A stretch of DNA of 64,000 bases from positions 62,001 through 126,000 of the forward strand of contig NZ_JAGSND010000009.1 of the NCBI RefSeq assembly GCF_018128545.1, given 5' to 3'. The notes below the pieces were generated by a model. It was not told the DNA's origin and made no database searches. It saw only the letters and a list, made by a program, of their open reading frames with translations. A program made the position numbers and the translations under genes. This DNA comes from Sinanaerobacter chloroacetimidivorans. GTDB taxonomy: Bacteria; Bacillota; Clostridia; Peptostreptococcales; Anaerovoracaceae. Positions 1 to 64,000 of this stretch are shown here, one piece after another; position 1 is the stretch's first letter; the number at the start of each line of letters is the position of its first letter.

Positions 1-876
1 TCTGGGAGCCGGTGCTGGTATAGGCGCAGGAGTAGGCATTGGTGCTGGTGCTGGGGTCGGCGCTGGTGACACGACTCCGTTGGATCTTGGAATACAGATT
101 TGCATTCCTACCTGTAAATTGTAAGGATCCAGGTTTGGATTTGCATTTAAGAGAGCATCCAGCGTTATGTTATAATGTCTTGAAAGCATGTAAAGTGTGT
201 CGCCTCTCCTTATGGTATGCAGTCTTCCGTCACATACCGGTGCCGGCATAACAGGTCCTGTTGGCATAGGAGCCGGTGGCGGTGTCGGTCTGGGGACAGG
301 TGCAGGTGTTGGTACTGGAGTCGGTCTGGGAGCCGGTGTTGGTGTTGGCATTGGAGTCGGTGCTGGTGTTGGAGCCGGTGCTGGAGTTGGTCTGGGAGCT
401 GGCGCCGGTGTCGGCATTGGAGCCGGTGTTGGTGTTGGCATTGGAGCCGGTGGCGGTGTCGGTCTGGGGACAGGTGCAGGTGTTGGTACTGGAGTTGGTG
501 CTGGAGTTGGTCTGGGAGCTGGCGCAGGTGTCGGCATTGGGGCCGGTGCTGGAGTTGGTCTGGGAGCTGGCGCTGGTGTCGGCATTGGAGCCGGTGCTGG
601 GGTTGGCATTGGAGCCGGTGCTGGTTTCGGCGCTGGTTTTGTTGGTGGGCATTCTGTCATGAGACCGGGTATACAGATTTTCTGACCGACTCTTAAATTA
701 TAGGGGTTAAGTATTCTGTTGGCCTCCATAAGCATTGATACGGAAACGCCATATTTCTGAGATATGGAATAAAGAGTATCACCGGTTCTTACTGTGTATA
801 CCTCAACACATACATACTCGGTTGGGAGGCTAGGAGTCTTAGGAAAGCTAGGGCTCATACAATTATTGTGAACCAT
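1..876 (-). CDS. LysM-repeat cell-wall-binding protein, partial at the window edge
   Basis: The frame is open from an ATG at 876-874 to base 1, so at least 292 codons are present and the C-terminus lies outside the window. An AGAGGTGA ribosome site (887-894) sits 10 bases upstream. Residues about 25-70 form a LysM domain ([19 protein letters not shown] ... [12 protein letters not shown]). A long Pro/Ala linker built on [15 protein letters not shown]-like units follows, then a second LysM ([19 protein letters not shown] ... [11 protein letters not shown]) at about 213-255 and the start of another Pro-rich linker. LysM domains bind peptidoglycan GlcNAc. No signal peptide is visible, as in LysM proteins of the SafA/spore-coat type. 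A spore or wall role is inference. Confidence 0.85.
241..648 (-). repeat. Coding Pro/Ala-rich tandem repeat (LysM linker)
   Basis: Short imperfect units, in the gene direction CCAGCACCGGCTCCAATGCC and variants, encode alternating PAPAPMP and PAPAPRP blocks between the two LysM domains. The near-repetitive bases keep several frames open on the opposite strand, which produces Gly/Ala/Val-rich and Trp/Cys/Arg-rich shadow frames. The array is prone to slippage, so its length may vary between strains. Confidence 0.8.
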
Positions 877-1008
877 AATTTATCAATCACCTCTCGATCA
901 AAATTTACTATCATATTATTTAAAATAAGCTTAAATTGTGATAAAATAATGAAATTAGGGACTACCAGTAGTTACCTTGTTTCACAATTTTAAGAAAGGA
1001 GCACTTCA

Positions 1009-2304
1009 TTGAATAAAATCAACTTAGATACTCTCTTGCTATATGATAATATCAGGCAGAACGAGATTGTAATGACTGCTGTTAAAATATTGAACGAAAT
1101 GGCTGAAAAAGAAGAAATATCCCATCTGGAGCCGGAATATTATGCGATACAAAGAGAGCTTCTGGCGTGCACTGATGGAAAAGAAGCCAAAGGTACTTAC
1201 TGGGAGAACTATGTATGCCGGCTCATAGCCGAAAGTGAAAACCAATTCAGTCTGCTTGGAGAAAAGGGCGGTTTCGATACGAATATATTCAGGATTGCCT
1301 CCAGAGAAGTCAGCGTGCTTAAGTTGCTTTTTGCGTTTGATTGGGAAAGAATCTCAGGTCTTTTTCACGATCGTGAAACTTGCATCTGTCTGATGGATCG
1401 GTCTGAAATACCTGAAGAATTTCAGGAAAAACGTGAGAAAATCAGATTAGCTATGGAATCGGATGACGACCAGGAATCCATAGAGCTGCTTTTTGAACAT
1501 TATCATGATAACGCCTGTGGCATTTATCAGGAATACGATGCCTTTGTCTGGGACGGCAGATTGATCGGAGTCAGGAATTACGACAAAATTTCCTTTGAGC
1601 AATTGGTTGGCTATGAAAAACAGAAGGAAGCGCTTATTGAGAATACGGAGGTCTTCTTAAACGGATACCGGACCAACAACGTGCTGCTTTATGGGGACAG
1701 AGGCACCGGAAAATCATCCTGTGTGAAGGCTTTATTGAATAAATTTAAAGACAGGAGACTGAAAATTATCTCCTTGAATAAAAATGATGTGAATCATCTC
1801 TATCAGATTATTGAATCGATAGCCAACAGAGGATGCAAGTTTATCATCTATATCGATGATCTGTCTTTTGAAGACACGGAAACAGGGTATAAATATTTCA
1901 AATCCATCATCGACGGCGGAATAGAAGCACAACCGACCAATGCGGTGCTGTATGTCACCTCTAATCGAAAAAATATTATCAGAGAAACCTGGCGGGATCG
2001 AGGAGATCTAAGTGCTGAAAATGAAGTGCATAGAAATGATGCACTTCAGGAAAAATTATCTCTGGCGGATCGCTTTGGGCTGACCATTACTTTCAGTGCA
2101 CCGGATAAGCTTTCCTATCTGGAAATTGTCAAAAGCATAGCTTGTCAGGAAGGCCTTGATTACGATGAAGATTTGCTGAAAGAGGAAGCCCTGCGATGGG
2201 AGCTGAGGCAGCACGGCAGATCCGGAAGATCTGCCAGACAGTTCATTTATCATATGCAGGCAAAAACATTGAAACAGGAACCTTACAAAAGGCGGGGGGA
2301 ATAA
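1009..2304 (+). CDS. DUF815-family AAA ATP-binding protein
   Basis: This 431-residue protein starts at TTG 1009, 7 bases after AAAGGAG (995-1001). The C-terminal half is a P-loop ATPase: Walker A YGDRGTGKSS at about residues 228-237, Walker B FIIYIDDLSFED at about 278-289, then a sensor-like YVTSNRKNII. This matches the DUF815 family, single-domain AAA proteins of unknown client found across Firmicutes and proteobacteria. The N-terminal 200 residues are less recognisable. It is followed after 47 bp by a membrane protease gene on the same strand, so they may be cotranscribed. The biochemical role is unknown. Confidence 0.85.
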   Translation: MNKINLDTLLLYDNIRQNEIVMTAVKILNEMAEKEEISHLEPEYYAIQRELLACTDGKEAKGTYWENYVCRLIAESENQFSLLGEKGGFDTNIFRIASREVSVLKLLFAFDWERISGLFHDRETCICLMDRSEIPEEFQEKREKIRLAMESDDDQESIELLFEHYHDNACGIYQEYDAFVWDGRLIGVRNYDKISFEQLVGYEKQKEALIENTEVFLNGYRTNNVLLYGDRGTGKSSCVKALLNKFKDRRLKIISLNKNDVNHLYQIIESIANRGCKFIIYIDDLSFEDTETGYKYFKSIIDGGIEAQPTNAVLYVTSNRKNIIRETWRDRGDLSAENEVHRNDALQEKLSLADRFGLTITFSAPDKLSYLEIVKSIACQEGLDYDEDLLKEEALRWELRQHGRSGRSARQFIYHMQAKTLKQEPYKRRGE

Positions 2305-2351
2305 ACCTATATCTGTAACAAAGTAAGGAAACTTGGAAAGGAAGAAAAAGA

Positions 2352-3068
2352 TTGAGACTATTTTTTAATAACCCTATGGCGATCCTTTTAATCTTATTGC
2401 TGGCATCCCAATCTTTATTCAATGGCGAATTCAGTAATCCAATGGATTGGTTGATGAATAAATTAATCCTGCTGCCCGGAATATTAATCGGACTTTCCTT
2501 TCATGAATTTGCTCATGCAAAGGTTGCCAACATGCTGGGGGATGATACCCCCAGACTACAGGGCCGCGTTACCATTAACCCTGCTGCCCACATTGACCCT
2601 ATGGGGATCATTGCTTTACTTTTTATCGGTTTCGGATGGGGCAAACCGGTGCAGGTGAATCCCATGAACTTTAAGAATATGAGAAGAGACGGCCTTTTGG
2701 TAGATCTGGCGGGAGTGACGTTAAATTTTATTCTTGCCGTTCTCTTTGCCGGGATACTGTGGCTTCTGGCTGCATTTCAGGGAGAGTTTCTTTATACGTA
2801 TATGGGAGATGTGGTGGCGCAGATTATCCTATCCATCATATCTATCAATATCGTATTGATGGTTTTTAACCTCCTGCCCATACCGCCATTGGACGGTTTT
2901 GGTATCGTAACGGAAATCTTTGACCTCAGAAAGAAAGAGATCTACTATCGAATTTATGATAAAGGCTTTCTTATTTTGATGATCCTCATTTTGTTCAATA
3001 TTACAGGCAGGGTATTGACGCCGCTGGTTGGAATCGTTTTTGATTTCGTCATGGGAATCTTCTTTTAA
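2352..3068 (+). CDS. Site-2-protease-family (M50) membrane metallopeptidase
   Basis: This 238-residue integral membrane protein starts at TTG 2352 behind GGAAAGGAAG. The zinc-binding HEFAH motif is H51-H55 inside a hydrophobic segment, and the third ligand is D181 in NLLPIPPLDG, the usual M50 arrangement. There are about five to six hydrophobic segments and no PDZ domain, so it belongs to the short rhomboid-like FtsH-independent S2P group seen in most Clostridia. These enzymes cut transmembrane substrates within the bilayer. The substrate here is unknown. The gene lies between the DUF815 ATPase and the CIRCE-controlled clpB. Confidence 0.88.
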   Translation: MRLFFNNPMAILLILLLASQSLFNGEFSNPMDWLMNKLILLPGILIGLSFHEFAHAKVANMLGDDTPRLQGRVTINPAAHIDPMGIIALLFIGFGWGKPVQVNPMNFKNMRRDGLLVDLAGVTLNFILAVLFAGILWLLAAFQGEFLYTYMGDVVAQIILSIISINIVLMVFNLLPIPPLDGFGIVTEIFDLRKKEIYYRIYDKGFLILMILILFNITGRVLTPLVGIVFDFVMGIFF

Positions 3069-3117
3069 ATAGCTTAGCTGCCTTTACAGGAATGCAGAAA
3101 TAAGAAGAAAACAATGA

Positions 3118-3144
3118 TTAGCACTCTATTGGTTAGAGTGCTAA
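3118..3144. promoter_or_regulatory. CIRCE operator (HrcA binding site) of clpB
   Basis: TTAGCACTC (3118-3126), a 9-base spacer, then GAGTGCTAA (3136-3144) is a perfect match to the CIRCE inverted repeat bound by the heat-shock repressor HrcA. TATAAT-like -10 boxes lie just downstream at 3155-3160 and 3176-3181, so HrcA would block the clpB promoter. Confidence 0.95.
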
Positions 3145-3215
3145 ATTTTTTGTTTATAATCCGAAACAAGTGGTATATAATAACAGTAAAAGAGATAAAA
3201 AAAGGGGGGTTACCT

Positions 3216-5798
3216 ATGAATTTTGATAAATTTACACAAAATGCTCAGGCGGCAGTCATTGACTGTCAGAATATTGCGGTTCAGGAAGGGCATCAGCAAT
3301 TGGATGGAGAGCATTTGCATCTTTCTCTTATGATGCAGCAGGATGGATTGATTCCAAAGCTCCTTAGCTTTATGGGAATCAATACGGGCGAAATCATAGG
3401 AGAGTTGGAAGTAGAAATGGAAAAGCTGCCGAAAGTCCAGGGAGGAAATGACAATATGTACTCTTCCAGACGGCTGAACCAGATTCTGATCAATGCAGAG
3501 AAGATTGCAGCAGACTTTAAGGATGAGTACGTCAGCGTCGAGCATTTATATCTGGCACTTCTGGATGAAAAGAATACGCCTTCGAGCAGAATCTTTAAAA
3601 AACATGGCGTTACCAAGGATGGCTTTCTTCAGGCGCTTACCAAAGTCAGGGGTAACCAGAGAGTGACCAGCCAAAATCCGGAGGATAATTACGATGCCCT
3701 GAACAAATATGGCAGAGATCTTGTCCAGTTAGCCAGAGAAGGGAAGCTGGATCCGGTCATCGGAAGAGACTCAGAAATCAGGCACACCATTCAGATCCTT
3801 TCCAGGAGAACAAAGAACAATCCTGTTCTGATCGGAGAGCCTGGTGTCGGAAAGACTGCCGTAGTAGAAGGTCTCGCCCAGAGAATTTTAAACGGAGACG
3901 TTCCGGAAGGTTTAAAGGATAAAACCATCTATGCTCTTGATATGGGTGCGCTCATTGCCGGTGCAAAATTCCGCGGTGAATTTGAAGAAAGACTGAAGGC
4001 AGTATTGAATGAAATTGAAAAATCTGATGGAAGAATCATTCTATTTATTGATGAAATCCATAATATAGTAGGGGCAGGAAGAGCAGAGGGCTCTATGGAT
4101 GCAGGAAATTTGCTGAAACCGAAACTTGCCAGAGGAGAGCTGCATTGCATCGGAGCCACTACATTGGATGAATACCGAAAGAATATTGAAAAGGATGCCG
4201 CTCTGGAAAGAAGGTTCCAGAAAATTTTGGTGGATCAGCCCACTGTAGAAGATACCATTTCCATTTTAAGAGGGCTGAAAGAAAGATTTGAAATTCATCA
4301 TGGGGTCAGAATCACAGATAATGCGCTGATTGCCTGCGCCACTCTGTCCGACCGGTATATCAGTGATCGTTTCCTGCCGGATAAAGCCATCGACTTAATG
4401 GATGAGGCTGCCTCCAAGATCCGTACGGAGATTGACAGCTTGCCTGCAGATCTGGATGAAAGTGCAAGAAAAATCATGCAGCTGGAAATCGAAAAGCAGG
4501 CTTTAGGCAAGGAATCCGACAATGCATCCAAAGCAAGAATGGATCATATCGACAAGGAACTGTCGGAACTAAAGGAAGCCAACTTCGCAATGAGAGCCCA
4601 ATGGGAAAATGAAAAGAAATCTATCACGGAGTTAAAAGCTACCAAGCAGCAAATTGAAGAAGTAAAGCTTCAAATTGAAGACGCCGAAAGAAAATATGAC
4701 CTGGAAAAGCTTGCCCAGTTGAAATATGGTACCTTACCTGAACTGGAGAAAAAGCTGGAGGAACTAAAAGAAGTTCAGGAAGAGGCCAAAGAAAAAAGAT
4801 TGCTGAAAGAAGAAGTCACGGAAGAAGAAATTGCCGAAGTGGTTTCCAAATGGACGGGAATTCCGGTGAGCCGGCTGGTGGAAGCGGAAAAAGAAAAACT
4901 GCTTCGGCTGGGTGAGGTGCTCCATCAAAGGGTCATTGGCCAGGATAACGCCGTATCGGCAGTTTCTGAGGCTGTATTGAGAGCGAGAGCCGGTCTGAAG
5001 GATATCAATCGTCCTATCGGATCTTTCATCTTCCTGGGTCCTACCGGTGTGGGAAAAACAGAATTGGCAAAGGCTTTGTCCGAGGCTCTGTTTGATACTG
5101 AAAAAAATATGATTCGTATCGATATGTCCGAATATATGGAAAAACATGCAGTTTCCAGATTGGTAGGAGCTCCTCCGGGATATGTGGGCTATGACGAAGG
5201 CGGTCAGCTTACCGAGGCTGTCAGACGAAGACCTTACAGCGTTATACTCTTTGATGAAATAGAGAAAGCGCATCCGGATGTATTCAATATTCTGCTGCAG
5301 CTTTTGGATGACGGCAGGCTGACGGATAATCAGGGGAGAACTGTAGATTTTAAAAATACTATCGTCATTATGACCTCCAATATAGGAAGCCCATACCTCA
5401 TTGAAAACATCAGCAAGGACGGGACCATTACCGAAGAGGTGAAGGAGAGGGTAGAGGCTGAGATGAAGCGTCATTTCAGACCTGAATTTTTAAACAGAAT
5501 CGATGACGTTGTTGTATTCTCGCCGTTAACAGAGGAACAAATCATGAAGATCATCGATCTATCCTTGATCCATATCCAGCAGAAATTGAAAGAACGTGAA
5601 ATTACCATTACACTGACAGATTCAACAAAAAGATTTATTGCCGAGGAGGCCTACTCGCCTGTATATGGCGCCAGACCTGTGAAACGATATCTTCAGAAGC
5701 ATATAGAAACCGAAATCGCCTCAAAGATCATTAGAGGTGAAGTTAAGGATGGCGATAATATCACCATCGACATCAAGAATGATGGGCTAAGCTTCTAA
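3216..5798 (+). CDS. clpB: ATP-dependent disaggregase ClpB
   Basis: This 860-residue chaperone has the full ClpB layout: N-terminal Clp repeats (about 5-145), AAA-1 with Walker A GEPGVGKT near residue 207, a long coiled-coil M domain (about 410-530), and AAA-2 with Walker [10 protein letters not shown] near 607. It lacks the ClpP-binding IGF loop of ClpA/ClpX as far as can be seen. With DnaK it resolubilises aggregated proteins after heat shock. The ATG at 3216 follows a strong AAAGGGGGGT site and starts the conserved [11 protein letters not shown]. An upstream in-frame start at 3114 lies inside the CIRCE/promoter region and is rejected. CIRCE upstream indicates HrcA control, and a hairpin terminator follows. 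Confidence 0.97.
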
Positions 5799-5828
5799 TC
5801 TGAATTACAGGCTGGCAGCTAAAATAAA

Positions 5829-5856
5829 ACAAGACAGGAGCACCTGTCTTGTTTTT
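5829..5856. terminator. Bidirectional terminator between clpB and gdhA
   Basis: ACAAGACAGG (5829-5838), loop AGCA, CCTGTCTTGT (5843-5852) is followed by a T-run on the plus strand and, on the minus strand, by TTTTATTT. It can end both clpB and the convergent glutamate dehydrogenase transcript. Confidence 0.9.
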
Positions 5857-5885
5857 ATGTGTAGTTAATTGTAATCTTTTATGGT

Positions 5886-7250
<1,365 letters not shown>

Positions 7251-7288
7251 TTAACTGTAATAAAAAGTAAGTTATCTTATGGCTTAAC

Positions 7289-7315
7289 ATTATCATATTG
7301 TGAAAATACAGTCAA
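7289..7315 (-). promoter_or_regulatory. Candidate sigma-A promoter of gdhA
   Basis: Read leftward: TTGACT (7315-7310), 15 bases, GATAAT (7294-7289). The spacing is shorter than the ideal 17, so this is only plausible. The surrounding gene-free stretch 7221-7716 is strongly AT-rich. Apart from this promoter and a weak terminator at 7599-7622, I see no gene or structured RNA in it. Confidence 0.5.
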
Positions 7316-7598
7316 TAAAAACAAGCGTAAAAAATGCCGTTTTTGTAAAGTTGTAATATTCTGAAAACGATGAAATTTAAACGTTTGCAGAGTGTAATAC
7401 TGTATACACAAATGGGGAAATGACCGTTTATTTTGCCGAAAAATAGTTGAAATATTGAAAAAATTTAAAGGTAAAAACTATCGAAAAAGTACCATTTTAT
7501 TACAGAATGAGTTAAACTCAGCATCAGAGAGTTGTAAAAAAATGGAATACGACCCTCTCTTTGAATCATAGTTTCCTCAGAAAACTTCTTATTTATAC

Positions 7599-7622
7599 AA
7601 AAAAATACACCGCAAATGCGGT
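7599..7622 (-). terminator. Weak rho-independent terminator after the PPDK-like gene
   Basis: Read leftward, the stem ACCGC-ATTT-GCGGT (7622-7609) is followed by GTATTTTTTT. It lies about 95 bases past the stop of the leftward gene ending at 7717. The stem is only 5-6 bp. Confidence 0.5.
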
Positions 7623-7716
7623 TGAAATTATACCGACATTCACGATGCACCTTTGAAATACAATACTTATTTAATTTCTTTCTATTATAGAATATATCAA
7701 AAAAATTTATTAAAAA

Positions 7717-10700
7717 TTAGTCTTCTACGATTCTCAGCGGTGTAGCGGGGTCATAGACGGAGTTTATTTTACTCGCATAGGAGTCTTTTTCTTCGATATC
7801 CCGATCCGTTACGTAATGAACATCCAAAAGTCCGTCGGATTGATATCCGGTTTTCAGGAAGTTGATTTCCGATAAAGCCATACTCCATCCGGAGAGCCAG
7901 GTATCCAGCTCCTCTTTTTGCTTCTGGGTTCCGTTAAAATGAATGAGCAGATCGATATCGCTGTTCAGCCTTGCCGTACAGTTACAGGTGCTTCCGAACA
8001 GATAGATTCCTTTTACGCCGAAGCTCTTGCAATCCATTTTCGCCGCAATTTTTTCAGCCATGTAATGTCTCCATTTCCAGCCTTGCCCCTCATCCTGCTC
8101 CGTTTTATCCTCAGGTTCTTCAATAAAAGAGGAGGGTCGCTGCCCCGGCTTAGGGGAATGATCCAAATAGGCCACAGCTCTTTCAAGATCCGCATTCATC
8201 AAAATGTTCAATTCTTTTCGATAGTAATTCTCGCCGATATTGATCACCTTTATGACGTCATCGAGATCCGCATAGGCAGGGAGAATTTTTTCAAGTGCGT
8301 TTGTATTCTGCGTAAAAAAGCTTTTCTGAAACTGTATTCCGCTATTTTCCGGATATAAGGGGAGGTATTTGATATCAGCCTCAACCAGATCCTGAAAGAA
8401 ATGGGTTCCAAAGGAAAGCTCCGGCTGATGTTTTGATTTCTTTTGCGAAATCTCTATCAGCATGGCAGCATTGCTGATATCGGAATAGGTGACCTTGACT
8501 CCCAACTTGATGTCACCGCGGCTTCCCCATCGGCCGGGACCCATCAAAATAAAGCTTCTTCGATAGAGGATTCTGTTCAGTTCCCCAATGGCGTTTCCAA
8601 CTCGGACGAGATCCTCATGGCGTTCCAGATTGCCGTAGGCCTCCGGATCTACATAGACCACCGTTTTGATTCCGGTGACTTTGCCGTTGGAAATATATTT
8701 ATCGGCGGTAAAGATGGTGCTTTGCGGCGATATATTCGTCGGAATGGGAACGGGGAAGCTGCCCCTGCTTTTACTTTGGGGTCTGCACTGCAGCAGATAA
8801 AAGGTTTCACCATCACTGGCAAACTCGATATCAACCGGATAGCCCAGCTTTTCCTTCAATAAGGAAAGAATGGTCTGCATCTGTGAAATCATGCCCGTTC
8901 TGCTGATCAATCCGTCAAAAGTAACAATAAACTGATCATTTCTATAATCCACATCAAAAGTGTTGAGTTCCGATACGAAATCTTCCTTTAAAATGGATGC
9001 CGCATGATTCAGGAAGGGAATCTCCCTTCCGTATTCTCTGATCATTTCAGAGATCGGAACCGATACAAAGCGGTTGGTTTCCACATCAATGACGTCCATC
9101 ATCTGAGGAGAATATCTTCGAATTTCCTGTGGCACCTGATTTACCCGAAGCTTTGGCTGACCCGGAGAGATCAGCACGGGAAAATCATCTCCCACGCGGT
9201 CAACTGCTCGGGTTCCCAAACCCATCACCATACGCAGCAGGCCATCCTCTCTGTTGATTCTGGGAGACCATCTGAATTCGTTGTTGCTGAAGGCAACTCC
9301 CGCATATAAAGGGAAATAATAGGGTCCGATCCGTCTTCCCACAACTTCCTGTATCATAATACCCATCTGCTCCGCGCAATCCAGCAAATTCCGCTCCCTA
9401 CGGTATTGTATGGAGTCGGGGCTGAACATAGATGCGTAGATTTCCAAAATTCCGTCCACAAGACTTTGAAGACGTTCCTCTTTTGTACCGGTATTTGTCA
9501 GGAACAGGCTTTTATATTTCCCAGAAAAAGAGGAATTCTTCTGATCCTCCAGCAAGCTGGAGGAACGTATAATTAAAGGTTTATCCGTACATTGATCCAG
9601 AATTTGGCTCAATTCTGTCATAACGTAGGGAGACAAACGGGAATTTTTAATGGACTGAACAATTTTGGGGTAGCTGATCCTCACTTCAAAAATATCCCGG
9701 TATTTATGTTCGTTCAGCTCATCCAGATGGTTGTCGTGGAGGAGATTTTCCAGTTCGTCAGCGGAAATAAACCAAGTTTTTAACATTTTAATATTTTTAA
9801 AATCCGGATCTTGTCCCAGACAAGCCTGTACAATTTTATTTGCAAGAAAGAATCCTGCTGCTTTTCCGCCGACTCTTCCGGAACTTTTCGGTGAACAGAT
9901 CAGGGTACTCAGCAATTGGGAAAAGTCTTCCGTAGACAAATATCTTCTGGCATTCTCCATCAGTCTGGGCTCGTCGGTAAGAAATCTCCTCATCAATTCC
10001 ACAATAAGCCATCTCTTCGTTGTTCTGCTGGAATTTTCACTGGTACTCATGGCTTTCCCGTATTGCAGCAGCGCATGGGAGATATCCTTGACATCGGAAT
10101 CCTTTTTTCCAACCAGTTTAATTAACTCATAGGTTTTTCCCTGATAGATCCACAGACTGATCTCATCAAAAATCTGCGTATCGTCAAGGCAGGATTTGGC
10201 GGCACGGAATATGCCTTTGCTCAGACGGATGACATCGACGGCAGGAAGGCTGCCGTGAGGGAAGTTGATTTCTCCCAGATAATCCTGTTTGACCCAGTCC
10301 ATTTCATTCAATATGTCCTGAACCACATTCGGATGATCCTTTGCAAGAAGAGCAAGCATCTTCTCGCAAACGTGGAGCAGCATGGTGTGATCGGTTCGCT
10401 GAAGAAGGTTGATGATCGCCTTCCAGTTGCTTCTGGTAGCACTCTGGCTCTGAATTTCCTGCTGATGTACAAATTGAGCGATTTTATTGGCTACGGCTTT
10501 TAGAAGTTTTTCTTCCTGCACCAGGAAGGCGGTTTCTTCCTCGTTCTTTTCATAAGCTGCTTTTATGTATCCCCGAACCTTTTGGTTAACAACGATGGCC
10601 GATTGGATTTCATTTCCGTTGGATATGACCGGTTTGGCGGAATAAATCTCGTCATCAAAAAATATGGTCACGATGCAGTCATTCACATTGCAAAACCCTG

Positions 10701-10842
10701 AGGGCAGAACCTTGGAAACTTCCATTAAAATATCCGAGAGTGAGCTGTTGGTCAGAGCATCATCAACTAAATACAGGCATTCTAATTCTTTAGCCCGTTC
10801 TTTTAAAAAGGTTACTGAAAAATTTTGTGTATCGTCTATCAT
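7717..10842 (-). CDS. PPDK/PEP-synthase ATP-grasp-like protein fused to a nucleotidyltransferase
   Basis: This 1041-residue protein has a GAF-like N-terminus (about 10-130) and a helical region. Next comes a pyruvate-phosphate-dikinase N-terminal (ATP-grasp) domain with GRVGGKAAGFF, PLIIRSSSLLED and the closing YLLQCRPQ. A middle region of unknown type and a C-terminal nucleotidyltransferase fold (YLFGSTCNCTARLNSDIDLL, about 935-970, the GS-DxD metal motif) follow. The phosphohistidine swivel domain (GGxxSHAAIVAR type) and the PEP-binding barrel are absent, so it should not be called PEP synthase. It starts at ATG 10842 with GGAGG 7 bases upstream, 75 bp downstream of the second GDH. Function unknown; a signalling or regulatory role is inference. 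Confidence 0.8.
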   Translation of the reverse strand: MIDDTQNFSVTFLKERAKELECLYLVDDALTNSSLSDILMEVSKVLPSGFCNVNDCIVTIFFDDEIYSAKPVISNGNEIQSAIVVNQKVRGYIKAAYEKNEEETAFLVQEEKLLKAVANKIAQFVHQQEIQSQSATRSNWKAIINLLQRTDHTMLLHVCEKMLALLAKDHPNVVQDILNEMDWVKQDYLGEINFPHGSLPAVDVIRLSKGIFRAAKSCLDDTQIFDEISLWIYQGKTYELIKLVGKKDSDVKDISHALLQYGKAMSTSENSSRTTKRWLIVELMRRFLTDEPRLMENARRYLSTEDFSQLLSTLICSPKSSGRVGGKAAGFFLANKIVQACLGQDPDFKNIKMLKTWFISADELENLLHDNHLDELNEHKYRDIFEVRISYPKIVQSIKNSRLSPYVMTELSQILDQCTDKPLIIRSSSLLEDQKNSSFSGKYKSLFLTNTGTKEERLQSLVDGILEIYASMFSPDSIQYRRERNLLDCAEQMGIMIQEVVGRRIGPYYFPLYAGVAFSNNEFRWSPRINREDGLLRMVMGLGTRAVDRVGDDFPVLISPGQPKLRVNQVPQEIRRYSPQMMDVIDVETNRFVSVPISEMIREYGREIPFLNHAASILKEDFVSELNTFDVDYRNDQFIVTFDGLISRTGMISQMQTILSLLKEKLGYPVDIEFASDGETFYLLQCRPQSKSRGSFPVPIPTNISPQSTIFTADKYISNGKVTGIKTVVYVDPEAYGNLERHEDLVRVGNAIGELNRILYRRSFILMGPGRWGSRGDIKLGVKVTYSDISNAAMLIEISQKKSKHQPELSFGTHFFQDLVEADIKYLPLYPENSGIQFQKSFFTQNTNALEKILPAYADLDDVIKVINIGENYYRKELNILMNADLERAVAYLDHSPKPGQRPSSFIEEPEDKTEQDEGQGWKWRHYMAEKIAAKMDCKSFGVKGIYLFGSTCNCTARLNSDIDLLIHFNGTQKQKEELDTWLSGWSMALSEINFLKTGYQSDGLLDVHYVTDRDIEEKDSYASKINSVYDPATPLRIVED

Positions 10843-10865
10843 ATGAGATCCTCCTGGAAATACAG

Positions 10866-10895
10866 TTAGACTATACCCAAAAGGATATAGTCTAA
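10866..10895. other. Perfect inverted repeat between the second GDH and the PPDK-like gene
   Basis: TTAGACTATA (10866-10875) and TATAGTCTAA (10886-10895) are exact reverse complements. They are extended internally by CC/GG around an AAAA loop with one mismatch. There is no strong U-run in the leftward direction, so an operator, mRNA-processing site or attenuator is as likely as a terminator. Confidence 0.7.
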
Positions 10896-10917
10896 AAAGT
10901 GGCGGTCAGTCTATCTT

Positions 10918-12204
10918 TTACACCCAACCCCGAAGCTTTACCGCTTCGGCCACGCGATTAATTGCAATGATGTATGCGGCATCCCGCATATATAAATCTT
11001 TTTCTTTTGCCAGACGATAGACAGCCTGGAATGCTGAGGTCATTTTTTCATCAAGCTTCTCCAGAACTTCCTCTTTAGGCCAGAAATAATTGGAGTTGCA
11101 TTGAACCTGTTCAAAGTAGCTGCAGGTAACTCCTCCTGCATTGGCCAGGAAATCGGGAACGAGAAAAATAGAACGTTTCTTGATCAATTCATCGCATTCC
11201 GGTGCGGTAGGACCGTTTGCACCTTCACAGATAACCTTTACATTTTTGCTGACTTTTTCAAATGTATCCGTTGTGATCTGGTTTTCAAGAGCACATGGAA
11301 GGAGAATATCCACATCCTGTGCGATCCATTCGCCGCCGTCCAGTAATTCACAGCCTAGTTCAACTGCTTTTTCCTTATTAATGGTACCGAAAGAATCCTT
11401 GATAGCAACCATCTTATCTATATCCAGTCCGTCTTTTTTTCGGAAAGTATAGGACTTTTGATCATGATTATCCCAGCTGGAGATGGCCACGATTTTGCCT
11501 CCCATGCTGGTATAAAGCCTGGATGCGTATTCCGCAACGTTGCCAAAGCCCTGAAGGCTGGCAGTGGTAGAGGAAACAGGAATATCCAGAGCCTTTAACG
11601 CTTCTCTCAGCGAGTAAATCACCCCATAGCCAGTTGCTTCCGTTCTGCCTAAAGATCCGCCGGAGCCAACCGGTTTTCCTGTAATCGTTCCGGGGTAGTG
11701 CCCCCCGAAAATAGTCTCGTATTCATCCAGCATCCATAACATATGCTGGCCGTTGGTCATGACATCAGGAGCCGGAACGTCAATTACCGGGCCGATGTTT
11801 TTTGCGATTTGTCTCACATATCCCCGACAGAGCCTTTCCTGTTCTCCTTTGGAAAGGTTATGAGGATCACAAATAATTCCGCCCTTGGCGCCACCCAGTG
11901 GAATATCTACCACAGAACATTTCCAGGTCATCCACATGGAAAGGGCTCTTATGGTATCCACTGTTTCCAGAGGGTGGAAACGGATCCCGCCCTTTGCCGG
12001 GCCTCGTGCAGCATTGTGCTGGATTCTGTAACCATGAAATATCTTAGTTGAGCCGTCATCCATTTTTACGGGAATAGTAAAATGAAATTCACGGCTTGGC
12101 TGACGTAACAGTTCCCTTACGGAAGGATCAAGATCAAGCACATCCGCTATTTGATCAAATTGTGATTGCGCTGCTGCGTAAGGATTGTAGCCTTGCTGAT
12201 TCAT
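10918..12204 (-). CDS. Glutamate dehydrogenase, second paralogue (428 aa)
   Basis: This is a member of the Glu/Leu/Phe/Val dehydrogenase family of the 420-430 residue RocG/GudB type: PLGGAKGGIICDP with the catalytic lysine, GPVIDVPAPDVMTNGQHM, and the Rossmann motif ASLQGFGNVAEY. It releases ammonia and 2-oxoglutarate from glutamate, normally with NAD in this subfamily, which suits a catabolic role. It differs clearly from the 444-residue enzyme at 5886. The start follows AGGAGG. Upstream is a strong sigma-A promoter with two near-palindromes at the expected start of transcription, suggesting repression. The PPDK-like gene lies 75 bp downstream. Confidence 0.93.
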   Translation of the reverse strand: MNQQGYNPYAAAQSQFDQIADVLDLDPSVRELLRQPSREFHFTIPVKMDDGSTKIFHGYRIQHNAARGPAKGGIRFHPLETVDTIRALSMWMTWKCSVVDIPLGGAKGGIICDPHNLSKGEQERLCRGYVRQIAKNIGPVIDVPAPDVMTNGQHMLWMLDEYETIFGGHYPGTITGKPVGSGGSLGRTEATGYGVIYSLREALKALDIPVSSTTASLQGFGNVAEYASRLYTSMGGKIVAISSWDNHDQKSYTFRKKDGLDIDKMVAIKDSFGTINKEKAVELGCELLDGGEWIAQDVDILLPCALENQITTDTFEKVSKNVKVICEGANGPTAPECDELIKKRSIFLVPDFLANAGGVTCSYFEQVQCNSNYFWPKEEVLEKLDEKMTSAFQAVYRLAKEKDLYMRDAAYIIAINRVAEAVKLRGWV

Positions 12205-12290
12205 AGAAAAAACCTCCTAATCGTTTCCTCACATAGTTTGGGGAAATAGCCGGTACCGGACAACTGATTTTTAGTTGCTCAGTACGCCAT

Positions 12291-12316
12291 AAATTATGCA
12301 GCATAATTTGTTATGC
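12291..12316. promoter_or_regulatory. Overlapping palindromes at the start of the second GDH transcript
   Basis: AAATTATGC-A-GCATAATTT (12291-12309) is a perfect 9-1-9 palindrome, overlapped by GCATAA-TTTG-TTATGC (12301-12316). They lie just downstream of the -10 box of the leftward promoter, where a repressor would block transcription. The binding protein is unknown. Confidence 0.65.
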
Positions 12317-12318
12317 AC

Positions 12319-12347
12319 ATAATATTCTATTGAAAAATACTTGTCAA
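12319..12347 (-). promoter_or_regulatory. Sigma-A promoter of the second GDH
   Basis: Read leftward: TTGACA (12347-12342), exactly 17 bases, TATTAT (12324-12319), about 115 bases before the start codon. This is one mismatch from consensus. Confidence 0.85.
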
Positions 12348-12627
12348 TACGAAACAATTTAGAGAGAATATTGCGCCAATTCAACGGTTGTAATTAAATG
12401 TAAGCCGGCAAATAATCTATCCTTGATGTGTATAAATAGTTCCCATACCCTTCTGATAATATACGTAGAAAGGGCTTGAATTTAGCATGAGCAAGGATTT
12501 TATCATAAGATTCTGAAAGATCTTCGGCTGACTATTCATTTACATTTACTGTAAGATTTATAAAAAAACAATGAAAAAAAATTTTTAATATACACTATAA
12601 ACCTTTCAAAACAAATGATTGTAGGTA

Positions 12628-12666
12628 GTTTCAATTCAGCAACAATTTGTGTTTCAATAATGCAAC
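12628..12666. promoter_or_regulatory. Two candidate enhancer sites (UAS1, UAS2) for the sigma-54 activator
   Basis: GTTTCAATTCAGCAAC (12628-12643) and GTTTCAATAATGCAAC (12651-12666) are 16-bp near-identical direct copies, 23 bp apart (about two helical turns). Each is an imperfect palindrome of form GTTKCA-N4-TGMAAC. They lie about 170-210 bp upstream of the -24/-12 promoter at 12836, a normal enhancer distance. That the activator encoded at 16942 binds them is inference. Confidence 0.7.
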
Positions 12667-12747
12667 GGAAAAAAACATGTGGTATCTTGAGCAAATCAAC
12701 ATTAATATATGAATATTAAAAATATTTTGAAAAAAATATGGCAAACA

Positions 12748-12763
12748 GTTGCATTTTTGAAAC
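12748..12763. promoter_or_regulatory. Third candidate enhancer site (UAS3), inverted
   Basis: GTTGCATTTTTGAAAC is the reverse complement of GTTTCAAAAATGCAAC, so it is a third copy of the 16-bp motif, here in the opposite orientation, 73 bp upstream of the -24/-12 promoter. The rest of the 12205-12911 gap is AT-rich and holds only these sites and the two divergent promoters. Confidence 0.7.
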
Positions 12764-12835
12764 TCTTTTTTACTGAATCATGATATCGGCTGCTATAAAA
12801 TGAGTGAAAATCAAGGATTACAGACATACTGCGGA

Positions 12836-12852
12836 TTGGCATGGTAATTGCT
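12836..12852 (+). promoter_or_regulatory. Sigma-54 (-24/-12) promoter of the transporter-dehydrogenase operon
   Basis: TTGGCATGGTAATTGCT matches the RpoN consensus YTGGCAYGRNNNTTGCW, with GG at 12838-12839 and GC at 12850-12851, exactly 10 bases between them. Transcription would start near 12863, about 50 bases before the ATG at 12912. Confidence 0.92.
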
Positions 12853-12911
12853 CTAGTAAGAAAGAAAGTAAGTAAGAATAACGAACCTATAGAAAGAAGG
12901 GATATCAGAAC

Positions 12912-14285
12912 ATGGAAGCTACTGTAAATTATGGACTCATAACTTTATTACCACCAATTATCGTGATCGCATTTGCATTAATTACGAGAAAAACCTTTGA
13001 AGCATTGATCATCGGCGCTGTGGCAGGCTATATCATAGCATACGGAACCGGTTTTTTCGGCCCTTTTTTAGATGCTTTGCAAGGGGTGGTTGCCGATGAT
13101 ATCTGGATGTTCATCACCTTGGGACTTTTCGGAAGCTTTGTTGCTTTGCTGAAAAAGTCTAATGGAACTTACGGATTTGCCAATCTTGTACAAAAATTTT
13201 CAAACACAAGAAAAAAATCTTTAGTTATTTCCTGGATCCTTGGGATTTTAATTTTTATGGATGATTACTTGAATATTCTTACCATATCTTCCTCTATGAG
13301 AGATTTGTGTGACCGGCAAAAAACGCCGAGAGAAATGCTGGCTTACGTAATAGATTCCACAGGTGCGCCTGTTTGTGTACTGATTCCGATTTCCACCTGG
13401 GCGATCTTTTATGGAGGAGTTATCGGGGAACAGGCCGGAATGGATGCCTACGGTTCCGGGATGGACATCTACATACAATCAATACCGTTCCTTTTCTACG
13501 GCTGGGTCGCCATTATCGTAGTCCCACTTGTGATCCTTGGAGTCATTCCTTTGATGTTCGGTATGAAAAAAGCCTATCATAGAGTGGATACGACGGGGAG
13601 AGTTTATTCCGAGGCCAGTGACAGATACAACAAAGTGGCTGCATCTCCGGCAGCAGAAGAGGCAAGCGGAAAAGCAAATATCTGGAACTTTATACTTCCT
13701 TTGGTGGTAATCGTTGCCGTTACCATTTATACAGGCGATATGCTGATCGGTCTCATTGCAGCCATAGTTCTCGCACTCATTCTTTATTTGCCGGCAAAAG
13801 TAATGACCTTTACTGAATTTTCCGAGGAGTTGGCAGCGGGCTTTGCTTCAATGATCCCCATGCTGTTTATCTTGGCCGGCGCTTTTGTCATTAAGGCTTC
13901 CATGGATGAAATCGGACTTCCTCAATACGTAATCAATGGAGTCCTGCCGTATATGAATGCACAGCTGTTTCCTGCCATTACTTTAATCGTAGTAGCTTGT
14001 CTATCCTTTGTTACCGGAAGCAATTGGGGAATTCCTGCGCTTACCGTACCGATTCTCATACCCCTTGCCCTTGCAGGCGGCGCCAATCCTATTCTTGTAT
14101 TCGCAGCCATTGTTTCGGGAGGAACCTTTGGAAGCCATGCCTGCTTCTATTCGGATGCTACCGTATTAACTTCCCAGTCCTGCGGAATTGAGAATTTGGA
14201 ACACGCTTTTACACAAATACCCTATGCGCTCATATCAGCAGCATTGTCACTGATACTCTTCGTAGTATTTGGCTACGTAATATAA
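12912..14285 (+). CDS. NhaC-family Na+/H+ antiporter-like transporter
   Basis: This 457-residue membrane protein has about 11-12 hydrophobic segments and NhaC-family signatures: GLFGSFVALLKKS near 75-87, FMDDYLNILTISSSMRDL in the first half, and FVTGSNWGIPALTVPI plus GGTFGSHACFYSDATVLTS near the C-terminus. Family members exchange Na+ or H+ for malate/lactate or amino acids. As first gene of a sigma-54 operon with two dehydrogenases, it most likely imports their substrate. That is inference from context. The ATG follows AGAAGGG, and the next gene begins 21 bp downstream behind AGGAGG, so the two are cotranscribed. Confidence 0.88.
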   Translation: MEATVNYGLITLLPPIIVIAFALITRKTFEALIIGAVAGYIIAYGTGFFGPFLDALQGVVADDIWMFITLGLFGSFVALLKKSNGTYGFANLVQKFSNTRKKSLVISWILGILIFMDDYLNILTISSSMRDLCDRQKTPREMLAYVIDSTGAPVCVLIPISTWAIFYGGVIGEQAGMDAYGSGMDIYIQSIPFLFYGWVAIIVVPLVILGVIPLMFGMKKAYHRVDTTGRVYSEASDRYNKVAASPAAEEASGKANIWNFILPLVVIVAVTIYTGDMLIGLIAAIVLALILYLPAKVMTFTEFSEELAAGFASMIPMLFILAGAFVIKASMDEIGLPQYVINGVLPYMNAQLFPAITLIVVACLSFVTGSNWGIPALTVPILIPLALAGGANPILVFAAIVSGGTFGSHACFYSDATVLTSQSCGIENLEHAFTQIPYALISAALSLILFVVFGYVI

Positions 14286-14306
14286 TCATGATAGGAGGAT
14301 TTCAAA

Positions 14307-15539
14307 ATGAAAGTAGTCGTATTGGGAGCAGGATTGCAGGGAATCGCAACTGCTTTGGATTTAGCCTGGAATGAAAACATGAAGGAGATTCTGCTGGCGG
14401 ATCTTAATTTGGAAAGAGCGGAATACGTTGCCGCCTTATGTAACAGGAAATATGGACATAAGGTAAAGGCAGTAAGCTGTGATGTTTCTGATTTTGCCGC
14501 TTTGGTCGAGTTGATTCGGGGTTATGATCTTGTAATCAATGAGGTAAATTATTATTTCAACTGCCATATCATGGATGCCTGTCTTGAAGCCGGCGTAAAT
14601 TATGTGGATATCGGAGGGCTTTATGTAGAGACCATTAAGCAGATGAAATACAAAGACCGATTTGAAAAAGCAGGCCTGCTTGCCATTATCGGAATCGGAG
14701 GGACTCCCGGTGTTACCAACGTCTGTGCAAGATGGGCTGCCGACCGTCTGGATACGGTAGAGGAAATCAATATCAGCTGCGGCTGTGATGATTGGTCCAA
14801 ATCAAAGAAAACCTTTGAAGTAACCTATGCCATTGAAACCATTATGGATGAGTTTTATATGAAGCCTATTCAGTACATAGACGGAAAGTATAAAGAGGTA
14901 GAGCCCAGGAGCGGGGGCGAGATCATCCAATATGCGAAACCAATCGGAGACCAGTACTCCTATTTCATCATGCATTCAGAAATAGGGTCTCTTCCGGAGG
15001 TATACAAGAATAAAGGAATCAAAAATTGCACCTTCCGTATCGGTTTCCCGGAAGCCATTAAAGAAAAACTAGAATTTCTCCATGGACTTGGATTCAGCAG
15101 GAAAGATTTCATTCCGGTAGGTGACTGCAAAATAAAACCTGTCAATGTATTAAAGAGACTGATGGATCTGCAGCCTGATGATCCCGAAGCCACGATCAAC
15201 GACTGTGATATTATTAAGACCGTTGTTACCGGAACAAAGGACGGAAGAAAGCTGGAATATGAACTGGAAGCAATCTGCCGTCCGGTAGAGGAGTGGCCTG
15301 AATTGCTGGGCGCACAGGTATATATCGGCGGTGCCCCGGCATGGGCGGCTGAAATGATCCGAAAAGGACAAATCAAAGGGCCCGGTGCATTCGCTCCGGA
15401 AGAATGCATTCCGCCGGAAGAGTTTTTTGCTGAAGCGGCAAAACGTGAAATTTATATAAAAGCAACTCAAAGGACATACCTTGGAACAGAGAATTGGGAA
15501 GCTGCCAGGAAAAAGGAACTGATCGAGCAGGGCAGATAA
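14307..15539 (+). CDS. Saccharopine/lysine-6-dehydrogenase-like oxidoreductase 1
   Basis: This 410-residue protein has an N-terminal Rossmann domain (VVVLGAGLQGIATALDLAW, residues 3-21). The family signature GVNYVDIGGLY and the loop IGIGGTPGVTNV follow, then a C-terminal catalytic/dimerisation region ending in a conserved QIKGPGAFAPEECIPPEEFF block. That tail closely parallels lysine 6-dehydrogenases (RGVYPPEQIVP). The family oxidises an amine or secondary amine next to a carboxylate with NAD(P). The substrate cannot be told by eye. Second gene of the sigma-54 operon; the next gene starts 18 bp downstream. Confidence 0.85.
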   Translation: MKVVVLGAGLQGIATALDLAWNENMKEILLADLNLERAEYVAALCNRKYGHKVKAVSCDVSDFAALVELIRGYDLVINEVNYYFNCHIMDACLEAGVNYVDIGGLYVETIKQMKYKDRFEKAGLLAIIGIGGTPGVTNVCARWAADRLDTVEEINISCGCDDWSKSKKTFEVTYAIETIMDEFYMKPIQYIDGKYKEVEPRSGGEIIQYAKPIGDQYSYFIMHSEIGSLPEVYKNKGIKNCTFRIGFPEAIKEKLEFLHGLGFSRKDFIPVGDCKIKPVNVLKRLMDLQPDDPEATINDCDIIKTVVTGTKDGRKLEYELEAICRPVEEWPELLGAQVYIGGAPAWAAEMIRKGQIKGPGAFAPEECIPPEEFFAEAAKREIYIKATQRTYLGTENWEAARKKELIEQGR

Positions 15540-15557
15540 TCATTGGGAGGAGAGCTT

Positions 15558-16784
15558 ATGAAAATCGTAATTTTAGGGGCCGGAATACAGGGAGGCATCG
15601 TTGCTTCTGATTTGTGTGATGCAGAATTGAGCCCGGGGCAAAGGGATCTTACTATTTGTGACTATCAAGCTCATAAAGCAAAAAACATCGGAGAGAAATT
15701 GGGAATCCAAGCCAGGCAATGTGATGCTGCGAATCATGAACAATTGGTCGACATCATTCGAGGCGCGGATATCGTGGTCAATTGCGTTCAGTATCATTGG
15801 AATGTCGGCATCATGAAAGCCTGCCTGGAGACAAGGTCTCATTATATTGATCTTGGCGGACTTTTCCATGTTACCAGAAAACAATTTGAACTTCATGATG
15901 ATTTCCTCCAGGCAGGTTTGCTTGCGGTTTTAGGGATGGGCAGCACTCCGGGCACTATGAATGTTATGGCAGGATATGCGGCAGGCCTTCTGGATACGGT
16001 AAGGGAAGCCCATGCCATCTGTGCCTGCGGAGATTTTACGAAAACCAATGCGGTAATCGGGATTCCCTATTCTCTGCAAACCGTTATGGAAGAACACACG
16101 CTGGATCCCTGGATACTGAGAAATGGGGAACTGGTTTCTGTACCGGCAGGAAGCGGGAAAGAGATGATCCATTTTTCAGAACCTATCGGACTGGCAGAAG
16201 CCGGGTATTGCATCCATTCTGAGCCGGCACAGTTTTATCGTTCGTTCAAAGAAAAAGGTATCAAAGAAGCAAGCTTTAAATTATCCCTGCCGGCATCTTT
16301 TGAAGAGAAAATCAAATTTCTTTCGGAAATTGGCTTCGGCAGTGAGGAAACAATACGGGTAGACGGTAATGAAATAAACCCTCTGAGGACCATGATTGCT
16401 GTGATCAATCGATACCTTGAACGGTATGATGATTCAGGGGACGGAGCCCTGAACGATTGCGATGTTCTCCGCATGGTAGTACAAGGCAAAAAAGATCAGA
16501 TGGAAAAAGAAATCGTTGTGGAATCCGTGATCCGGACAAGTGAGAAATGGGGATTCATGGCAGGAGCATTGGATACCGGCGTGCCCCCTTCCATAGTGGC
16601 GCAGATGATTGAAAAAGGGCAAATAACAGCAAGGGGAGTTTGCTCCCCTGAACAGTGTGTTCCTCCTATTCCCTATTTTAAAGAACTGGAAAAAAGAGAG
16701 ATGCCTGTTTATGTTCTGGAAAAAAGCCCGCTTTCCAGTGATGATTTTTCCTGCTTAAACCGTGTAGTTTCAAAACCGAAATAA
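15558..16784 (+). CDS. Saccharopine/lysine-6-dehydrogenase-like oxidoreductase 2
   Basis: This 408-residue paralogue of the preceding gene has the Rossmann motif IVILGAGIQGGIVASDL, then HYIDLGGLFHVTRKQ, LGMGSTPGTMNVMAGYAAG and the C-terminal ITARGVCSPEQCVPPIPYF. ATG 15558 is chosen because GGGAGGAG (15545-15552) is 6 bases upstream. An upstream TTG at 15543 has no ribosome site. The immediate tandem arrangement suggests either a heteromeric enzyme or two steps or two substrates of one pathway. A strong terminator follows, so the operon is transporter plus two dehydrogenases. Confidence 0.85.
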   Translation: MKIVILGAGIQGGIVASDLCDAELSPGQRDLTICDYQAHKAKNIGEKLGIQARQCDAANHEQLVDIIRGADIVVNCVQYHWNVGIMKACLETRSHYIDLGGLFHVTRKQFELHDDFLQAGLLAVLGMGSTPGTMNVMAGYAAGLLDTVREAHAICACGDFTKTNAVIGIPYSLQTVMEEHTLDPWILRNGELVSVPAGSGKEMIHFSEPIGLAEAGYCIHSEPAQFYRSFKEKGIKEASFKLSLPASFEEKIKFLSEIGFGSEETIRVDGNEINPLRTMIAVINRYLERYDDSGDGALNDCDVLRMVVQGKKDQMEKEIVVESVIRTSEKWGFMAGALDTGVPPSIVAQMIEKGQITARGVCSPEQCVPPIPYFKELEKREMPVYVLEKSPLSSDDFSCLNRVVSKPK

Positions 16785-16838
16785 GGATTGGGTTTCCTGA
16801 ATTGTTTCTTGTTACAAAGTCCTGATTATGTGATTATA

Positions 16839-16873
16839 AGAGGAATATTCCTTTGGAATACTCCTCTTTTTCT
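16839..16873 (+). terminator. Terminator of the sigma-54 operon
   Basis: AGAGGA-A-TATTCC (16839-16851), loop TTT, GGAATA-C-TCCTCT (16855-16867) forms a 12-bp stem with one mismatch, followed by TTTTCTTG. It separates the operon from its regulator gene. Confidence 0.9.
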
Positions 16874-16941
16874 TGTAAAGAATCTCTAAAAAATGCATAA
16901 TAGAGGTAACTTATTCTCTTCTTAAGATAGGGGTGAAGCTA

Positions 16942-18369
16942 TTGGTCAACTTTAACGGATTGTTTCAAAATCATTATGAAGAATTGTCCGAAATTTTAAA
17001 CTGTATCAAGGTAGGTATTTACATTACCGATGGTAAAGGAAATACGATCCTGCTGAACGATGAATCTTGTAAAACAGGAGGTTTGACAAGAGATGAAGTG
17101 GTGGGAAAAAACATGCGGGAGCTGGAAGAGATGGGGTTTATCAAGGAATCCTGTGTTCTTCGAACGTTGAACAGCGGTGCGGAAGAAAATATGATCCAAA
17201 ACTTAGGTGATGGGGGAGAGATCTTTGTTACTGGTGTACCTTGCTGCCGGAATCATAAAATAGAATATGTGGTCTGCACGGAAAGAGACATCACTGAAAT
17301 GTCTATTTTAAAGGATCTGCTGAAAGAAAAGGAAGAACGAGAGGAAAAGTATGAAAAAGAAATATTATATCTAAGAAATAAAAGCCTGGAAATGAGCGGA
17401 AATATCATAACCGAGGATCAAAAAATGAAGTACATCGTAGAGAATGCCTTAAGAGCCGCAAGGCATGATACTACGATTCTGCTGACAGGGGAATCCGGCA
17501 CCGGAAAAGAGGTTTTCGCAAATTTGATCTATAAAAACAGCAGCAGAGTCGGGAAACCATTTATTAAGATCAATTGTGCCGCCATTCCGGAAAATCTATT
17601 GGAATCTGAATTCTTCGGCTATGACAAGGGGGCTTTTACAGGGGCCGACAAAGATGGGAAAATGGGAATTTTTGAATTGGCTGACGGCGGAACGCTGTTT
17701 CTGGATGAAATCGGTGAGCTGCCTACCCATCTTCAATCAAAGCTGCTGCGCTGCTTACAGGAAAAGGAAATCATGCGAATCGGCGGTCAAAAATCCATAC
17801 CGGTGGACGTAAGAATTATTGCTGCGACCAATGCCAATTTAAAAAATGCCATTGAAAAGGGAACCTTCCGGGAGGACCTTTATTACCGTCTGAACATCTT
17901 ACCCATAGAACTGATTCCGCTGCGTGAGAGAAAAGGCGATATTGAAAAGCTGACCTATCATTTTATGGACAAATATACGAAAAAATATATTGTTGAAAAA
18001 AAAATTACTAATGAAGCGATTCAAGCTTTAAAAAAATATCACTGGCCGGGAAATGTAAGGGAGCTTGAAAATGTAATTGAAAGAATCATTATTTCCTTTG
18101 ATGGTATTGAAATTACTAAATTTCAGGTCAACAGGCTGCTTTACGGAGACAGTGACAATCCGAAGAAGATAAAAATCTTGGAAGGAGCTACCTATAAGCA
18201 GCTGATGGAAGAATATGAACGGCAGATCCTGAAGGAAATGATGAAAAAATATAAAAAAGCTTCTCTGATATCTAAGAAATTGGATATCAACAAATCCACG
18301 CTGTCGAGAAGACTGGCCAAATACAATATAAGAGATGAAGAAGAGGTTTCGAAATTGAAACAAATATAG
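16942..18369 (+). CDS. PAS-type sigma-54-dependent transcriptional activator
   Basis: About 475 residues. An N-terminal PAS sensor domain (about 10-120, KVGIYITDGKGNTILLNDES) is followed by a charged coiled linker. Next comes an AAA+ enhancer-binding domain with Walker A GESGTGKE near 183, the sigma-54-contacting GAFTGA near 230 and Walker B GGTLFLDEIGELP. A C-terminal Fis-type helix-turn-helix (ASLISKKLDINKSTLSRRLAK, near 440-460) ends the protein. TTG 16942 follows AGGGGTG by 6 bases; GTG 16933 is the alternative. It lies between two units with -24/-12 promoters and is their obvious activator. The PAS domain likely senses the inducing metabolite. That is inference. Confidence 0.92.
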   Translation: MVNFNGLFQNHYEELSEILNCIKVGIYITDGKGNTILLNDESCKTGGLTRDEVVGKNMRELEEMGFIKESCVLRTLNSGAEENMIQNLGDGGEIFVTGVPCCRNHKIEYVVCTERDITEMSILKDLLKEKEEREEKYEKEILYLRNKSLEMSGNIITEDQKMKYIVENALRAARHDTTILLTGESGTGKEVFANLIYKNSSRVGKPFIKINCAAIPENLLESEFFGYDKGAFTGADKDGKMGIFELADGGTLFLDEIGELPTHLQSKLLRCLQEKEIMRIGGQKSIPVDVRIIAATNANLKNAIEKGTFREDLYYRLNILPIELIPLRERKGDIEKLTYHFMDKYTKKYIVEKKITNEAIQALKKYHWPGNVRELENVIERIIISFDGIEITKFQVNRLLYGDSDNPKKIKILEGATYKQLMEEYERQILKEMMKKYKKASLISKKLDINKSTLSRRLAKYNIRDEEEVSKLKQI

Positions 18370-18384
18370 TTTCAATTTTAAAAT
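18369..18384. promoter_or_regulatory. Weak candidate enhancer site overlapping the activator stop codon
   Basis: GTTTCAATTTTAAAAT shares the GTTTCAA half-site of the motif upstream of the transporter operon but has a poor second half. It is about 200 bp upstream of the -24/-12 promoter at 18586. Confidence 0.4.
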
Positions 18385-18488
18385 CTGAAGAAATAGATAA
18401 CCTCAAGAAAAATCAAGACTTTAAAGGCAAACTGTTCCTCATAATTTTCTATATAATAGGTCTTTCATAAGAGTTTTATCGATCGCTA

Positions 18489-18504
18489 GTTTCAAAATTG
18501 AAAT
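18489..18504. promoter_or_regulatory. Candidate enhancer site for the third dehydrogenase
   Basis: GTTTCAAAATTGAAAT is a near-perfect palindrome matching GTTTCA-N4-TGAAAC except for the last base. It lies about 82 bp upstream of the -24/-12 promoter, close to the 73 bp seen for UAS3 at the other operon. The 18370-18667 gap holds this site, a terminator and the promoter. Confidence 0.65.
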
Positions 18505-18534
18505 TTTGCCAATATCACAATAAGAAAAGTATGG

Positions 18535-18575
18535 AAGCCTGCGTTATCACTGTTGATAATGCAGGCTTTTCTTTA
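18535..18575 (+). terminator. Terminator of the sigma-54 activator gene
   Basis: AAGCCTGCGTTATCA (18535-18549), loop CTGT, TGATAATGCAGGCTT (18554-18568) is a 15-bp stem with one G-T pair, followed by TTCTTTACTTTTTT. Confidence 0.93.
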
Positions 18576-18585
18576 CTTTTTTAGG

Positions 18586-18602
18586 TTGGCAAAATATTTG
18601 CA
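18586..18602 (+). promoter_or_regulatory. Sigma-54 (-24/-12) promoter of the third dehydrogenase
   Basis: TTGGCAAAATATTTGCA has GG at 18588-18589 and GC at 18600-18601 with exactly 10 bases between, and the TTGCA element. It is placed just after the activator's terminator, giving a separate transcript beginning near 18613. Confidence 0.9.
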
Positions 18603-18667
18603 ATAAAAAATTATGATGCGCTGATAGATTTTTCCGAAAAACAAAAAATGAAAAAGGAGAGACGGAT

Positions 18668-19888
18668 ATGAATAAGATCAAAGTTTTAATTATGGGAGCC
18701 GGAGGACAGGGGGGACCATGCGCTTCTATCTTATCGAGGTTTGAAAACATTGAACAGATAAGACTGGTTGATATTGATGAAAAGACAGCTGAAAAGGCAG
18801 CATCACACATAGGCAGTACGAAGATTACCACCGGAAAGGTGAATGCTACCGATTCCGAGGATGTAGCCAGGGCTGCACAGGGAGTGGATATTGTCGTTGA
18901 TGTGGTTATGCCCTGGATGGCGACCTATGTGATGAGAGGTGCGCTCAAGGCAGGTGCCAATTATATCAATACGGCCTTTGACACACCGTTTTGGGATGAG
19001 CTTTTGACCGGAAAAGAGCTTACGATGGATCAAGAATTTAAAGAGGCGGGACTTACCGCGCTTCTTGGATGCGGTATGGCACCGGGCTTTACCAATGTCA
19101 TAGCCAAATATTATGGTAACAAACTGGACCGAGTTGAAGAAATCCATATGAGAGTAGGCAAAAAGAAGCTTGCAAAAGAGAAGTATGAGGATCTCATCAC
19201 ACCTTGGAATCCAGGATGGTCGCCGAAACAGGCATTACTTGACTGCTCCAATCCGACCTATGCACTGGAAAAGGGAGAATTCGTCCTATATTCGCCATTC
19301 AGCGGCATCGAGGAATGTGAGTTTCCTGAACCTGTTGGTATCTTGCCGGTAACACATCATTCCCATGAGGAAATTTACAGCATGCCAAGAACTTTTCCCG
19401 ATTTGGTGGAATGCAATTTCAAATATTTTATCATGCCGCCTTCCGCAATGCTATATGCTTTGGGTTTAACTTCCCAGGAAGAGGTTGAGGTCAACGGTGT
19501 CAAGGTGAGACCTTTGGATCTTGTGGTTTCCAGAATTCCGAACCCCGGCAACGCCTTTTTTCACGAAAATGCGGAAGCATTGGCAGAGGCGGATAAAACG
19601 GCTTTCTTTGAAATGATCATTGAAGTTGCCGGAAAAAAAGACGGAGAAAGGGTAAAATATAAGATTAATTGTCCGAAGATGAATGCACCGGGACCGGAAT
19701 TGCTGAAGCTTTACGGTACTGCCAGTGTGAATGTAGCGCTTCCGCTGTCCATAGGAGCCGTTCAGATTCTTGAAAAACCCCAGCCTGGCGTGATCTTTGC
19801 GGATCAGCTGGATCCCGGCAGATTTCTGGAGCTGATGATGGGTACAGGATATCCTTACAAATGGAAAGAAGAACTGATAAAGATTTAA
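18668..19888 (+). CDS. Saccharopine/lysine-6-dehydrogenase-like oxidoreductase 3
   Basis: This 406-residue family member has the Rossmann motif VLIMGAGGQGGPCASIL (residues 6-22), ANYINTAFDTPFWDE, LGCGMAPGFTNVIAKYYG and a C-terminal QILEKPQPGVIFADQLDPGRF. It is more diverged from the two tandem paralogues than they are from each other, notably in the C-terminal PPEQ-type block. The ATG follows AAAGGAGAG. It forms a single-gene unit behind its own -24/-12 promoter, in the same regulon. The substrate is unknown; saccharopine, lysine or another opine-like amine is possible. Confidence 0.85.
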   Translation: MNKIKVLIMGAGGQGGPCASILSRFENIEQIRLVDIDEKTAEKAASHIGSTKITTGKVNATDSEDVARAAQGVDIVVDVVMPWMATYVMRGALKAGANYINTAFDTPFWDELLTGKELTMDQEFKEAGLTALLGCGMAPGFTNVIAKYYGNKLDRVEEIHMRVGKKKLAKEKYEDLITPWNPGWSPKQALLDCSNPTYALEKGEFVLYSPFSGIEECEFPEPVGILPVTHHSHEEIYSMPRTFPDLVECNFKYFIMPPSAMLYALGLTSQEEVEVNGVKVRPLDLVVSRIPNPGNAFFHENAEALAEADKTAFFEMIIEVAGKKDGERVKYKINCPKMNAPGPELLKLYGTASVNVALPLSIGAVQILEKPQPGVIFADQLDPGRFLELMMGTGYPYKWKEELIKI

Positions 19889-19895
19889 AAATAGT

Positions 19896-19920
19896 AGGCC
19901 GGGAAACAATTTCCCGGCCT
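19896..19920 (+). terminator. GC-rich hairpin after the third dehydrogenase
   Basis: AGGCCGGGAAA (19896-19906), loop CAA, TTTCCCGGCCT (19910-19920) is a perfect 11-bp stem. No proper U-run follows (CTGTGTTATAA), so it may be a terminator of the tail-less kind or a 3' end stabiliser. Confidence 0.65.
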
Positions 19921-20047
19921 CTGTGTTATAATAAATATTATTGGGTATCGTATATACAAAGTCGTTTGCAGAACGTAAAAATGGCATTGTAAAAGAAAAG
20001 AAAAAAATGCATAATGATACATAATAATAATGTAATCGAGGTGGACC

Positions 20048-23000
20048 ATGCAGAAAAAAGTTGTTGTACAGAATCTGTATAAAGAGCTGACAGATCGTCT
20101 CACAGACAGACCATTTTTGAAATCAATGAAATTATCAAAGAAAGCCATGCTTGAATTTCTTCAGGCTGATGACTGGAAAGAAAATATCAGTCAAGTGCTT
20201 CAGCATGATATCGTTTCCTGCAAGGAAGTTCTGCTTGTCTGTGAGAAAACTTTGAATATGCTTGCCGTACCGCCGAAGACGGGCTGGCTGACTTATATTT
20301 ATCATTCTATTGCAAGCAGGATGTTCCCGGAAAATCCCGGTACCAAAATAATTCCTGCCTGTGAGCCAGGGCGCCTGTTTTACCTGGAAGTGCTCAGCAC
20401 CTTCCTGAATTATGAGAAGAGGAATATCTCATTCAGTCCCTTTCTTCATATAGAATTTTTAAAGGAAGAAGAACTGAAAAATGCAGCTGTAGGTACGGAA
20501 TATCAAAGGCTGATGAGGATCTTCAGAGAAGACTATTTTTATGAATTCATGAGAATCGGCACTGAGATTACCAGACATAAAACGTTGGCTCACATCTCAG
20601 GTGTCCATTATATATCTATGCATGTAGCAAAACAGCTTCATCTTGCAGAGGTACCCATTGACCTTGCGTTGGTATCCGGCGCTGCCGTAGGCCATGATAT
20701 TGGAAAATATGGATGTAAGCCCAGTGAAGCCAAAAGAATTCCGTATCTTCACTATTTCTATACGGACCGCTATTTTAAAAAGAGAAATATGCCGGTTATC
20801 GGTCACATCGCAACCAATCATTCTACCTGGGATTTGGAGCTGGAAAATCTGTCTGTTGAGTCCCTGGTATTGATTTATGCCGATTTTCGTGTCAAAAGCA
20901 AAAAAGATAAGGAAGGAAAAGAAGTCGTGCACTTCTTTAGCCTGGATGATTCCTTTGACGTAATTCTATCTAAGCTGGATAATGTTGATGAAGCAAAAAA
21001 AGATCGGTATATGCGGGTTTATGCCAAACTCAAGGACTTTGAGGACTACATGGAAAACCTTGGGATCAATACGGATTTGACTTCTTTGCAGATGAAGATA
21101 CCGGACAAAAAGGAAGCATCCTTGCTGCGCGCCCGGGAAGTGGTGCAGACTTTAAAACATCTGGCTATTGAAAATAATATTGCTCTTATGCATAAACTCA
21201 ACAGTGAGACCGCCTTTGCCAACATTCTGGAAGCTGCCCGAAGTGAAAAAAACTGGAAAAATATCAGAGCTTACATTAATATTTTTGAAGAATATTTTAC
21301 GTATATGACCCAGAAGCAGAAAATAATGACGTTGAATTTTCTCTATGAATTGCTGATGCACCGTGAAGGCGATATCAGAAGGCAGGCTGCGGATCTTATC
21401 GGGAATATCATCGTTCATTACGATGTGGAATATCGGAAAGAAATTCCTGAGGGTGTCACGATGGAGCTGGATGAGGTCACCAGCCTGGACTTATGGAGAA
21501 AATATCTGGAAGCCATTATTCTGCCAGATCATAAGGTTACGGACCAGCATAAAAGATGGATCGGATATGCCTTGAAGCTGGTGGTTGGATCTGTATTTGA
21601 ACGGTGTAAAAAAGAGGACAACTGTCATTATTTAAATGAGTTGTTATCGTATTACGATGATGAGGTGAGGGATGAATCCACTTCCTTTATTCTGCTGGAC
21701 TCCATGCTTGTTCTGCCGCTGCCCTTATGCGGGCAGGAAGATATTACACGGCTTCTTTCCTTCGTACAACGCCTTGCTGACAAGGATTCACCGGAAGTGC
21801 AAATTGCCGTATTGAGATTTCTGCAGTATATTTCGGAGAATCTGGATGATAAATCCTGTTGTATACCGGCAGCAGAAGCAATTCTGAGTAGGATCCGAGA
21901 TGACAGCTCCGTTGCTATTGCATATTTGAAGTACTCTATCGGGGAGCATCTTAATCTTCGGAATGAGGCGGAAAGAAAAAGAGAAGAATCTCGCTTCTCT
22001 GAATCTGAAGTTATCTCGGACATTTTCCTTGAAAATTTAAAGGTTGCGACACCCTGGGTGATCAAATCAGTCAATATTGAACTCCTTTTGGATCAGATTG
22101 CCAAAGGCCGGAACACGCAAGTGCTTCATGTGGCTACCCATCTTTCTAATCTGATCAAAGTAAGTTCAACGGTAGCGGTCAGGCATAGTGCCGGTAAAGC
22201 CCTGCTTTCTATTGCACCTGGACTTTCCCTGGATCAGATCAACGAGGTAGTGATCGAGTTGACCAAGGGCTTGGAAATCGGAGAATACGAATTTTCAAAA
22301 TATATTCCGGAATACTTGGGCGTTCTGGCCCTGTATCTGCATCCGAACGAATTGGATGAGTCTATCTATGATTTGAAAAAGCTTTTGGAAAGTAATAATG
22401 ACAGAGTGTGTTCCGTAACGCTTCATACCCTGGGGGTTTTAATTCAGCATTATCCCGTTTACAGGGAAAGATTTCAGGAAACCTATCAAATCTATGAGGA
22501 GCGCAGACAGCAAATTTTGGGCATGATATTAAAAGGGTTTTCCAATTACCACGATGCCATCAGTCAGGAAGCCTTTTTAGTCATCGGAAAGTATATCTTT
22601 GGATCCAGGCATCTTACCCTTCACGATAAATATGAAGTGTTTCAACATATTTACAAGAAAATGCTGACTCTTTTTGCAGATCAGAAAGTAACCCAGCTTT
22701 CTTTCTATAATCGTGCGGCATCCTTGAACCATATTTACCGTTTCATAGCCGATTACACGTTCCATTTCGGAGAGATAAGCGTGAATGAACCGGAAAAAGT
22801 GGCCTTTTTCCCAGGAACCTTTGATCCCTTTGCTTTAAGCCATAAGGGTATCGTAAAGGCTATCAAAGAGCTGGGGTTTGAGGTTTATCTGGCTCTTGAT
22901 GAATTTTCCTGGTCAAAAAAGACACAGCCGAGAATGATTCGCAGAAAGATCATCAACATGTCGGTGGCCGGGGAAGATGATGTTTATCTGTTCCCGGATG

Positions 23001-24934
23001 ATATTCCTGTAAATATTGCGAATCCCGCAGATTTACGATTATTAAAATCAATTTTTACCAACCGGGAAATTTATATTGTTGTAGGCAGCGATGTGGTTAG
23101 GGAAGCCTCCTCTTATTTGTCTGAACCGGAGGAAGACTCGATCCATCATTTTAACCATCTGGTATTTAAACGCGCTTCCCTTGCAGAGGATGGTGATTCC
23201 GATCAGGAGGAGCGTTGGAACGACGAGAAAACGGAGGCCTATGGAAATATTACCGGAGAAATTATCGAGCTTTCTCTGCCGGTTTATCTGGAGGACATCA
23301 GTTCGACCAGAATCCGGGAGAATATTGATTATAACAGAGATATTTCGAATTTGATCGATCCTCTGGCTCAAAATTATATTTATGACAACAGTTTATATTT
23401 ACGGGAGCCGCAATATAAACACACCATGGATGGGAATAAAATTTACTTTGAAATTATTAAAAAATTTGATAAATCATTGATTGACGAATTATCGGAAACT
23501 TTATTTAAAAATAGACCGAACAAAAATCAAATCAGAGAATATCTTCAGAGGGATAACACCAGTGGAGTCATCCTGAGAGAGGCAGGAAAGAACCATAAGG
23601 TGGCGGGGATTGCAACCTTCCATCAGACCGGTATGTCAGAGCTTTACCATGAGTTCGGAAATATTGAAATTGCTTCTTATGTAAGAAGAAAAGCATCGGG
23701 CAATCTGGTAGTCCTTTCCGGTATGCTGATCTCTTCCGAAACTTCAGTCAAGAATCCGGAACAGCTGACTCTTGCGGAAACTTTGGCCTATTGTCTGAAG
23801 AATGATTTTACCTATGCGATCTATCACGACCGCCTGGGCACCTTGAATGAAAAGGCAGTCCTGCGGCTGAAAAGGCAAGGATTCTTCCGCGTCCGGGGAA
23901 GCAGTGATCTCGATCCGATTTTTGCGGTTGATATGAAATCACCCATTACCGTATTTCAGGACATCGAAACCATCATAAAGGAACCCTTCCATCAGTGTGA
24001 AAGAGTCAGAAAGGTTGTGGAAGAGTCTCATGAAAGATTTCAATTGGCCCTGACCAAACTGTATCCTGGAAATTTAATTCTTTCCTTTGATGCTGAAGTG
24101 ATGCATCATCGGATTGCGGAACTCATTACCACGGAAAATCAGGTACCGGCAGAACCCCAAAAGATCAGAATCCTTGGACGATATATGTGCGTGCCTTTCG
24201 GTAAAATACTGAGGGGAATGGCAGTTCCCAATACGGTAACCAAATCACTGCACACCGAAAAGATCTTTGAACCTGAAATCGATGGGTTTCAGATCCGGGA
24301 ATTTCCCTATTATTCACCTTTAGAGAATCAGATTAAAACCATAAAGTCCTTCCGCCGTCCCGTTTTGCTGGTAGATGACCTGCTTCACAAGGGTTACAGG
24401 ATGAAAGAACTGGATCCTTTATTAAAAAAAGAAGAGGTGGATGTCCATAAAATCATCGTGGGCATATTATCGGGAAGGGGCAAAGACCTTATGACCATTC
24501 AGGGGAGAGAGGTGGAATGTGTGTACTTTATCCCCAATCTGCTGGCTTGGTTTGATGAATCCAGCATGTATCCGTTCATCGGCGGAGACGGCATAAGAAG
24601 GAAAGAAAATGTTAACACGAGCCTGATCTCTTCTGTGAATTTAATACTGCCATATGCGGCACCAAACTTTTTGGCAGATGCTCCGAAAGCAGCGTTTTAT
24701 CATTATTCCATGACCTGCCTGGAAAATGCCAAAGCCATATTGTCGGTGCTGGAAGAGGAATATCAATCTATTTTTGAGAGGAACCTTACCTTAAACCGGT
24801 TGAGTGAAGCAATTGTATCACCGAGATGTCCGGATAAGGGTGTTTACATGAGCTATGATCAAAATCTTCCTCCTTCCATATACCTGGCTAATGATATCGA
24901 GAAGCTGAAACGATTAAGAAATATAATTCTATAG
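20048..24934 (+). CDS. Giant multidomain protein: HD, helical repeats, cytidylyltransferase-like, acetyltransferase-like, phosphoribosyltransferase-like
   Basis: 1628 residues, ATG behind GAGGTGG. Visible parts in order: an HD phosphohydrolase-like domain (about 175-300; VSGAAVGHDIGKYG with H216-D217, then HIATNHSTWDLE and a later Asp) and helical HEAT-like repeats (about 400-900). Next is a nucleotidyltransferase of the NadD/CoaD type (FFPGTFDPFALSHKG near 920 and ISSTRIRENI near 1084). A GNAT-like region (about 1130-1310) and a phosphoribosyltransferase-like signature RPVLLVDDLLHKGYR near 1437 complete it. The usual HxGH of the nucleotidyltransferase is LSHKG here. The combination suggests nucleotide or NAD-related metabolism, but no function can be assigned. 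Two small-molecule oxidoreductase-type genes follow on the same strand. Confidence 0.85.
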   Translation: MQKKVVVQNLYKELTDRLTDRPFLKSMKLSKKAMLEFLQADDWKENISQVLQHDIVSCKEVLLVCEKTLNMLAVPPKTGWLTYIYHSIASRMFPENPGTKIIPACEPGRLFYLEVLSTFLNYEKRNISFSPFLHIEFLKEEELKNAAVGTEYQRLMRIFREDYFYEFMRIGTEITRHKTLAHISGVHYISMHVAKQLHLAEVPIDLALVSGAAVGHDIGKYGCKPSEAKRIPYLHYFYTDRYFKKRNMPVIGHIATNHSTWDLELENLSVESLVLIYADFRVKSKKDKEGKEVVHFFSLDDSFDVILSKLDNVDEAKKDRYMRVYAKLKDFEDYMENLGINTDLTSLQMKIPDKKEASLLRAREVVQTLKHLAIENNIALMHKLNSETAFANILEAARSEKNWKNIRAYINIFEEYFTYMTQKQKIMTLNFLYELLMHREGDIRRQAADLIGNIIVHYDVEYRKEIPEGVTMELDEVTSLDLWRKYLEAIILPDHKVTDQHKRWIGYALKLVVGSVFERCKKEDNCHYLNELLSYYDDEVRDESTSFILLDSMLVLPLPLCGQEDITRLLSFVQRLADKDSPEVQIAVLRFLQYISENLDDKSCCIPAAEAILSRIRDDSSVAIAYLKYSIGEHLNLRNEAERKREESRFSESEVISDIFLENLKVATPWVIKSVNIELLLDQIAKGRNTQVLHVATHLSNLIKVSSTVAVRHSAGKALLSIAPGLSLDQINEVVIELTKGLEIGEYEFSKYIPEYLGVLALYLHPNELDESIYDLKKLLESNNDRVCSVTLHTLGVLIQHYPVYRERFQETYQIYEERRQQILGMILKGFSNYHDAISQEAFLVIGKYIFGSRHLTLHDKYEVFQHIYKKMLTLFADQKVTQLSFYNRAASLNHIYRFIADYTFHFGEISVNEPEKVAFFPGTFDPFALSHKGIVKAIKELGFEVYLALDEFSWSKKTQPRMIRRKIINMSVAGEDDVYLFPDDIPVNIANPADLRLLKSIFTNREIYIVVGSDVVREASSYLSEPEEDSIHHFNHLVFKRASLAEDGDSDQEERWNDEKTEAYGNITGEIIELSLPVYLEDISSTRIRENIDYNRDISNLIDPLAQNYIYDNSLYLREPQYKHTMDGNKIYFEIIKKFDKSLIDELSETLFKNRPNKNQIREYLQRDNTSGVILREAGKNHKVAGIATFHQTGMSELYHEFGNIEIASYVRRKASGNLVVLSGMLISSETSVKNPEQLTLAETLAYCLKNDFTYAIYHDRLGTLNEKAVLRLKRQGFFRVRGSSDLDPIFAVDMKSPITVFQDIETIIKEPFHQCERVRKVVEESHERFQLALTKLYPGNLILSFDAEVMHHRIAELITTENQVPAEPQKIRILGRYMCVPFGKILRGMAVPNTVTKSLHTEKIFEPEIDGFQIREFPYYSPLENQIKTIKSFRRPVLLVDDLLHKGYRMKELDPLLKKEEVDVHKIIVGILSGRGKDLMTIQGREVECVYFIPNLLAWFDESSMYPFIGGDGIRRKENVNTSLISSVNLILPYAAPNFLADAPKAAFYHYSMTCLENAKAILSVLEEEYQSIFERNLTLNRLSEAIVSPRCPDKGVYMSYDQNLPPSIYLANDIEKLKRLRNIIL

Positions 24935-25008
24935 ATAATAAAAAGGAAGAACAGGTTTTTTGAAAAGGTTGAATCAGCGGCCTGTTTTTCCATGAAAGAG
25001 GTACGGTA

Positions 25009-25995
25009 ATGTATGTTTTAGACGATCTGATAAAGGGTAAATCAGAGGTAGCAAGTAAAGAGCCCTTGTTTGAAATCAATAAGAAAAAAAGAGTCAACCT
25101 TTTGGGACTTGGCGATGTGGGAGGCACCCTTCTGACCGGGCTGAAGCTCCTGGGAGGGGATACGATTTCTTCCATAGGGGTCTATAACGGAAATCAAAAT
25201 GTTGCGAAACGTTATGAATATGAAATGAATCAAACCGCATATCCCTGGGATTATGACCGGCTGCCTGAAATTGAAATCATTGGAAAGGAGCAGCTGTTCG
25301 AATGCGACGTCTTTATATTCTGCGCCTCCAAGTCTGTTCCTGCAGTGGGGGATGAGGTATCCGATGTAAGAATGGTTCAGTTTGAGGCCAATCGGAATAT
25401 TATAAAGGAATATGCCGTAATAGCGAGGAATAAAAAATTCAAAGGCTTATTTGCGGTGGTTTCCGACCCGGTGGATCCTCTTTGCAGGGAAGCGTTTCTG
25501 GAAAGCAATAAAAATGAACAGGGAATTTTCGACTGGAATGGCCTGAAAGCGGAACAGATACAAGGCTACGGACTTGGTGTTATGAACAGCAGAGCTGCCT
25601 ATTATGCGAAAAGAGAGGACCGTTTTACTTCCTTCTTAAAGGAAGGAAGAGCTTTTGGACCTCATGGTCAGGATCTTGTTATAGCCAACAGTATCGAAAA
25701 TTATGACGATGCCTTATCGAGAGAATTAACAGCACTTGCTGTTAACGCAAATATGAAAACCAGAGAGATTGGATTTAAGCCATACATTGCACCGGCTTTA
25801 TCATCAGGGGCAATCTCGCTGCTGCTCACCATGAGAGGGGAATGGCATTACAGTTCCAATTCCATTGGAGGGATTTATCTGGGCGCTAAAAATAGGATGA
25901 CGGAAACCGGAGTTGAAATCGAAAGGATTCCACTGCCTGAGAAGTTATTCAAAAGAATCGAGCATGCCTATCGTAATCTGGAACAAATCAAATGA
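25009..25995 (+). CDS. Lactate/malate-dehydrogenase-like Rossmann protein
   Basis: This 328-residue protein has an NAD-binding glycine motif GLGDVGG at residues 33-39, preceded by a short N-terminal extension. The next strand/loop FIFCASKSVPAVGDE resembles the coenzyme-binding domain of lactate/malate dehydrogenases. I do not see the canonical catalytic Asp-Arg-His set of true LDH/MDH enzymes, so the reaction is uncertain. It begins 75 bp after the giant protein and ends 21 bp before the next gene, so these three are likely one operon. Confidence 0.7.
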   Translation: MYVLDDLIKGKSEVASKEPLFEINKKKRVNLLGLGDVGGTLLTGLKLLGGDTISSIGVYNGNQNVAKRYEYEMNQTAYPWDYDRLPEIEIIGKEQLFECDVFIFCASKSVPAVGDEVSDVRMVQFEANRNIIKEYAVIARNKKFKGLFAVVSDPVDPLCREAFLESNKNEQGIFDWNGLKAEQIQGYGLGVMNSRAAYYAKREDRFTSFLKEGRAFGPHGQDLVIANSIENYDDALSRELTALAVNANMKTREIGFKPYIAPALSSGAISLLLTMRGEWHYSSNSIGGIYLGAKNRMTETGVEIERIPLPEKLFKRIEHAYRNLEQIK

Positions 25996-26016
25996 CCTAT
26001 AGGGAGGTGAATATAG

Positions 26017-27078
26017 GTGGCTGATATCATACTCATAAGGCCCCATTGCAGAGAAAAGAGCAAGACAAAACGTCTGTCGGCTATTCTTGAATCGAGCCTG
26101 GCGGGCTATACTTATGATACCATAACGACCGTCGAGGAATTTGAAGAGCTGAAAAATAAAAAACTGCTGTTCGCAATATCCCTTGGAGAGTCGGGTATCA
26201 ATCTGGAGCTCTATGGAATTTTAAAGAAGATCCGGCTGGACAGAAGCTGCTTCGAAGGCTCCGTAGGCGGATTTATTGTGGACGGCAACAGCGAGCTGTA
26301 CACAAAATCTATTGCAAGAGAGCTGGCTTTCAGTGCAAACCTTGCAGGCTGTACCTTTCCGGGAAAGCCGCTGGTTGAAGGGACTCGTTCCTTAAATAAT
26401 TTTAATGTTGTTGCAAGAAAATTGGATACGGACAATCTCCAGGCTTATATGCATTCGGGGCATGCTTTGGTGGACAGCATTATGAATTTTAATCCTCCAA
26501 GACATAAAAAGCCCAAAATACTGGTGCTCCATGCCAGTAATTATCAGAAATCCAACACCATCAATCTTTGGCATATGGTACATGACCATTTGGGGGACTG
26601 TGAGGTGACGGAAGTATCTCTTCGTAACGGAGCCGTTGTTGACTGTATCGGCTGTCCCTATAAGACCTGCAAGCACTTCGGAACAACCGGGAACTGTGTT
26701 TACGGAGGCGTTATCGTGGAGCAGGTCTACCCGGCTATTATGGATTGTGATGCACTGGTTATGCTCTGTCCGAATTACAATGATGCCATCAGTGCCAATT
26801 TGTCAGCTTTTATAAACCGGTTGACGGCACTGCTGCGAATGACAAAGTTTTATGACAAGTACCTTTTCAGCATTATTGTTTCAGGCTACAGCGGAAGCGA
26901 TATCGTTGCGCAGCAGCTGATCAGCGGCTTGAACATGAATAAAACTTTTATTCTTCCCGGCAGGTTTTCTATGCTGGAAACTGCTAATAATGCCGGAAGC
27001 ATTTACCATGTGGATGGAATTCAGGATCGTGCCTCAGCTTTTGCAAATAATATTTTAAGTTATATCGGAGAGGTTTAA
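26017..27078 (+). CDS. NAD(P)H-dependent FMN-reductase/flavodoxin-like protein
   Basis: 353 residues. GTG start at 26017, 6 bases after AGGGAGGTGA. The first 160 residues are of unrecognised type. From about 165 a flavodoxin-like fold begins: KPKILVLHASNYQKSNTINL, then a Cys-rich VDCIGCPYKTCKHFG of the kind seen in NADPH-dependent FMN reductases with CxxC-type loops, and MLCPNYNDAISANLSAFINR. Such proteins reduce flavins, quinones or nitro compounds. Third gene of the giant-protein cluster. A small GGCTT/AAGCC hairpin with TTTTTC follows at about 27087-27106. Confidence 0.75.
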   Translation: MADIILIRPHCREKSKTKRLSAILESSLAGYTYDTITTVEEFEELKNKKLLFAISLGESGINLELYGILKKIRLDRSCFEGSVGGFIVDGNSELYTKSIARELAFSANLAGCTFPGKPLVEGTRSLNNFNVVARKLDTDNLQAYMHSGHALVDSIMNFNPPRHKKPKILVLHASNYQKSNTINLWHMVHDHLGDCEVTEVSLRNGAVVDCIGCPYKTCKHFGTTGNCVYGGVIVEQVYPAIMDCDALVMLCPNYNDAISANLSAFINRLTALLRMTKFYDKYLFSIIVSGYSGSDIVAQQLISGLNMNKTFILPGRFSMLETANNAGSIYHVDGIQDRASAFANNILSYIGEV

Positions 27079-27146
27079 AGTTGTAGGGCTTTAAGCCTTT
27101 TTCTGATGGTATCGCAAGTGTTATCACAAGAAAGGACGTTTCTAAA

Positions 27147-27377
27147 ATGTCAAAAAGGAAAATGTCACGGAAATCGAAGCTCATTTGGATTTTGATTGTA
27201 ATTGGATTTGCGGCGATGGAATTCCCGGGAATCCTGTTTGTAGGGGATAAGGCGTATCCCTTTCTGTTCGGTATCCCGTTTCTCTACGCTTATATCCTTT
27301 TTTGGTGGTTATATCTTTGTGTGGTTATTTTTTATGCTTATAAAAATAATTGGGGACGCTTCCATAACAAAAGCTAG
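27147..27377 (+). CDS. Small membrane protein of the DUF3311 type
   Basis: 76 residues: a basic N-terminus and two hydrophobic segments (about 12-32 and 38-66, rich in Trp/Tyr), ending in KNNWGRFHNKS. ATG follows GAAAGGACG. DUF3311 proteins are small subunits usually encoded next to sodium:solute symporters. Here the symporter (29958) is separated by a convergent two-component system. Its stop codon TAG (27375-27377) overlaps the stop of the opposite-strand response regulator in a shared CTAG. Confidence 0.75.
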   Translation: MSKRKMSRKSKLIWILIVIGFAAMEFPGILFVGDKAYPFLFGIPFLYAYILFWWLYLCVVIFYAYKNNWGRFHNKS

Positions 27378-28087
27378 CTTTCCAGCAGCTGATGGTTGAA
27401 TTTATATCCCACACCACGGATATTGATGATATATTTCGGATTGTTCGGATTAATTTCCAATTTTTTTCGCAGCGTGCTGATGTATACCATGACCGTTCTG
27501 GAATCACCTTCCAGATGGTTGGTTTTCCACGTTAATTCAAAAATTTGATCCGCGCTGAAGATTCTCTTTGGATTTTTCATTAATAACTGAAGAATGTCGA
27601 ATTCTTTTGCGGTGAGGTTCACAGGCTGCCCATCCGCGATCACTTCATGTGTCTGCATGTTTACAATGAGGCCTTCCAATTCGTAGCGGTCCTCATCAAT
27701 CGTTTGCTCATTTTGTGAGACGGACTTCTGCCTTCGTAAATGAGCTTTGATTCTGGCGATCAGCTCACCGGGAAGAAATGGCTTTGTCATATAATCGTCA
27801 CCACCTACGGACAATGCGACGATCTTATCGATTTCTTCCGATTTGCAGCTGAGAAATAAAATTGGGGAGTTATTTGTCTTTCTGATTTCCAGGCACAAAT
27901 CGATTCCTTCCATATCCGGAAGCATGATATCCAGTATAATAAAATCGGGTTTTTCTTTTTTCACCAACTCCAATGCTTCTTCGCCGGTATAAGCGGAAAG
28001 GGGTGTAAATCCTTCCTTGACAAGATAGGAGCGAATCAGATCATTGATTGGTTTTTCATCATCAACTATCAGAACTTTCTTAACCAT
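27374..28087 (-). CDS. OmpR/PhoB-family response regulator
   Basis: 237 residues: receiver domain (about 4-115) with the phosphoacceptor Asp in PDFIILDIMLPDMEG, the conserved Lys in MTKPFLPGEL, and a C-terminal winged helix (about 140-232; LTAKEFDILQLLMKNP ... RTVMVYISTLRKKLE). It pairs with the kinase gene 34 bp upstream on the same strand. Three 10-bp direct repeats before the divergent symporter gene (29914-29943) are a candidate binding site for it. Confidence 0.95.
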   Translation of the reverse strand: MVKKVLIVDDEKPINDLIRSYLVKEGFTPLSAYTGEEALELVKKEKPDFIILDIMLPDMEGIDLCLEIRKTNNSPILFLSCKSEEIDKIVALSVGGDDYMTKPFLPGELIARIKAHLRRQKSVSQNEQTIDEDRYELEGLIVNMQTHEVIADGQPVNLTAKEFDILQLLMKNPKRIFSADQIFELTWKTNHLEGDSRTVMVYISTLRKKLEINPNNPKYIINIRGVGYKFNHQLLES

Positions 28088-28121
28088 TCTGGCGTTTCAT
28101 CCTTTCTGTAAACGATAATTT

Positions 28122-29828
28122 TTACTCTTCATAAATCGGAATGGAAAAAGTAAACGTGCTTCCTTTTCCTAAAGTACTCTTTGCTGAAATCTCGCCGCCG
28201 TGGGACGTTACAATTTCTCTGGATATGGTCAACCCCAGGCCGCTGCCGCTTTCTCTGCCGTTATAGACAGGGGTATGGGATTTATAAAATCGATCAAAAA
28301 TATTGGGCAGATCTTCCTGAGAGATCCCTTTCCCCGTATCCGATATACTTACCACATACTTCTTTGCTATTCGATCTGTGCAGAATTTGATCTTAATTTT
28401 ATCCCCCGGCTTCGTATATTTTATGGCGTTAAATATAATATTTGAGAATACCTGATCAATTCGTTTCGGATCCACTATCACATTGATATCGGTCAAGGAT
28501 GCGGAATCGATTTCAATAACCGGTTTGATACCGGCTGTTTTAATATCCAGAAGATGCTGGTGAACCAGCTGTCTGGATAATTCCAATGCAGAAAAATGCA
28601 TGAAGGTAAAAGAAAACTGGTTGTTTTCCAGCTTTGATAGCTGGAAAAGATCATTGATCAGATGCTCCAGGGTTAATGCTTTGGACGATATGATCTCCAT
28701 GGCTGCTTTTTTCTCATCCTCCTGATGCAGCGTACCGTCATTCAGTGCATTTACATAACCAAGAATGGAAGTGATAGGAGTTTTCAACTCATGGGAGATG
28801 TAGGACAGGAGCAAGTCCCTGGAATGCTTGGAGGAACGCAATTGGTTTTCCGCATTTTTCATTCTGGTAACATCTCGGATGATTCCTTCCACAGCCATGG
28901 GCTCCTGATCCTCGTAGAGCACGGTACTGTTGAATTCGCCCCAAAGAGTGCTTCCGTTTTTATGCAGGAGAAGGAAGGTGGTGTCATGACCATAATGGGA
29001 AGTGCCCTGAAATATGGATTTGATGTCGTCAAAGAATTCAGACGGTACCAGTTCAAAATAAAATCTCGGATTGTTGTAGAAGTCGTCCGAAGTATAGCCG
29101 GTAAGCGATTCTATGGAAGGCGAAATATAGGTAAAAGCCGGCTGCGGCTTCAGCGTATAATAAAAAATTACATCGGTAGCATTTTCGGCAATGATTCGAT
29201 ACAACCGCTCAGCAATAGCAACTTCAGTTCTTGTTTTCTGAAGATAAATGATAAAAATACAGAAGTTCAGAATATTGGAGAAAATGATCTCCATCAGATA
29301 CAGAGACGATAAATTATAATAATGCACTTCAAATAAAGACATGACTGCTTTTCCGGCTCCCCACAGAATAAACACAGCAATGGAAAGTCCTTTTTCAAAT
29401 TGGGGGACTTTCCAATAGCGGTACACAATATGGCAGAGCATTGCCGTAATAATAATTTGATACAGGGAGATGGGAAGATAAATGGAGAGCAGGTCAAAGC
29501 GGTAATAAATGCCTAAAATAAGCCACATTGCCAAGTACAGAGTAAAACGATGCCAATAAGTAGGGATCTGCGTATGCATGAAGGCGTAAGCACCGAAGAG
29601 CAGAAACAGAATGTTTGCCATATCGAATATCTTGCGGAATTCCATAAGCTGGATAGCATTCATATTCAGGTAAAGAATTAAAAAAAGCAGGCTGAAGGAG
29701 TAGGCGACCCAGCATAAACCCCAGAAACGGACGTATCGTTCCTGGCTTCGGGCAAACATATAAAAATATACAAAGGACATTAAAAGCGTCAGTATGATGA
29801 ATGTCATAATCAAACTTGGCAAATACAA
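28122..29828 (-). CDS. Membrane sensor histidine kinase with PAS domain
   Basis: About 568 residues. TTG at 29828 is chosen because AAGGAGG (29837-29843) lies 8 bases upstream. A longer frame to 29900 has no ribosome site. Seven or eight hydrophobic segments fill the first 210 residues, followed by a PAS domain (about 215-335, IIAENATDVIFYYT), HisKA with the phosphoacceptor His in SYISHELKTPITS, and HATPase_c with N, G1 and G2 boxes (DTGKGIS, GSGLGLTISREI). The multi-span membrane sensor and its position next to a symporter suggest it senses the transported solute. That is inference. Confidence 0.93.
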   Translation of the reverse strand: MYLPSLIMTFIILTLLMSFVYFYMFARSQERYVRFWGLCWVAYSFSLLFLILYLNMNAIQLMEFRKIFDMANILFLLFGAYAFMHTQIPTYWHRFTLYLAMWLILGIYYRFDLLSIYLPISLYQIIITAMLCHIVYRYWKVPQFEKGLSIAVFILWGAGKAVMSLFEVHYYNLSSLYLMEIIFSNILNFCIFIIYLQKTRTEVAIAERLYRIIAENATDVIFYYTLKPQPAFTYISPSIESLTGYTSDDFYNNPRFYFELVPSEFFDDIKSIFQGTSHYGHDTTFLLLHKNGSTLWGEFNSTVLYEDQEPMAVEGIIRDVTRMKNAENQLRSSKHSRDLLLSYISHELKTPITSILGYVNALNDGTLHQEDEKKAAMEIISSKALTLEHLINDLFQLSKLENNQFSFTFMHFSALELSRQLVHQHLLDIKTAGIKPVIEIDSASLTDINVIVDPKRIDQVFSNIIFNAIKYTKPGDKIKIKFCTDRIAKKYVVSISDTGKGISQEDLPNIFDRFYKSHTPVYNGRESGSGLGLTISREIVTSHGGEISAKSTLGKGSTFTFSIPIYEE

Positions 29829-29913
29829 TTCTTTTTCCTCCTTTGTATAAAAATAAAAGTTAACTTCATTATAAATTATACTCATGATATAATAAAGCAA
29901 AAATAAGTGAAAC

Positions 29914-29943
29914 TCCGAGAAACTCAGAGAAAATCAGAGAAAC
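29914..29943. repeat. Three 10-bp direct repeats in the kinase/symporter divergent promoter
   Basis: TCCGAGAAAC, TCAGAGAAAA, TCAGAGAAAC stand head to tail at exactly one helical turn, 15 bp before the symporter ATG and opposite the kinase promoter. OmpR-family regulators typically bind direct repeats of about this period. Confidence 0.7.
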
Positions 29944-29957
29944 AAAAGGAATAAAAT

Positions 29958-31424
29958 ATGGCTGCATCTACACCGGTATTATTGATTATCTTCATATTTG
30001 CTTTTCTCCCCCTGATTCTGGCCGAATTTGCCAGAAACAAGTCGCTGCCGACGATAGAGGACTTCTTTCTTCTCAGCAGGAGAATGCCCACCTATATGGT
30101 GTTTTTTACCGTCTATGCAACCTGGATGAGTGCATTTGCATTTTTAGGTGCCAGCGCTTATTTCTACCAAATGGGACCTGTATATATGACCGCAATCGCG
30201 TGGGACATATTTTTCGGACTCCTTTTTATGATCATCGGAAAGAGGATCTGGTTCTACGGGAAGGTAAATAATTATGTGACGCCGACGGATTTTTTTCGGG
30301 ATATTTTTGGCTATAAACCGCTGAGCATTATCATTACCTGTGTAATGGTAATTTTCACAATTCCATATTTACAGATTCAGCTATCCGGCGGTGCTTATTT
30401 GATCGAAGTGGCCACAAGCGGTTTAATCCCCTGGAGAATTTCCGGATTGATCTTCTATTTGATCATTATTATTTATCTTTGGGCAGGCGGATTGCGCGCG
30501 GTGGCATTAACAGACATATTCTACGGAGCGTGTCTTTTTATTTCCATGCTTTTTATCGGATTTTTCATGGTGAATAAGGCAGGCGGAATGGAATATGTAT
30601 TTGCAACCATAACAAAATTGAATGTGGGGAATGTGACTTTGCCGGGTCCGAAGGGCAATGAGGGAGCACTGCTTTGGCTGAGTATGTTCGTTATGGTTCC
30701 CATCGGGGCGCTGATGGGTCCCCAGATGTGGATCCGCTGCTATGCGGTGGAAAAGAAAACGACCTTCGATATCATACCGGTTTTCATCTGTCTGGCTGCC
30801 ATTCAATGCATCGGAACCTTGCTGGCGGGAAGTACGGGAATCCTGCTGGTTCCCGGGGTTTCTCAGCTGGACAAGATCATTCCGGTGATGCTTCTGAAAT
30901 ATAGTGATGAGGTACTATGTACTCTGCTTTTCTGCGGCATCGCGTCATCTGCTCTGTCTACCGCCAACTCCCAAATCCATGCCGTTGCAGCTATCTATAC
31001 CATTGATATTCATAAAGGATATATCAGCAGAAACAGTACCGAAAAGAAGCTCGTTGCAGTGGGAAAATGGGCTGTTCTGGCTATATCTTTGATTGCTTAT
31101 GTATTACTGTTAAACAATCCTGTGCTTATCATCGATACCGGCACCGTTGCAATGGGGGGGACTGCTCAGGTTTTTGTCCCTGTCATAGGTGCTTTGTTCT
31201 GGTCTAAATCCAATGGAAAAGCTGCGGCAGCGGGAATCCTTTCGGGCATTTTTGTTCTTTCTGTTCTGGCATTTGTGACAGCACTGAATGTTACCTATTG
31301 TGCAGCTTTAGCATTAATCTTTAACGGGGCCATCTTTGTCATCGGAAGTATGACGTTTAAAACCAATCTACCCACCCGGGAAAAAATCGTAAAATATAAG
31401 AAGGAATATGACAATAAAATATAA
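29958..31424 (+). CDS. Sodium:solute symporter (SSS family)
   Basis: 488 residues with about 13 hydrophobic segments. Family features: N-terminal IEDFFLLSRRMPTYMVFFT, TWMSAFAFLGASAYFYQ in TM2, and FCGIASSALSTANSQIHAVAA, the segment equivalent to the Na+ site in TM8. Members import proline, pantothenate, acetate, sugars or other solutes with Na+. The specificity cannot be assigned. The ATG follows AAAAGGAAT. The two-component system is divergent and a DUF3311 small protein is nearby, so regulated uptake by the neighbouring kinase is likely. Confidence 0.9.
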   Translation: MAASTPVLLIIFIFAFLPLILAEFARNKSLPTIEDFFLLSRRMPTYMVFFTVYATWMSAFAFLGASAYFYQMGPVYMTAIAWDIFFGLLFMIIGKRIWFYGKVNNYVTPTDFFRDIFGYKPLSIIITCVMVIFTIPYLQIQLSGGAYLIEVATSGLIPWRISGLIFYLIIIIYLWAGGLRAVALTDIFYGACLFISMLFIGFFMVNKAGGMEYVFATITKLNVGNVTLPGPKGNEGALLWLSMFVMVPIGALMGPQMWIRCYAVEKKTTFDIIPVFICLAAIQCIGTLLAGSTGILLVPGVSQLDKIIPVMLLKYSDEVLCTLLFCGIASSALSTANSQIHAVAAIYTIDIHKGYISRNSTEKKLVAVGKWAVLAISLIAYVLLLNNPVLIIDTGTVAMGGTAQVFVPVIGALFWSKSNGKAAAAGILSGIFVLSVLAFVTALNVTYCAALALIFNGAIFVIGSMTFKTNLPTREKIVKYKKEYDNKI

Positions 31425-31661
31425 ATTTAGTTAAAAAATTTCAGGGACAACCTTATAAGAATCTAAAGATTTGTTTAAAATAACCTAAAGTATGGCTTAA
31501 GTATCTTGTGTAATTTTCTGAATAATCATAATATTAGATTAACTAGTTGTGCTCATATTATTTTGTAAAAAATGGAAGGAAAGGAGAGACGTTTTTACTG
31601 ATTGCGTAAAGAGTAAATCATTTTCTTTGGTTCATTTACAGATCTTGAAGGAGGAAAAAGA

Positions 31662-32708
31662 ATGAAAATGAAAAAAATTATTGCTGCAGGACTATCGTTA
31701 GCGTTAGTACTGTCAGCTTTTACAGCCTGCGGAGGCGGCGGCGGAAAAGAGGAAGGCTCAGCAGATGCCGGAAAACCAATCGTTTTGAGACTGGCTTCCG
31801 ATGCGCCATTGGAGCATATTGCCACTGGTTTGAATGAAGAAGCATGTCAATTGGTGGAAGAAAGAACCGACGGAAGAGTCAAGATTGAATACTTCCCTGC
31901 AAGCCAATTAGGCGGTTATGAAACAGTATATGAAGAAATTGTCAGAGGAACCATAGATCTTGGTCAGATTACCATTCCGGATGCGTTAGATGCCAGATTG
32001 GGAGCAGCTTATGTTCCTTATTATGCGAAAAACTTTGAAGAGGCAAAGGTTCTGTTTGCACCGGATTCTTATCTATCCGGAGTCATCGGTGATTTGACGG
32101 AAGCAAATGGAGTTAAATTCCTGGGTACCGTACTTGAAGGTTTTATCGGTATGGCCTTTGTAACCGAGCCCAGCGATATGCTTACTCCTGGAACCAATAA
32201 AAAAGTAAAGACCAGAAGTCCTGCCATGGCTACCTTCAGAGTTGCTCAGGAAGATCTGGGCTTCAACCCCATTACAGTTCCTTACGCAGAAGTGCCTACA
32301 GCCATTCAGACAAAAGTTGTGGACGGTTGGGTCGGCGGTACTCCTAACATTAACTATGCATGGGTAGGCCAGGTAATCAAATTCATGTATGTCAATTATA
32401 TCCACGCTGAAGCTACAAGCTACGTTATCAGTGAAAAATCTCTTGCCAAGCTCACTCCGGAAGATGCCGAAACTGTTATCGCAGTATTCCAGGAGCAAAG
32501 TGTGAAGAGCTTCGATCTTGCACAGGAAAATGAAGAAACTTATAAGAAAAAACTGGCTGATGATTATGGTGTAAAAGTTGTTGAATTTACTCCGGAACAA
32601 ATTGATGCCTATGCATCATACGTTCGTGAAAAATCATGGCCTAAACTGGAAGAACTTCTGGGAAAAGAATTGATGGACGGAATGAGAGCAGAAGTTGAAA
32701 AACTGTAA
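31662..32708 (+). CDS. dctP: TRAP transporter solute-binding lipoprotein (DctP family)
   Basis: 348 residues. A signal sequence with lipobox LSAFTAC (Cys at about 23) is followed by a Gly-rich linker. A DctP fold follows: LRLASDAPLEHIATGLNEEA, FPASQLGGYETVYEEIVRGT, the ligand-binding region VKTRSPAMATFRVAQEDLG with its conserved Arg, and a helical C-terminus. TRAP systems import C4-dicarboxylates, sialic acid, keto acids or amino acids with Na+. The ligand is unknown. ATG follows AAGGAGG. First gene of dctPQM. A perfect intercistronic hairpin follows. Confidence 0.93.
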   Translation: MKMKKIIAAGLSLALVLSAFTACGGGGGKEEGSADAGKPIVLRLASDAPLEHIATGLNEEACQLVEERTDGRVKIEYFPASQLGGYETVYEEIVRGTIDLGQITIPDALDARLGAAYVPYYAKNFEEAKVLFAPDSYLSGVIGDLTEANGVKFLGTVLEGFIGMAFVTEPSDMLTPGTNKKVKTRSPAMATFRVAQEDLGFNPITVPYAEVPTAIQTKVVDGWVGGTPNINYAWVGQVIKFMYVNYIHAEATSYVISEKSLAKLTPEDAETVIAVFQEQSVKSFDLAQENEETYKKKLADDYGVKVVEFTPEQIDAYASYVREKSWPKLEELLGKELMDGMRAEVEKL

Positions 32709-32748
32709 AATTTACAGTAACTTTTAATCTTCTCCATAGACTTTAATG

Positions 32749-32781
32749 AATCAAAGGGAAGGCGGAACCTTCCCTTTGATT
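32749..32781 (+). other. Intercistronic hairpin between dctP and dctQ
   Basis: AATCAAAGGGAAGG (32749-32762), loop CGGAA, CCTTCCCTTTGATT (32768-32781) is a perfect 14-bp stem without a U-run. Such hairpins after binding-protein genes typically protect the upstream mRNA and give more binding protein than permease. Confidence 0.85.
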
Positions 32782-32808
32782 TGATCGTGACAAGAAAGGA
32801 GACTGTTT

Positions 32809-33357
32809 ATGAATAAATTGGAAAAAACAGCTTTTTGGAAAGCTTTAAGCAAGTTTCTACGGTTCGGATTGATTTTATCTTCCTGCCTGGTCACCATAAT
32901 CACTTTTGCTGCAGTTATTACCCGTGCATTGAATATCAATTTCCTGGGCTATGAAGAAATTCTCATCATCTGTGCATTTTGGCTTTATATGCTGGGAACT
33001 GCTTACGGAAGCTTCGAAGACAGCCATATCAAGGCAGACGTTATCGTTGTCATGATGCCTGACGGCTTTGCAAAATCATTACTTGCGATCATCAGGAATT
33101 CATTGTCATTAATACTGGGTATTATTTTCTTATTATGGGCTTTTCAGCTGTTTCAATGGACTATCGTAATGGCGAACAAGACACCGGTTTGGAGAATCCC
33201 TATGACCGTATCCCAGTCATCCCTTTTGTTTGGATTAACTGTGGCATCTTTTTACCATGCGGTTTATCTCTATAACGATATCAAGCTGTTTATCGGCAAA
33301 CATATTACAAAAAAAATTGCTATTGATTCGCCGTCAGATGAAAGAAAGGGGGAATAA
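32809..33357 (+). CDS. dctQ: TRAP transporter small permease (DctQ family)
   Basis: 182 residues with four transmembrane segments (about 18-40, 48-66, 84-106, 127-150), the standard DctQ layout, and the conserved YEEILIICAFWLYMLGTAYGS with the family's Glu-Glu and aromatic residues. ATG follows AAAGGAG. It precedes dctM by 5 bp. It couples the binding protein to the large permease. Confidence 0.92.
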   Translation: MNKLEKTAFWKALSKFLRFGLILSSCLVTIITFAAVITRALNINFLGYEEILIICAFWLYMLGTAYGSFEDSHIKADVIVVMMPDGFAKSLLAIIRNSLSLILGIIFLLWAFQLFQWTIVMANKTPVWRIPMTVSQSSLLFGLTVASFYHAVYLYNDIKLFIGKHITKKIAIDSPSDERKGE

Positions 33358-33362
33358 ACAAC

Positions 33363-34661
33363 ATGATCGTCATTATTGCAGTTATCGTGTTAATCGTTGT
33401 GTTATTATTGGGAGTTCCGATTCCCTTTGCCTTTTTTGCTTCATCCCTGGTCATCGTTGTAGGAGGCGGTTATGACTATACCTTCCTGCTTCCCTATGGA
33501 TTCAGCAAAGTCAGCTCCCTTATCCTGGTAGCGATCCCGTTATTTATTTTAGCAGGAAATCTCATGGAAAAAAGCGGAATTGGAGAAGGCTTGATCAACT
33601 GGGTTGAAATGTTTGTAGGCCGTGTCAAAGGTGGGCTGGGTGCAGTCATGGTTATATCCTGTGCTCTGTTCGGCTCCATCTCCGGAAGCGGCTTTGCAAC
33701 CCTTTCCTGTATCGGCACCATCATGCTTCCCAGAATGGAAGCAGCAGGATATCCTCGTGGAATATCTGCCGCATTGATCTCCAGTGCATCGCTGCTTGGA
33801 TTGTTGATTCCCCCGAGCCTGAATATGATCGTGTATGCTTTTATTGGCGGTCAGTCCGTATTGGCTTGCTTTCTTGCGACGATCATTCCGGGGATCATCC
33901 TTGTAATTTTGCTGAGTGCCACCACCTTCTGGCAGCTGCGCAAGAATCAGGATATCAAACTGCGTGATCCCATGCCTCCGGCTGTCTACGTCAAGACCCT
34001 TGGAAGACGCACTACCAAAGCCCTTCCGGCTATGGTGGCACCCATCATCATCCTTGGCGGTATTTACGGCGGCTTCCTGACACCAACCGAAGCAGCAGCG
34101 GTTTCCGTTGTCTATACAGTACCTGTCGGCATCTGGTTCTATAGAGGATTGAACAAAACAACGTTCAAGGATGCCCTGGTCACCGCCAGCACCACAGCGG
34201 GAGTGGTTATGATCATGCTGCTTTCCGTTATGATGCTGTCCCGGCTTTACATCATGGAAGATGTTCCTCAAATGATCCTGAACGCCATGACGTCAGTTAC
34301 AGAGAATACCTTTATATTGATTCTGTTCGTTAATTTATTCCTGATCATTATTGGTATGTTAATGGATGACACCAGCGCGATCCTTCTTACGACACCGATT
34401 CTGCTTCCAGTGGTAATACAACTGGGAGTCAACCCGGTCCATTTTGCAGCGATCATGGGTGTTAATCTTGGTCTTGGCTGTGTTACACCGCCGACAGCAC
34501 CATTCCTGTATCTGGGTGCCAGAATAGGAAACGCTCCAATCAATGAAATGATGAGACCGACGATGTACTACATTGCCTTTGCATGGATTCCAACGTTGAT
34601 TATCACCACCTATCTACCGGGACTTTCATTATGGCTGCCGTCCTTATTTGGTTTCGTATAA
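33363..34661 (+). CDS. dctM: TRAP transporter large permease (DctM family)
   Basis: 432 residues with about 12 transmembrane segments. Family motifs: PFAFFASSLVIV, IPLFILAGNLMEKSGIGE, SGSGFATLSCIGTIMLPRM, IPPSLNMIVYAFIGGQS, GGFLTPTEAAAVSVVYT and MLMDDTSAILLTTPILLPV near the C-terminus. It forms the Na+-coupled elevator transporter with DctQ. A bidirectional terminator follows. Confidence 0.95.
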   Translation: MIVIIAVIVLIVVLLLGVPIPFAFFASSLVIVVGGGYDYTFLLPYGFSKVSSLILVAIPLFILAGNLMEKSGIGEGLINWVEMFVGRVKGGLGAVMVISCALFGSISGSGFATLSCIGTIMLPRMEAAGYPRGISAALISSASLLGLLIPPSLNMIVYAFIGGQSVLACFLATIIPGIILVILLSATTFWQLRKNQDIKLRDPMPPAVYVKTLGRRTTKALPAMVAPIIILGGIYGGFLTPTEAAAVSVVYTVPVGIWFYRGLNKTTFKDALVTASTTAGVVMIMLLSVMMLSRLYIMEDVPQMILNAMTSVTENTFILILFVNLFLIIIGMLMDDTSAILLTTPILLPVVIQLGVNPVHFAAIMGVNLGLGCVTPPTAPFLYLGARIGNAPINEMMRPTMYYIAFAWIPTLIITTYLPGLSLWLPSLFGFV

Positions 34662-34695
34662 AAAAGAGTATCCCCTTTTTGGAATTCTCAATAAA

Positions 34696-34730
34696 AAAGA
34701 CTGAACCCTTCCGCAGGGTTCAGTCTTTTT
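34696..34730. terminator. Bidirectional terminator between dctM and the M28 peptidase
   Basis: AAAGACTGAACCCT (34696-34709), loop TCCGC, AGGGTTCAGTCTTT (34715-34728) is a perfect 14-bp stem with T-runs on both strands, placed between two convergent genes. Confidence 0.95.
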
Positions 34731-34741
34731 GTGAGTCTGAT

Positions 34742-37105
34742 TTATTGCAGCATTTCTGTAAGCTTCTTAATGGCGGCAGTTTCCTTTGTGATCAGATTCT
34801 TGTAAATCACTTTCTGATCCTGAATCGCCTTTTCGTAAACTGCTATTTCAGCAGTGACATCCGGTTTTTCCGCTTCATATTTTTCCATGAGGCCCCGGGT
34901 TGCCGCTTCTACGTCTGCAGGAGTAAAGTTCTTGTTTGTTCCCCAGAACAAATTATTCTGATTGTTTTTCCCCCAGAACATATCATTTTGAATATTGATG
35001 ACTTCCGGACTGAAATACATGGAATACCATTCCAAAATATTGTTTACCTGCCACGCATATTCATCTGCTGCAGTGACAACATCGCCGGCTTTGAGACATT
35101 TTACGATTTCCTGCATCAGGAGAATATTCTCCTGGGGTGCCTCGTGAGGTACGATGGGTCTTTCATACATCAGACCAAGGAATTCATCCTGAACATATTT
35201 GAATATCTTCAGGTTCTTTGCATTCAAAGCTTTTGCTTCGGTCTTCAGGGCAATCAACTCGGGGCTGTCCGGATCTATCCCGGAGATCAGCGCGTTATTG
35301 TACTTTGTATTGATATCCGTTACTTTTTGCTTTGCGCTTTCGGCAGCCGTTTTCAGATTTGACAGGGCATTTTTGTAAGCCGAGGTATCAATTCCGGATG
35401 CTGCTGCGATATTTTCATCCAGCGAGGCGAGCAGCCTGTCGTATTGGGAAGTAAAATCCAGGAAGAGTGCCGGTGTTCTGTCTATATAGGACACCAGTGC
35501 TCCGTAGAATTTGATATTGAAATCCATAACATCCTTATCATAGGTGCCGGGATCATCGAACTGGGAGTGGTATCTCTCGATATAGAAGGGGAACACGGTC
35601 TCCATATCTTCCTGAAGCAGGAAGCCGTTTACTGTGGAGGGAACTCCGGCGGCATAGTAAGAGAAGTCGTCGGAATAGGTGTAGGTTTGGTATCCCTCTG
35701 TCTTGACTCCATCAGGAAAACAGTTGACAGGCTTCGGTGAAAGAGGGTACTTGTTCACGTAATAGTCGATCATGCTGTATAATTCAGGAGCTGAATAAAC
35801 ACTGGTGTAGGAACCAAACTCATAAGCAGGCAGCTCAAAGTTCACAAAGGCCAGCGTTTTTCCTGCCCACTCGGGATGCTTTTTATTGATCATATTCCAG
35901 GCACCTGTAGTCCAGTCAAACATGCTGTATGTGGAACCCCATTCTTCTGCTCCGTGAATACAGAAAACAATGTCGTTCTCCGGAACAAATCCGCTGTCCT
36001 TCATAGCCTTAGCCATGGCAAGCACAAGACCTACAGCGCAGTTATCATCCTGGAAGCCTTTGAAATACATGTCATAATGACCGCCTATGATAATCTGCTG
36101 ATCCGAGCTTTTTCCCTTGATTTTTCCCATAATATTGTAGGAAGTACCGCCGTCCTGAACGACATTGTCCACCTTCAAGGTAGCCGTTACAGGTCCTTTT
36201 TCCAGTTTGGCCTTGATATAGTCGGAATCATTGACACTGATGCTGACACAGGGAATGCTGACAGGACCGCAGATATCCTGCGAATTTAAAGCATCCTTGC
36301 TTACCTGAGCAAAACCACCGACATTGGCGCTCATGATGGCTGCCGCCCCTTGAAACTCAGCTTCCAGCATCGGATAAGTAATCCACCAGTTTGCTCTCTG
36401 ATCCAGATCAATCAGGACGATTTTGCCTTTTACATCAATATCTTCGTAATCATACATGGTGCCGTCTCCAACAAAAACCACTTCTGCAGTGATTCCGTTC
36501 TTCGGTGTTGCACCGGTAGCATAGGAATGAGGAAGAATCACCTTGTCATCCCCTGCAAAAGTCAGGGAAGCGCCATTGAACTGCCATTTGGTGACATCCG
36601 TTGCGACCTTTTCTGTTTCGGCCAGACCAAGCCTCTTCATCTCGGACAGAAGATAGTCTGCTGCAGCATGCTCTGCATCGCTGCCGGCTGTTCTGCTTCC
36701 GATGCTGGAGGACATATATTTTGGGTTGGTGGAGAGTTCCAGTGCAATGCTGTATGCATATTGCTGGTCAACAGCCGCAATGAATTTTTCGAAATCCGTT
36801 TGTGCTGCTGCGGGAACCGTTACCCCTTCATCAACGGGTTCCGGTACCGGTGCGGGAGCAGGAATAGGTGCAGGAGCAGACCCTTTTCCATCCGGAATAT
36901 TGATTTTTTGATTGACATAAATCAGGTTGGGATTTGTCAGTTTGTTATACTCTGCAAGAGTCTGCCAGGTGGTTTCATATTGATTTGCAATCTTCCACAG
37001 AACATCACCGTCTTTCACGACATAGGTGGTATCTGCGAAGGCAAATCCAAAACTGCCTCCGATAAGGGCCAGCACTACTATGAAACTCAGTATTTTCCTT
37101 TTCAA
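34742..37105 (-). CDS. Secreted LysM-M28 family peptidase
   Basis: 787 residues: signal peptide (cleavage near FGFAFA-DTT, residue 25), one LysM domain (about 27-72, YVVKDGDVLWKIANQY), and a Pro-rich linker [14 protein letters not shown] like that of the LysM protein at the left edge. An M28 aminopeptidase fold with PA-type insert follows. Metal-binding residues appear in IIIGGHYDMYFKGFQDDNCAVG and CIHGAEEWGS. The C-terminal 200 residues are helical, possibly a coiled-coil. It likely sits in the wall and trims peptides for uptake. It converges on the TRAP operon. Confidence 0.88.
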   Translation of the reverse strand: MKRKILSFIVVLALIGGSFGFAFADTTYVVKDGDVLWKIANQYETTWQTLAEYNKLTNPNLIYVNQKINIPDGKGSAPAPIPAPAPVPEPVDEGVTVPAAAQTDFEKFIAAVDQQYAYSIALELSTNPKYMSSSIGSRTAGSDAEHAAADYLLSEMKRLGLAETEKVATDVTKWQFNGASLTFAGDDKVILPHSYATGATPKNGITAEVVFVGDGTMYDYEDIDVKGKIVLIDLDQRANWWITYPMLEAEFQGAAAIMSANVGGFAQVSKDALNSQDICGPVSIPCVSISVNDSDYIKAKLEKGPVTATLKVDNVVQDGGTSYNIMGKIKGKSSDQQIIIGGHYDMYFKGFQDDNCAVGLVLAMAKAMKDSGFVPENDIVFCIHGAEEWGSTYSMFDWTTGAWNMINKKHPEWAGKTLAFVNFELPAYEFGSYTSVYSAPELYSMIDYYVNKYPLSPKPVNCFPDGVKTEGYQTYTYSDDFSYYAAGVPSTVNGFLLQEDMETVFPFYIERYHSQFDDPGTYDKDVMDFNIKFYGALVSYIDRTPALFLDFTSQYDRLLASLDENIAAASGIDTSAYKNALSNLKTAAESAKQKVTDINTKYNNALISGIDPDSPELIALKTEAKALNAKNLKIFKYVQDEFLGLMYERPIVPHEAPQENILLMQEIVKCLKAGDVVTAADEYAWQVNNILEWYSMYFSPEVINIQNDMFWGKNNQNNLFWGTNKNFTPADVEAATRGLMEKYEAEKPDVTAEIAVYEKAIQDQKVIYKNLITKETAAIKKLTEMLQ

Positions 37106-37223
37106 ATGATTTCACCTCCATACTGGTTAATTGGAATAGATTTACACTTTCCAGAATATTCTACACCCGGAAGTCAGAAAAATCAAAAATTTAAAATTTG
37201 AATATTACAAATAAAAGAAAACC

Positions 37224-37253
37224 TTGCATTGTTATTAAAAAATAAGGTATAAT
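37224..37253 (+). promoter_or_regulatory. Sigma-A promoter of mgtE
   Basis: TTGCAT (37224-37229), 18 bases, TATAAT (37248-37253). Transcription from about 37260 gives a leader of roughly 315 bases before mgtE, which contains an inverted repeat and a small ORF. Confidence 0.75.
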
Positions 37254-37260
37254 TTTGTAG

Positions 37261-37299
37261 TTATCGTAAAAATACTTTGTCGAAATTTAAGTACGATAA
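37261..37299. other. Inverted repeat at the 5' end of the mgtE leader
   Basis: TTATCGTA (37261-37268) and TACGATAA (37292-37299) are exact complements separated by 23 bases. They start at the predicted transcription start, so they could be an RNA stem or an operator. Confidence 0.6.
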
Positions 37300-37335
37300 T
37301 TTCTCTGAAATTATTTCAAAAAAGGAGTGAGAGTA

Positions 37336-37434
37336 ATGGATTTAGGACCGAGTCACGAGCGGATAGAAATGCATAAAATACATAACGACAGAAATCAAGT
37401 CCTTACTTTCACTGTAGCTTCTGTTTATTTATAG
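37336..37434 (+). CDS. Candidate 32-residue leader peptide upstream of mgtE
   Basis: ATG at 37336 follows an excellent AAAAAAGGAGTGAGAG ribosome site. The frame reads MDLGPSHERIEMHKIHND then RNQVLTFTVASVYL and stops at TAG 37432. It is rich in His and charged residues. In Enterobacteria, Mg2+ transporter genes are controlled by translation of short leader ORFs (mgtL, mgtP). An equivalent device here is inference. The 140 bases between this ORF and mgtE hold no recognised M-box (ykoK) motif. Confidence 0.6.
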   Translation: MDLGPSHERIEMHKIHNDRNQVLTFTVASVYL

Positions 37435-37575
37435 TCTGAAAATTGTTTTTTTCTTTGGAAGTTACGTTATAAGTTGGGACTATCGGTTTTTATCTCGCAG
37501 TGGCATAGTGGTGAACGTTTGCCATCAATTTGTTTTACAGATTGAGCGGCTTGGCTAAGAGAGGAGGTAAACCCA

Positions 37576-38949
37576 ATGGAGAACGAATTTGTAACGGAAG
37601 AAAGACTCCAGCTGATTCTTGAACTGTTAGAGGGAAAGAAATACAGCAGAGCAAGAGATGAGATTTTAAAAGCAAACACAGTAGATATAGCGGAAATCCT
37701 GGAAGAAGTCATTGAAGACATTGGCATTGAAAAAGCTATCATTTTATTTCGTACCCTGCCCAAGGATGTTTCGGCGGAGGTATTCGCCTATCTTCCTATA
37801 GATGATCAGGTGGCCATTATTAACGGGATCACGGACAGAGAAATCCAGCATATAATCGATGAAATGGATTTCGATGATATGATCGACGTTCTTGAAGAGC
37901 TTCCTGCCAATGTAGTCGATAAAATTCTGGAAAAATCCACAAAAGAAGAGCGAAGACTCATTAATACCTTTTTAAATTATCCGGAAACCAGTGCCGGCAG
38001 TTTGATGACGCCGGATTATATCAGCCTGAGAAAAAATATGACGGTGGCTGAGGCCCTCGCCCATATTAAATCGGAAGGCATGGATCGGGAGACCGTTTAT
38101 ACCTGCTACATCAAGGATGAAGGACGTAAGCTTTTGGGTATCGTATCCTTGAGGACTTTGGTGGTCTCTGACGATGATGTGGTTGTAGAAAGCCTGATGC
38201 ATGAGGACATTATCTACGTCAATGTGCTGGATGACCAGGAAGATGTTTCCGACACGTTTAAAAAATACGGCTTCCTTGCTATTCCAGTAGTAGATAACGA
38301 AAAAAGGCTGGTAGGAATTATCACCGTTGACGACATTTTGGATGTTATCGACGAGGAGACTACGGAAGACTTTCAAAAAATGGCCGGTGTGGCTGTTTCT
38401 ACGGAAGAATATCTGGATATGAGTGTCTGGAAGCATGTGAAAAACAGACTGCCCTGGCTGTTTGTACTGATGTGCTCCTATATTATTACCGGCAGCATTA
38501 TCACAAGCTTCGAAGCGGTGCTTTCCCAGGTGATCGTACTGGTTGCGTATCTCCCTATGCTGATGGGTACCGGAGGGAATTCCGGCTCACAATCTGCCAC
38601 CTTGGTAATTCGTGGTATGGCGGTAGGCGATGTGGATCTCAGGGATGTAGGGAAGGTGTTATGGAAAGAACTCCGTGTCAGCTTCATGATTGGTCTTGTG
38701 CTGAGTCTGCTGAATTTTATAAGAATCTGCTGGGTGGAGGGGCATGGCCCATGGATTGCCTTAACGGTATGCGGCTCCATGCTGGTGATTGTTATCGCAG
38801 CAAAAACCATCGGAAGCATGCTGCCTATGGGAGCTAAGAAGGTTGGTATCGACCCTGCACTGATGGCAAGTCCTATGATTGCTTCTCTGACGGATATGGT
38901 TTCCGTTGTTACTTATTTTGCACTAGCAACGTTTATTTTAGGGATATAA
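37576..38949 (+). CDS. mgtE: Magnesium transporter MgtE
   Basis: 457 residues: cytosolic MgtE N domain (about 10-130, FRTLPKDVSAEVFAYLP, FDDMIDVLEELPANVVDKIL), two CBS domains (about 140-258, MTPDYISLRKNMTVAEAL ... GIITVDDILDVIDEE), a plug helix, and five transmembrane helices including LMGTGGNSGSQSATLVIRG and GSMLPMGAKKVGIDPALMASP, which line the Mg2+ pore. The channel-type importer closes when cytosolic Mg2+ binds the N and CBS domains. ATG 37576 follows AGAGGAGG. Long leader with a small ORF upstream. Confidence 0.96.
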   Translation: MENEFVTEERLQLILELLEGKKYSRARDEILKANTVDIAEILEEVIEDIGIEKAIILFRTLPKDVSAEVFAYLPIDDQVAIINGITDREIQHIIDEMDFDDMIDVLEELPANVVDKILEKSTKEERRLINTFLNYPETSAGSLMTPDYISLRKNMTVAEALAHIKSEGMDRETVYTCYIKDEGRKLLGIVSLRTLVVSDDDVVVESLMHEDIIYVNVLDDQEDVSDTFKKYGFLAIPVVDNEKRLVGIITVDDILDVIDEETTEDFQKMAGVAVSTEEYLDMSVWKHVKNRLPWLFVLMCSYIITGSIITSFEAVLSQVIVLVAYLPMLMGTGGNSGSQSATLVIRGMAVGDVDLRDVGKVLWKELRVSFMIGLVLSLLNFIRICWVEGHGPWIALTVCGSMLVIVIAAKTIGSMLPMGAKKVGIDPALMASPMIASLTDMVSVVTYFALATFILGI

Positions 38950-38950
38950 C

Positions 38951-39032
38951 GAGACGAAAAGATGTTCCCCGTCTCATTAACGCATGAATGCAAGAAAATT
39001 TTCCACAGCTGAAAATTTTCTGCTGATGCGTT
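38951..39032. other. Two adjacent hairpins between mgtE and the NAD(P)HX dehydratase gene
   Basis: GAGACG (38951-38956) pairs with CGTCTC (38970-38975). Next to it is a long nested hairpin: AACGCAT (38979-38985) with ATGCGTT (39026-39032) enclosing AGAAAATTTTC (38993-39003) and GAAAATTTTCT (39011-39021). TCCTTTTTTT follows 6 bases later, so the second can act as the mgtE terminator. It ends only 26 bases before the next ATG. Confidence 0.65.
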
Positions 39033-39057
39033 ATAATATCCTTTTTTTGGTGGTATT

Positions 39058-39930
39058 ATGAAAAATTTAAAAAATTATAGTTTAATAACAAAATCTTATG
39101 TCAATACTTTTATCAGGAAACGTGATAAGGATATACATAAGGGTGATTGTGGACGAGTTCTCATCGTTGCCGGCTCTAAGGGCATGGCAGGTGCGGCTGT
39201 ACTTAGCGCCAGGGCAGCATTGAGAACAGGAGCCGGGTTGGTTCGGGTTTCCATCCCGGAAGAATTATTTCCCATCCTTCAGATCGGAGTGCCGGAGGCT
39301 ACATGTATATCCCGTGAACGTTCCATGCAGGATCTCATGCAATATCATGCCATTGCAGCAGGTCCGGGGTTAGGGGATGATGAGAAAAATGGACTATACT
39401 TAAAAAAAATTTTAGAATGCCGAGATAAACCGGTGGTGTTGGATGCGGATGGTTTGAATTTACTTAAAGATGATTTGGATGCCATGAAAAATGCGAAAGC
39501 GAAGCTGATCCTTACCCCTCATCCGGGGGAAGCTGCGAGGCTGCTCTCGGTCAGCACTCAGGCCATCAATCAAGATCGGGTCAAGTCGGCATGGGAATTA
39601 ACAGCTGCAACAGGAGCGGTAACAGTACTGAAGGGTGCTGATACTGTTGTGGCAACACCAGAAGGGAAAACATATATTAATACAACAGGAAATCCCGGTA
39701 TGGCAACCGGCGGCAGCGGAGATGTTTTGACGGGGGTCATTGCAGCGCTTGCAGGTCAAGGCCTTGACCCGGAAGCTGCCGCGGCGGCAGGCGTTTATCT
39801 TCACGGCTTGGCGGGAGATATGGCTGCTCAGGTACTGGGAGAGTATGGTATCATTGCATCAGACATAGCGACTAGGATCGCCCTTGCGATTAAGACCACA
39901 ATGGATGAGCAGGACATTTTGGAGAAATAA
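39058..39930 (+). CDS. nnrD: ADP/ATP-dependent NAD(P)H-hydrate dehydratase
   Basis: 290 residues of the ribokinase-like NnrD/YjeF C-terminal type: GDCGRVLIVAGSKGMAGAAVL, ARAALRTGAGLVRV, AAGPGLG, LDADGLNLL, LTPHPGEAARLL and the catalytic/phosphate block GNPGMATGGSGDVLTGVIAAL. It dehydrates damaged NAD(P)HX back to NAD(P)H. The epimerase (NnrE/YjeF-N) domain that is often fused is absent. The weak ribosome site (TTTGGTGG) precedes the ATG at 39058. It is the gene before mazEF, as in Bacillus where yjbQ-like and alr/ndoAI neighbourhoods are similar. Confidence 0.93.
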   Translation: MKNLKNYSLITKSYVNTFIRKRDKDIHKGDCGRVLIVAGSKGMAGAAVLSARAALRTGAGLVRVSIPEELFPILQIGVPEATCISRERSMQDLMQYHAIAAGPGLGDDEKNGLYLKKILECRDKPVVLDADGLNLLKDDLDAMKNAKAKLILTPHPGEAARLLSVSTQAINQDRVKSAWELTAATGAVTVLKGADTVVATPEGKTYINTTGNPGMATGGSGDVLTGVIAALAGQGLDPEAAAAAGVYLHGLAGDMAAQVLGEYGIIASDIATRIALAIKTTMDEQDILEK

Positions 39931-39935
39931 GGCAT

Positions 39936-39964
39936 TTGACACGCAGGATTACCGACAATATAAT
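39936..39964 (+). promoter_or_regulatory. Consensus sigma-A promoter of the toxin-antitoxin operon
   Basis: TTGACA (39936-39941), exactly 17 bases, TATAAT (39959-39964): a perfect consensus promoter, starting 6 bases after the nnrD stop codon. Confidence 0.88.
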
Positions 39965-40045
39965 TATTATTGTAGTCTGTATATATTTAAAGAAAAAATT
40001 TAGATATATACCATTTGCTGTAAGAGAAAGTGATGAGGTGACCAA

Positions 40046-40216
40046 ATGTCTGAATTGAAGAATAACGATAGATGTCTAAGACCGGAATTTCAGGAGATGA
40101 TGAAATTCGGTTATATGGAAATGGCAAAGCTTAATGTGAGTCTTTCTGAAGAAGGGCTGTATCAAGATATAATAAATCTGGAAAGCTATGAAAAATATTT
40201 AGTGGAGAGTGAATGA
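40046..40216 (+). CDS. Putative MazE/EndoAI-type antitoxin, 56 aa
   Basis: ATG 40046 follows GAGGTGA and the frame ends at TGA 40214-40216, one base before the toxin start. The protein begins [19 protein letters not shown] and ends [13 protein letters not shown], acidic at the C-terminus as toxin-neutralising tails are. The short [18 protein letters not shown] segment is unlike the classic ribbon-helix-helix of B. subtilis EndoAI. The antitoxin call rests mainly on position, size and translational coupling to MazF. Confidence 0.75.
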
Positions 40217-40217
40217 C

Positions 40218-40568
40218 TTGATAGTTAAGAAAGGTGATATTTTTTTTGCAGACTTAAGCCCGGTGGTTGGCTCCGAACAGGGTGGAGTAAGACCGGTTCT
40301 GATAGTGCAAAATGATATTGGAAATAAATATAGCCCTACTGTAATTGTAGCAGCGGTGACCTCTCAGATTAATAAGGCAAAGCTGCCTACACATGTAGAA
40401 ATCGGTGCATTAGGTCATGGCCTGAATAAGGATTCTGTCGTGCTGATGGAACAACTGAGAACCATTGATAAGAAACGATTGAAGGAGAAAATAGGAAGGG
40501 TGGATGATGATATCATTGCAGATGTCAATGAAGCACTCACCATCAGTCTTGGGATTGTTGATTTTTAG
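40218..40568 (+). CDS. mazF: MazF/EndoA-family mRNA interferase toxin
   Basis: 116 residues. TTG 40218 is chosen because GGAG is 10 bases upstream and the protein then begins [20 protein letters not shown] as in EndoA. An alternative GTG at 40209 overlaps the antitoxin. Conserved features: [12 protein letters not shown] with the catalytic Arg, [10 protein letters not shown] with Thr/Ser, and [15 protein letters not shown]. Gram-positive MazF enzymes cleave single-stranded RNA at UACAU-like sites. The operon with the preceding antitoxin has a perfect sigma-A promoter. Confidence 0.95.
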
Positions 40569-40577
40569 GAGGAACAG

Positions 40578-41006
40578 ATGAAAAAAGTTGTAACAGTATT
40601 GGTAGTTCTAATTGCAATCGTAGGCTTGACAGCAGTGGCTGGAGCAGTGGATACTACTCCCGGCTCAGAGGGTGACCCCGTGGTAACAAAAAGTTATGTG
40701 GATGCCCAAATCGCTCAGCTTAAAAGCGGGGGGTCCGCTTCTGACACCTATAAAGCAGTACAGCTTACTGCGGGACAGAAGCTCATTGGCAATGAGGGTA
40801 CAGAAGTGATCCTGAGAAGCGGAGAAGCAACAGCGATCGATAATGGAGCAAACGGAGTTTCGGACATCACAGGAGCAAAAGATCTGATGACTGGCCAAAC
40901 GGTGGCCCAGAATCATTTGCTGCTGATCCCAAGAAGTGATGGAAGAGGAATACTGGCTGCAACGGAAGTTTGGATTATGGTCCGAGGTTCCTATACAATA
41001 CAATAA
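40578..41006 (+). CDS. Exported protein of unknown function, 142 aa
   Basis: It has a signal peptide (MKKVVTVLVVLIAIVGLTAVAGA, cleavage near residue 23), then GDPVVTKSYVDAQIAQL and a beta-rich tail with VQLTAGQKLIGNEGTEVILR and VAQNHLLLIPRSDGRG. The VTKSYVDAQI segment and small size occur in exported proteins of Clostridia and in phage-tail-like proteins, but I do not recognise a characterised family. It starts 10 bp after mazF behind AGGAGGA, so it is cotranscribed with the toxin. A hairpin with a T-tail follows. Confidence 0.8.
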   Translation: MKKVVTVLVVLIAIVGLTAVAGAVDTTPGSEGDPVVTKSYVDAQIAQLKSGGSASDTYKAVQLTAGQKLIGNEGTEVILRSGEATAIDNGANGVSDITGAKDLMTGQTVAQNHLLLIPRSDGRGILAATEVWIMVRGSYTIQ

Positions 41007-41024
41007 ATATTTATTTTTTAAAAT

Positions 41025-41096
41025 AATAGAGACTGAATAGAACAGGAGATCGTGGCTTTTAGAGTCCATTGCCCATTCAATCAGTCTCTATTTTAC
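41025..41096 (+). terminator. Long-loop terminator after the exported protein
   Basis: AATAGAGACTGA (41025-41036) pairs perfectly with TCAGTCTCTATT (41081-41092) across a 44-base loop and is followed by TTTACG. The long loop makes it less certain than a compact hairpin. Confidence 0.65.
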
Positions 41097-41174
41097 GTTC
41101 TGCCTGCATTTGCCGGATTTCATCCGGCCCGCTGAACAAAGCTGAACAAACTTATTTAAAAATTTAGGTCCCTA

Positions 41175-41203
41175 TTTACTACCGTGGTAAAAAAAGGTAC
41201 AAT
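41175..41203 (+). promoter_or_regulatory. Candidate promoter of the DUF5693-csaB-tagA operon
   Basis: TTTACT (41175-41180), 17 bases, TACAAT (41198-41203), about 100 bases before the start codon at 41302. Confidence 0.65.
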
Positions 41204-41301
41204 GTTACATGGGTTTGCGGTTGCCGGGGAGAAAATGCTGCTGCAAGCCGTACATAGCAAAATAAAAAGGAATATACAAAAGGAAGGAAGAAGACTGGGG
41301 A

Positions 41302-43479
41302 ATGAAATTGCTGTTGAAAGAGAATAAAATATTACTGTTCATTTTGATTTTATCCATTTTGGTTTCTTTTGTGACCATCGGCGGGAGAATTGGGGTGGAA
41401 ACAAAGAACAAAAGTTATGATATCGTATTGGATTACAATGAGATAAAAGCCATGGCGGATCAGTCGGAGCACGACGTCTCCTGGTGGCTGAAACAATTTA
41501 AAGATATGGGGATTACCAAAGTTGGCCTTGCGGAGGAAAACATGGTTTCCTTGATGGAAGGCACCGATCTGCCCATCAACGCCACGATTATGGATATTAT
41601 TACGAGAGAGGCGGACTGGGAAGCCAACTATCCGGAAGCTTTTATTCAGGGACTATATGATCATGGTTTTGACCGGTATGATTTGCTCATCGAATCCGCT
41701 TCCAAGGAAACTTTTGATTTTGTAGCCAACGCTGTCAAGGAAAGATATCAGCCGGATCGTTATTTTATTTCTCCTGCAGAGGATGGCGGCTTCATTGTAT
41801 TGGACGGGACCGCCAAAGAGACTCTTTATTCTGAGAAATATAAATACTTGAATTCAATGAAGAAAGGCTTCGTTGAAAAGGATGAGATCGTAAGCTCAAA
41901 ATTGATGTACCTTAATTTTGGCTTGTTGGATTCCAAGACCAAAATCGTAAAAGATGCAGGGATGGAAATTATTCCGCGTACGGCAAGCTACGACGGCTGG
42001 AATGATACAAATTATGCGAAAGCCGTAATCGCCAGTTATCAGGAGCTTGGAAAGGTTCCTGAGTACATGATTGTCGGGGGAGAAAGCGTTATAGGCTGGG
42101 ATGACGGCATTGACGTGGCCAAAGACTATATTACGGAGAATAACATTACCATCGGTTTGATCGAAAATACCACTCAACTGCAGAATATTCTGCAATATGG
42201 TGTCAATGATATCGTAAAAAGTACCGGTTATGACGCGGTGAGAATATTCAGCGTATGGGATTATATACAAAACCGCTATCAGTATTACGGTTACGCAGGA
42301 GCCAAGGAAATCGAGAATACCTTGTTCCGTGCGGTGGTGGAGAGAAACGTAAGGCTCATCTATTTTAAGCCCATCAAGGAATATAAAGACCAGCATGTGT
42401 ATGTGACGGATGTGGAAGAGTATAAGACCATGTTCTCCAACCTGGAAACGAGACTTGCAAAGCACGATATAAAATTCGGACAAGCTTCCGTAATGGAAAA
42501 TTATCAGGTGAGCTTTTGGGAGAAGCTTGCCATGGTGATAGGCTGTATCGCTGCTGCGGTACTGATTATTGATGCGCTCCTTGCCATTGGAAAGAAATAC
42601 AAATGGCTTCTCTTTATACTGGGAACCCTGGGGGTCATAGGCTTTTACACTGTGCTGCCGGGCTATGCCGAGCATCTTGCCGCCTTCGCGGCTGCGGTGA
42701 TGTTCCCTTGCATGGGGATTTTGCTGATTGTGAAACAGAGTAAAGAGTTCGGCGATATGGAGGAACCTTCCGTTAAGCTGGTAAAAATCATCAGCAAAGG
42801 TATTATCCTTCTGATTTGCGGCGTGGCAATATCCCTTTTGGGCGGCGTTATGACTGCAGCGCCTATTTCCTCTGCAAACTTTATGCTGGAGATCGATATC
42901 TTCAGAGGGGTAAAACTGGCACAGCTGCTGCCCCTGGCATTCTATCTTGTGGTGTATCTTGCATACTACGGCTACCGAACCGGGAAGAAGAACCCAGGAA
43001 GACTGGAATTCCATGATATCAGGGATGTATTGTATACGGATATCAAAGTATGGATGATCCTTCTTGCTATGGTTCTTGGAGGCGTAGGATACTACTATCT
43101 GATAAGAACAGGACATGACTCTTCTATAGAGGTTTCCAATTTGGAAATGATATTCAGAAATATGCTGGAAGATCATCTGACGGCCAGACCAAGAAATAAA
43201 GAGTTTTTATTTGCGTTCCCATCAATTCTGCTGCTGGTATATACCACCGTGAAGAGGCTTCCGCTATGGCCGATCATCTTCGGACTTGCCTCTGTAATCG
43301 GCTTGACATCTGTGGTAAATACCTTTATGCACATCAGGACGCCGCTTTATCTTGGCTTTGTGAGAACAGGCTATTCCCTGCTCTTTGGAATTCTAGTAGG
43401 TATCGTTGCCGTTGTACTGTTCGATGTGGCCTATCAACTATATAAGAAGCTGGAAAGGCAGATAAGCAAAAATGTATAA
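41302..43479 (+). CDS. DUF5693-family membrane protein
   Basis: 725 residues. One N-terminal transmembrane helix (about 8-28), then a large extracytoplasmic region (about 30-400). That region has alternating beta/alpha elements (VLDYNEIKAMADQSEHDVSWW, YDVVRIFSVWDYI-like segments), resembling a TIM-barrel deacetylase-like fold. About ten transmembrane helices (about 405-715) follow. This matches the DUF5693 proteins encoded next to csaB in Clostridia and Bacilli. A role in secondary-wall-polymer export or modification is inferred from the neighbours. It overlaps csaB by 8 bp, so translation is coupled. Confidence 0.85.
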   Translation: MKLLLKENKILLFILILSILVSFVTIGGRIGVETKNKSYDIVLDYNEIKAMADQSEHDVSWWLKQFKDMGITKVGLAEENMVSLMEGTDLPINATIMDIITREADWEANYPEAFIQGLYDHGFDRYDLLIESASKETFDFVANAVKERYQPDRYFISPAEDGGFIVLDGTAKETLYSEKYKYLNSMKKGFVEKDEIVSSKLMYLNFGLLDSKTKIVKDAGMEIIPRTASYDGWNDTNYAKAVIASYQELGKVPEYMIVGGESVIGWDDGIDVAKDYITENNITIGLIENTTQLQNILQYGVNDIVKSTGYDAVRIFSVWDYIQNRYQYYGYAGAKEIENTLFRAVVERNVRLIYFKPIKEYKDQHVYVTDVEEYKTMFSNLETRLAKHDIKFGQASVMENYQVSFWEKLAMVIGCIAAAVLIIDALLAIGKKYKWLLFILGTLGVIGFYTVLPGYAEHLAAFAAAVMFPCMGILLIVKQSKEFGDMEEPSVKLVKIISKGIILLICGVAISLLGGVMTAAPISSANFMLEIDIFRGVKLAQLLPLAFYLVVYLAYYGYRTGKKNPGRLEFHDIRDVLYTDIKVWMILLAMVLGGVGYYYLIRTGHDSSIEVSNLEMIFRNMLEDHLTARPRNKEFLFAFPSILLLVYTTVKRLPLWPIIFGLASVIGLTSVVNTFMHIRTPLYLGFVRTGYSLLFGILVGIVAVVLFDVAYQLYKKLERQISKNV

Positions 43480-44569
43480 AATACTGATATCAGGTTATTA
43501 CGGATTTAATAATATAGGAGACGAGTCCATACTTCGTGCGGTGATTGATAATCTTCGCGGAAAGCTGGATCAGATTGAAATTACCGTCTTGTCCCAGAAT
43601 CCAGAGTTTACTTCTCAGAAATACGGTGTGAACTCCGTCAACAGAAAATCTGTAAAGGACATTCTCCGAGCTATGAAATCCTGTGATCTTCTCATCAGCG
43701 GAGGAGGAAGCCTGCTTCAGGATGTCACAAGCAAGAAAAGCATTTTATATTATCTGATGATGATGTGGCTGGCTCAACTGTTCGGTAAAAAATTCTTTAT
43801 TTACAGTCAGGGTATTGGACCCATTCTTTCAAAATTGAATCGGCATCTGACGGCTGCAACCTTAAAAAAAGCCAGCGGAATTGTGGTTAGAGATGAGGCT
43901 TCCAAGGAGCTTTTGATCGAAATCGGCATTCCTTCCGATCGCATCATCGTTACAGCTGACCCTGTTTTGAGAGTGAAAAAGGCAGATCTGACCATCGGGC
44001 AGGAAATTCTGAAAAAAGAAGGCTTTGTGAAGGATGAAACCCGTATGATGGTGGGTTGGGCCATCCGGGAAAAAAAGATTAAGAGCAATTTTGTAGATGA
44101 AATCTGCATTTCAATACAAAGACTTGTGTCGGAATATCAGGCACAGATTGTATTGATTCCTTTTCATTTTTCCGAGGATATGGCTGTTATCGAAGAAATT
44201 GAGTCCAGGCTCGGCAATGATGTTTGCTGTATAAAACATAAATATCTGACAGAAGAAATGCTTAGTATCATTGGAAATATGGATATTCTAGTGGGTGTCC
44301 GGCTTCATGCTCTGATTCACGCAGCTATCATGGATGTACCTATGATTGCTATTTCCTATGATCCGAAAATCAATTCTTTCATGCACTCTATGGATATGAA
44401 AGCCATGTGCAGCATGTATGATTTTCAGAATGAATTTTTTATTGAGGAATTTGAGAAAACGATTCTAAGCGCGGACCGTATCAGAGAGAAAGTAAAGAGC
44501 CGTATCGAGCTGCTGATTAAAAAGCTGGATACCAACGAAAACTTGATCAAGGAATTAATGAAGAAATAA
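43472..44569 (+). CDS. csaB: Polysaccharide pyruvyl transferase CsaB
   Basis: 365 residues of the PS_pyruv_trans fold: N-terminal ILISGYYGFNNIGDESILRA, DLLISGGGSLLQDVTS, FFIYSQGIGPILS, and GVRLHALIHAAIMDVPMIAISYDPK near residues 275-300 with the conserved RxHxxI motif. CsaB uses PEP to add pyruvate to secondary cell-wall polymer, the ligand for S-layer (SLH) proteins. Position between DUF5693 and a TagA-type transferase fits. It overlaps the upstream gene by 8 bp. Confidence 0.95.
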   Translation: MYKILISGYYGFNNIGDESILRAVIDNLRGKLDQIEITVLSQNPEFTSQKYGVNSVNRKSVKDILRAMKSCDLLISGGGSLLQDVTSKKSILYYLMMMWLAQLFGKKFFIYSQGIGPILSKLNRHLTAATLKKASGIVVRDEASKELLIEIGIPSDRIIVTADPVLRVKKADLTIGQEILKKEGFVKDETRMMVGWAIREKKIKSNFVDEICISIQRLVSEYQAQIVLIPFHFSEDMAVIEEIESRLGNDVCCIKHKYLTEEMLSIIGNMDILVGVRLHALIHAAIMDVPMIAISYDPKINSFMHSMDMKAMCSMYDFQNEFFIEEFEKTILSADRIREKVKSRIELLIKKLDTNENLIKELMKK

Positions 44570-44603
44570 TTTGATAGATTATGATGGAAAAGGAAAGTAT
44601 AGA

Positions 44604-45362
44604 ATGTCAAATAAACGAATACGAATTTTGGATGTACCTGTAGATATGGTCAATACCGGAGAAGCCATGGATATTTTCAGGGAACTGATGAAGAGCCCGG
44701 AATGTAGTTTAATCGTAACACCGAATTCCGAAATTATCGTGAACGCATCGCAGGACCCTGAATTAAAAGGAATTATCGAAAAAGCAGACTTGATTATTCC
44801 GGATGGCATCGGCCTGGTATATGCATCTAAAATTATGGGTATGCCTTTGAGGGAGAGAGTTACGGGTATTGATTTTTTAGAGCAAATATTGAGATACCTG
44901 GAGGAAACCGGGCAATCGATTTTCTTCCTTGGGAGCAAGCCGGGAGAGGGAAATTCTCCGAGTATTGCTGAGGCGGCAGCTCAGAAAATGAAGGAAAAAT
45001 ATCCGGGGCTGCAGATTGCCGGTACCCATCACGGATATTTCCGAGAGCCGGAGGAAAGCGAAATCGTGGAACGCATCAATGGTTCCGGAGCTGATTTCTT
45101 ATGCGTCGCTCTGGGATCTCCGAAGCAGGAAAAGTTCGTATTCAGGCATCAGGAAATGTTAAACGTAAAAGGAGCAATCGGAGTAGGCGGAAGCCTGGAT
45201 GTCTGGGCCGGAACGCTGAAGAGAGCACCAGAGTTTTACAGAAATCATGGGTTGGAATGGCTTTACCGATTCATTCAGCAGCCAAGCAGATATAAAAGAA
45301 TGGCGGCGTTGCCGCTCTTTATGATAAAAGTAGTAATCAGCAGAATAAGAGGAGGAAAATAA
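44604..45362 (+). CDS. tagA: WecG/TagA/CpsF-family glycosyltransferase
   Basis: 252 residues: ILDVPVDMVNTGEAMDI, VTPNSEIIVNASQDPEL, ADLIIPDGIGLVYASKIMG, ERVTGIDFLEQ, IFFLGSKPGEG, FLCVALGSPKQEKFVF and the C-terminal GVGGSLDVWAGTLKRAPEFY, all typical of N-acetylmannosaminyl transferases that build the linkage unit of wall teichoic acids or secondary polymers. ATG 44604 is preferred: AAAGGAAAG lies 7-8 bases upstream, while the TTG at 44571 has none. Member of the wall-polymer operon. Confidence 0.93.
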   Translation: MSNKRIRILDVPVDMVNTGEAMDIFRELMKSPECSLIVTPNSEIIVNASQDPELKGIIEKADLIIPDGIGLVYASKIMGMPLRERVTGIDFLEQILRYLEETGQSIFFLGSKPGEGNSPSIAEAAAQKMKEKYPGLQIAGTHHGYFREPEESEIVERINGSGADFLCVALGSPKQEKFVFRHQEMLNVKGAIGVGGSLDVWAGTLKRAPEFYRNHGLEWLYRFIQQPSRYKRMAALPLFMIKVVISRIRGGK

Positions 45363-45364
45363 GA

Positions 45365-46189
45365 ATGGCGATTGATTATGAAAAATTGAAACAGGCAGCC
45401 AGGGAAATCAGACTTGATATTATTAAAGAGACTTATTTCGCTGGTTCCGGGCATCCTGGAGGGTCGTTATCCGCAGCGGAGATCATGGCAGTACTCTACT
45501 TTCATGAAATGAACATTGACCCAAAGGATCCGAAGATGGCTGACAGGGATCGTTTCGTGCTTTCCAAGGGTCATGCTGCTCCTGTACTTTATGCGGCGTT
45601 GGCAGAAAGAGGATTCTTCCCGAAAGAGGAACTGAAGGGACTGCGTAAGCTGGGTTCCATGCTCCAGGGCCACCCTGACATGAAACGTGTTCCGGGGGTA
45701 GAGATGTCTACCGGTTCGCTGGGTCAGGGTTTTTCCACTGCTGTAGGAATGGCCATTGCAGCCAAACTTGATCAGTCTCAAAGACGTATCTATGTCATGC
45801 TGGGTGACGGAGAATTACAGGAGGGTCTTGTATGGGAAGCAGCCATGTCTGCATCTCATTACAAGCTGGATAATCTGGTGGCCGTGGTTGATTGGAACGG
45901 GCTTCAAATCGACGGAAAAAATGAGGAAGTCATGACGGTTACTCCCATTGATGAAAAGTTCAGAAGCTTTGGCTTCCATGTCATCAGCATAGACGGCCAC
46001 TCTCTGGAAGAAATCGTCAAAGCCTTTGAACAGGCCAGAGAAAACAAAAGTAAGCCCACTGTTATCGTGGCAAAAACATGCAAGGGCTGCGGAGTATCTT
46101 TCATGAATGATCATCCGGGCTGGCATGGGAAGGCCCCAAATGAAGAAGAAGCAAAAAAAGCAGTGGCTGAACTTGGAGGTGAATGGTAA
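45365..46189 (+). CDS. Transketolase, N-terminal (TPP-binding) subunit
   Basis: 274 residues: GSGHPGGSLSAAEIMAVLY, VLSKGHAAPVLYAAL, TGSLGQGFSTAVGMA, LGDGELQEGLVWEAAM with the TPP GDG motif, and NWNGLQIDG-type NN. It is half of a split transketolase. With the next gene it forms the complete enzyme of the non-oxidative pentose phosphate pathway. Its start is only 2 bases after the tagA stop, with AGAGGAGG inside tagA, so it is cotranscribed with the wall-polymer genes. Confidence 0.95.
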   Translation: MAIDYEKLKQAAREIRLDIIKETYFAGSGHPGGSLSAAEIMAVLYFHEMNIDPKDPKMADRDRFVLSKGHAAPVLYAALAERGFFPKEELKGLRKLGSMLQGHPDMKRVPGVEMSTGSLGQGFSTAVGMAIAAKLDQSQRRIYVMLGDGELQEGLVWEAAMSASHYKLDNLVAVVDWNGLQIDGKNEEVMTVTPIDEKFRSFGFHVISIDGHSLEEIVKAFEQARENKSKPTVIVAKTCKGCGVSFMNDHPGWHGKAPNEEEAKKAVAELGGEW

Positions 46190-47115
46190 TGTCTGAAAAA
46201 ATGGCAACCAGACAAGCGTACGGAGAAGTTCTCCTGGAGCTTGGTGAGAAGAATAAGAATATTATTGTTATGGACGCGGATTTGTCGAAATCTACCATGA
46301 CCACCCATTTTGCCGGTAAATATCCGGACAGATTTTTCAATATGGGGATCTCCGAGCAAAATTTATTTGGCGTCGCCGCAGGTCTTGCGCACTCCGGAAA
46401 AATAGTTTTTGCAAGTACGTTTGCCATGTTTGCGGCAGGCAGGGCTTTTGAAATTATCCGTAACTCTATCGGCTATACCAAGGCAAATGTCAAGATTTGT
46501 GCAACCCATGCGGGCATCACCGTGGGAGAAGACGGGGGGAGCCACCAGACCATTGAAGATATAGCCTTGATGCGAACCATTCCGGGAATGACGGTGATCA
46601 GTCCTGCAGACGGTGCCTCTGCAAAAATTCTCATCGAAGAGGCAGCAGCTATGCAGGGTCCTGTCTTTGTAAGATTGGGCAGAGCTGCAGTTCCCGGTAT
46701 TTACGAGGCTGACAGCGAGGTCAAAATAGGGAAAGGCATGTGTGTGAACGAAGGGTCCGATTATACCGTCATCGCAACGGGCATTATGGTAAATGAAGCT
46801 CTGCAGGCGGCAACAATCCTCAAAGAAGAAGGAATCAGCCTGCGGGTTATCGATATGCATACCATTAAGCCTATTGATGCGGATATTATCATTCAGGCTG
46901 CAAAGGAAACAAAAGGCATCGTTACGGCAGAGGAACATTCTGTCGTTGGCGGGCTGGGGTCAGCAGTTTCTGAAGTAGTTGCAAAACATGCACCTGTAAA
47001 AATGGCTTTTGTTGGTTTGCAGGATACCTTTGGAGAATCCGGAAAACCGGCAGAACTGATGGAAAAATATGGACTTACCGCAAAAGACATTGTGGCTGCC
47101 GTAAAAGGATTGTAA
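46189..47115 (+). CDS. Transketolase, C-terminal (pyrimidine-binding) subunit
   Basis: 308 residues: MATRQAYGEVLLELGEKN, ADLSKSTMTTHFAGKYP, FNMGISEQNLFGVAAGLA with the catalytic Glu, ICATHAGITVGEDGGSHQ, and a C-terminal transketolase domain (ITLRVIDMHTIKPID-type, here LRVIDMHTIKPIDADII). ATG 46189 overlaps the preceding TAA by one base, and GGAGGTGA at 46174-46181 gives 7-base spacing. An earlier ATG at 46183 is too close to that site. Confidence 0.95.
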   Translation: MSEKMATRQAYGEVLLELGEKNKNIIVMDADLSKSTMTTHFAGKYPDRFFNMGISEQNLFGVAAGLAHSGKIVFASTFAMFAAGRAFEIIRNSIGYTKANVKICATHAGITVGEDGGSHQTIEDIALMRTIPGMTVISPADGASAKILIEEAAAMQGPVFVRLGRAAVPGIYEADSEVKIGKGMCVNEGSDYTVIATGIMVNEALQAATILKEEGISLRVIDMHTIKPIDADIIIQAAKETKGIVTAEEHSVVGGLGSAVSEVVAKHAPVKMAFVGLQDTFGESGKPAELMEKYGLTAKDIVAAVKGL

Positions 47116-47153
47116 AGTAAAATAAGGAATCTAAAGAAATTAAGAATAATAAG

Positions 47154-47206
47154 CTCCCTCCCTGAATAAATTTTAATAAGAATTTATGGCAGGAGGGAGT
47201 TTTTAT
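47154..47206 (+). terminator. Terminator whose 3' arm is also the next gene's ribosome site
   Basis: CTCCCTCC (47154-47161) pairs with GGAGGGAG (47192-47199), continued inward by TG/CA and ATAAATT/AATTTAT with small bulges, then TTTTTATT. The GGAGGGAG arm lies 8 bases before the GTG at 47208, so the fold would also hide that ribosome site. Confidence 0.85.
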
Positions 47207-47207
47207 T

Positions 47208-47684
47208 GTGAGTAAGACAGGTGTTTTGAGAAAAATGCGTAAGCCAAACAAGAAAATGGTAATCATAATAGTTATAATCATAATTGCAATAGTTGCAGTT
47301 ATGGCAGGGATGAATATTTTTAAGGGTGATGAGAAGGTGAACTACAAGGTATTGGGAGAGACAGAAATTCCTCAACAGATTGCCAGCCAAGTGATACCGG
47401 AATACCGTACACTGGAAAGAGCATTGGCATGTATGGTGGATGACAAAATTTATGTCATTGCATCCCGTGGAGAGAAACCGACCTCAGGATATGACGTGGC
47501 CATAGAAAAGATGGAAGTCACCGAAGAAGACGGCCTGAAAACATTAGTTGTGTTTACGGAATTCAAGGATCCTCAGCCTGGTACGGCTCTGACTCAGGTG
47601 TTGACCTATCCGCTGCAGGTAGCCGAAACCGATCTTGCTGTATTACCGGATCAGATCGAATTAAAGGTCCAGTATACAGAGTAA
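47208..47684 (+). CDS. PrcB-type (protease complex subunit) membrane-anchored protein
   Basis: 158 residues: short basic N-terminus, one very hydrophobic transmembrane helix (about 17-37), then an extracytoplasmic domain with KIYVIASRGEKPTSGYDVAIEKM, VVFTEFKDPQPGTALTQVLTYP. The GxKPTxGY and DPxPGxxxxxxxTYP motifs are those of the PrcB C-terminal domain, first seen in a Treponema protease complex and common in Firmicutes. GTG start behind GGAGGGAG. Role unknown. Confidence 0.85.
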   Translation: MSKTGVLRKMRKPNKKMVIIIVIIIIAIVAVMAGMNIFKGDEKVNYKVLGETEIPQQIASQVIPEYRTLERALACMVDDKIYVIASRGEKPTSGYDVAIEKMEVTEEDGLKTLVVFTEFKDPQPGTALTQVLTYPLQVAETDLAVLPDQIELKVQYTE

Positions 47685-47696
47685 TCAAATGTGATA

Positions 47697-47739
47697 AAAG
47701 CCGGTAATCGTATTGAAATGATACGGTTGCCGGCTTTTT
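47697..47739 (+). terminator. Terminator after the PrcB-like gene
   Basis: AAAGCCGG(T)AA-T-CGTAT (47697-47713) and ATACG-G-TTGCCGGCTTT (47721-47737) pair with minor mismatches, followed by TTTTTC. Confidence 0.9.
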
Positions 47740-47794
47740 CTGTCTCTTGATGATTCAAAAGATGTTTCAATTTTTATAAACACCCTTTTGTTGT

Positions 47795-47822
47795 TTGTTC
47801 TTTCTTCTTTTTATGGTATAGT
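47795..47822 (+). promoter_or_regulatory. Candidate promoter of the kinase-regulator pair
   Basis: TTGTTC (47795-47800), 16 bases, TATAGT (47817-47822), about 40 bases before the histidine kinase start. Confidence 0.5.
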
Positions 47823-47860
47823 AAATTCAAGCACCTATATGGATTTATCTGGAAGATCTT

Positions 47861-49639
47861 ATGCTGAGGGATAGGTTTATGAAGAACATTACTCTTAAAA
47901 TTATATTGTCTTTGGTATGCTGCTCATTTATCATTACTCTTGTTTTAAGCTGGACTGCTGTTACAAACAGTAAAAATGTAATGAGAGGAGAAGTGAAGAA
48001 AGAGCTGCTATATGCATCCCAGAAATATGCCAATCAATTCAGTTCAGTACTGCAAACACAGGAAAATGTAGTTGATTTGATAAGCACAATGGTATCCGCT
48101 GAATTTGTCACGGAGGAATACGCGGATAACAGACCGGTGTTTCTTGCACTGGAAAAAAAACTGAATGAGATCATAAAACACTCGATGAAAACGATCCCCG
48201 AAACAAAGAGTCTTTACCTGACTTTTAACCCGGAAACAAGCGGTGGAAACGATGAGGTTTGGTACCTTAGAAATGAAAATGGCGAGGTCTTTTATATGGA
48301 AGCCGATAATACCGTAGATGAATGGCTGACGGAAGGAAACGAAGACAGCGATTATTATTATGATGCCATAAAAAACGGTAAAAATTGGAGCAGCGTCGAA
48401 TATGACATGTATCTCAATACCTATTCCGTAACCTATGCCAGCAGCTGCTGGGACAAAAATGGGGAACTGATTGGAGTTATGGGCACGGATATATTCATTG
48501 ACGATATCTTTGAGACGGTAAAAAATATTCAGCTTAATGAAGGCGGATCTGCGTTTTTAATGGATGAAAATTTTAATTATCTGGCCGGAAGTCAGCCGGA
48601 AAACCTTTTTAACGAAATGAAGCGAAACGGCGTTCTGAATCTGCTGCCGGAAATCGCTGATCCGAAGAGCAATAAAAATATAAGCCATTCCACAGTACAT
48701 AACGAAAGATATATAACCACCTATGCCGGTACGTCCAATGGATGGATTTTAGCATTGATTCAAAGTGAAGACAGCATGCTGCTCCCCATTAAGTACATGA
48801 ATCAAATGCTGATTGCAATGGCCCTTCTGATTCTTACCGGCGTTATCGCTTATGCTGTCTATTTCTCTGAAAGGTCTGTGATGCCTATTGTAAAAGAATA
48901 TGAGCAAAAGGACATTGTTTTACTTCATCAATCGAGACAGGCTAAGCTTGGAGAAATGGTCGGAAATATTGCACATCAGTGGAAACAGCCACTAAACGTA
49001 ATGAGCATAAGCCTCTCCAACCTCTGGGATGATTTCCGAAATGAGAAACTTACAGAAAAGCAGCTGAAAGATCATATTGAGAATATGAGGCTTTATATAA
49101 AGAACATGTCTAATACTGTGGATGATTTTGCTGAATTTTTAAAGCCGGCAAGAAAAAAACAGGAATTTTCATTAAATCAGGAGATCGAAACAGCCTTAAG
49201 CCTAATGGCCGAAAGCATTAAAATAAACAGAATTTCTGTAGAAGTGGAAAGTGAAGAGGAGCTCACCGTGTATGGCTACAGAAATGAGTTTTGTCAGGCG
49301 GTCTTTAATGTGCTTAATAATGCAAGGGATGCCATTATAGAATCAAATCCGGAAAGGCCGGAAATTAAAATACGAATTTATATCAAAAACAAAAATGAAG
49401 AAAAAGATACCGTTATCGATATCCTCAACAACGGCAAACCAATTGCAGATGAAGTGAAACCTCTGCTGTTCCAGCCGTACTATACGACAAAGGAAGAAAA
49501 AGGCGGGACCGGCATAGGCTTGTATCTGACAAGACAGATCATTGAAGTTCACATGAACGGAAGTATTGACCTCTTTAATACAGAGAGCGGGGTTTGCTGC
49601 AGAATCGTGGTTCCAAAGGAGGAAACGTATCATGAGTGA
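47861..49639 (+). CDS. Cache-domain sensor histidine kinase
   Basis: 592 residues. Transmembrane helix (about 12-34) and an extracytoplasmic dCache sensor (about 38-310; ETKSLYLTFNPETSGGNDEVW, VMGTDIFIDDIFETV). After a second membrane helix (about 316-336) comes a DHp domain with the phosphoacceptor His in GEMVGNIAHQWKQPLNVMS and HATPase_c (GTGIGLYLTRQIIEVHMNG). The HQWKQPLN motif marks the HisKA type of amino-acid and chemotaxis-like sensors. ATG 47879 is an alternative start. It overlaps the regulator gene by 8 bp. dCache domains commonly bind amino acids or carboxylates. Confidence 0.93.
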   Translation: MLRDRFMKNITLKIILSLVCCSFIITLVLSWTAVTNSKNVMRGEVKKELLYASQKYANQFSSVLQTQENVVDLISTMVSAEFVTEEYADNRPVFLALEKKLNEIIKHSMKTIPETKSLYLTFNPETSGGNDEVWYLRNENGEVFYMEADNTVDEWLTEGNEDSDYYYDAIKNGKNWSSVEYDMYLNTYSVTYASSCWDKNGELIGVMGTDIFIDDIFETVKNIQLNEGGSAFLMDENFNYLAGSQPENLFNEMKRNGVLNLLPEIADPKSNKNISHSTVHNERYITTYAGTSNGWILALIQSEDSMLLPIKYMNQMLIAMALLILTGVIAYAVYFSERSVMPIVKEYEQKDIVLLHQSRQAKLGEMVGNIAHQWKQPLNVMSISLSNLWDDFRNEKLTEKQLKDHIENMRLYIKNMSNTVDDFAEFLKPARKKQEFSLNQEIETALSLMAESIKINRISVEVESEEELTVYGYRNEFCQAVFNVLNNARDAIIESNPERPEIKIRIYIKNKNEEKDTVIDILNNGKPIADEVKPLLFQPYYTTKEEKGGTGIGLYLTRQIIEVHMNGSIDLFNTESGVCCRIVVPKEETYHE

Positions 49640-50393
49640 TTTAAAACAACTACGGGTTCTATATGTCGAAGATGATGAAGCAACAAGGGAAGCATTGTCA
49701 AAATTTATAAAGTTGAGGGTTGGAAAGTTGTTTACCGCTGCTTCCGGAGAAGAGGGAATCGAAAAATTTCATGAGTGCAGACCTGGTATATTAATTGCCG
49801 ACCTGATTATGCCGGGTCTGTCGGGTCTTGAAATGATAGGAGAAATCAGAAAAACGAACAAGGATTGCAGAATTCTGATAACTTCCACCATCAGTGAAGT
49901 TCATACCGTGCTTGAAGCCGTAGATCTTGGTATTGACCATTATATCATCAAGCCGATAGATACGGATGAACTGGAGAAAAAGCTGGAGTGTATGGCTGGT
50001 TCCATCGTAATGAGCAACCGAAAGGAGAGAGCGCAGTCTTTTCGCTTTGAGACCATTGCTCAAAAAGGGATCATGGAAGAAGCGATTCGCCGTGAATTTC
50101 TAAAGCTTATGAAAACTTACACCGGAAAAGGCCCCCAGGATGTTAAAGTGCTGCTTTTTGAAAATAAGGTAGAGATTATCGCTGTTGACGCCGTTACGGT
50201 TATGGAAAAAACTCTGTCTTCTAATAGAAAGAACCTATCCGTTGTGGAACAGTTCAGAAAACTTTTTTATGAGGAAATATCAATGAAACTGGAGGAAGTA
50301 GTCGGACTAGCCACTGGCTGCGGATCGAATCTGACCTCAGTGATTGTTGACGGAGTAAAAAGAATTGATAAAATAACATTGACAATCCAATGA
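49632..50393 (+). CDS. Response regulator receiver fused to a DUF2294 domain
   Basis: 253 residues: receiver domain (about 6-118) with the phosphoacceptor Asp in ILIADLIMPGLSGLEM and Lys in HYIIKPIDTDEL, then a C-terminal domain (about 140-250). That domain has FLKLMKTYTGKGPQDVKVLL, MEKTLSSN and LEEVVGLATGCGSNLTSVIVD, matching what I know of DUF2294 (Na-translocating-associated, function unknown). No DNA-binding domain. ATG 49632 is chosen over an upstream in-frame start because AAAGGAGG (49616-49623) lies 8 bases away. It pairs with the kinase by overlap. A terminator follows at 50509. Confidence 0.85.
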   Translation: MSDLKQLRVLYVEDDEATREALSKFIKLRVGKLFTAASGEEGIEKFHECRPGILIADLIMPGLSGLEMIGEIRKTNKDCRILITSTISEVHTVLEAVDLGIDHYIIKPIDTDELEKKLECMAGSIVMSNRKERAQSFRFETIAQKGIMEEAIRREFLKLMKTYTGKGPQDVKVLLFENKVEIIAVDAVTVMEKTLSSNRKNLSVVEQFRKLFYEEISMKLEEVVGLATGCGSNLTSVIVDGVKRIDKITLTIQ

Positions 50394-50467
50394 AAAATAT
50401 GGTAATGTCAATGTGAGGATTTTGCAAATCATGAATGAGGTGCAGGATTTAACACATCAAATGAATG

Positions 50468-50496
50468 TTGCAGTAATAGAATGAGAGTCTTATAGA
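50468..50496 (+). promoter_or_regulatory. Possible promoter upstream of the riboswitch leader
   Basis: TTGCAG (50468-50473), 17 bases, TATAGA (50491-50496). If used, the transcript would begin just before the terminator hairpin at 50509, which is odd, so it may be fortuitous. I see no better promoter between 50553 and 50595. Confidence 0.35.
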
Positions 50497-50508
50497 TTAG
50501 CTTTCTAC

Positions 50509-50552
50509 AGACCAACACTAAGCATTGCTATGCTTCGTGGTGGTCTTTTTTT
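50509..50552 (+). terminator. Terminator of the kinase/receiver-DUF2294 operon
   Basis: AGACCAACACTAAGCAT (50509-50525), loop TGCT, ATGCTTCGTGGTGGTCT (50530-50546) pairs with two internal mismatches, followed by TTTTTT. Confidence 0.88.
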
Positions 50553-50560
50553 ATTGCAAT

Positions 50561-50586
50561 AAACATTTGATTAAAACCAAATGTTT
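50561..50586. other. Inverted repeat just before the riboswitch
   Basis: AAACATTTG (50561-50569) and CAAATGTTT (50578-50586) are exact complements around an 8-base loop, between the upstream terminator and the riboswitch. It could be an operator or a 5' stem of the leader. Confidence 0.6.
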
Positions 50587-50594
50587 CGGATGAA

Positions 50595-50765
50595 AACAAC
50601 CCTAGACATTCTGTTAAATCAGAAGGCCGAAGAAGCAAAGGAAGGTGGTGGCAGTCACCTTCTGGAAACTGACAGGCGAAAGGAAGGTTGTTGGACGATA
50701 CTCTGGAGATGCTCCATTTAATTGGAGAGCCAACGGGGATATAACCAACAGGCAAAAGGACAGAG
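50595..50765 (+). ncRNA. Glycine-riboswitch-like leader, tandem aptamer arrangement
   Basis: Aptamer 1: P1 AACAACC (50595-50601) with GGTTGTT (50686-50692); inner stem CTGTTA (50611-50616) with TGACAG (50670-50675); conserved CCGAAGAAGCAA (50627-50638, consensus CCGAAGGNGCAA); hairpin GAAGGTG/CACCTTC (50641-50662); AGGCGAAAGGA (50674-50684). Aptamer 2: CTCTG (50701-50705) with CAGAG (50761-50765) and the exact 3' signature AGGCAAAAGGACAGAG (50750-50765). Its 5' core (GCCAACGGGGATA) departs from consensus. It precedes a dehydrogenase-permease-amidohydrolase set. The glycine class is recognised from conserved bases; ligand identity is unproven. Confidence 0.8.
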
Positions 50766-50826
50766 GAATTATGATACATAATTGGGTCATAGAAATATTT
50801 GGTTTCCAACTGCTGAGTAAGATTTA

Positions 50827-50861
50827 GCAGGCAATTCTAAATTGTTTTACTAGTTGCCTGC
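50827..50861 (+). promoter_or_regulatory. Expression-platform hairpin of the riboswitch
   Basis: GCAGGCAA (50827-50834) pairs with TTGCCTGC (50854-50861), with an inner AATT/AATT. There is no U-run, and it ends 10 bases before AAGGAGG (50872-50878), so control of translation initiation or a larger alternative fold is more likely than simple termination. Confidence 0.6.
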
Positions 50862-50886
50862 CGCCAAAAGCAAGGAGGAAAAAAAG

Positions 50887-52233
50887 ATGAGAATGTTATT
50901 AGTCGGAGCGGGAGCAGTAGGAGAATCTATCTTAAAAATTCTGGAATCCCGGGATCCAAACAGAGAGTGGCTGGAGCACGTTGTAGTAGCCGACTACAAT
51001 CTAAGTCGTGCCAGGGTGGTATGTGAGCATTTAAACAGCAGTGACAGGTATACGCCGGAGAAAGTGGATGCACACAATGAAAATGAGCTCATTGAGCTGA
51101 TTAAAAAGTTCCATTGTGATTTTGTAATGGATGCTGCGTCTCCATTTGTATCAAACAAGATCTTTGATGCAGCCTTTGAAGCGGGTGCAAAGTATGCAAA
51201 CATGGGAACCTGGTCCGTTCCGGTTGATCCGCCGCAGTATGGGATCGGATTGGAAAACTGCTACAAGGAGCCTATGACAAAGTATAACTTTGACAGGCAT
51301 GAGGCATGGGCTGAAAGAGGCAATATGGCATGTATCTGCCTTGGCATTGACCCTGGTGTTGTAAACGTATTCGCTAAATTTGCCGCAGAGTACTTATTTG
51401 ACGAACTCTATGAAGTACATGTAAAGGATGGGGGCAATCTCACCATACCAAGTGCCGGTGAAGATGACATTGCTTTCGGCTTTAACGTTTGGACCGTATT
51501 GGATGAATGCATCAATCCAAACGTCGAATGGAACAGAGATTATGGCTTTATTGTTGACAGGCCTTTTGCCGGAGAAGAAACTTTTGAGATGCCTGCCGGG
51601 GTTGGAATGAATACGCTTGTCAAGATTGAGCATGAAGAAACGGTTACCATTCCAAGATATCTTCAACAATATGGACTGAGAAGGTGCACCTATAAAATCG
51701 CCTTGGATGACAATTTGGTAAAGGCGCTAAAGGTAATCAATGCACTTGGTTTACGAAGCTTAAAACCGGTTGAGGTTGAAAATGTAAAGGTGATTCCAAG
51801 AGATGTGGTGGCAGCCTGTGCACCCCAGCCTAAAGATCTGGGAGATGAGATGATCGGCAAAATGTGTGTAGGAATCCACTGCAAGGGCCTGAAGGATGGA
51901 AAAACCAGAGAAGTGTTTATGTATCAGCCTTTTGACAATCAGATCTCCATGAAAAACTGGAAAATGCAGGTGGTAGTGGCGCAGACCGGCTTCGGAGCCG
52001 CAGTCGGTATTGAGCTCATCGGACGGGGTATTTGGAAGGATGCAGGCGTATTTTCACCAGAATATTTTGATCCGATTCCTTTCTTGCAGATTATGGATGA
52101 AGCCGGATTTGAATATGGAATCGTTGAAATGGATTCGGAATATAAAACGGTCAATGATAAAAAGATTATGGCTCAATTATTCAAGGACGCTGCCAAAATG
52201 CAAAACAATAAAAAGAAGACCATAACAGCATAA
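50887..52233 (+). CDS. Saccharopine-dehydrogenase-family oxidoreductase 4 (riboswitch-controlled)
   Basis: 448 residues. ATG 50887 is 8 bases after AAGGAGG; the in-frame TTG at 50854 lies in the leader hairpin and is rejected. Rossmann motif MLLVGAGAVGESILKIL, then FVMDAASPFVSNKIFDAAFE, CLGIDPGVVNVFAKFAAEYL, and a C-terminal AAVGIELIGRGIWKDAGVFS followed by PEYFDPIPFLQIM, the family's terminal block. It has longer loops than the three paralogues at 14-20 kb. It belongs to the NAD(P)-dependent saccharopine/lysine-6/carboxyspermidine dehydrogenase superfamily. A glycine-type riboswitch suggests glycine or a glycine-containing amine as effector or substrate (inference). Confidence 0.85.
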   Translation: MRMLLVGAGAVGESILKILESRDPNREWLEHVVVADYNLSRARVVCEHLNSSDRYTPEKVDAHNENELIELIKKFHCDFVMDAASPFVSNKIFDAAFEAGAKYANMGTWSVPVDPPQYGIGLENCYKEPMTKYNFDRHEAWAERGNMACICLGIDPGVVNVFAKFAAEYLFDELYEVHVKDGGNLTIPSAGEDDIAFGFNVWTVLDECINPNVEWNRDYGFIVDRPFAGEETFEMPAGVGMNTLVKIEHEETVTIPRYLQQYGLRRCTYKIALDDNLVKALKVINALGLRSLKPVEVENVKVIPRDVVAACAPQPKDLGDEMIGKMCVGIHCKGLKDGKTREVFMYQPFDNQISMKNWKMQVVVAQTGFGAAVGIELIGRGIWKDAGVFSPEYFDPIPFLQIMDEAGFEYGIVEMDSEYKTVNDKKIMAQLFKDAAKMQNNKKKTITA

Positions 52234-52292
52234 ACAGGGACGATAAAGAAAGGCCTTTATTTCTAAAATATTTGATAAAGGAGAATAAAAAA

Positions 52293-53993
52293 ATGAGCGA
52301 TAATCAAGTCCATGGGGTGGCCGGGCTAAAGAAGCATAAAATAAAGATACCTGGAATCGTTTTTATGATCTACTGTCTTGTTGCTGCAGGCGCTTTCGGC
52401 ATTGAAGAAATGATCCCAATCAGCGGGCCGGGACTTACTCTTTTAATGTTGGTTTTGTTTCCCATCTTCTGGGCATTTCCCATCAGTGAAATGGTAGCGG
52501 AACTGGGATCGGTTCTTCCGTCGGAGGGCGGTGCCTATGTATGGGCAAGAGAAGGATTGGGAGAATTCTGGGGGTGGCAGGTAGGTTTTTGGGGGACCAT
52601 TGGCACTTGGCTTCAACAGGCTATGTATGTAGTCCTTGTGGTAGGCTACATGGAGAAATTTATTCCCATGACTCCGGTAACGGCTTATGTATTTAAAATA
52701 TTAATCATCATTCTATTTACTGCCATTAATTTACTTGGGATCAAAGAAGTTTCGCGCGTCAGTACCGTTCTTTCCATTGCTGTGATTATTGGATTTTCTG
52801 TAGTGGCAATCGTGGGCTTCTTGAACTGGCAGTACAATCCCATCGTGCCGTTTATGAACGGTGAGAAAGACATTGTGGGTAATCTGGGCGGGTCTGTTTG
52901 CATCGCCATATGGATGTACTGCGGATACGAATGCATGTCTAATGTGGCAGGAGAAGTGGAAGATCCACAGGTAATTCCGAAGGGCTTGATTATCGCCATG
53001 CCTCTTATTGCGCTGAGTTACTTCCTTCCTACCCTTGCAGGCCTCGCTTCCGTGGGTCAGTGGGAGAACTGGGCTACGGAAGGAGAAAATGCGGTAGGCT
53101 ACATGGATGTTCTGATCCAGCATCTGGGGCCTGCTTTCGGGATTGCTTTCATGGTGATTGCAATCCTATCCCAGTGTTCTATTTTCAACGCATATATAGC
53201 ATCAGGCTCCAGAGGTTTTTTTGTAATGGCGGATGATCATTTGTTCCCCAGGTTTATGGTAAAAGTCAGCAAAAAAAGAAAGGTTCCGGCAGTGAGCATT
53301 CTTATCATGGCTTTCTTTACCATATTACTGTGTCAATGGGATTTCACCACTCTGGTTATGGCGACAACTCCTCTGATGCTGTATTTATATATGGCTATCG
53401 CCGTAGCAACAAGAAGATTGCGAAAAAAATATCCCGTTGAAGAAAGAAAAGCCAAAGGATTATTTGTAATCCCCGGCGGCAGATTAGGACTTCACTTTAT
53501 GACAGCATCACCTTTTCTTATTTCCATCATCGCCCTTTATGTGAATGGAACAGAGTATTTTATTTCGGGTTTTTTAATGCTGGCTGTCAGCCTGGCGGGA
53601 TATTTGGTTTGCAAATGGATTTACGGAGGTCTTTCTATAGAGGATCCTGTCAATCATCCCCTAAATCCCAAAACGAAATTGGCCTTTGGAGATATGATGC
53701 AGATCGGCGTGTATCTCACGTTATGCGGTTTTGTCGCTTTATTGGGTTCTGTTTTCCTGTATCTGTACGAAGGCGAATGGGGAGAGAGCTATTATCTTGA
53801 AGAATACGGCTGCGGGTTTTTCAGCAACTTCTGGGGTATGCTGGATACCTGCAGGATTGGCGGCATTCTTCTGCTGGCAGCGGGAATTATCGTATATTTT
53901 ATAGGAAAAAAGATCGAAGTACCAACACAAAAAGAGCAGGACACAAGAGAATCCATCCATTATATTGACGATCTGAGCGGAGAAATCAAGTAA
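52293..53993 (+). CDS. APC-superfamily amino acid permease
   Basis: 566 residues with about 12-14 hydrophobic segments. Conserved APC features: KIPGIVFMIYCLVAAGAFGI with the unwound TM1, SELGSVLPSEGGAYVWAREGLG (here MVAELGSVLPSEGGAYVW), FWGWQVGFWGT, and TAINLLGIKEVSRVS. ATG 52293 follows AAAGGAG by about 8 bases; the in-frame TTG at 52272 is rejected. It is the second gene behind the riboswitch leader, 59 bp after the dehydrogenase. It probably imports the amino acid or amine used by that enzyme. The C-terminal segment is longer than usual. Confidence 0.92.
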   Translation: MSDNQVHGVAGLKKHKIKIPGIVFMIYCLVAAGAFGIEEMIPISGPGLTLLMLVLFPIFWAFPISEMVAELGSVLPSEGGAYVWAREGLGEFWGWQVGFWGTIGTWLQQAMYVVLVVGYMEKFIPMTPVTAYVFKILIIILFTAINLLGIKEVSRVSTVLSIAVIIGFSVVAIVGFLNWQYNPIVPFMNGEKDIVGNLGGSVCIAIWMYCGYECMSNVAGEVEDPQVIPKGLIIAMPLIALSYFLPTLAGLASVGQWENWATEGENAVGYMDVLIQHLGPAFGIAFMVIAILSQCSIFNAYIASGSRGFFVMADDHLFPRFMVKVSKKRKVPAVSILIMAFFTILLCQWDFTTLVMATTPLMLYLYMAIAVATRRLRKKYPVEERKAKGLFVIPGGRLGLHFMTASPFLISIIALYVNGTEYFISGFLMLAVSLAGYLVCKWIYGGLSIEDPVNHPLNPKTKLAFGDMMQIGVYLTLCGFVALLGSVFLYLYEGEWGESYYLEEYGCGFFSNFWGMLDTCRIGGILLLAAGIIVYFIGKKIEVPTQKEQDTRESIHYIDDLSGEIK

Positions 53994-54034
53994 AATTCAG
54001 ATCAAAGTTCAGATAGTAAGGAGGAAAGAAAAGA

Positions 54035-55855
54035 ATGCTTGATAAGAATCGTATCATAAATAAATTAATCTGTCTCCTGTTGGTTATTGCATTCATGGTG
54101 ACGTTTGATGCTTGCAGTACGAGTGGCGGGAATGCTGCTGATATTGTAATAACCAATGCAAATGTATATACTGTAGACTCAGAAAATACGGTAGCCGATT
54201 CTATAGCAATTAAAAACGGCAGAATCGCATATGTAGGAGATGCAGATGGTTTACATTCCTATATCGGTGAAAATACTGTCATCAAAGATCTGAAGGGCGG
54301 TACGGTATTACCCGGAATCGTTGATAATCATATGCATCCTGCCATGAGTGCAGTTACCTATCGATTTGAAATAACTCTTCAGGATGTCTTTACGGTAGAC
54401 GAATATTTGAAAAAGATTCAGGAATTCGTTGATGAAAATGATTCTTTAGAAGTTTATGTAGGCGCCGGATTTATGAGATCCTCATTTGATGCCGTAGGCC
54501 CCAGAAAAGAAAGTCTGGATAGAATCTGCAGCAATAAGCCTGTTATGATTACTTCTGCCGACGGACACTCTTTGTGGATAAATTCGAAAGCTATGGAGCT
54601 TTCCGGGATTACAAAAGATACACCAGATCCGGAAGGAGGCGTCATACAAAGAGATCCTTTCACGGGTGAACCCTCCGGTCTGCTGCAGGAGTCTGCTATG
54701 CAGCTGGTTGAAGAACTGAAACCTGCCTACACAAAAGAACAATATAAAGAGGCCATTCTTTGGCTTCAGGAATGGTTTAATCAAGCAGGTCTGACAACGG
54801 TATTCGATGCACTGATTCCTGTTGATCAAGAAGAGTATTATATGGCCTATCAAGAACTTGCGGAAGAAGGCAGGCTGACTTTGAGGGTGCGCGGTGCCTG
54901 GCATCTGACACCGGAAATGGGTAAAGATGGTTTGGAACAAGCGATTACAAAGGGGATAGAGATCTCTGAAGGTTTTCAAACCCCCTATTTTCAAGTGAAC
55001 AGCTTCAAGTTTTTTGCAGATCAGGTTTTAGAGGAACAAACGGCATATCTGTCACAGCCCTATGAAGGAAGAGAGGATGGCTGGAGAGGGATCAAGGTCT
55101 GGGATGATAAACTGATGGAAGAACTGTTTACAAGAATCGATAAGGAGGGCTTCCAAATTCATGTTCATCAAATCGGTGATGCCTCTGCTGCATATACCCT
55201 TGATGCCTTGGAAAAAGTTGTGGCAGCAAACGGGAAACGTGATTCCAGACATACCTTTGCACATGTGCAGTTTGTAAATGAGGAAGACCAGAAACGAATG
55301 GCGGACTTAGGTATGACGGCCGTGATTGCTCCCTATTGGATGGCTATGGATGATTATTATTGGAACTTGTATGTCCCTTATGTGGGAAGAGAACGGGCAG
55401 ACAGGATGTACCCTGCAAAAAGTCTTATAGAAAAGGGAATGAATGTAACGACGCACAGCGACTTCTTTGTGACGGAACCAGATTTAGGATGGCTGTTCTA
55501 TGGAGCGATAACCCGAACAATCCCGGACAAAATTTTTCAGAACTGGTATGAAGGGATGAATCTGACCAGGACAGCAGATCCAAATAGTCCTGTAAAAGAT
55601 GGGATGATCGGACCGTTAAAAACCGCGGATGAAAGATTGACCTTGGAGGAGATTGTAAAAGCTGCCACTTATAACGGCGCCTATGCCAACTTTATGGAAA
55701 ATGAAATAGGCAGTATAGAAGAAGGAAAAAAGGCAGATTTAGTTTTGTTTTCGGAGAATTTATTTGCTCTTGACACAGAGGAGATCGCTGATATTGCACC
55801 TATGATGACCTTATTTGATGGAAAGATTGTCCATGGAGAAGAAATAAATCCATAG
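54035..55855 (+). CDS. Surface-anchored metal-dependent amidohydrolase (YtcJ-like lipoprotein)
   Basis: 606 residues. Lipoprotein signal peptide with the lipobox ending FDAC at about residue 27. An Amidohydro_3 fold then follows: VITNANVYTVDSENT, the metal ligands in VLPGIVDNHMHP, SADGHSLWINSKAMELSG, QIHVHQIGDASAAYTLDAL, ASPYWMAMDD-like AVIAPYWMAMDD, and MNVTTHSDFFV. This is the YtcJ/exoenzyme-regulatory type that usually hydrolyses N-substituted amides. ATG follows AAGGAGGA. Third gene of the riboswitch unit: an extracytoplasmic hydrolase releasing the imported substrate is a plausible role (inference). Confidence 0.88.
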   Translation: MLDKNRIINKLICLLLVIAFMVTFDACSTSGGNAADIVITNANVYTVDSENTVADSIAIKNGRIAYVGDADGLHSYIGENTVIKDLKGGTVLPGIVDNHMHPAMSAVTYRFEITLQDVFTVDEYLKKIQEFVDENDSLEVYVGAGFMRSSFDAVGPRKESLDRICSNKPVMITSADGHSLWINSKAMELSGITKDTPDPEGGVIQRDPFTGEPSGLLQESAMQLVEELKPAYTKEQYKEAILWLQEWFNQAGLTTVFDALIPVDQEEYYMAYQELAEEGRLTLRVRGAWHLTPEMGKDGLEQAITKGIEISEGFQTPYFQVNSFKFFADQVLEEQTAYLSQPYEGREDGWRGIKVWDDKLMEELFTRIDKEGFQIHVHQIGDASAAYTLDALEKVVAANGKRDSRHTFAHVQFVNEEDQKRMADLGMTAVIAPYWMAMDDYYWNLYVPYVGRERADRMYPAKSLIEKGMNVTTHSDFFVTEPDLGWLFYGAITRTIPDKIFQNWYEGMNLTRTADPNSPVKDGMIGPLKTADERLTLEEIVKAATYNGAYANFMENEIGSIEEGKKADLVLFSENLFALDTEEIADIAPMMTLFDGKIVHGEEINP

Positions 55856-55903
55856 TAAGCTTTGAAACAATCCGATTTCCCAATAGAATTACAATATAAA
55901 AAG

Positions 55904-55959
55904 CCTGACAGTGATCTTGATCAGATTATAATTGATCGGATTGCCTGCCAGGTTTTTTT
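55904..55959 (+). terminator. Terminator of the riboswitch operon
   Basis: CCTG-A-CAG ... ATC ... GATC (from 55904) pairs with GATC ... GAT ... CTG-C-CAGG (to 55952) with internal loops, followed by seven Ts (55953-55959). Confidence 0.75.
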
Positions 55960-55963
55960 ACGA

Positions 55964-55999
55964 TTTACATATAAAATTATATATGGTAATATATGTAAA
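55964..55999. promoter_or_regulatory. Perfect 10-bp inverted repeat before the MinD-like gene
   Basis: TTTACATATA (55964-55973) and TATATGTAAA (55990-55999) are exact complements, separated by 16 bases of AT-rich sequence, ending just before the AAGGAGG ribosome site. This looks like an operator overlapping the promoter. Confidence 0.6.
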
Positions 56000-56014
56000 A
56001 AAGGAGGAGCGGAT

Positions 56015-56833
56015 ATGGCAGATCAATTACATTTGATAACAGAGGATCTTGATCATGGAAATCAGCGTATGAACAGAGTCCTTTCCAGAGAAGGAGAACG
56101 AAGAGAAACGGCAACGCCGCTGGATAAAATCAAAGTTGGAATCGTCGGTATTTCTCATGGTGCGGGAGTTAGTTTCCTGACTGCCTGCCTCGCAAAATAT
56201 CTTGCAAACACCAGAGAGTTTCATCCTGCGGTAGTAGAACTGGGAAACGGCTGTATATTTGATTCCGCCGGAATGGACAAGCGTTTTGCAGGACGGGAAT
56301 ATTTTTATTTTTTCAAGGCACTAAGGGAAGGAAGAAGTATTCGAGGAAAAAGGAATATGGAGGAAGGGATCAACTGGGTTTTGAAATCTCCGGCTGAAAT
56401 GGACATCACACTGGATACGGATCAAAAGCTCCGCTTGATCAATCAGGCATCGGGGAATCTGATTCTCTGCGATTGTTCCCAATATGAAAAAGGAAATCAA
56501 CGGCTCCTTTCCCATATGGATCAGATTATTGCGGTAATCGATCCCCTTCCGTCCAGAATGCTCGAAGGCTATCACCGGCTTTGCGAGCTTAAGTCAGTCG
56601 AATCTCGCTGCCAAAATGTGATCTACATCATAAACAAATATAACCGGGGAATCAACCGCCGTGAAATGATGGATTTTTTGAGATTGCGAAGGCCTATTTT
56701 CCTGCCGATGGTAGCCGCTGAGAATATTTATACGGCTGAGTATATCTGCAAAATCCCGTATAGCATTCAGGAGGTCAGAAATCAGCTTCATGAACCTATG
56801 AAAGAGATTGCGGAAAGTATAAAATTATATTAA
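56015..56833 (+). CDS. ParA/MinD-like protein lacking the Walker A lysine
   Basis: 272 residues. ATG 56015 behind AAGGAGG; an in-frame TTG at 55862 lies before the terminator and is rejected. KVGIVGISHGAGVSFLTACLAKYLA (residues about 43-67) is in the place of the deviant Walker A motif but reads GISHGAGVS, without the GKGGxGKT lysines. VVELGNGCIF and NLILCDCSQYEKGN are in the positions of Walker A'/B. A pseudo-ATPase or degenerate nucleotide-binding protein is likely. Upstream of ftsEX, so a cell-division link is possible (inference). Confidence 0.7.
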   Translation: MADQLHLITEDLDHGNQRMNRVLSREGERRETATPLDKIKVGIVGISHGAGVSFLTACLAKYLANTREFHPAVVELGNGCIFDSAGMDKRFAGREYFYFFKALREGRSIRGKRNMEEGINWVLKSPAEMDITLDTDQKLRLINQASGNLILCDCSQYEKGNQRLLSHMDQIIAVIDPLPSRMLEGYHRLCELKSVESRCQNVIYIINKYNRGINRREMMDFLRLRRPIFLPMVAAENIYTAEYICKIPYSIQEVRNQLHEPMKEIAESIKLY

Positions 56834-56911
56834 TTTATGATAAAACCAGTTGGCTCTTTGTCAAATTTTGTAATCCAAAAAATGTAATGAACTTGTAATG
56901 TATTTAGGTGT

Positions 56912-56939
56912 TTCATAATAAATTGTTTTGTATTATAAT
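56912..56939 (+). promoter_or_regulatory. Candidate promoter of ftsEX
   Basis: TTCATA (56912-56917), 16 bases, TATAAT (56934-56939), about 70 bases before the ftsE start. Confidence 0.6.
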
Positions 56940-57011
56940 ATTTTGTAGAAAGGCTAACCTGAGAAATTGTAAGAATTTGAATATATTTGACAGAGGAAAG
57001 GGCCCCTGGTT

Positions 57012-57749
57012 ATGATTGCATTTAATAACGTAACAAAGTCATATGGTACCAACATCGGCATACAGGATGTGACGGTTCAGATCGATAAAGGTGACTTTGT
57101 TTTTCTAGTTGGACCAAGCGGTGCTGGCAAGTCTACCTTTATCCGGCTGATTTTAAAGGAAATAGAAGCAGATAAAGGCAGCATTAAGCTCAATGGGATG
57201 GAGATTACCAATCTCCCCAACCGGTTTATCCCGAAGCTGAGACGAAATACAGGCATCGTTTTTCAGGATTTCAGACTTCTCCCCAAGAAAACCGTTTATG
57301 AGAACGTGGCATTTGCCATGGAGATTATACATACTACACCGCGTACCATCAGAAGGCAGGTACCGCAGGTTTTAAGTCTGGTTGGCATCAGCTCCAAGGC
57401 GGGAAAATATCCGCATGAATTGTCTGCCGGAGAACAGCAGAGAGTGGCCATTGCCAGAGCCATTGTCAACAATCCTACTGTTTTAATAGCGGACGAGCCT
57501 ACCGGAAATCTGGACCCGGATACGGCATGGGAAATTATGAAGCTTTTAGAACAGATCAATATTCGAGGGACAACCATACTGATGGTGACCCATGCAAAGG
57601 ATATCGTAGATAAAATGGAAAAACGCGTTATCGCCATTGACAAAGGACGTATTGTCAGAGACGATGCCAGCGGCAGTTATGGTGCATATGAGGACGAGAG
57701 AACTCCCTGTGTGCGTGCGGGAGGTGTGTTCGACAGTCATGTTAAATAG
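57012..57749 (+). CDS. ftsE: Cell division ATP-binding protein FtsE
   Basis: 245 residues: an ABC ATPase with Walker A GPSGAGKST (34-42), Q-loop VFQDFRLLPKKTVYENVAFAM typical of FtsE, signature LSAGEQQRVAIARA, Walker B VLIADEPTGNLDP and H-loop ILMVTHAKDIVD. A C-terminal tail of about 17 residues beyond the usual FtsE length (DDASGSYGAYEDERTPCV) is present. With FtsX it transmits ATP hydrolysis to a periplasmic/wall hydrolase. FtsX overlaps by 11 bp. Confidence 0.96.
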   Translation: MIAFNNVTKSYGTNIGIQDVTVQIDKGDFVFLVGPSGAGKSTFIRLILKEIEADKGSIKLNGMEITNLPNRFIPKLRRNTGIVFQDFRLLPKKTVYENVAFAMEIIHTTPRTIRRQVPQVLSLVGISSKAGKYPHELSAGEQQRVAIARAIVNNPTVLIADEPTGNLDPDTAWEIMKLLEQINIRGTTILMVTHAKDIVDKMEKRVIAIDKGRIVRDDASGSYGAYEDERTPCVRAGGVFDSHVK

Positions 57750-58632
57750 TATCGGTTGTGCCATCAAACAGGCATTCAAACAGGTTTTCAGAAACCGTAC
57801 AATGACCATGGCATCCATGTTTTCCATTACTGCCATGTTGCTGATTTTAGGATTATTCTTTATTCTTGTTGTCAATATCAATATGGTTTCCGAAACCGCC
57901 AAAAAGCAATTTGATACCATTCAGGTCTATCTGCTGGACGAGACGTCCTATGAGGATGCGGTAGTGATGATGGAAAACTTGAATCAAATGTCCGGGGTAG
58001 GTGAGACGACCTATTTGACAGATGTGCAGGCCATGGCAGAATGGAAAGCCAAATGGGGTGATAATGCTTATCTCCTTGACGGACTCGAAAACAACCCGCT
58101 TCCCAATTCCATACTCATTAAAGTAACGGAGCTTGAGGCTGCGGATGCGGTGGTAGCGAAGGTAAAGACCTTTGACGGAATAGAGGATATCAAATATTAC
58201 AAAAGTACGGTAGACCAGTTAATGAAGGTTACAAACTTCGTTCAAATCGGAGCTTTAATCGTAATTGTCTTCCTTGTCATCGTTTCTGTGGTTGTAGTTT
58301 CCAATACTATTAAACTTACGGTACTGGCAAGAGAGAGAGAAATCAGTATTATGAAGTATGTGGGTGCTACCAACTGGTTTATCCGCGGACCTTTCCTGAT
58401 CGAAGGAATCCTGATTGGAATCCTTTCGGCTCTGGTTTCCGCCGGTTTGGTCAGTTTGGTCTATTATAAGATCACAGAGCTGATTGGACAGGAAGTATTC
58501 GTTATGCTTTCTACCAATATGGTGCCGGGTCTGTTCCTGGTCTATAACCTGGTCTGGATTTTTGTAGCCTTGGGTGTAAGCATCGGTGCCTGCGGAAGTA
58601 TCGTTTCCATGAGAAGATTTTTAGATACCTAA
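57739..58632 (+). CDS. ftsX: Cell division permease FtsX
   Basis: 297 residues: cytosolic N-terminus, TM1 (about 24-46), an extracytoplasmic loop (about 47-165, LLDETSYEDAVVMMENLNQ), then three more TMs near 170-195, 220-245 and 265-290, with REREISIMKYVGATNWFIRGPF as the FtsX signature. ATG 57739 is taken from family length; GGGAGGTG lies 12 bases upstream. Overlaps ftsE by 11 bp. An EnvC-like hydrolase activator follows, completing the FtsEX-PcsB-type module. Confidence 0.95.
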   Translation: MLNSIGCAIKQAFKQVFRNRTMTMASMFSITAMLLILGLFFILVVNINMVSETAKKQFDTIQVYLLDETSYEDAVVMMENLNQMSGVGETTYLTDVQAMAEWKAKWGDNAYLLDGLENNPLPNSILIKVTELEAADAVVAKVKTFDGIEDIKYYKSTVDQLMKVTNFVQIGALIVIVFLVIVSVVVVSNTIKLTVLAREREISIMKYVGATNWFIRGPFLIEGILIGILSALVSAGLVSLVYYKITELIGQEVFVMLSTNMVPGLFLVYNLVWIFVALGVSIGACGSIVSMRRFLDT

Positions 58633-58694
58633 ACGAATTTTATTGGACAAGACATAAGATGTAGCAGGGGATAAGATAAAAGGGGGAATACATA

Positions 58695-59810
58695 GTGAAA
58701 AAATTGGTCTCTTATGCGCTAACATTTGTATTAATTGCCTCGGTCATTACCTTGGGAGCGGCCTATGCCGGTAATGAGGAGCAACAGCTAAATGACCTCA
58801 ACAGTCAGATCAGTCAGACCAAGAAGGAACTGAACGAAGGAAAGAAAAAGGAAAAACAGTTAAGCAATCAGATTAAACAATTGGAAGCACAGATCAGTGC
58901 GGCGGAAAAAGAAATTCAAAGCATTCAGGGAGATATCAGCAAAACCGAGCAAAGTATCGCAACGGTAAGACAAAATCTTGCAACTGTGGAACAGGAAATG
59001 AAAGAACAAAATGACAGCCTGGAAAAACGTCTTCGTGCCATGTATAAAAATGGTGATGTGGGCTTGGTTGAAATTTTGCTGGGTTCTGAAGATATTACAG
59101 ATTTTATGACCAACATGGACATGGTTCAAAAAATCTTTGACAATGATGTGGAAATCTTGAAGGTGATGGAGGAACAGCATCAAAAAATTGAAACTCAGAA
59201 AAAAGAACTAGAGACATTGCAAGCCAAACTGGTTCTGGAGAAACAACAGGAAGCAGATAAACAAGACAACCTTCAGGCCAACAGAGGAGAAGTTGCAAAC
59301 CTTAAAGCTCAGGTTTCAGCAGATAACCAGGAAATAGCAAAAGAACTTGATCAATTAAATGCGGAAGCCGACAGGCTGATTGCGGAAATCAGAAAATTGC
59401 AGAGCGATGCTGCCTATGTAGGCGGAAAATTGGCTTGGCCGGCTCCGGGTGTTACAAGAATCACATCGGAATTCGGATATCGTATCCATCCGATTCTTAA
59501 GGTCAAGAAGTTACATACAGGTATGGATTTTGGTGCGCCTTCAGGAACAAAGATTGTAGCCGCCAATGACGGAACGGTAATCAAGGCAGGCTGGAACAAC
59601 AGCTATGGATATATGGTTATGATCGACCATGGAGGTGGGATTGTAACGCTGTATGCACATAACAGCAGCCTTGTGGTAAAAACCGGCGATGTGGTTTCAA
59701 GAGGCCAATTGATCTCCTATTCCGGCAGTACGGGAATGTCCACCGGACCGCACCTTCATTTTGAGGTACGTGTGAACGGAGAATATCAGAATCCAAGGAA
59801 CTGGTTATAG
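58695..59810 (+). CDS. EnvC/PcsB-like M23 peptidase activator with coiled coil
   Basis: 371 residues, GTG start behind AGGGGGA. Signal peptide (cleavage near AYA-GNE, residue 24), long coiled coil (about 28-225), then a LytM/M23 domain (about 245-371). Its zinc motifs are HTGMDFGAPSG and TGPHLHFEV, with both His and Asp present, so it is probably catalytically active. The coiled coil is the part that docks FtsX in PcsB/EnvC. The context ftsE-ftsX-M23 supports a septal peptidoglycan hydrolase. Confidence 0.93.
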   Translation: MKKLVSYALTFVLIASVITLGAAYAGNEEQQLNDLNSQISQTKKELNEGKKKEKQLSNQIKQLEAQISAAEKEIQSIQGDISKTEQSIATVRQNLATVEQEMKEQNDSLEKRLRAMYKNGDVGLVEILLGSEDITDFMTNMDMVQKIFDNDVEILKVMEEQHQKIETQKKELETLQAKLVLEKQQEADKQDNLQANRGEVANLKAQVSADNQEIAKELDQLNAEADRLIAEIRKLQSDAAYVGGKLAWPAPGVTRITSEFGYRIHPILKVKKLHTGMDFGAPSGTKIVAANDGTVIKAGWNNSYGYMVMIDHGGGIVTLYAHNSSLVVKTGDVVSRGQLISYSGSTGMSTGPHLHFEVRVNGEYQNPRNWL

Positions 59811-59811
59811 C

Positions 59812-61458
59812 ATGAACATCATACATCCAACGATTCGAGAGATTTTAAAAAGCAGAGGGATATCGGAGGAATCCGATATCCTGGAATTTATATCGGAGAA
59901 ACCGAAGCGTACTTATGATCCATTCTTGCTGAAAAATATGGAAGCGGGAGTGGATTTGCTGTTATCTTCAATTGAACAGAATAAAAAGATTTGCATCTAC
60001 GGAGACTACGATGCAGACGGCGTAACTTCCATTAGTCTGATGTTGCAAATACTGGCACATCTTACAAACAATGTCTCTTACTATATCCCTTCCAGATTTG
60101 ATGAGGGATATGGATTGAATAAAGAAGCCATTGAACTGATCAAAGCGGATGGTTCACAGCTGATCCTTACCGTTGACTGCGGCAGCGTTTCCTATGAAGA
60201 AGTGGAATACGGCAAGAATATTGGAATGGAATTTATTGTGACGGACCATCATAATATTAATGAGAAATCAGCAGACTGCATTCTAATCAATCCGAAGCAG
60301 ACAGACTGCACCTATCCGTTCAAGCATTTGTCCGGCTGTGGTGTAGCATTCAAGGTGGCGCAGGCCATACAGCGAAAAGCCGGACTGCCGAAATCGGTTT
60401 TGACGGAATTATTGGATCTTGTGGCAATTGCAACGATCGGCGATATTGTTCCGCTTATAGATGAGAATAGAACACTGACCAAATACGGACTGGAAATCAT
60501 CAACAGTAAAAAGAGGCCGGGATTGCATTGCCTCATAGAAGGGACCGGTTTAGTACCTGGGAAGATTAAATCTGAAAATATCGCATATATTATAGTACCG
60601 CACCTCAATGCAGCAGGACGAATGCTGGATGCAAAAGTTGGGGTTACTCTGCTGACATCAAAAGATCAACAGGAATTTTCCTCTGCGGCTGCGCTTCTGA
60701 TGGAAAACAACAGGGAAAGAAAAAGAATTCAGGAAGAATCCTTTTGTGCTTGCAGTGAGATGGTAAAATCGGCACATAAAGTAGATTCCTTTCTTCTTAT
60801 CGATGCCAAGGAGATCCATGAAGGAATTGCCGGAATTGTGGCAGGGAAACTAAAAGATGAGTACGGCAGACCGGTTATTATCGTAACTCCCTCCGGAGGG
60901 GAAGGCTTCTTGAAAGGTACCGGAAGAAGCATACCTGGAATCAATCTTTATGATATGCTGAAAAAATACGAAGATCTCTTTTTAAAATTTGGCGGACATT
61001 CAGGAGCCTGCGGATTTCTAATGAAAGCAGATTTTCTTGAAAAATTGAGAAACTCCCTTATCGAGGAAACCGAGGAGTTATACAGAAGCAGGCCGGATCT
61101 GTTTCAGCAGGAAACGGTTATCGATGCCATTCTCAGGCAGGAAGATCTGGATATTGCATTCGCCATGGAAATAGAGAAGCTGGCGCCCTTTGGCTGTCAG
61201 AATGAGAAGCCTGTTTTTCTGCTGGAATCCATTTACCCCTCGGAAATCAATTATATGGGGGATAATAAGCAGCATGTAAGATTTGCAGGATCTGAAGGTA
61301 AAAGCAATGGTTTTTCCTGCATCCTTTTTCAAAAAGCCCAGGATTACAGCGAGCTTCTTCAAAAAGGTGTTGCTCTGAATCTTTCGGGCTATCCTGACAT
61401 CAATCATTGGAACGGCAACTCGAAAATTCAATTTGTATTAAAGGGTATCACATGTTAA
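59812..61458 (+). CDS. recJ: Single-stranded-DNA-specific exonuclease RecJ
   Basis: 548 residues with the DHH superfamily motifs GDYDADGVTSISLM (motif I), TVDCGS (II), TDHHNINE (III) and the DHHA1 region with HLNAAGRMLDAKVG and GGHSGACGF. It degrades single-stranded DNA 5' to 3' in recombination and mismatch repair. It is near the shorter end of bacterial RecJ and lacks the extended C-terminus of Bacillus RecJ. Starts 2 bases after the M23 stop, so it is cotranscribed. Confidence 0.94.
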   Translation: MNIIHPTIREILKSRGISEESDILEFISEKPKRTYDPFLLKNMEAGVDLLLSSIEQNKKICIYGDYDADGVTSISLMLQILAHLTNNVSYYIPSRFDEGYGLNKEAIELIKADGSQLILTVDCGSVSYEEVEYGKNIGMEFIVTDHHNINEKSADCILINPKQTDCTYPFKHLSGCGVAFKVAQAIQRKAGLPKSVLTELLDLVAIATIGDIVPLIDENRTLTKYGLEIINSKKRPGLHCLIEGTGLVPGKIKSENIAYIIVPHLNAAGRMLDAKVGVTLLTSKDQQEFSSAAALLMENNRERKRIQEESFCACSEMVKSAHKVDSFLLIDAKEIHEGIAGIVAGKLKDEYGRPVIIVTPSGGEGFLKGTGRSIPGINLYDMLKKYEDLFLKFGGHSGACGFLMKADFLEKLRNSLIEETEELYRSRPDLFQQETVIDAILRQEDLDIAFAMEIEKLAPFGCQNEKPVFLLESIYPSEINYMGDNKQHVRFAGSEGKSNGFSCILFQKAQDYSELLQKGVALNLSGYPDINHWNGNSKIQFVLKGITC

Positions 61459-61475
61459 AATAGCTCTTAACGGTA

Positions 61476-61506
61476 GAATTCCAGCCCAGCTAAGGCTGGG
61501 GAATTC
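61476..61506. other. Hairpin in the recJ-ctpA gap
   Basis: GAATTCCAGCC (61476-61486) folds with GGCT(GG)GGAATTC (61494-61506) around CAGCTAA. There is no adjacent U-run; TTTTCTT occurs only 20 bases further, so terminator use is doubtful. Confidence 0.6.
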
Positions 61507-61538
61507 CCGTATGGCACCTACCAGACATTTTCTTAAAA

Positions 61539-61576
61539 AATGAGGTTAAGTGCCGAAAATGAGGTTAGGTGCCGAA
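61539..61576. repeat. Two tandem 19-bp repeats before ctpA
   Basis: AATGAGGTTAAGTGCCGAA (61539-61557) and AATGAGGTTAGGTGCCGAA (61558-61576) are adjacent and differ at one base. TAGGTGCC in the second copy is the exact complement of GGCACCTA at 61513-61520, so a stem can form across the leader. Confidence 0.85.
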
Positions 61577-61591
61577 GTGGAGGACGATCCT

Positions 61592-62770
61592 ATGTTTATA
61601 AAAAAACGAAATTTTCTCTTTGTTGTTTTCTTATCCGTGTTAATCGGCGCATTGGTGTCAGGCGGAGCAATTTACTTTATTGGCTTGTCTTCAGGCGGTT
61701 ATACGGCAATCACCAATTCAGAATATGAAAACTATAAAAAAACCAATGAAAAATATGCGAAATTAGTGGAACTGGAAGCCTATATTAAGAAAAACTATTA
61801 TATACCCGTAGATGAAGATAAGCTTGAGCAGGGTATGTATAAAGGTCTTTTCTGGGGGCTTGGGGATCCCTATTCTGCTTATCTTACCAAAAAAGAATAC
61901 GAAGAGATTATGATTTCCACCTCCGGTGAATATCAGGGCATAGGTGTTACCATTGCTCCCGATGAGGAAGGATATATCAATGTAGTATCTCCTATTGATG
62001 ATTCTCCTGCCGAAAAGGCAGGAATCAAATCCGGTGACAAGATTACGGCAGTAGGCGGAGAGAGTTTTAGCGGCAGCAATATTGACGCAGCTGTAGCCGC
62101 TATGAGAGGCAAACCCGGATCCAAGGTAGCCCTTACCATCGTACGTAATGGTAAGGTTCTGGAATTTGAAATAACCAGGGCGAATATCGTTATGCAGTCT
62201 GTAAAATCAGAGGTGCTGGAAGGAAATATCGGCTATATCCGAATTAGCTCCTTCGAGGAAAAAACAGCGGAGGATTTTAAACAGCATCTTAGAAATTTGG
62301 AACTGAAAGGCGTTTCCGGCCTTGTTCTGGACTTGAGAGACAATGGCGGCGGCTTGGTTGAGGTCAGTGTCGAAGTAGCAGATATGCTTCTGGACGAAGG
62401 AATCGTAACCTATACAGAAGACCGCCAGGGTGAAAAGCGTTATTATAAATCAAAAGCCGGTGCGACGAAGCTTCCTTATGTTGTTCTTGTTAATGGCGGC
62501 ACGGCCAGTGCATCGGAAATCATTACAGGCGCTATCAAAGATCATAAGGGTGGTAAAATTGTAGGAACCACCACCTATGGAAAAGGGATCATTCAAAGTG
62601 TCGAAGAGCTGCCTAACGGTGATGCCATTAAGCTCACCATCATGCAGTATTTCTCTCCAGACGGAAACGTCATACATGGTATAGGAGTTGAACCGGATAT
62701 CGTTGTGGAAGCATTACCTGATGATAAGACCGACAAACAGTTGGAGAAGGCATTAGAGCTTTTAAAATAG
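61592..62770 (+). CDS. ctpA: CtpA-type S41 carboxyl-terminal processing protease
   Basis: 392 residues: N-terminal transmembrane helix (about 8-30), PDZ domain (about 100-190; GEYQGIGVTIAPDEEGYINVV ... SPAEKAGIKSGDKITAVGG), and the S41 core with the catalytic Ser in NGGTASASEIITGA and Lys in GTTTYGKGIIQS. ATG 61592 is chosen: GGAGG at 61579-61583 is 8 bases upstream. Earlier in-frame ATG 61559 and GTG 61550 lie within the tandem repeats without a ribosome site. It cleaves membrane or exported protein C-termini. Confidence 0.94.
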   Translation: MFIKKRNFLFVVFLSVLIGALVSGGAIYFIGLSSGGYTAITNSEYENYKKTNEKYAKLVELEAYIKKNYYIPVDEDKLEQGMYKGLFWGLGDPYSAYLTKKEYEEIMISTSGEYQGIGVTIAPDEEGYINVVSPIDDSPAEKAGIKSGDKITAVGGESFSGSNIDAAVAAMRGKPGSKVALTIVRNGKVLEFEITRANIVMQSVKSEVLEGNIGYIRISSFEEKTAEDFKQHLRNLELKGVSGLVLDLRDNGGGLVEVSVEVADMLLDEGIVTYTEDRQGEKRYYKSKAGATKLPYVVLVNGGTASASEIITGAIKDHKGGKIVGTTTYGKGIIQSVEELPNGDAIKLTIMQYFSPDGNVIHGIGVEPDIVVEALPDDKTDKQLEKALELLK

Positions 62771-62834
62771 GATGGATGTCTGATTTGATCTAAGATGGAA
62801 ATGAAAATAGAACAAAAGTTTACAAGAGACCTTA

Positions 62835-62864
62835 AAGGCCCGTAAGAGCAAACTTACGGGCCTT
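62835..62864. terminator. Terminator between ctpA and the convergent M20 gene
   Basis: AAGGCCCGTAAG (62835-62846), loop AGCAAA, CTTACGGGCCTT (62853-62864) is a perfect 12-bp stem followed by CCTTATGATTTTTT. It likely serves both convergent genes, although the left-side T-run is poor. Confidence 0.88.
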
Positions 62865-62893
62865 CCTTATGATTTTTTACCATTTATCACCAG

Positions 62894-64000
62894 TCATTTG
62901 CGTTCCAGTTCTAATAGTTTTAAATAAACCTGAACTCCGGTTTCCAGAATCTCCTCATCAAAATCAAACTTGTTGTTATGCAGGGGGATACTCGTTCCTG
63001 TTCCTAAAAAAAGGAATAAACCCGGTACCTTCTGCTGATAAAAGGAAAAGTCTTCCGCCAGCATAAATGGCTTCTCGAATATTGTAAAATCAAACTCCTG
63101 CAAAGCTTTCCGAGACTCTTCAAAGAGGTTTGGATCATTGATTACCGGAGGATAGCCTTCGGTATGTTTTAGGGTGATAGAACAAAGATATTTCTGCTCG
63201 TAGTTTGCCGCAATCTCATCCATTCGTTTTAATACATAATGAAAGGTTTCCATATCAAAGCATCGCAGGGTACCTTGCAGCTCCGTCCTATCGGAAATGG
63301 CATTGCGCACTGTTCCGCTGGTCAGCTTACCGAATTTTAAAAGGCAGAAGGCTTGCTTTGCCAACTCGTTCTGTACCATTTCATAAAGATCGTTCAGCAA
63401 TCTGCAGCCGATCCACAGGGCATCGATACCTTCCTCGGCTTCGGCACAATGAGCGCTTTTCCCGCGGATCTCAATATCGATTTCACTGGATTTTGCCATG
63501 AATTCTCCGGGCCTTGAGGCGATTGCATGTTTTTTTATCATTGGCCACAAATGGATTCCGTAAATTTTTTTTACGGAATAATCAGATAGGATACCTGTGG
63601 CGCAAATATCGCCTGCTCCGCCCGTTGTCTCTTCAGCGGGCTGAAAAATCAAAAGAACATTGCAGGAAAGGCTTTCTATCCTTTCGTTCAATTCACCTGC
63701 CAGAGCCAGGAGCATAGCCATATGGCCGTCATGTCCGCATGCATGCATCTTTCCTTCGTGACAGGAGCAATAGGGGGCATTGGTTTGTTCCACAATGGGA
63801 AGTGCATCCATATCGCTTCGGAAAGCGACGGTTTCCATAAAACCGCCTTGATTCTGCTTTTGTTCACTTTGAAAAAAAGCACAAATGCCGGTACCGCAGA
63901 CTTCCGTGATTTTACATCGGTACTGTTGCAAAACCTTGACAATATAATTTTTTGTTTTTAAAACATCAAACCCCAGCTCCGGGATTTGATGGAGATCCCG
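62894..64000 (-). CDS. M20-family amidohydrolase/peptidase, partial at the right edge
   Basis: The frame is open from the stop at 62894 through the right edge; no start is visible. In the edge region the protein reads RDLHQIPELGFDVLKTKNY, the typical M20D N-terminus, so only a few residues are missing. Metal/catalytic motifs: RSDMDALP, MHACGHDGHMAMLLALAG, and the Glu-rich FQPAEETTGGAGD. Members hydrolyse N-acyl amino acids, hippurate or diaminopimelate derivatives. The exact substrate is unknown. An internal TTG at 63931 is not the start. Confidence 0.92.
   Translation of the reverse strand, partial: RDLHQIPELGFDVLKTKNYIVKVLQQYRCKITEVCGTGICAFFQSEQKQNQGGFMETVAFRSDMDALPIVEQTNAPYCSCHEGKMHACGHDGHMAMLLALAGELNERIESLSCNVLLIFQPAEETTGGAGDICATGILSDYSVKKIYGIHLWPMIKKHAIASRPGEFMAKSSEIDIEIRGKSAHCAEAEEGIDALWIGCRLLNDLYEMVQNELAKQAFCLLKFGKLTSGTVRNAISDRTELQGTLRCFDMETFHYVLKRMDEIAANYEQKYLCSITLKHTEGYPPVINDPNLFEESRKALQEFDFTIFEKPFMLAEDFSFYQQKVPGLFLFLGTGTSIPLHNNKFDFDEEILETGVQVYLKLLELERK

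Follow-up and report, generated by a model that had tools for sequence, protein, structure and literature searches.

We found that the 64,000-nucleotide stretch of Sinanaerobacter chloroacetimidivorans DNA analyzed here (the window) encodes a 1628-residue protein in which an HD metal-hydrolase domain, a HEAT-type scaffold, a NadD-like nucleotidyltransferase, a GNAT fold, and a phosphoribosyltransferase (PRT)-like domain are joined in one chain. Its gene heads a three-gene operon, followed by genes for an LDH-like dehydrogenase and an FMN_red-type flavoprotein, and is linked to genes of glutamate and ammonium metabolism. Based on conserved motifs and on analogy with a known fusion protein, we propose that the nucleotidyltransferase and HD domains may act on a single NAD-like dinucleotide, the one forming and the other cleaving it, in a three-gene pathway tied to glutamate/ammonium metabolism, a reading that we consider plausible though still somewhat short of probable. 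The precedent is the NadD-YqeK fusion of JCVI-Syn3A (JCVISYN3A_0380, minimal mycoplasma genome), whose HD domain was proposed to remove faulty products of NadD, a form of proofreading in NAD synthesis (PMC9426524). An earlier sequence-only reading had suggested that the HD and nucleotidyltransferase domains could act on one nucleotide, making and degrading it, or could serve in the repair or salvage of NAD or a nucleotide, which is compatible with the evidence below; that reading missed the two co-occurring redox partners and the glutamate-gene neighborhood.

The open reading frame is uninterrupted and has 44 near-complete orthologues (window copy included) that align collinearly over nearly the full length at 41-63% identity, which shows that it is a real gene and not a chance frame. 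All 44 keep the same domain order, as follows:

20048-24934, + strand: open reading frame of the five-domain protein, ATG start, 1628 residues, no internal stop
20048-20464, + strand: N-terminal all-helical segment (residues 1-139), all helix in the AF2 model and poorly conserved
20465-21082, + strand: HD metal-hydrolase domain (residues 140-345), from invariant residues, Pfam HD, and NF045665
21083-22762, + strand: HEAT/ARM-like alpha-solenoid scaffold (residues 346-905), from the HEAT model and HEAT-type Foldseek matches
22790-23413, + strand: NadD-like HUP nucleotidyltransferase (residues 915-1122), from hhalign, TIGR00482, and Foldseek
23435-23962, + strand: GNAT-fold domain (residues 1130-1305), from Foldseek matches to GCN5/Nat
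24035-24697, + strand: type I PRT-like domain (residues 1330-1550), from the APRT model, Pribosyltran, Foldseek, and hhalign
24698-24931, + strand: conserved helical C-terminal tail (residues 1551-1628), helices in the model

Since family HMMs run on the single sequence found only the cytidylyltransferase-like domain and one HEAT unit, relatives were required to see the other domains; across the 44 members, CTP_transf_like matched all (best value 1.4e-9) and HEAT matched 34. AlphaFold (AF2) models were made as two halves, with pLDDT of 89 for residues 1-905 and 85 for the other half. Together, family models, AlphaFold with Foldseek, and the relatives bear out all five folds named in the sequence-only reading, and its motifs were found at or close to the positions it gave: the HD pair exactly at 216-217, GTFDPF at 923-928 rather than 920, SSTRIR at 1085-1090 where STRIR had been placed at 1084, and VLLVDDLLHKGYR at 1439-1451 rather than 1437. 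Residues H216, D217, G923, D926, H932, S1085, S1086, and R1090 are invariant in 44/44. By mean pairwise identity, the HD (0.66 over residues 165-345), nucleotidyltransferase (0.64), and PRT (0.59) domains are the best-conserved parts, residues 1546-1628 reach 0.56, the GNAT fold, at 0.31, ranks lowest among the enzyme-type domains, and residues 1-160 stand at about 0.30.

The nucleotidyltransferase domain showed a HUP fold with GTFDP..[HT]xGH and ISSTxIR by Foldseek, hhalign, and motif columns, and its motifs across the family are FFPGTFDPF[ST]xxH, DEFSWSK, GxD, Y1023, and ISSTxIR. Aligned by hhalign to clostridial NadD (the host's own copy plus 13 others), the whole domain matched end to end (probability 99.3, E 3e-20), and Foldseek matched it to NadD structures in the PDB with target-normalized TM scores of about 0.67-0.76. 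The NadD model TIGR00482 hit the window protein at E 1.7e-8 with 34.7 bits, below its curated cut-off of 112.45. Tyr1023, invariant in 44/44, occupies the aligned position of the base-stacking Trp of NadD, which, like its NMNAT1 equivalent, stacks on the pyridine (nicotinate) ring. The window copy carries Ala929 (22832-22834) at the first position of its [ST]xxH / [HT]xGH-type motif, a site that is Ser or Thr in 43/44 relatives, and this nucleotidyltransferase may be weakened as a result. Since ordinary nadD and yqeK genes are encoded elsewhere in the genome, we rejected the housekeeping NadD/YqeK identity; together with the replacement of the nicotinate-stacking Trp by Tyr, their presence makes plain NAD synthesis an unlikely role for the protein.

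In the HD domain, residues H182, H216, D217, H235, H253, H258, D279, and R281 are invariant in 44/44. Mononuclear HD domains carry H..HD..D, while the dinuclear YqeK type has two more His between HD and D (PMC8177086); the extra invariant His here (H235/H253, H258) fit the dinuclear H..HD..H..H..D pattern, with alignment to YqeK beyond the HD pair made by eye. Pfam HD matched 16/44 members (8e-5), the HD part of NCBIfam NF045665 matched 44/44 (2.2e-8), the YqeK model matched none of the 44, and a PDB sequence search with the HD profile alone was weak (best E 0.11). We rejected identity with true YqeK, and since hhalign to 15 YqeK sequences reached only E 0.01, no better than a dGTPase-type control, we call the domain a hydrolase of unassigned subfamily.

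The PRT-like domain carries the motifs NTVTK, VDDLLHKGxR, and YPFIGGD. The fold was recognized by Foldseek PRT matches and by the adenine-PRT model, which matched 33/44 members (8.8e-6), and Pribosyltran matched 9/44 (2e-4); hhalign to APRT placed the PRPP motif in register over 54 columns. Against a viral library, Foldseek returned HPRT (probability 0.91) and a PRT-domain protein (probability 0.99), both outside E<=0.001, and when the PRT profile alone was searched against PDB sequences, the best match was a weak one to PRPP synthase (E 0.26). Measured against the PRPP motif DD..[STAVD][STAR][GAC]x[STAR], the acidic pair, the Gly, and the last residue are kept, while H1447 (His in 43/44) and K1448 deviate. 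With HKGxR instead of TGxT as its phosphate loop, the domain may bind but not catalyze. In the window's own genome, and in most sampled relatives of its family, a search at E 1e-15 gave no match to adenine phosphoribosyltransferase. The GNAT-fold domain matched GCN5-type PDB structures by Foldseek with target-normalized TM scores of 0.63-0.69, so the acetyltransferase-like fold proposed earlier stands; however, the acetyl-CoA loop Q/RxxGxG/A is absent (consensus QLLLTE, glycines lost), and the domain is therefore probably not an acetyltransferase. Overall, the catalytic residues of the HD and nucleotidyltransferase domains are nearly all invariant, and the PRT phosphate loop is altered.

The two genes that follow encode redox proteins:

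25009-25995, + strand: partner 1, LDH/MDH-superfamily dehydrogenase-like protein (Ldh_1_N)
26017-27078, + strand: partner 2, FMN_red flavoprotein (PF03358, 6e-20) with an N-terminal extension

Partner 1 has invariant GxGDVG, SDPVD, and GPHG, with an NAD-binding domain and a catalytic His, and dehydrogenase activity is predicted; 3/5 members scanned passed the Ldh_1_N cut-off, with the window copy below it. Partner 2 has four invariant Cys in the arrangement CxxC-x4-C-x8-C. The order of the large gene and its two partners is kept in about 40 loci. In a sample of 66 genomes from many families, which are phylogenetically non-independent, both partners were found in 32/33 genomes with the large protein (the sole miss being a 1.3 Mb assembly) and in 0/33 without it; two pairs of entries may each be one genome (G706 and G776 gave identical matches), so the positives may be 31/32. 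Three genomes carry the partner pair on another contig, and two more have the large gene separated from the pair by a split glutamate synthase and a divergent ammonium transporter. Pairwise distances of the large protein correlated with those of the partners at 0.86-0.87, as expected under co-inheritance.

With these redox partners, which are expected users of NAD, the system could serve salvage or repair of NAD or its damaged forms: the PRT domain would make a mononucleotide starting from a base, the nucleotidyltransferase would complete NAD or an NAD-like product, the HD domain would remove faulty product, and the partners would reduce or oxidize damaged pyridine nucleotides. The best family match of the nucleotidyltransferase is indeed an NaMN adenylyltransferase, and the NadD-YqeK precedent is about NAD (PMC9426524). 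We nevertheless regard this explanation as unlikely, given the ordinary NadD and YqeK in the genome, the Tyr that replaces the nicotinate-stacking Trp in every member, and loci in which other NAD genes do not recur. Type I PRTs are also not known as the fold that normally makes NMN or NaMN.

A scan of GTDB species genomes gave 49 loci with the large protein, spread over many clostridial lineages that include Anaerovorax odorimutans (63% identity), Clostridium aminobutyricum, C. symbiosum, Fournierella, and Anaerotruncus, with further carriers in Lachnospiraceae, Oscillospiraceae, and Peptococcaceae and, added later, Acetoanaerobium noterae. An even sample of Clostridia had it in 31/391 species (about 8%, ~1 in 12), while a phylum-level sample gave strong matches in 8/398 genomes and only weak, NadD-like matches in two more. 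Complete copies have open frames of about 1570-1690 residues. Searches for stand-alone HD or PRT relatives (245 genomes each) yielded none that was convincing, with one marginal 47-residue HD match, and the architecture is never split: the protein occurs whole or not at all. No family model in the libraries searched is specific to it, and we found no description of the five-domain architecture in the open-access literature searched. A phage or mobile origin was rejected, as there was no match among 50,697 phage records and the sole "plasmid" match was a 2.6 Mb Acetoanaerobium record resembling a chromosome; a defense system was also rejected, with zero PADLOC matches for the three operon proteins. 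Two copies, L049:9986-14829 (several frames) and L043:10001-15138 (one frameshift), are pseudogenes or assembly errors. Genome G155 carries two copies of the gene (L077 and L078), which lie on opposite strands some 35-40 kb from each other; at one of them the partner pair is missing, and the next gene resembles, by eye, a DUF362/LarA-type protein. The assembly of the window is listed with 8.1% contamination, and the operon is common to many other genomes.

Glutamate dehydrogenase (GDH) genes lie within 10 kb of the large gene in 18/50 loci (776 kb of flank examined). Since genomes mostly carry one to three PF00208 genes, well under one GDH-adjacent locus would be expected by chance. Presence of GDH was discarded as a discriminating trait, and only its adjacency is informative, because 61/66 genomes carry GDH with or without the system. 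The window has two such genes upstream:

10918-12204, - strand: glutamate dehydrogenase family gene, BLAST homologue of GDH genes, PF00208 at the corresponding genome position
5886-7220, - strand: second glutamate dehydrogenase family gene, clustering with GDH of other loci, PF00208 at the corresponding genome position

The arrangement varies by lineage: GDH lies upstream, either divergent at a distance of 300-700 bp or co-directional at 50 bp, or it lies downstream. In the downstream type, genes for a histidine kinase and a YcbB-type response regulator come before it, as does, in several loci, one for a sodium/glutamate symporter. Loci of the large gene also contain genes for GltS, glutamate synthase, YcbB-type response regulators, and an ammonium transporter. 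Other neighbors were noted as well. Between the two GDH genes of the window (7717-10842, - strand) lies a gene for a 1041-residue protein that combines a PPDK_N ATP-grasp domain with a Pol-beta nucleotidyltransferase at its C terminus, with a homologue at the same place in L006. Three saccharopine-dehydrogenase-like paralogues (14307-19888) surround a PrdR-like sigma-54 activator (16933-18369), and a fourth gene of similar appearance lies at 50854-52233; the set has the look of a cluster for amino-acid catabolism. A rubrerythrin gene is found upstream in opposite orientation, usually with a Fur/PerR-like regulator (by eye), in L016, L020, L024, L025, L027, L035, L039, and L048.

Neighboring GDH could reflect only regulation or shared growth conditions, and genome linkage cannot separate cofactor synthesis from regulation. 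The protein might be a regulator resembling GlnD, with its nucleotidyltransferase adding a nucleotide to a protein (GDH, a glutamate transporter, or one of the operon partners), its HD domain removing that nucleotide, and its PRT and GNAT-fold domains sensing nitrogen or redox metabolites. The two activities on one scaffold, the two co-occurring partner proteins, and the linkage to GDH, GltS, glutamate synthase, the ammonium transporter, and the YcbB-type two-component system would all fit. However, the nucleotidyltransferase has the HUP/NadD and not the Pol-beta fold, with small-molecule NadD motifs kept and the base-stacking position still aromatic, and a family-model search of the large protein gave no ACT or NTP_transf_2 match, which leaves this explanation improbable as well.

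The domains could also be mainly non-catalytic, with the HD, nucleotidyltransferase, GNAT, and PRT folds merely binding nucleotides on a scaffold or sensor. The degenerate GNAT loop, the altered PRPP loop, Ala929 in the window copy, and the large HEAT part point in this direction, but we think such a protein quite improbable, as all HD ligands and nearly all nucleotidyltransferase catalytic residues are invariant in 44 sequences of 41-63% identity. Finally, a role in a Ter-type stress pathway producing a nucleoside-like metabolite, suggested by locus L031 (14913-24701), where the gene adjoins C-C_Bond_Lyase, YceG_bac, TelA, and three TerD-like genes of a tellurite-resistance cluster, is highly improbable given that this is one locus among 49, that the co-occurring partners are other proteins, and that Pfam and PADLOC searches yielded no Ter-type or defense family.

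Returning to synthesis and cleavage of one dinucleotide, the NadD-like domain would transfer the NMP group of an NTP onto an aromatic-base nucleotide, giving an NAD-like dinucleotide, and the HD domain, as a metal phosphohydrolase, would cleave the same type of diphosphate bond for proofreading or product turnover. The PRT domain would supply, or recognize and sense, the ribose-phosphate precursor. Their co-occurrence with the large protein points to the two redox proteins as using or finishing the product, so the LDH-like protein and the flavoprotein may be product users or carry out redox steps in its formation, and the three-gene system would serve glutamate/ammonium metabolism in fermenting Clostridia. 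The domains, the conserved catalytic residues, the fixed architecture, the co-occurrence of the partners, and the glutamate-gene linkage were observed, and from them we infer catalysis, the product, the direction of the pathway, the role of each partner, and the point where glutamate metabolism enters. In favor of this proposal we counted the high conservation of the HD, nucleotidyltransferase, and PRT domains, the invariant HD ligands and nucleotidyltransferase motifs, the end-to-end NadD alignment with Y1023 exactly at the base-stacking Trp, the unsplit architecture, the partner co-occurrence, the GDH linkage, and the NadD-YqeK precedent; against it we counted the HKGxR loop, Ala929, an HD domain no nearer to YqeK than to the dGTPase-type control, and the ambiguity of genome linkage and GDH adjacency described above.

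Taken further, and more tentatively, the three genes could encode a pathway not described before, devoted to building, checking, and using its own NAD-like dinucleotide, a cofactor or signal in the glutamate/ammonium redox metabolism of fermenting Clostridia, which one five-domain protein would both synthesize and cleave. Of the Clostridia species sampled, about one in twelve has this ~1,600-residue family whole, and cultured members among them include gut and amino-acid-fermenting species. The near-perfect co-occurrence of its redox partners, together with the linkage to glutamate genes, gives a concrete pathway hypothesis that can be tested in species amenable to culture. Should the product prove to be a new dinucleotide, the central nitrogen metabolism of gut anaerobes would gain a further cofactor or signal.

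Among known systems, GlnD also combines a nucleotidyltransferase and an HD domain in one protein tied to glutamate/ammonium metabolism, but it has the Pol-beta fold and ACT domains, neither of which was found here. Type I PRTs (APRT, HPRT, XPRT) share the VDDLL..G.R strand-loop-helix PRPP motif and the next alpha/beta units, a similarity confined to ~55 residues around that motif, whereas the HKGxR loop and the invariant NTVTK and YPFIGGD belong to the large protein. The closest HD domain by family model is that of the DVU_1551 family NTP transferase-HD proteins (NF045665), which is likewise fused to a nucleotidyltransferase domain, although only the HD part matches, at a score far below the family cut-off. 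NadD/NMNAT (TIGR00482) shares the fold, GTFDP..H, GxD, ISSTxIR, and a C-terminal YI..LY, and the large protein differs in its Tyr for the stacking Trp, its unique DEFSWSK, and its ~1600-residue context. Lastly, the NadD-YqeK fusion (JCVISYN3A_0380; PMC9426524) similarly unites a NadD-fold adenylyltransferase and an HD phosphohydrolase in one chain, but the protein described here places the HD domain first, with ~570 residues of HEAT scaffold between the two, has an HD domain that is not YqeK by profile, adds GNAT and PRT domains, and occurs with redox partners beside the housekeeping NadD and YqeK.
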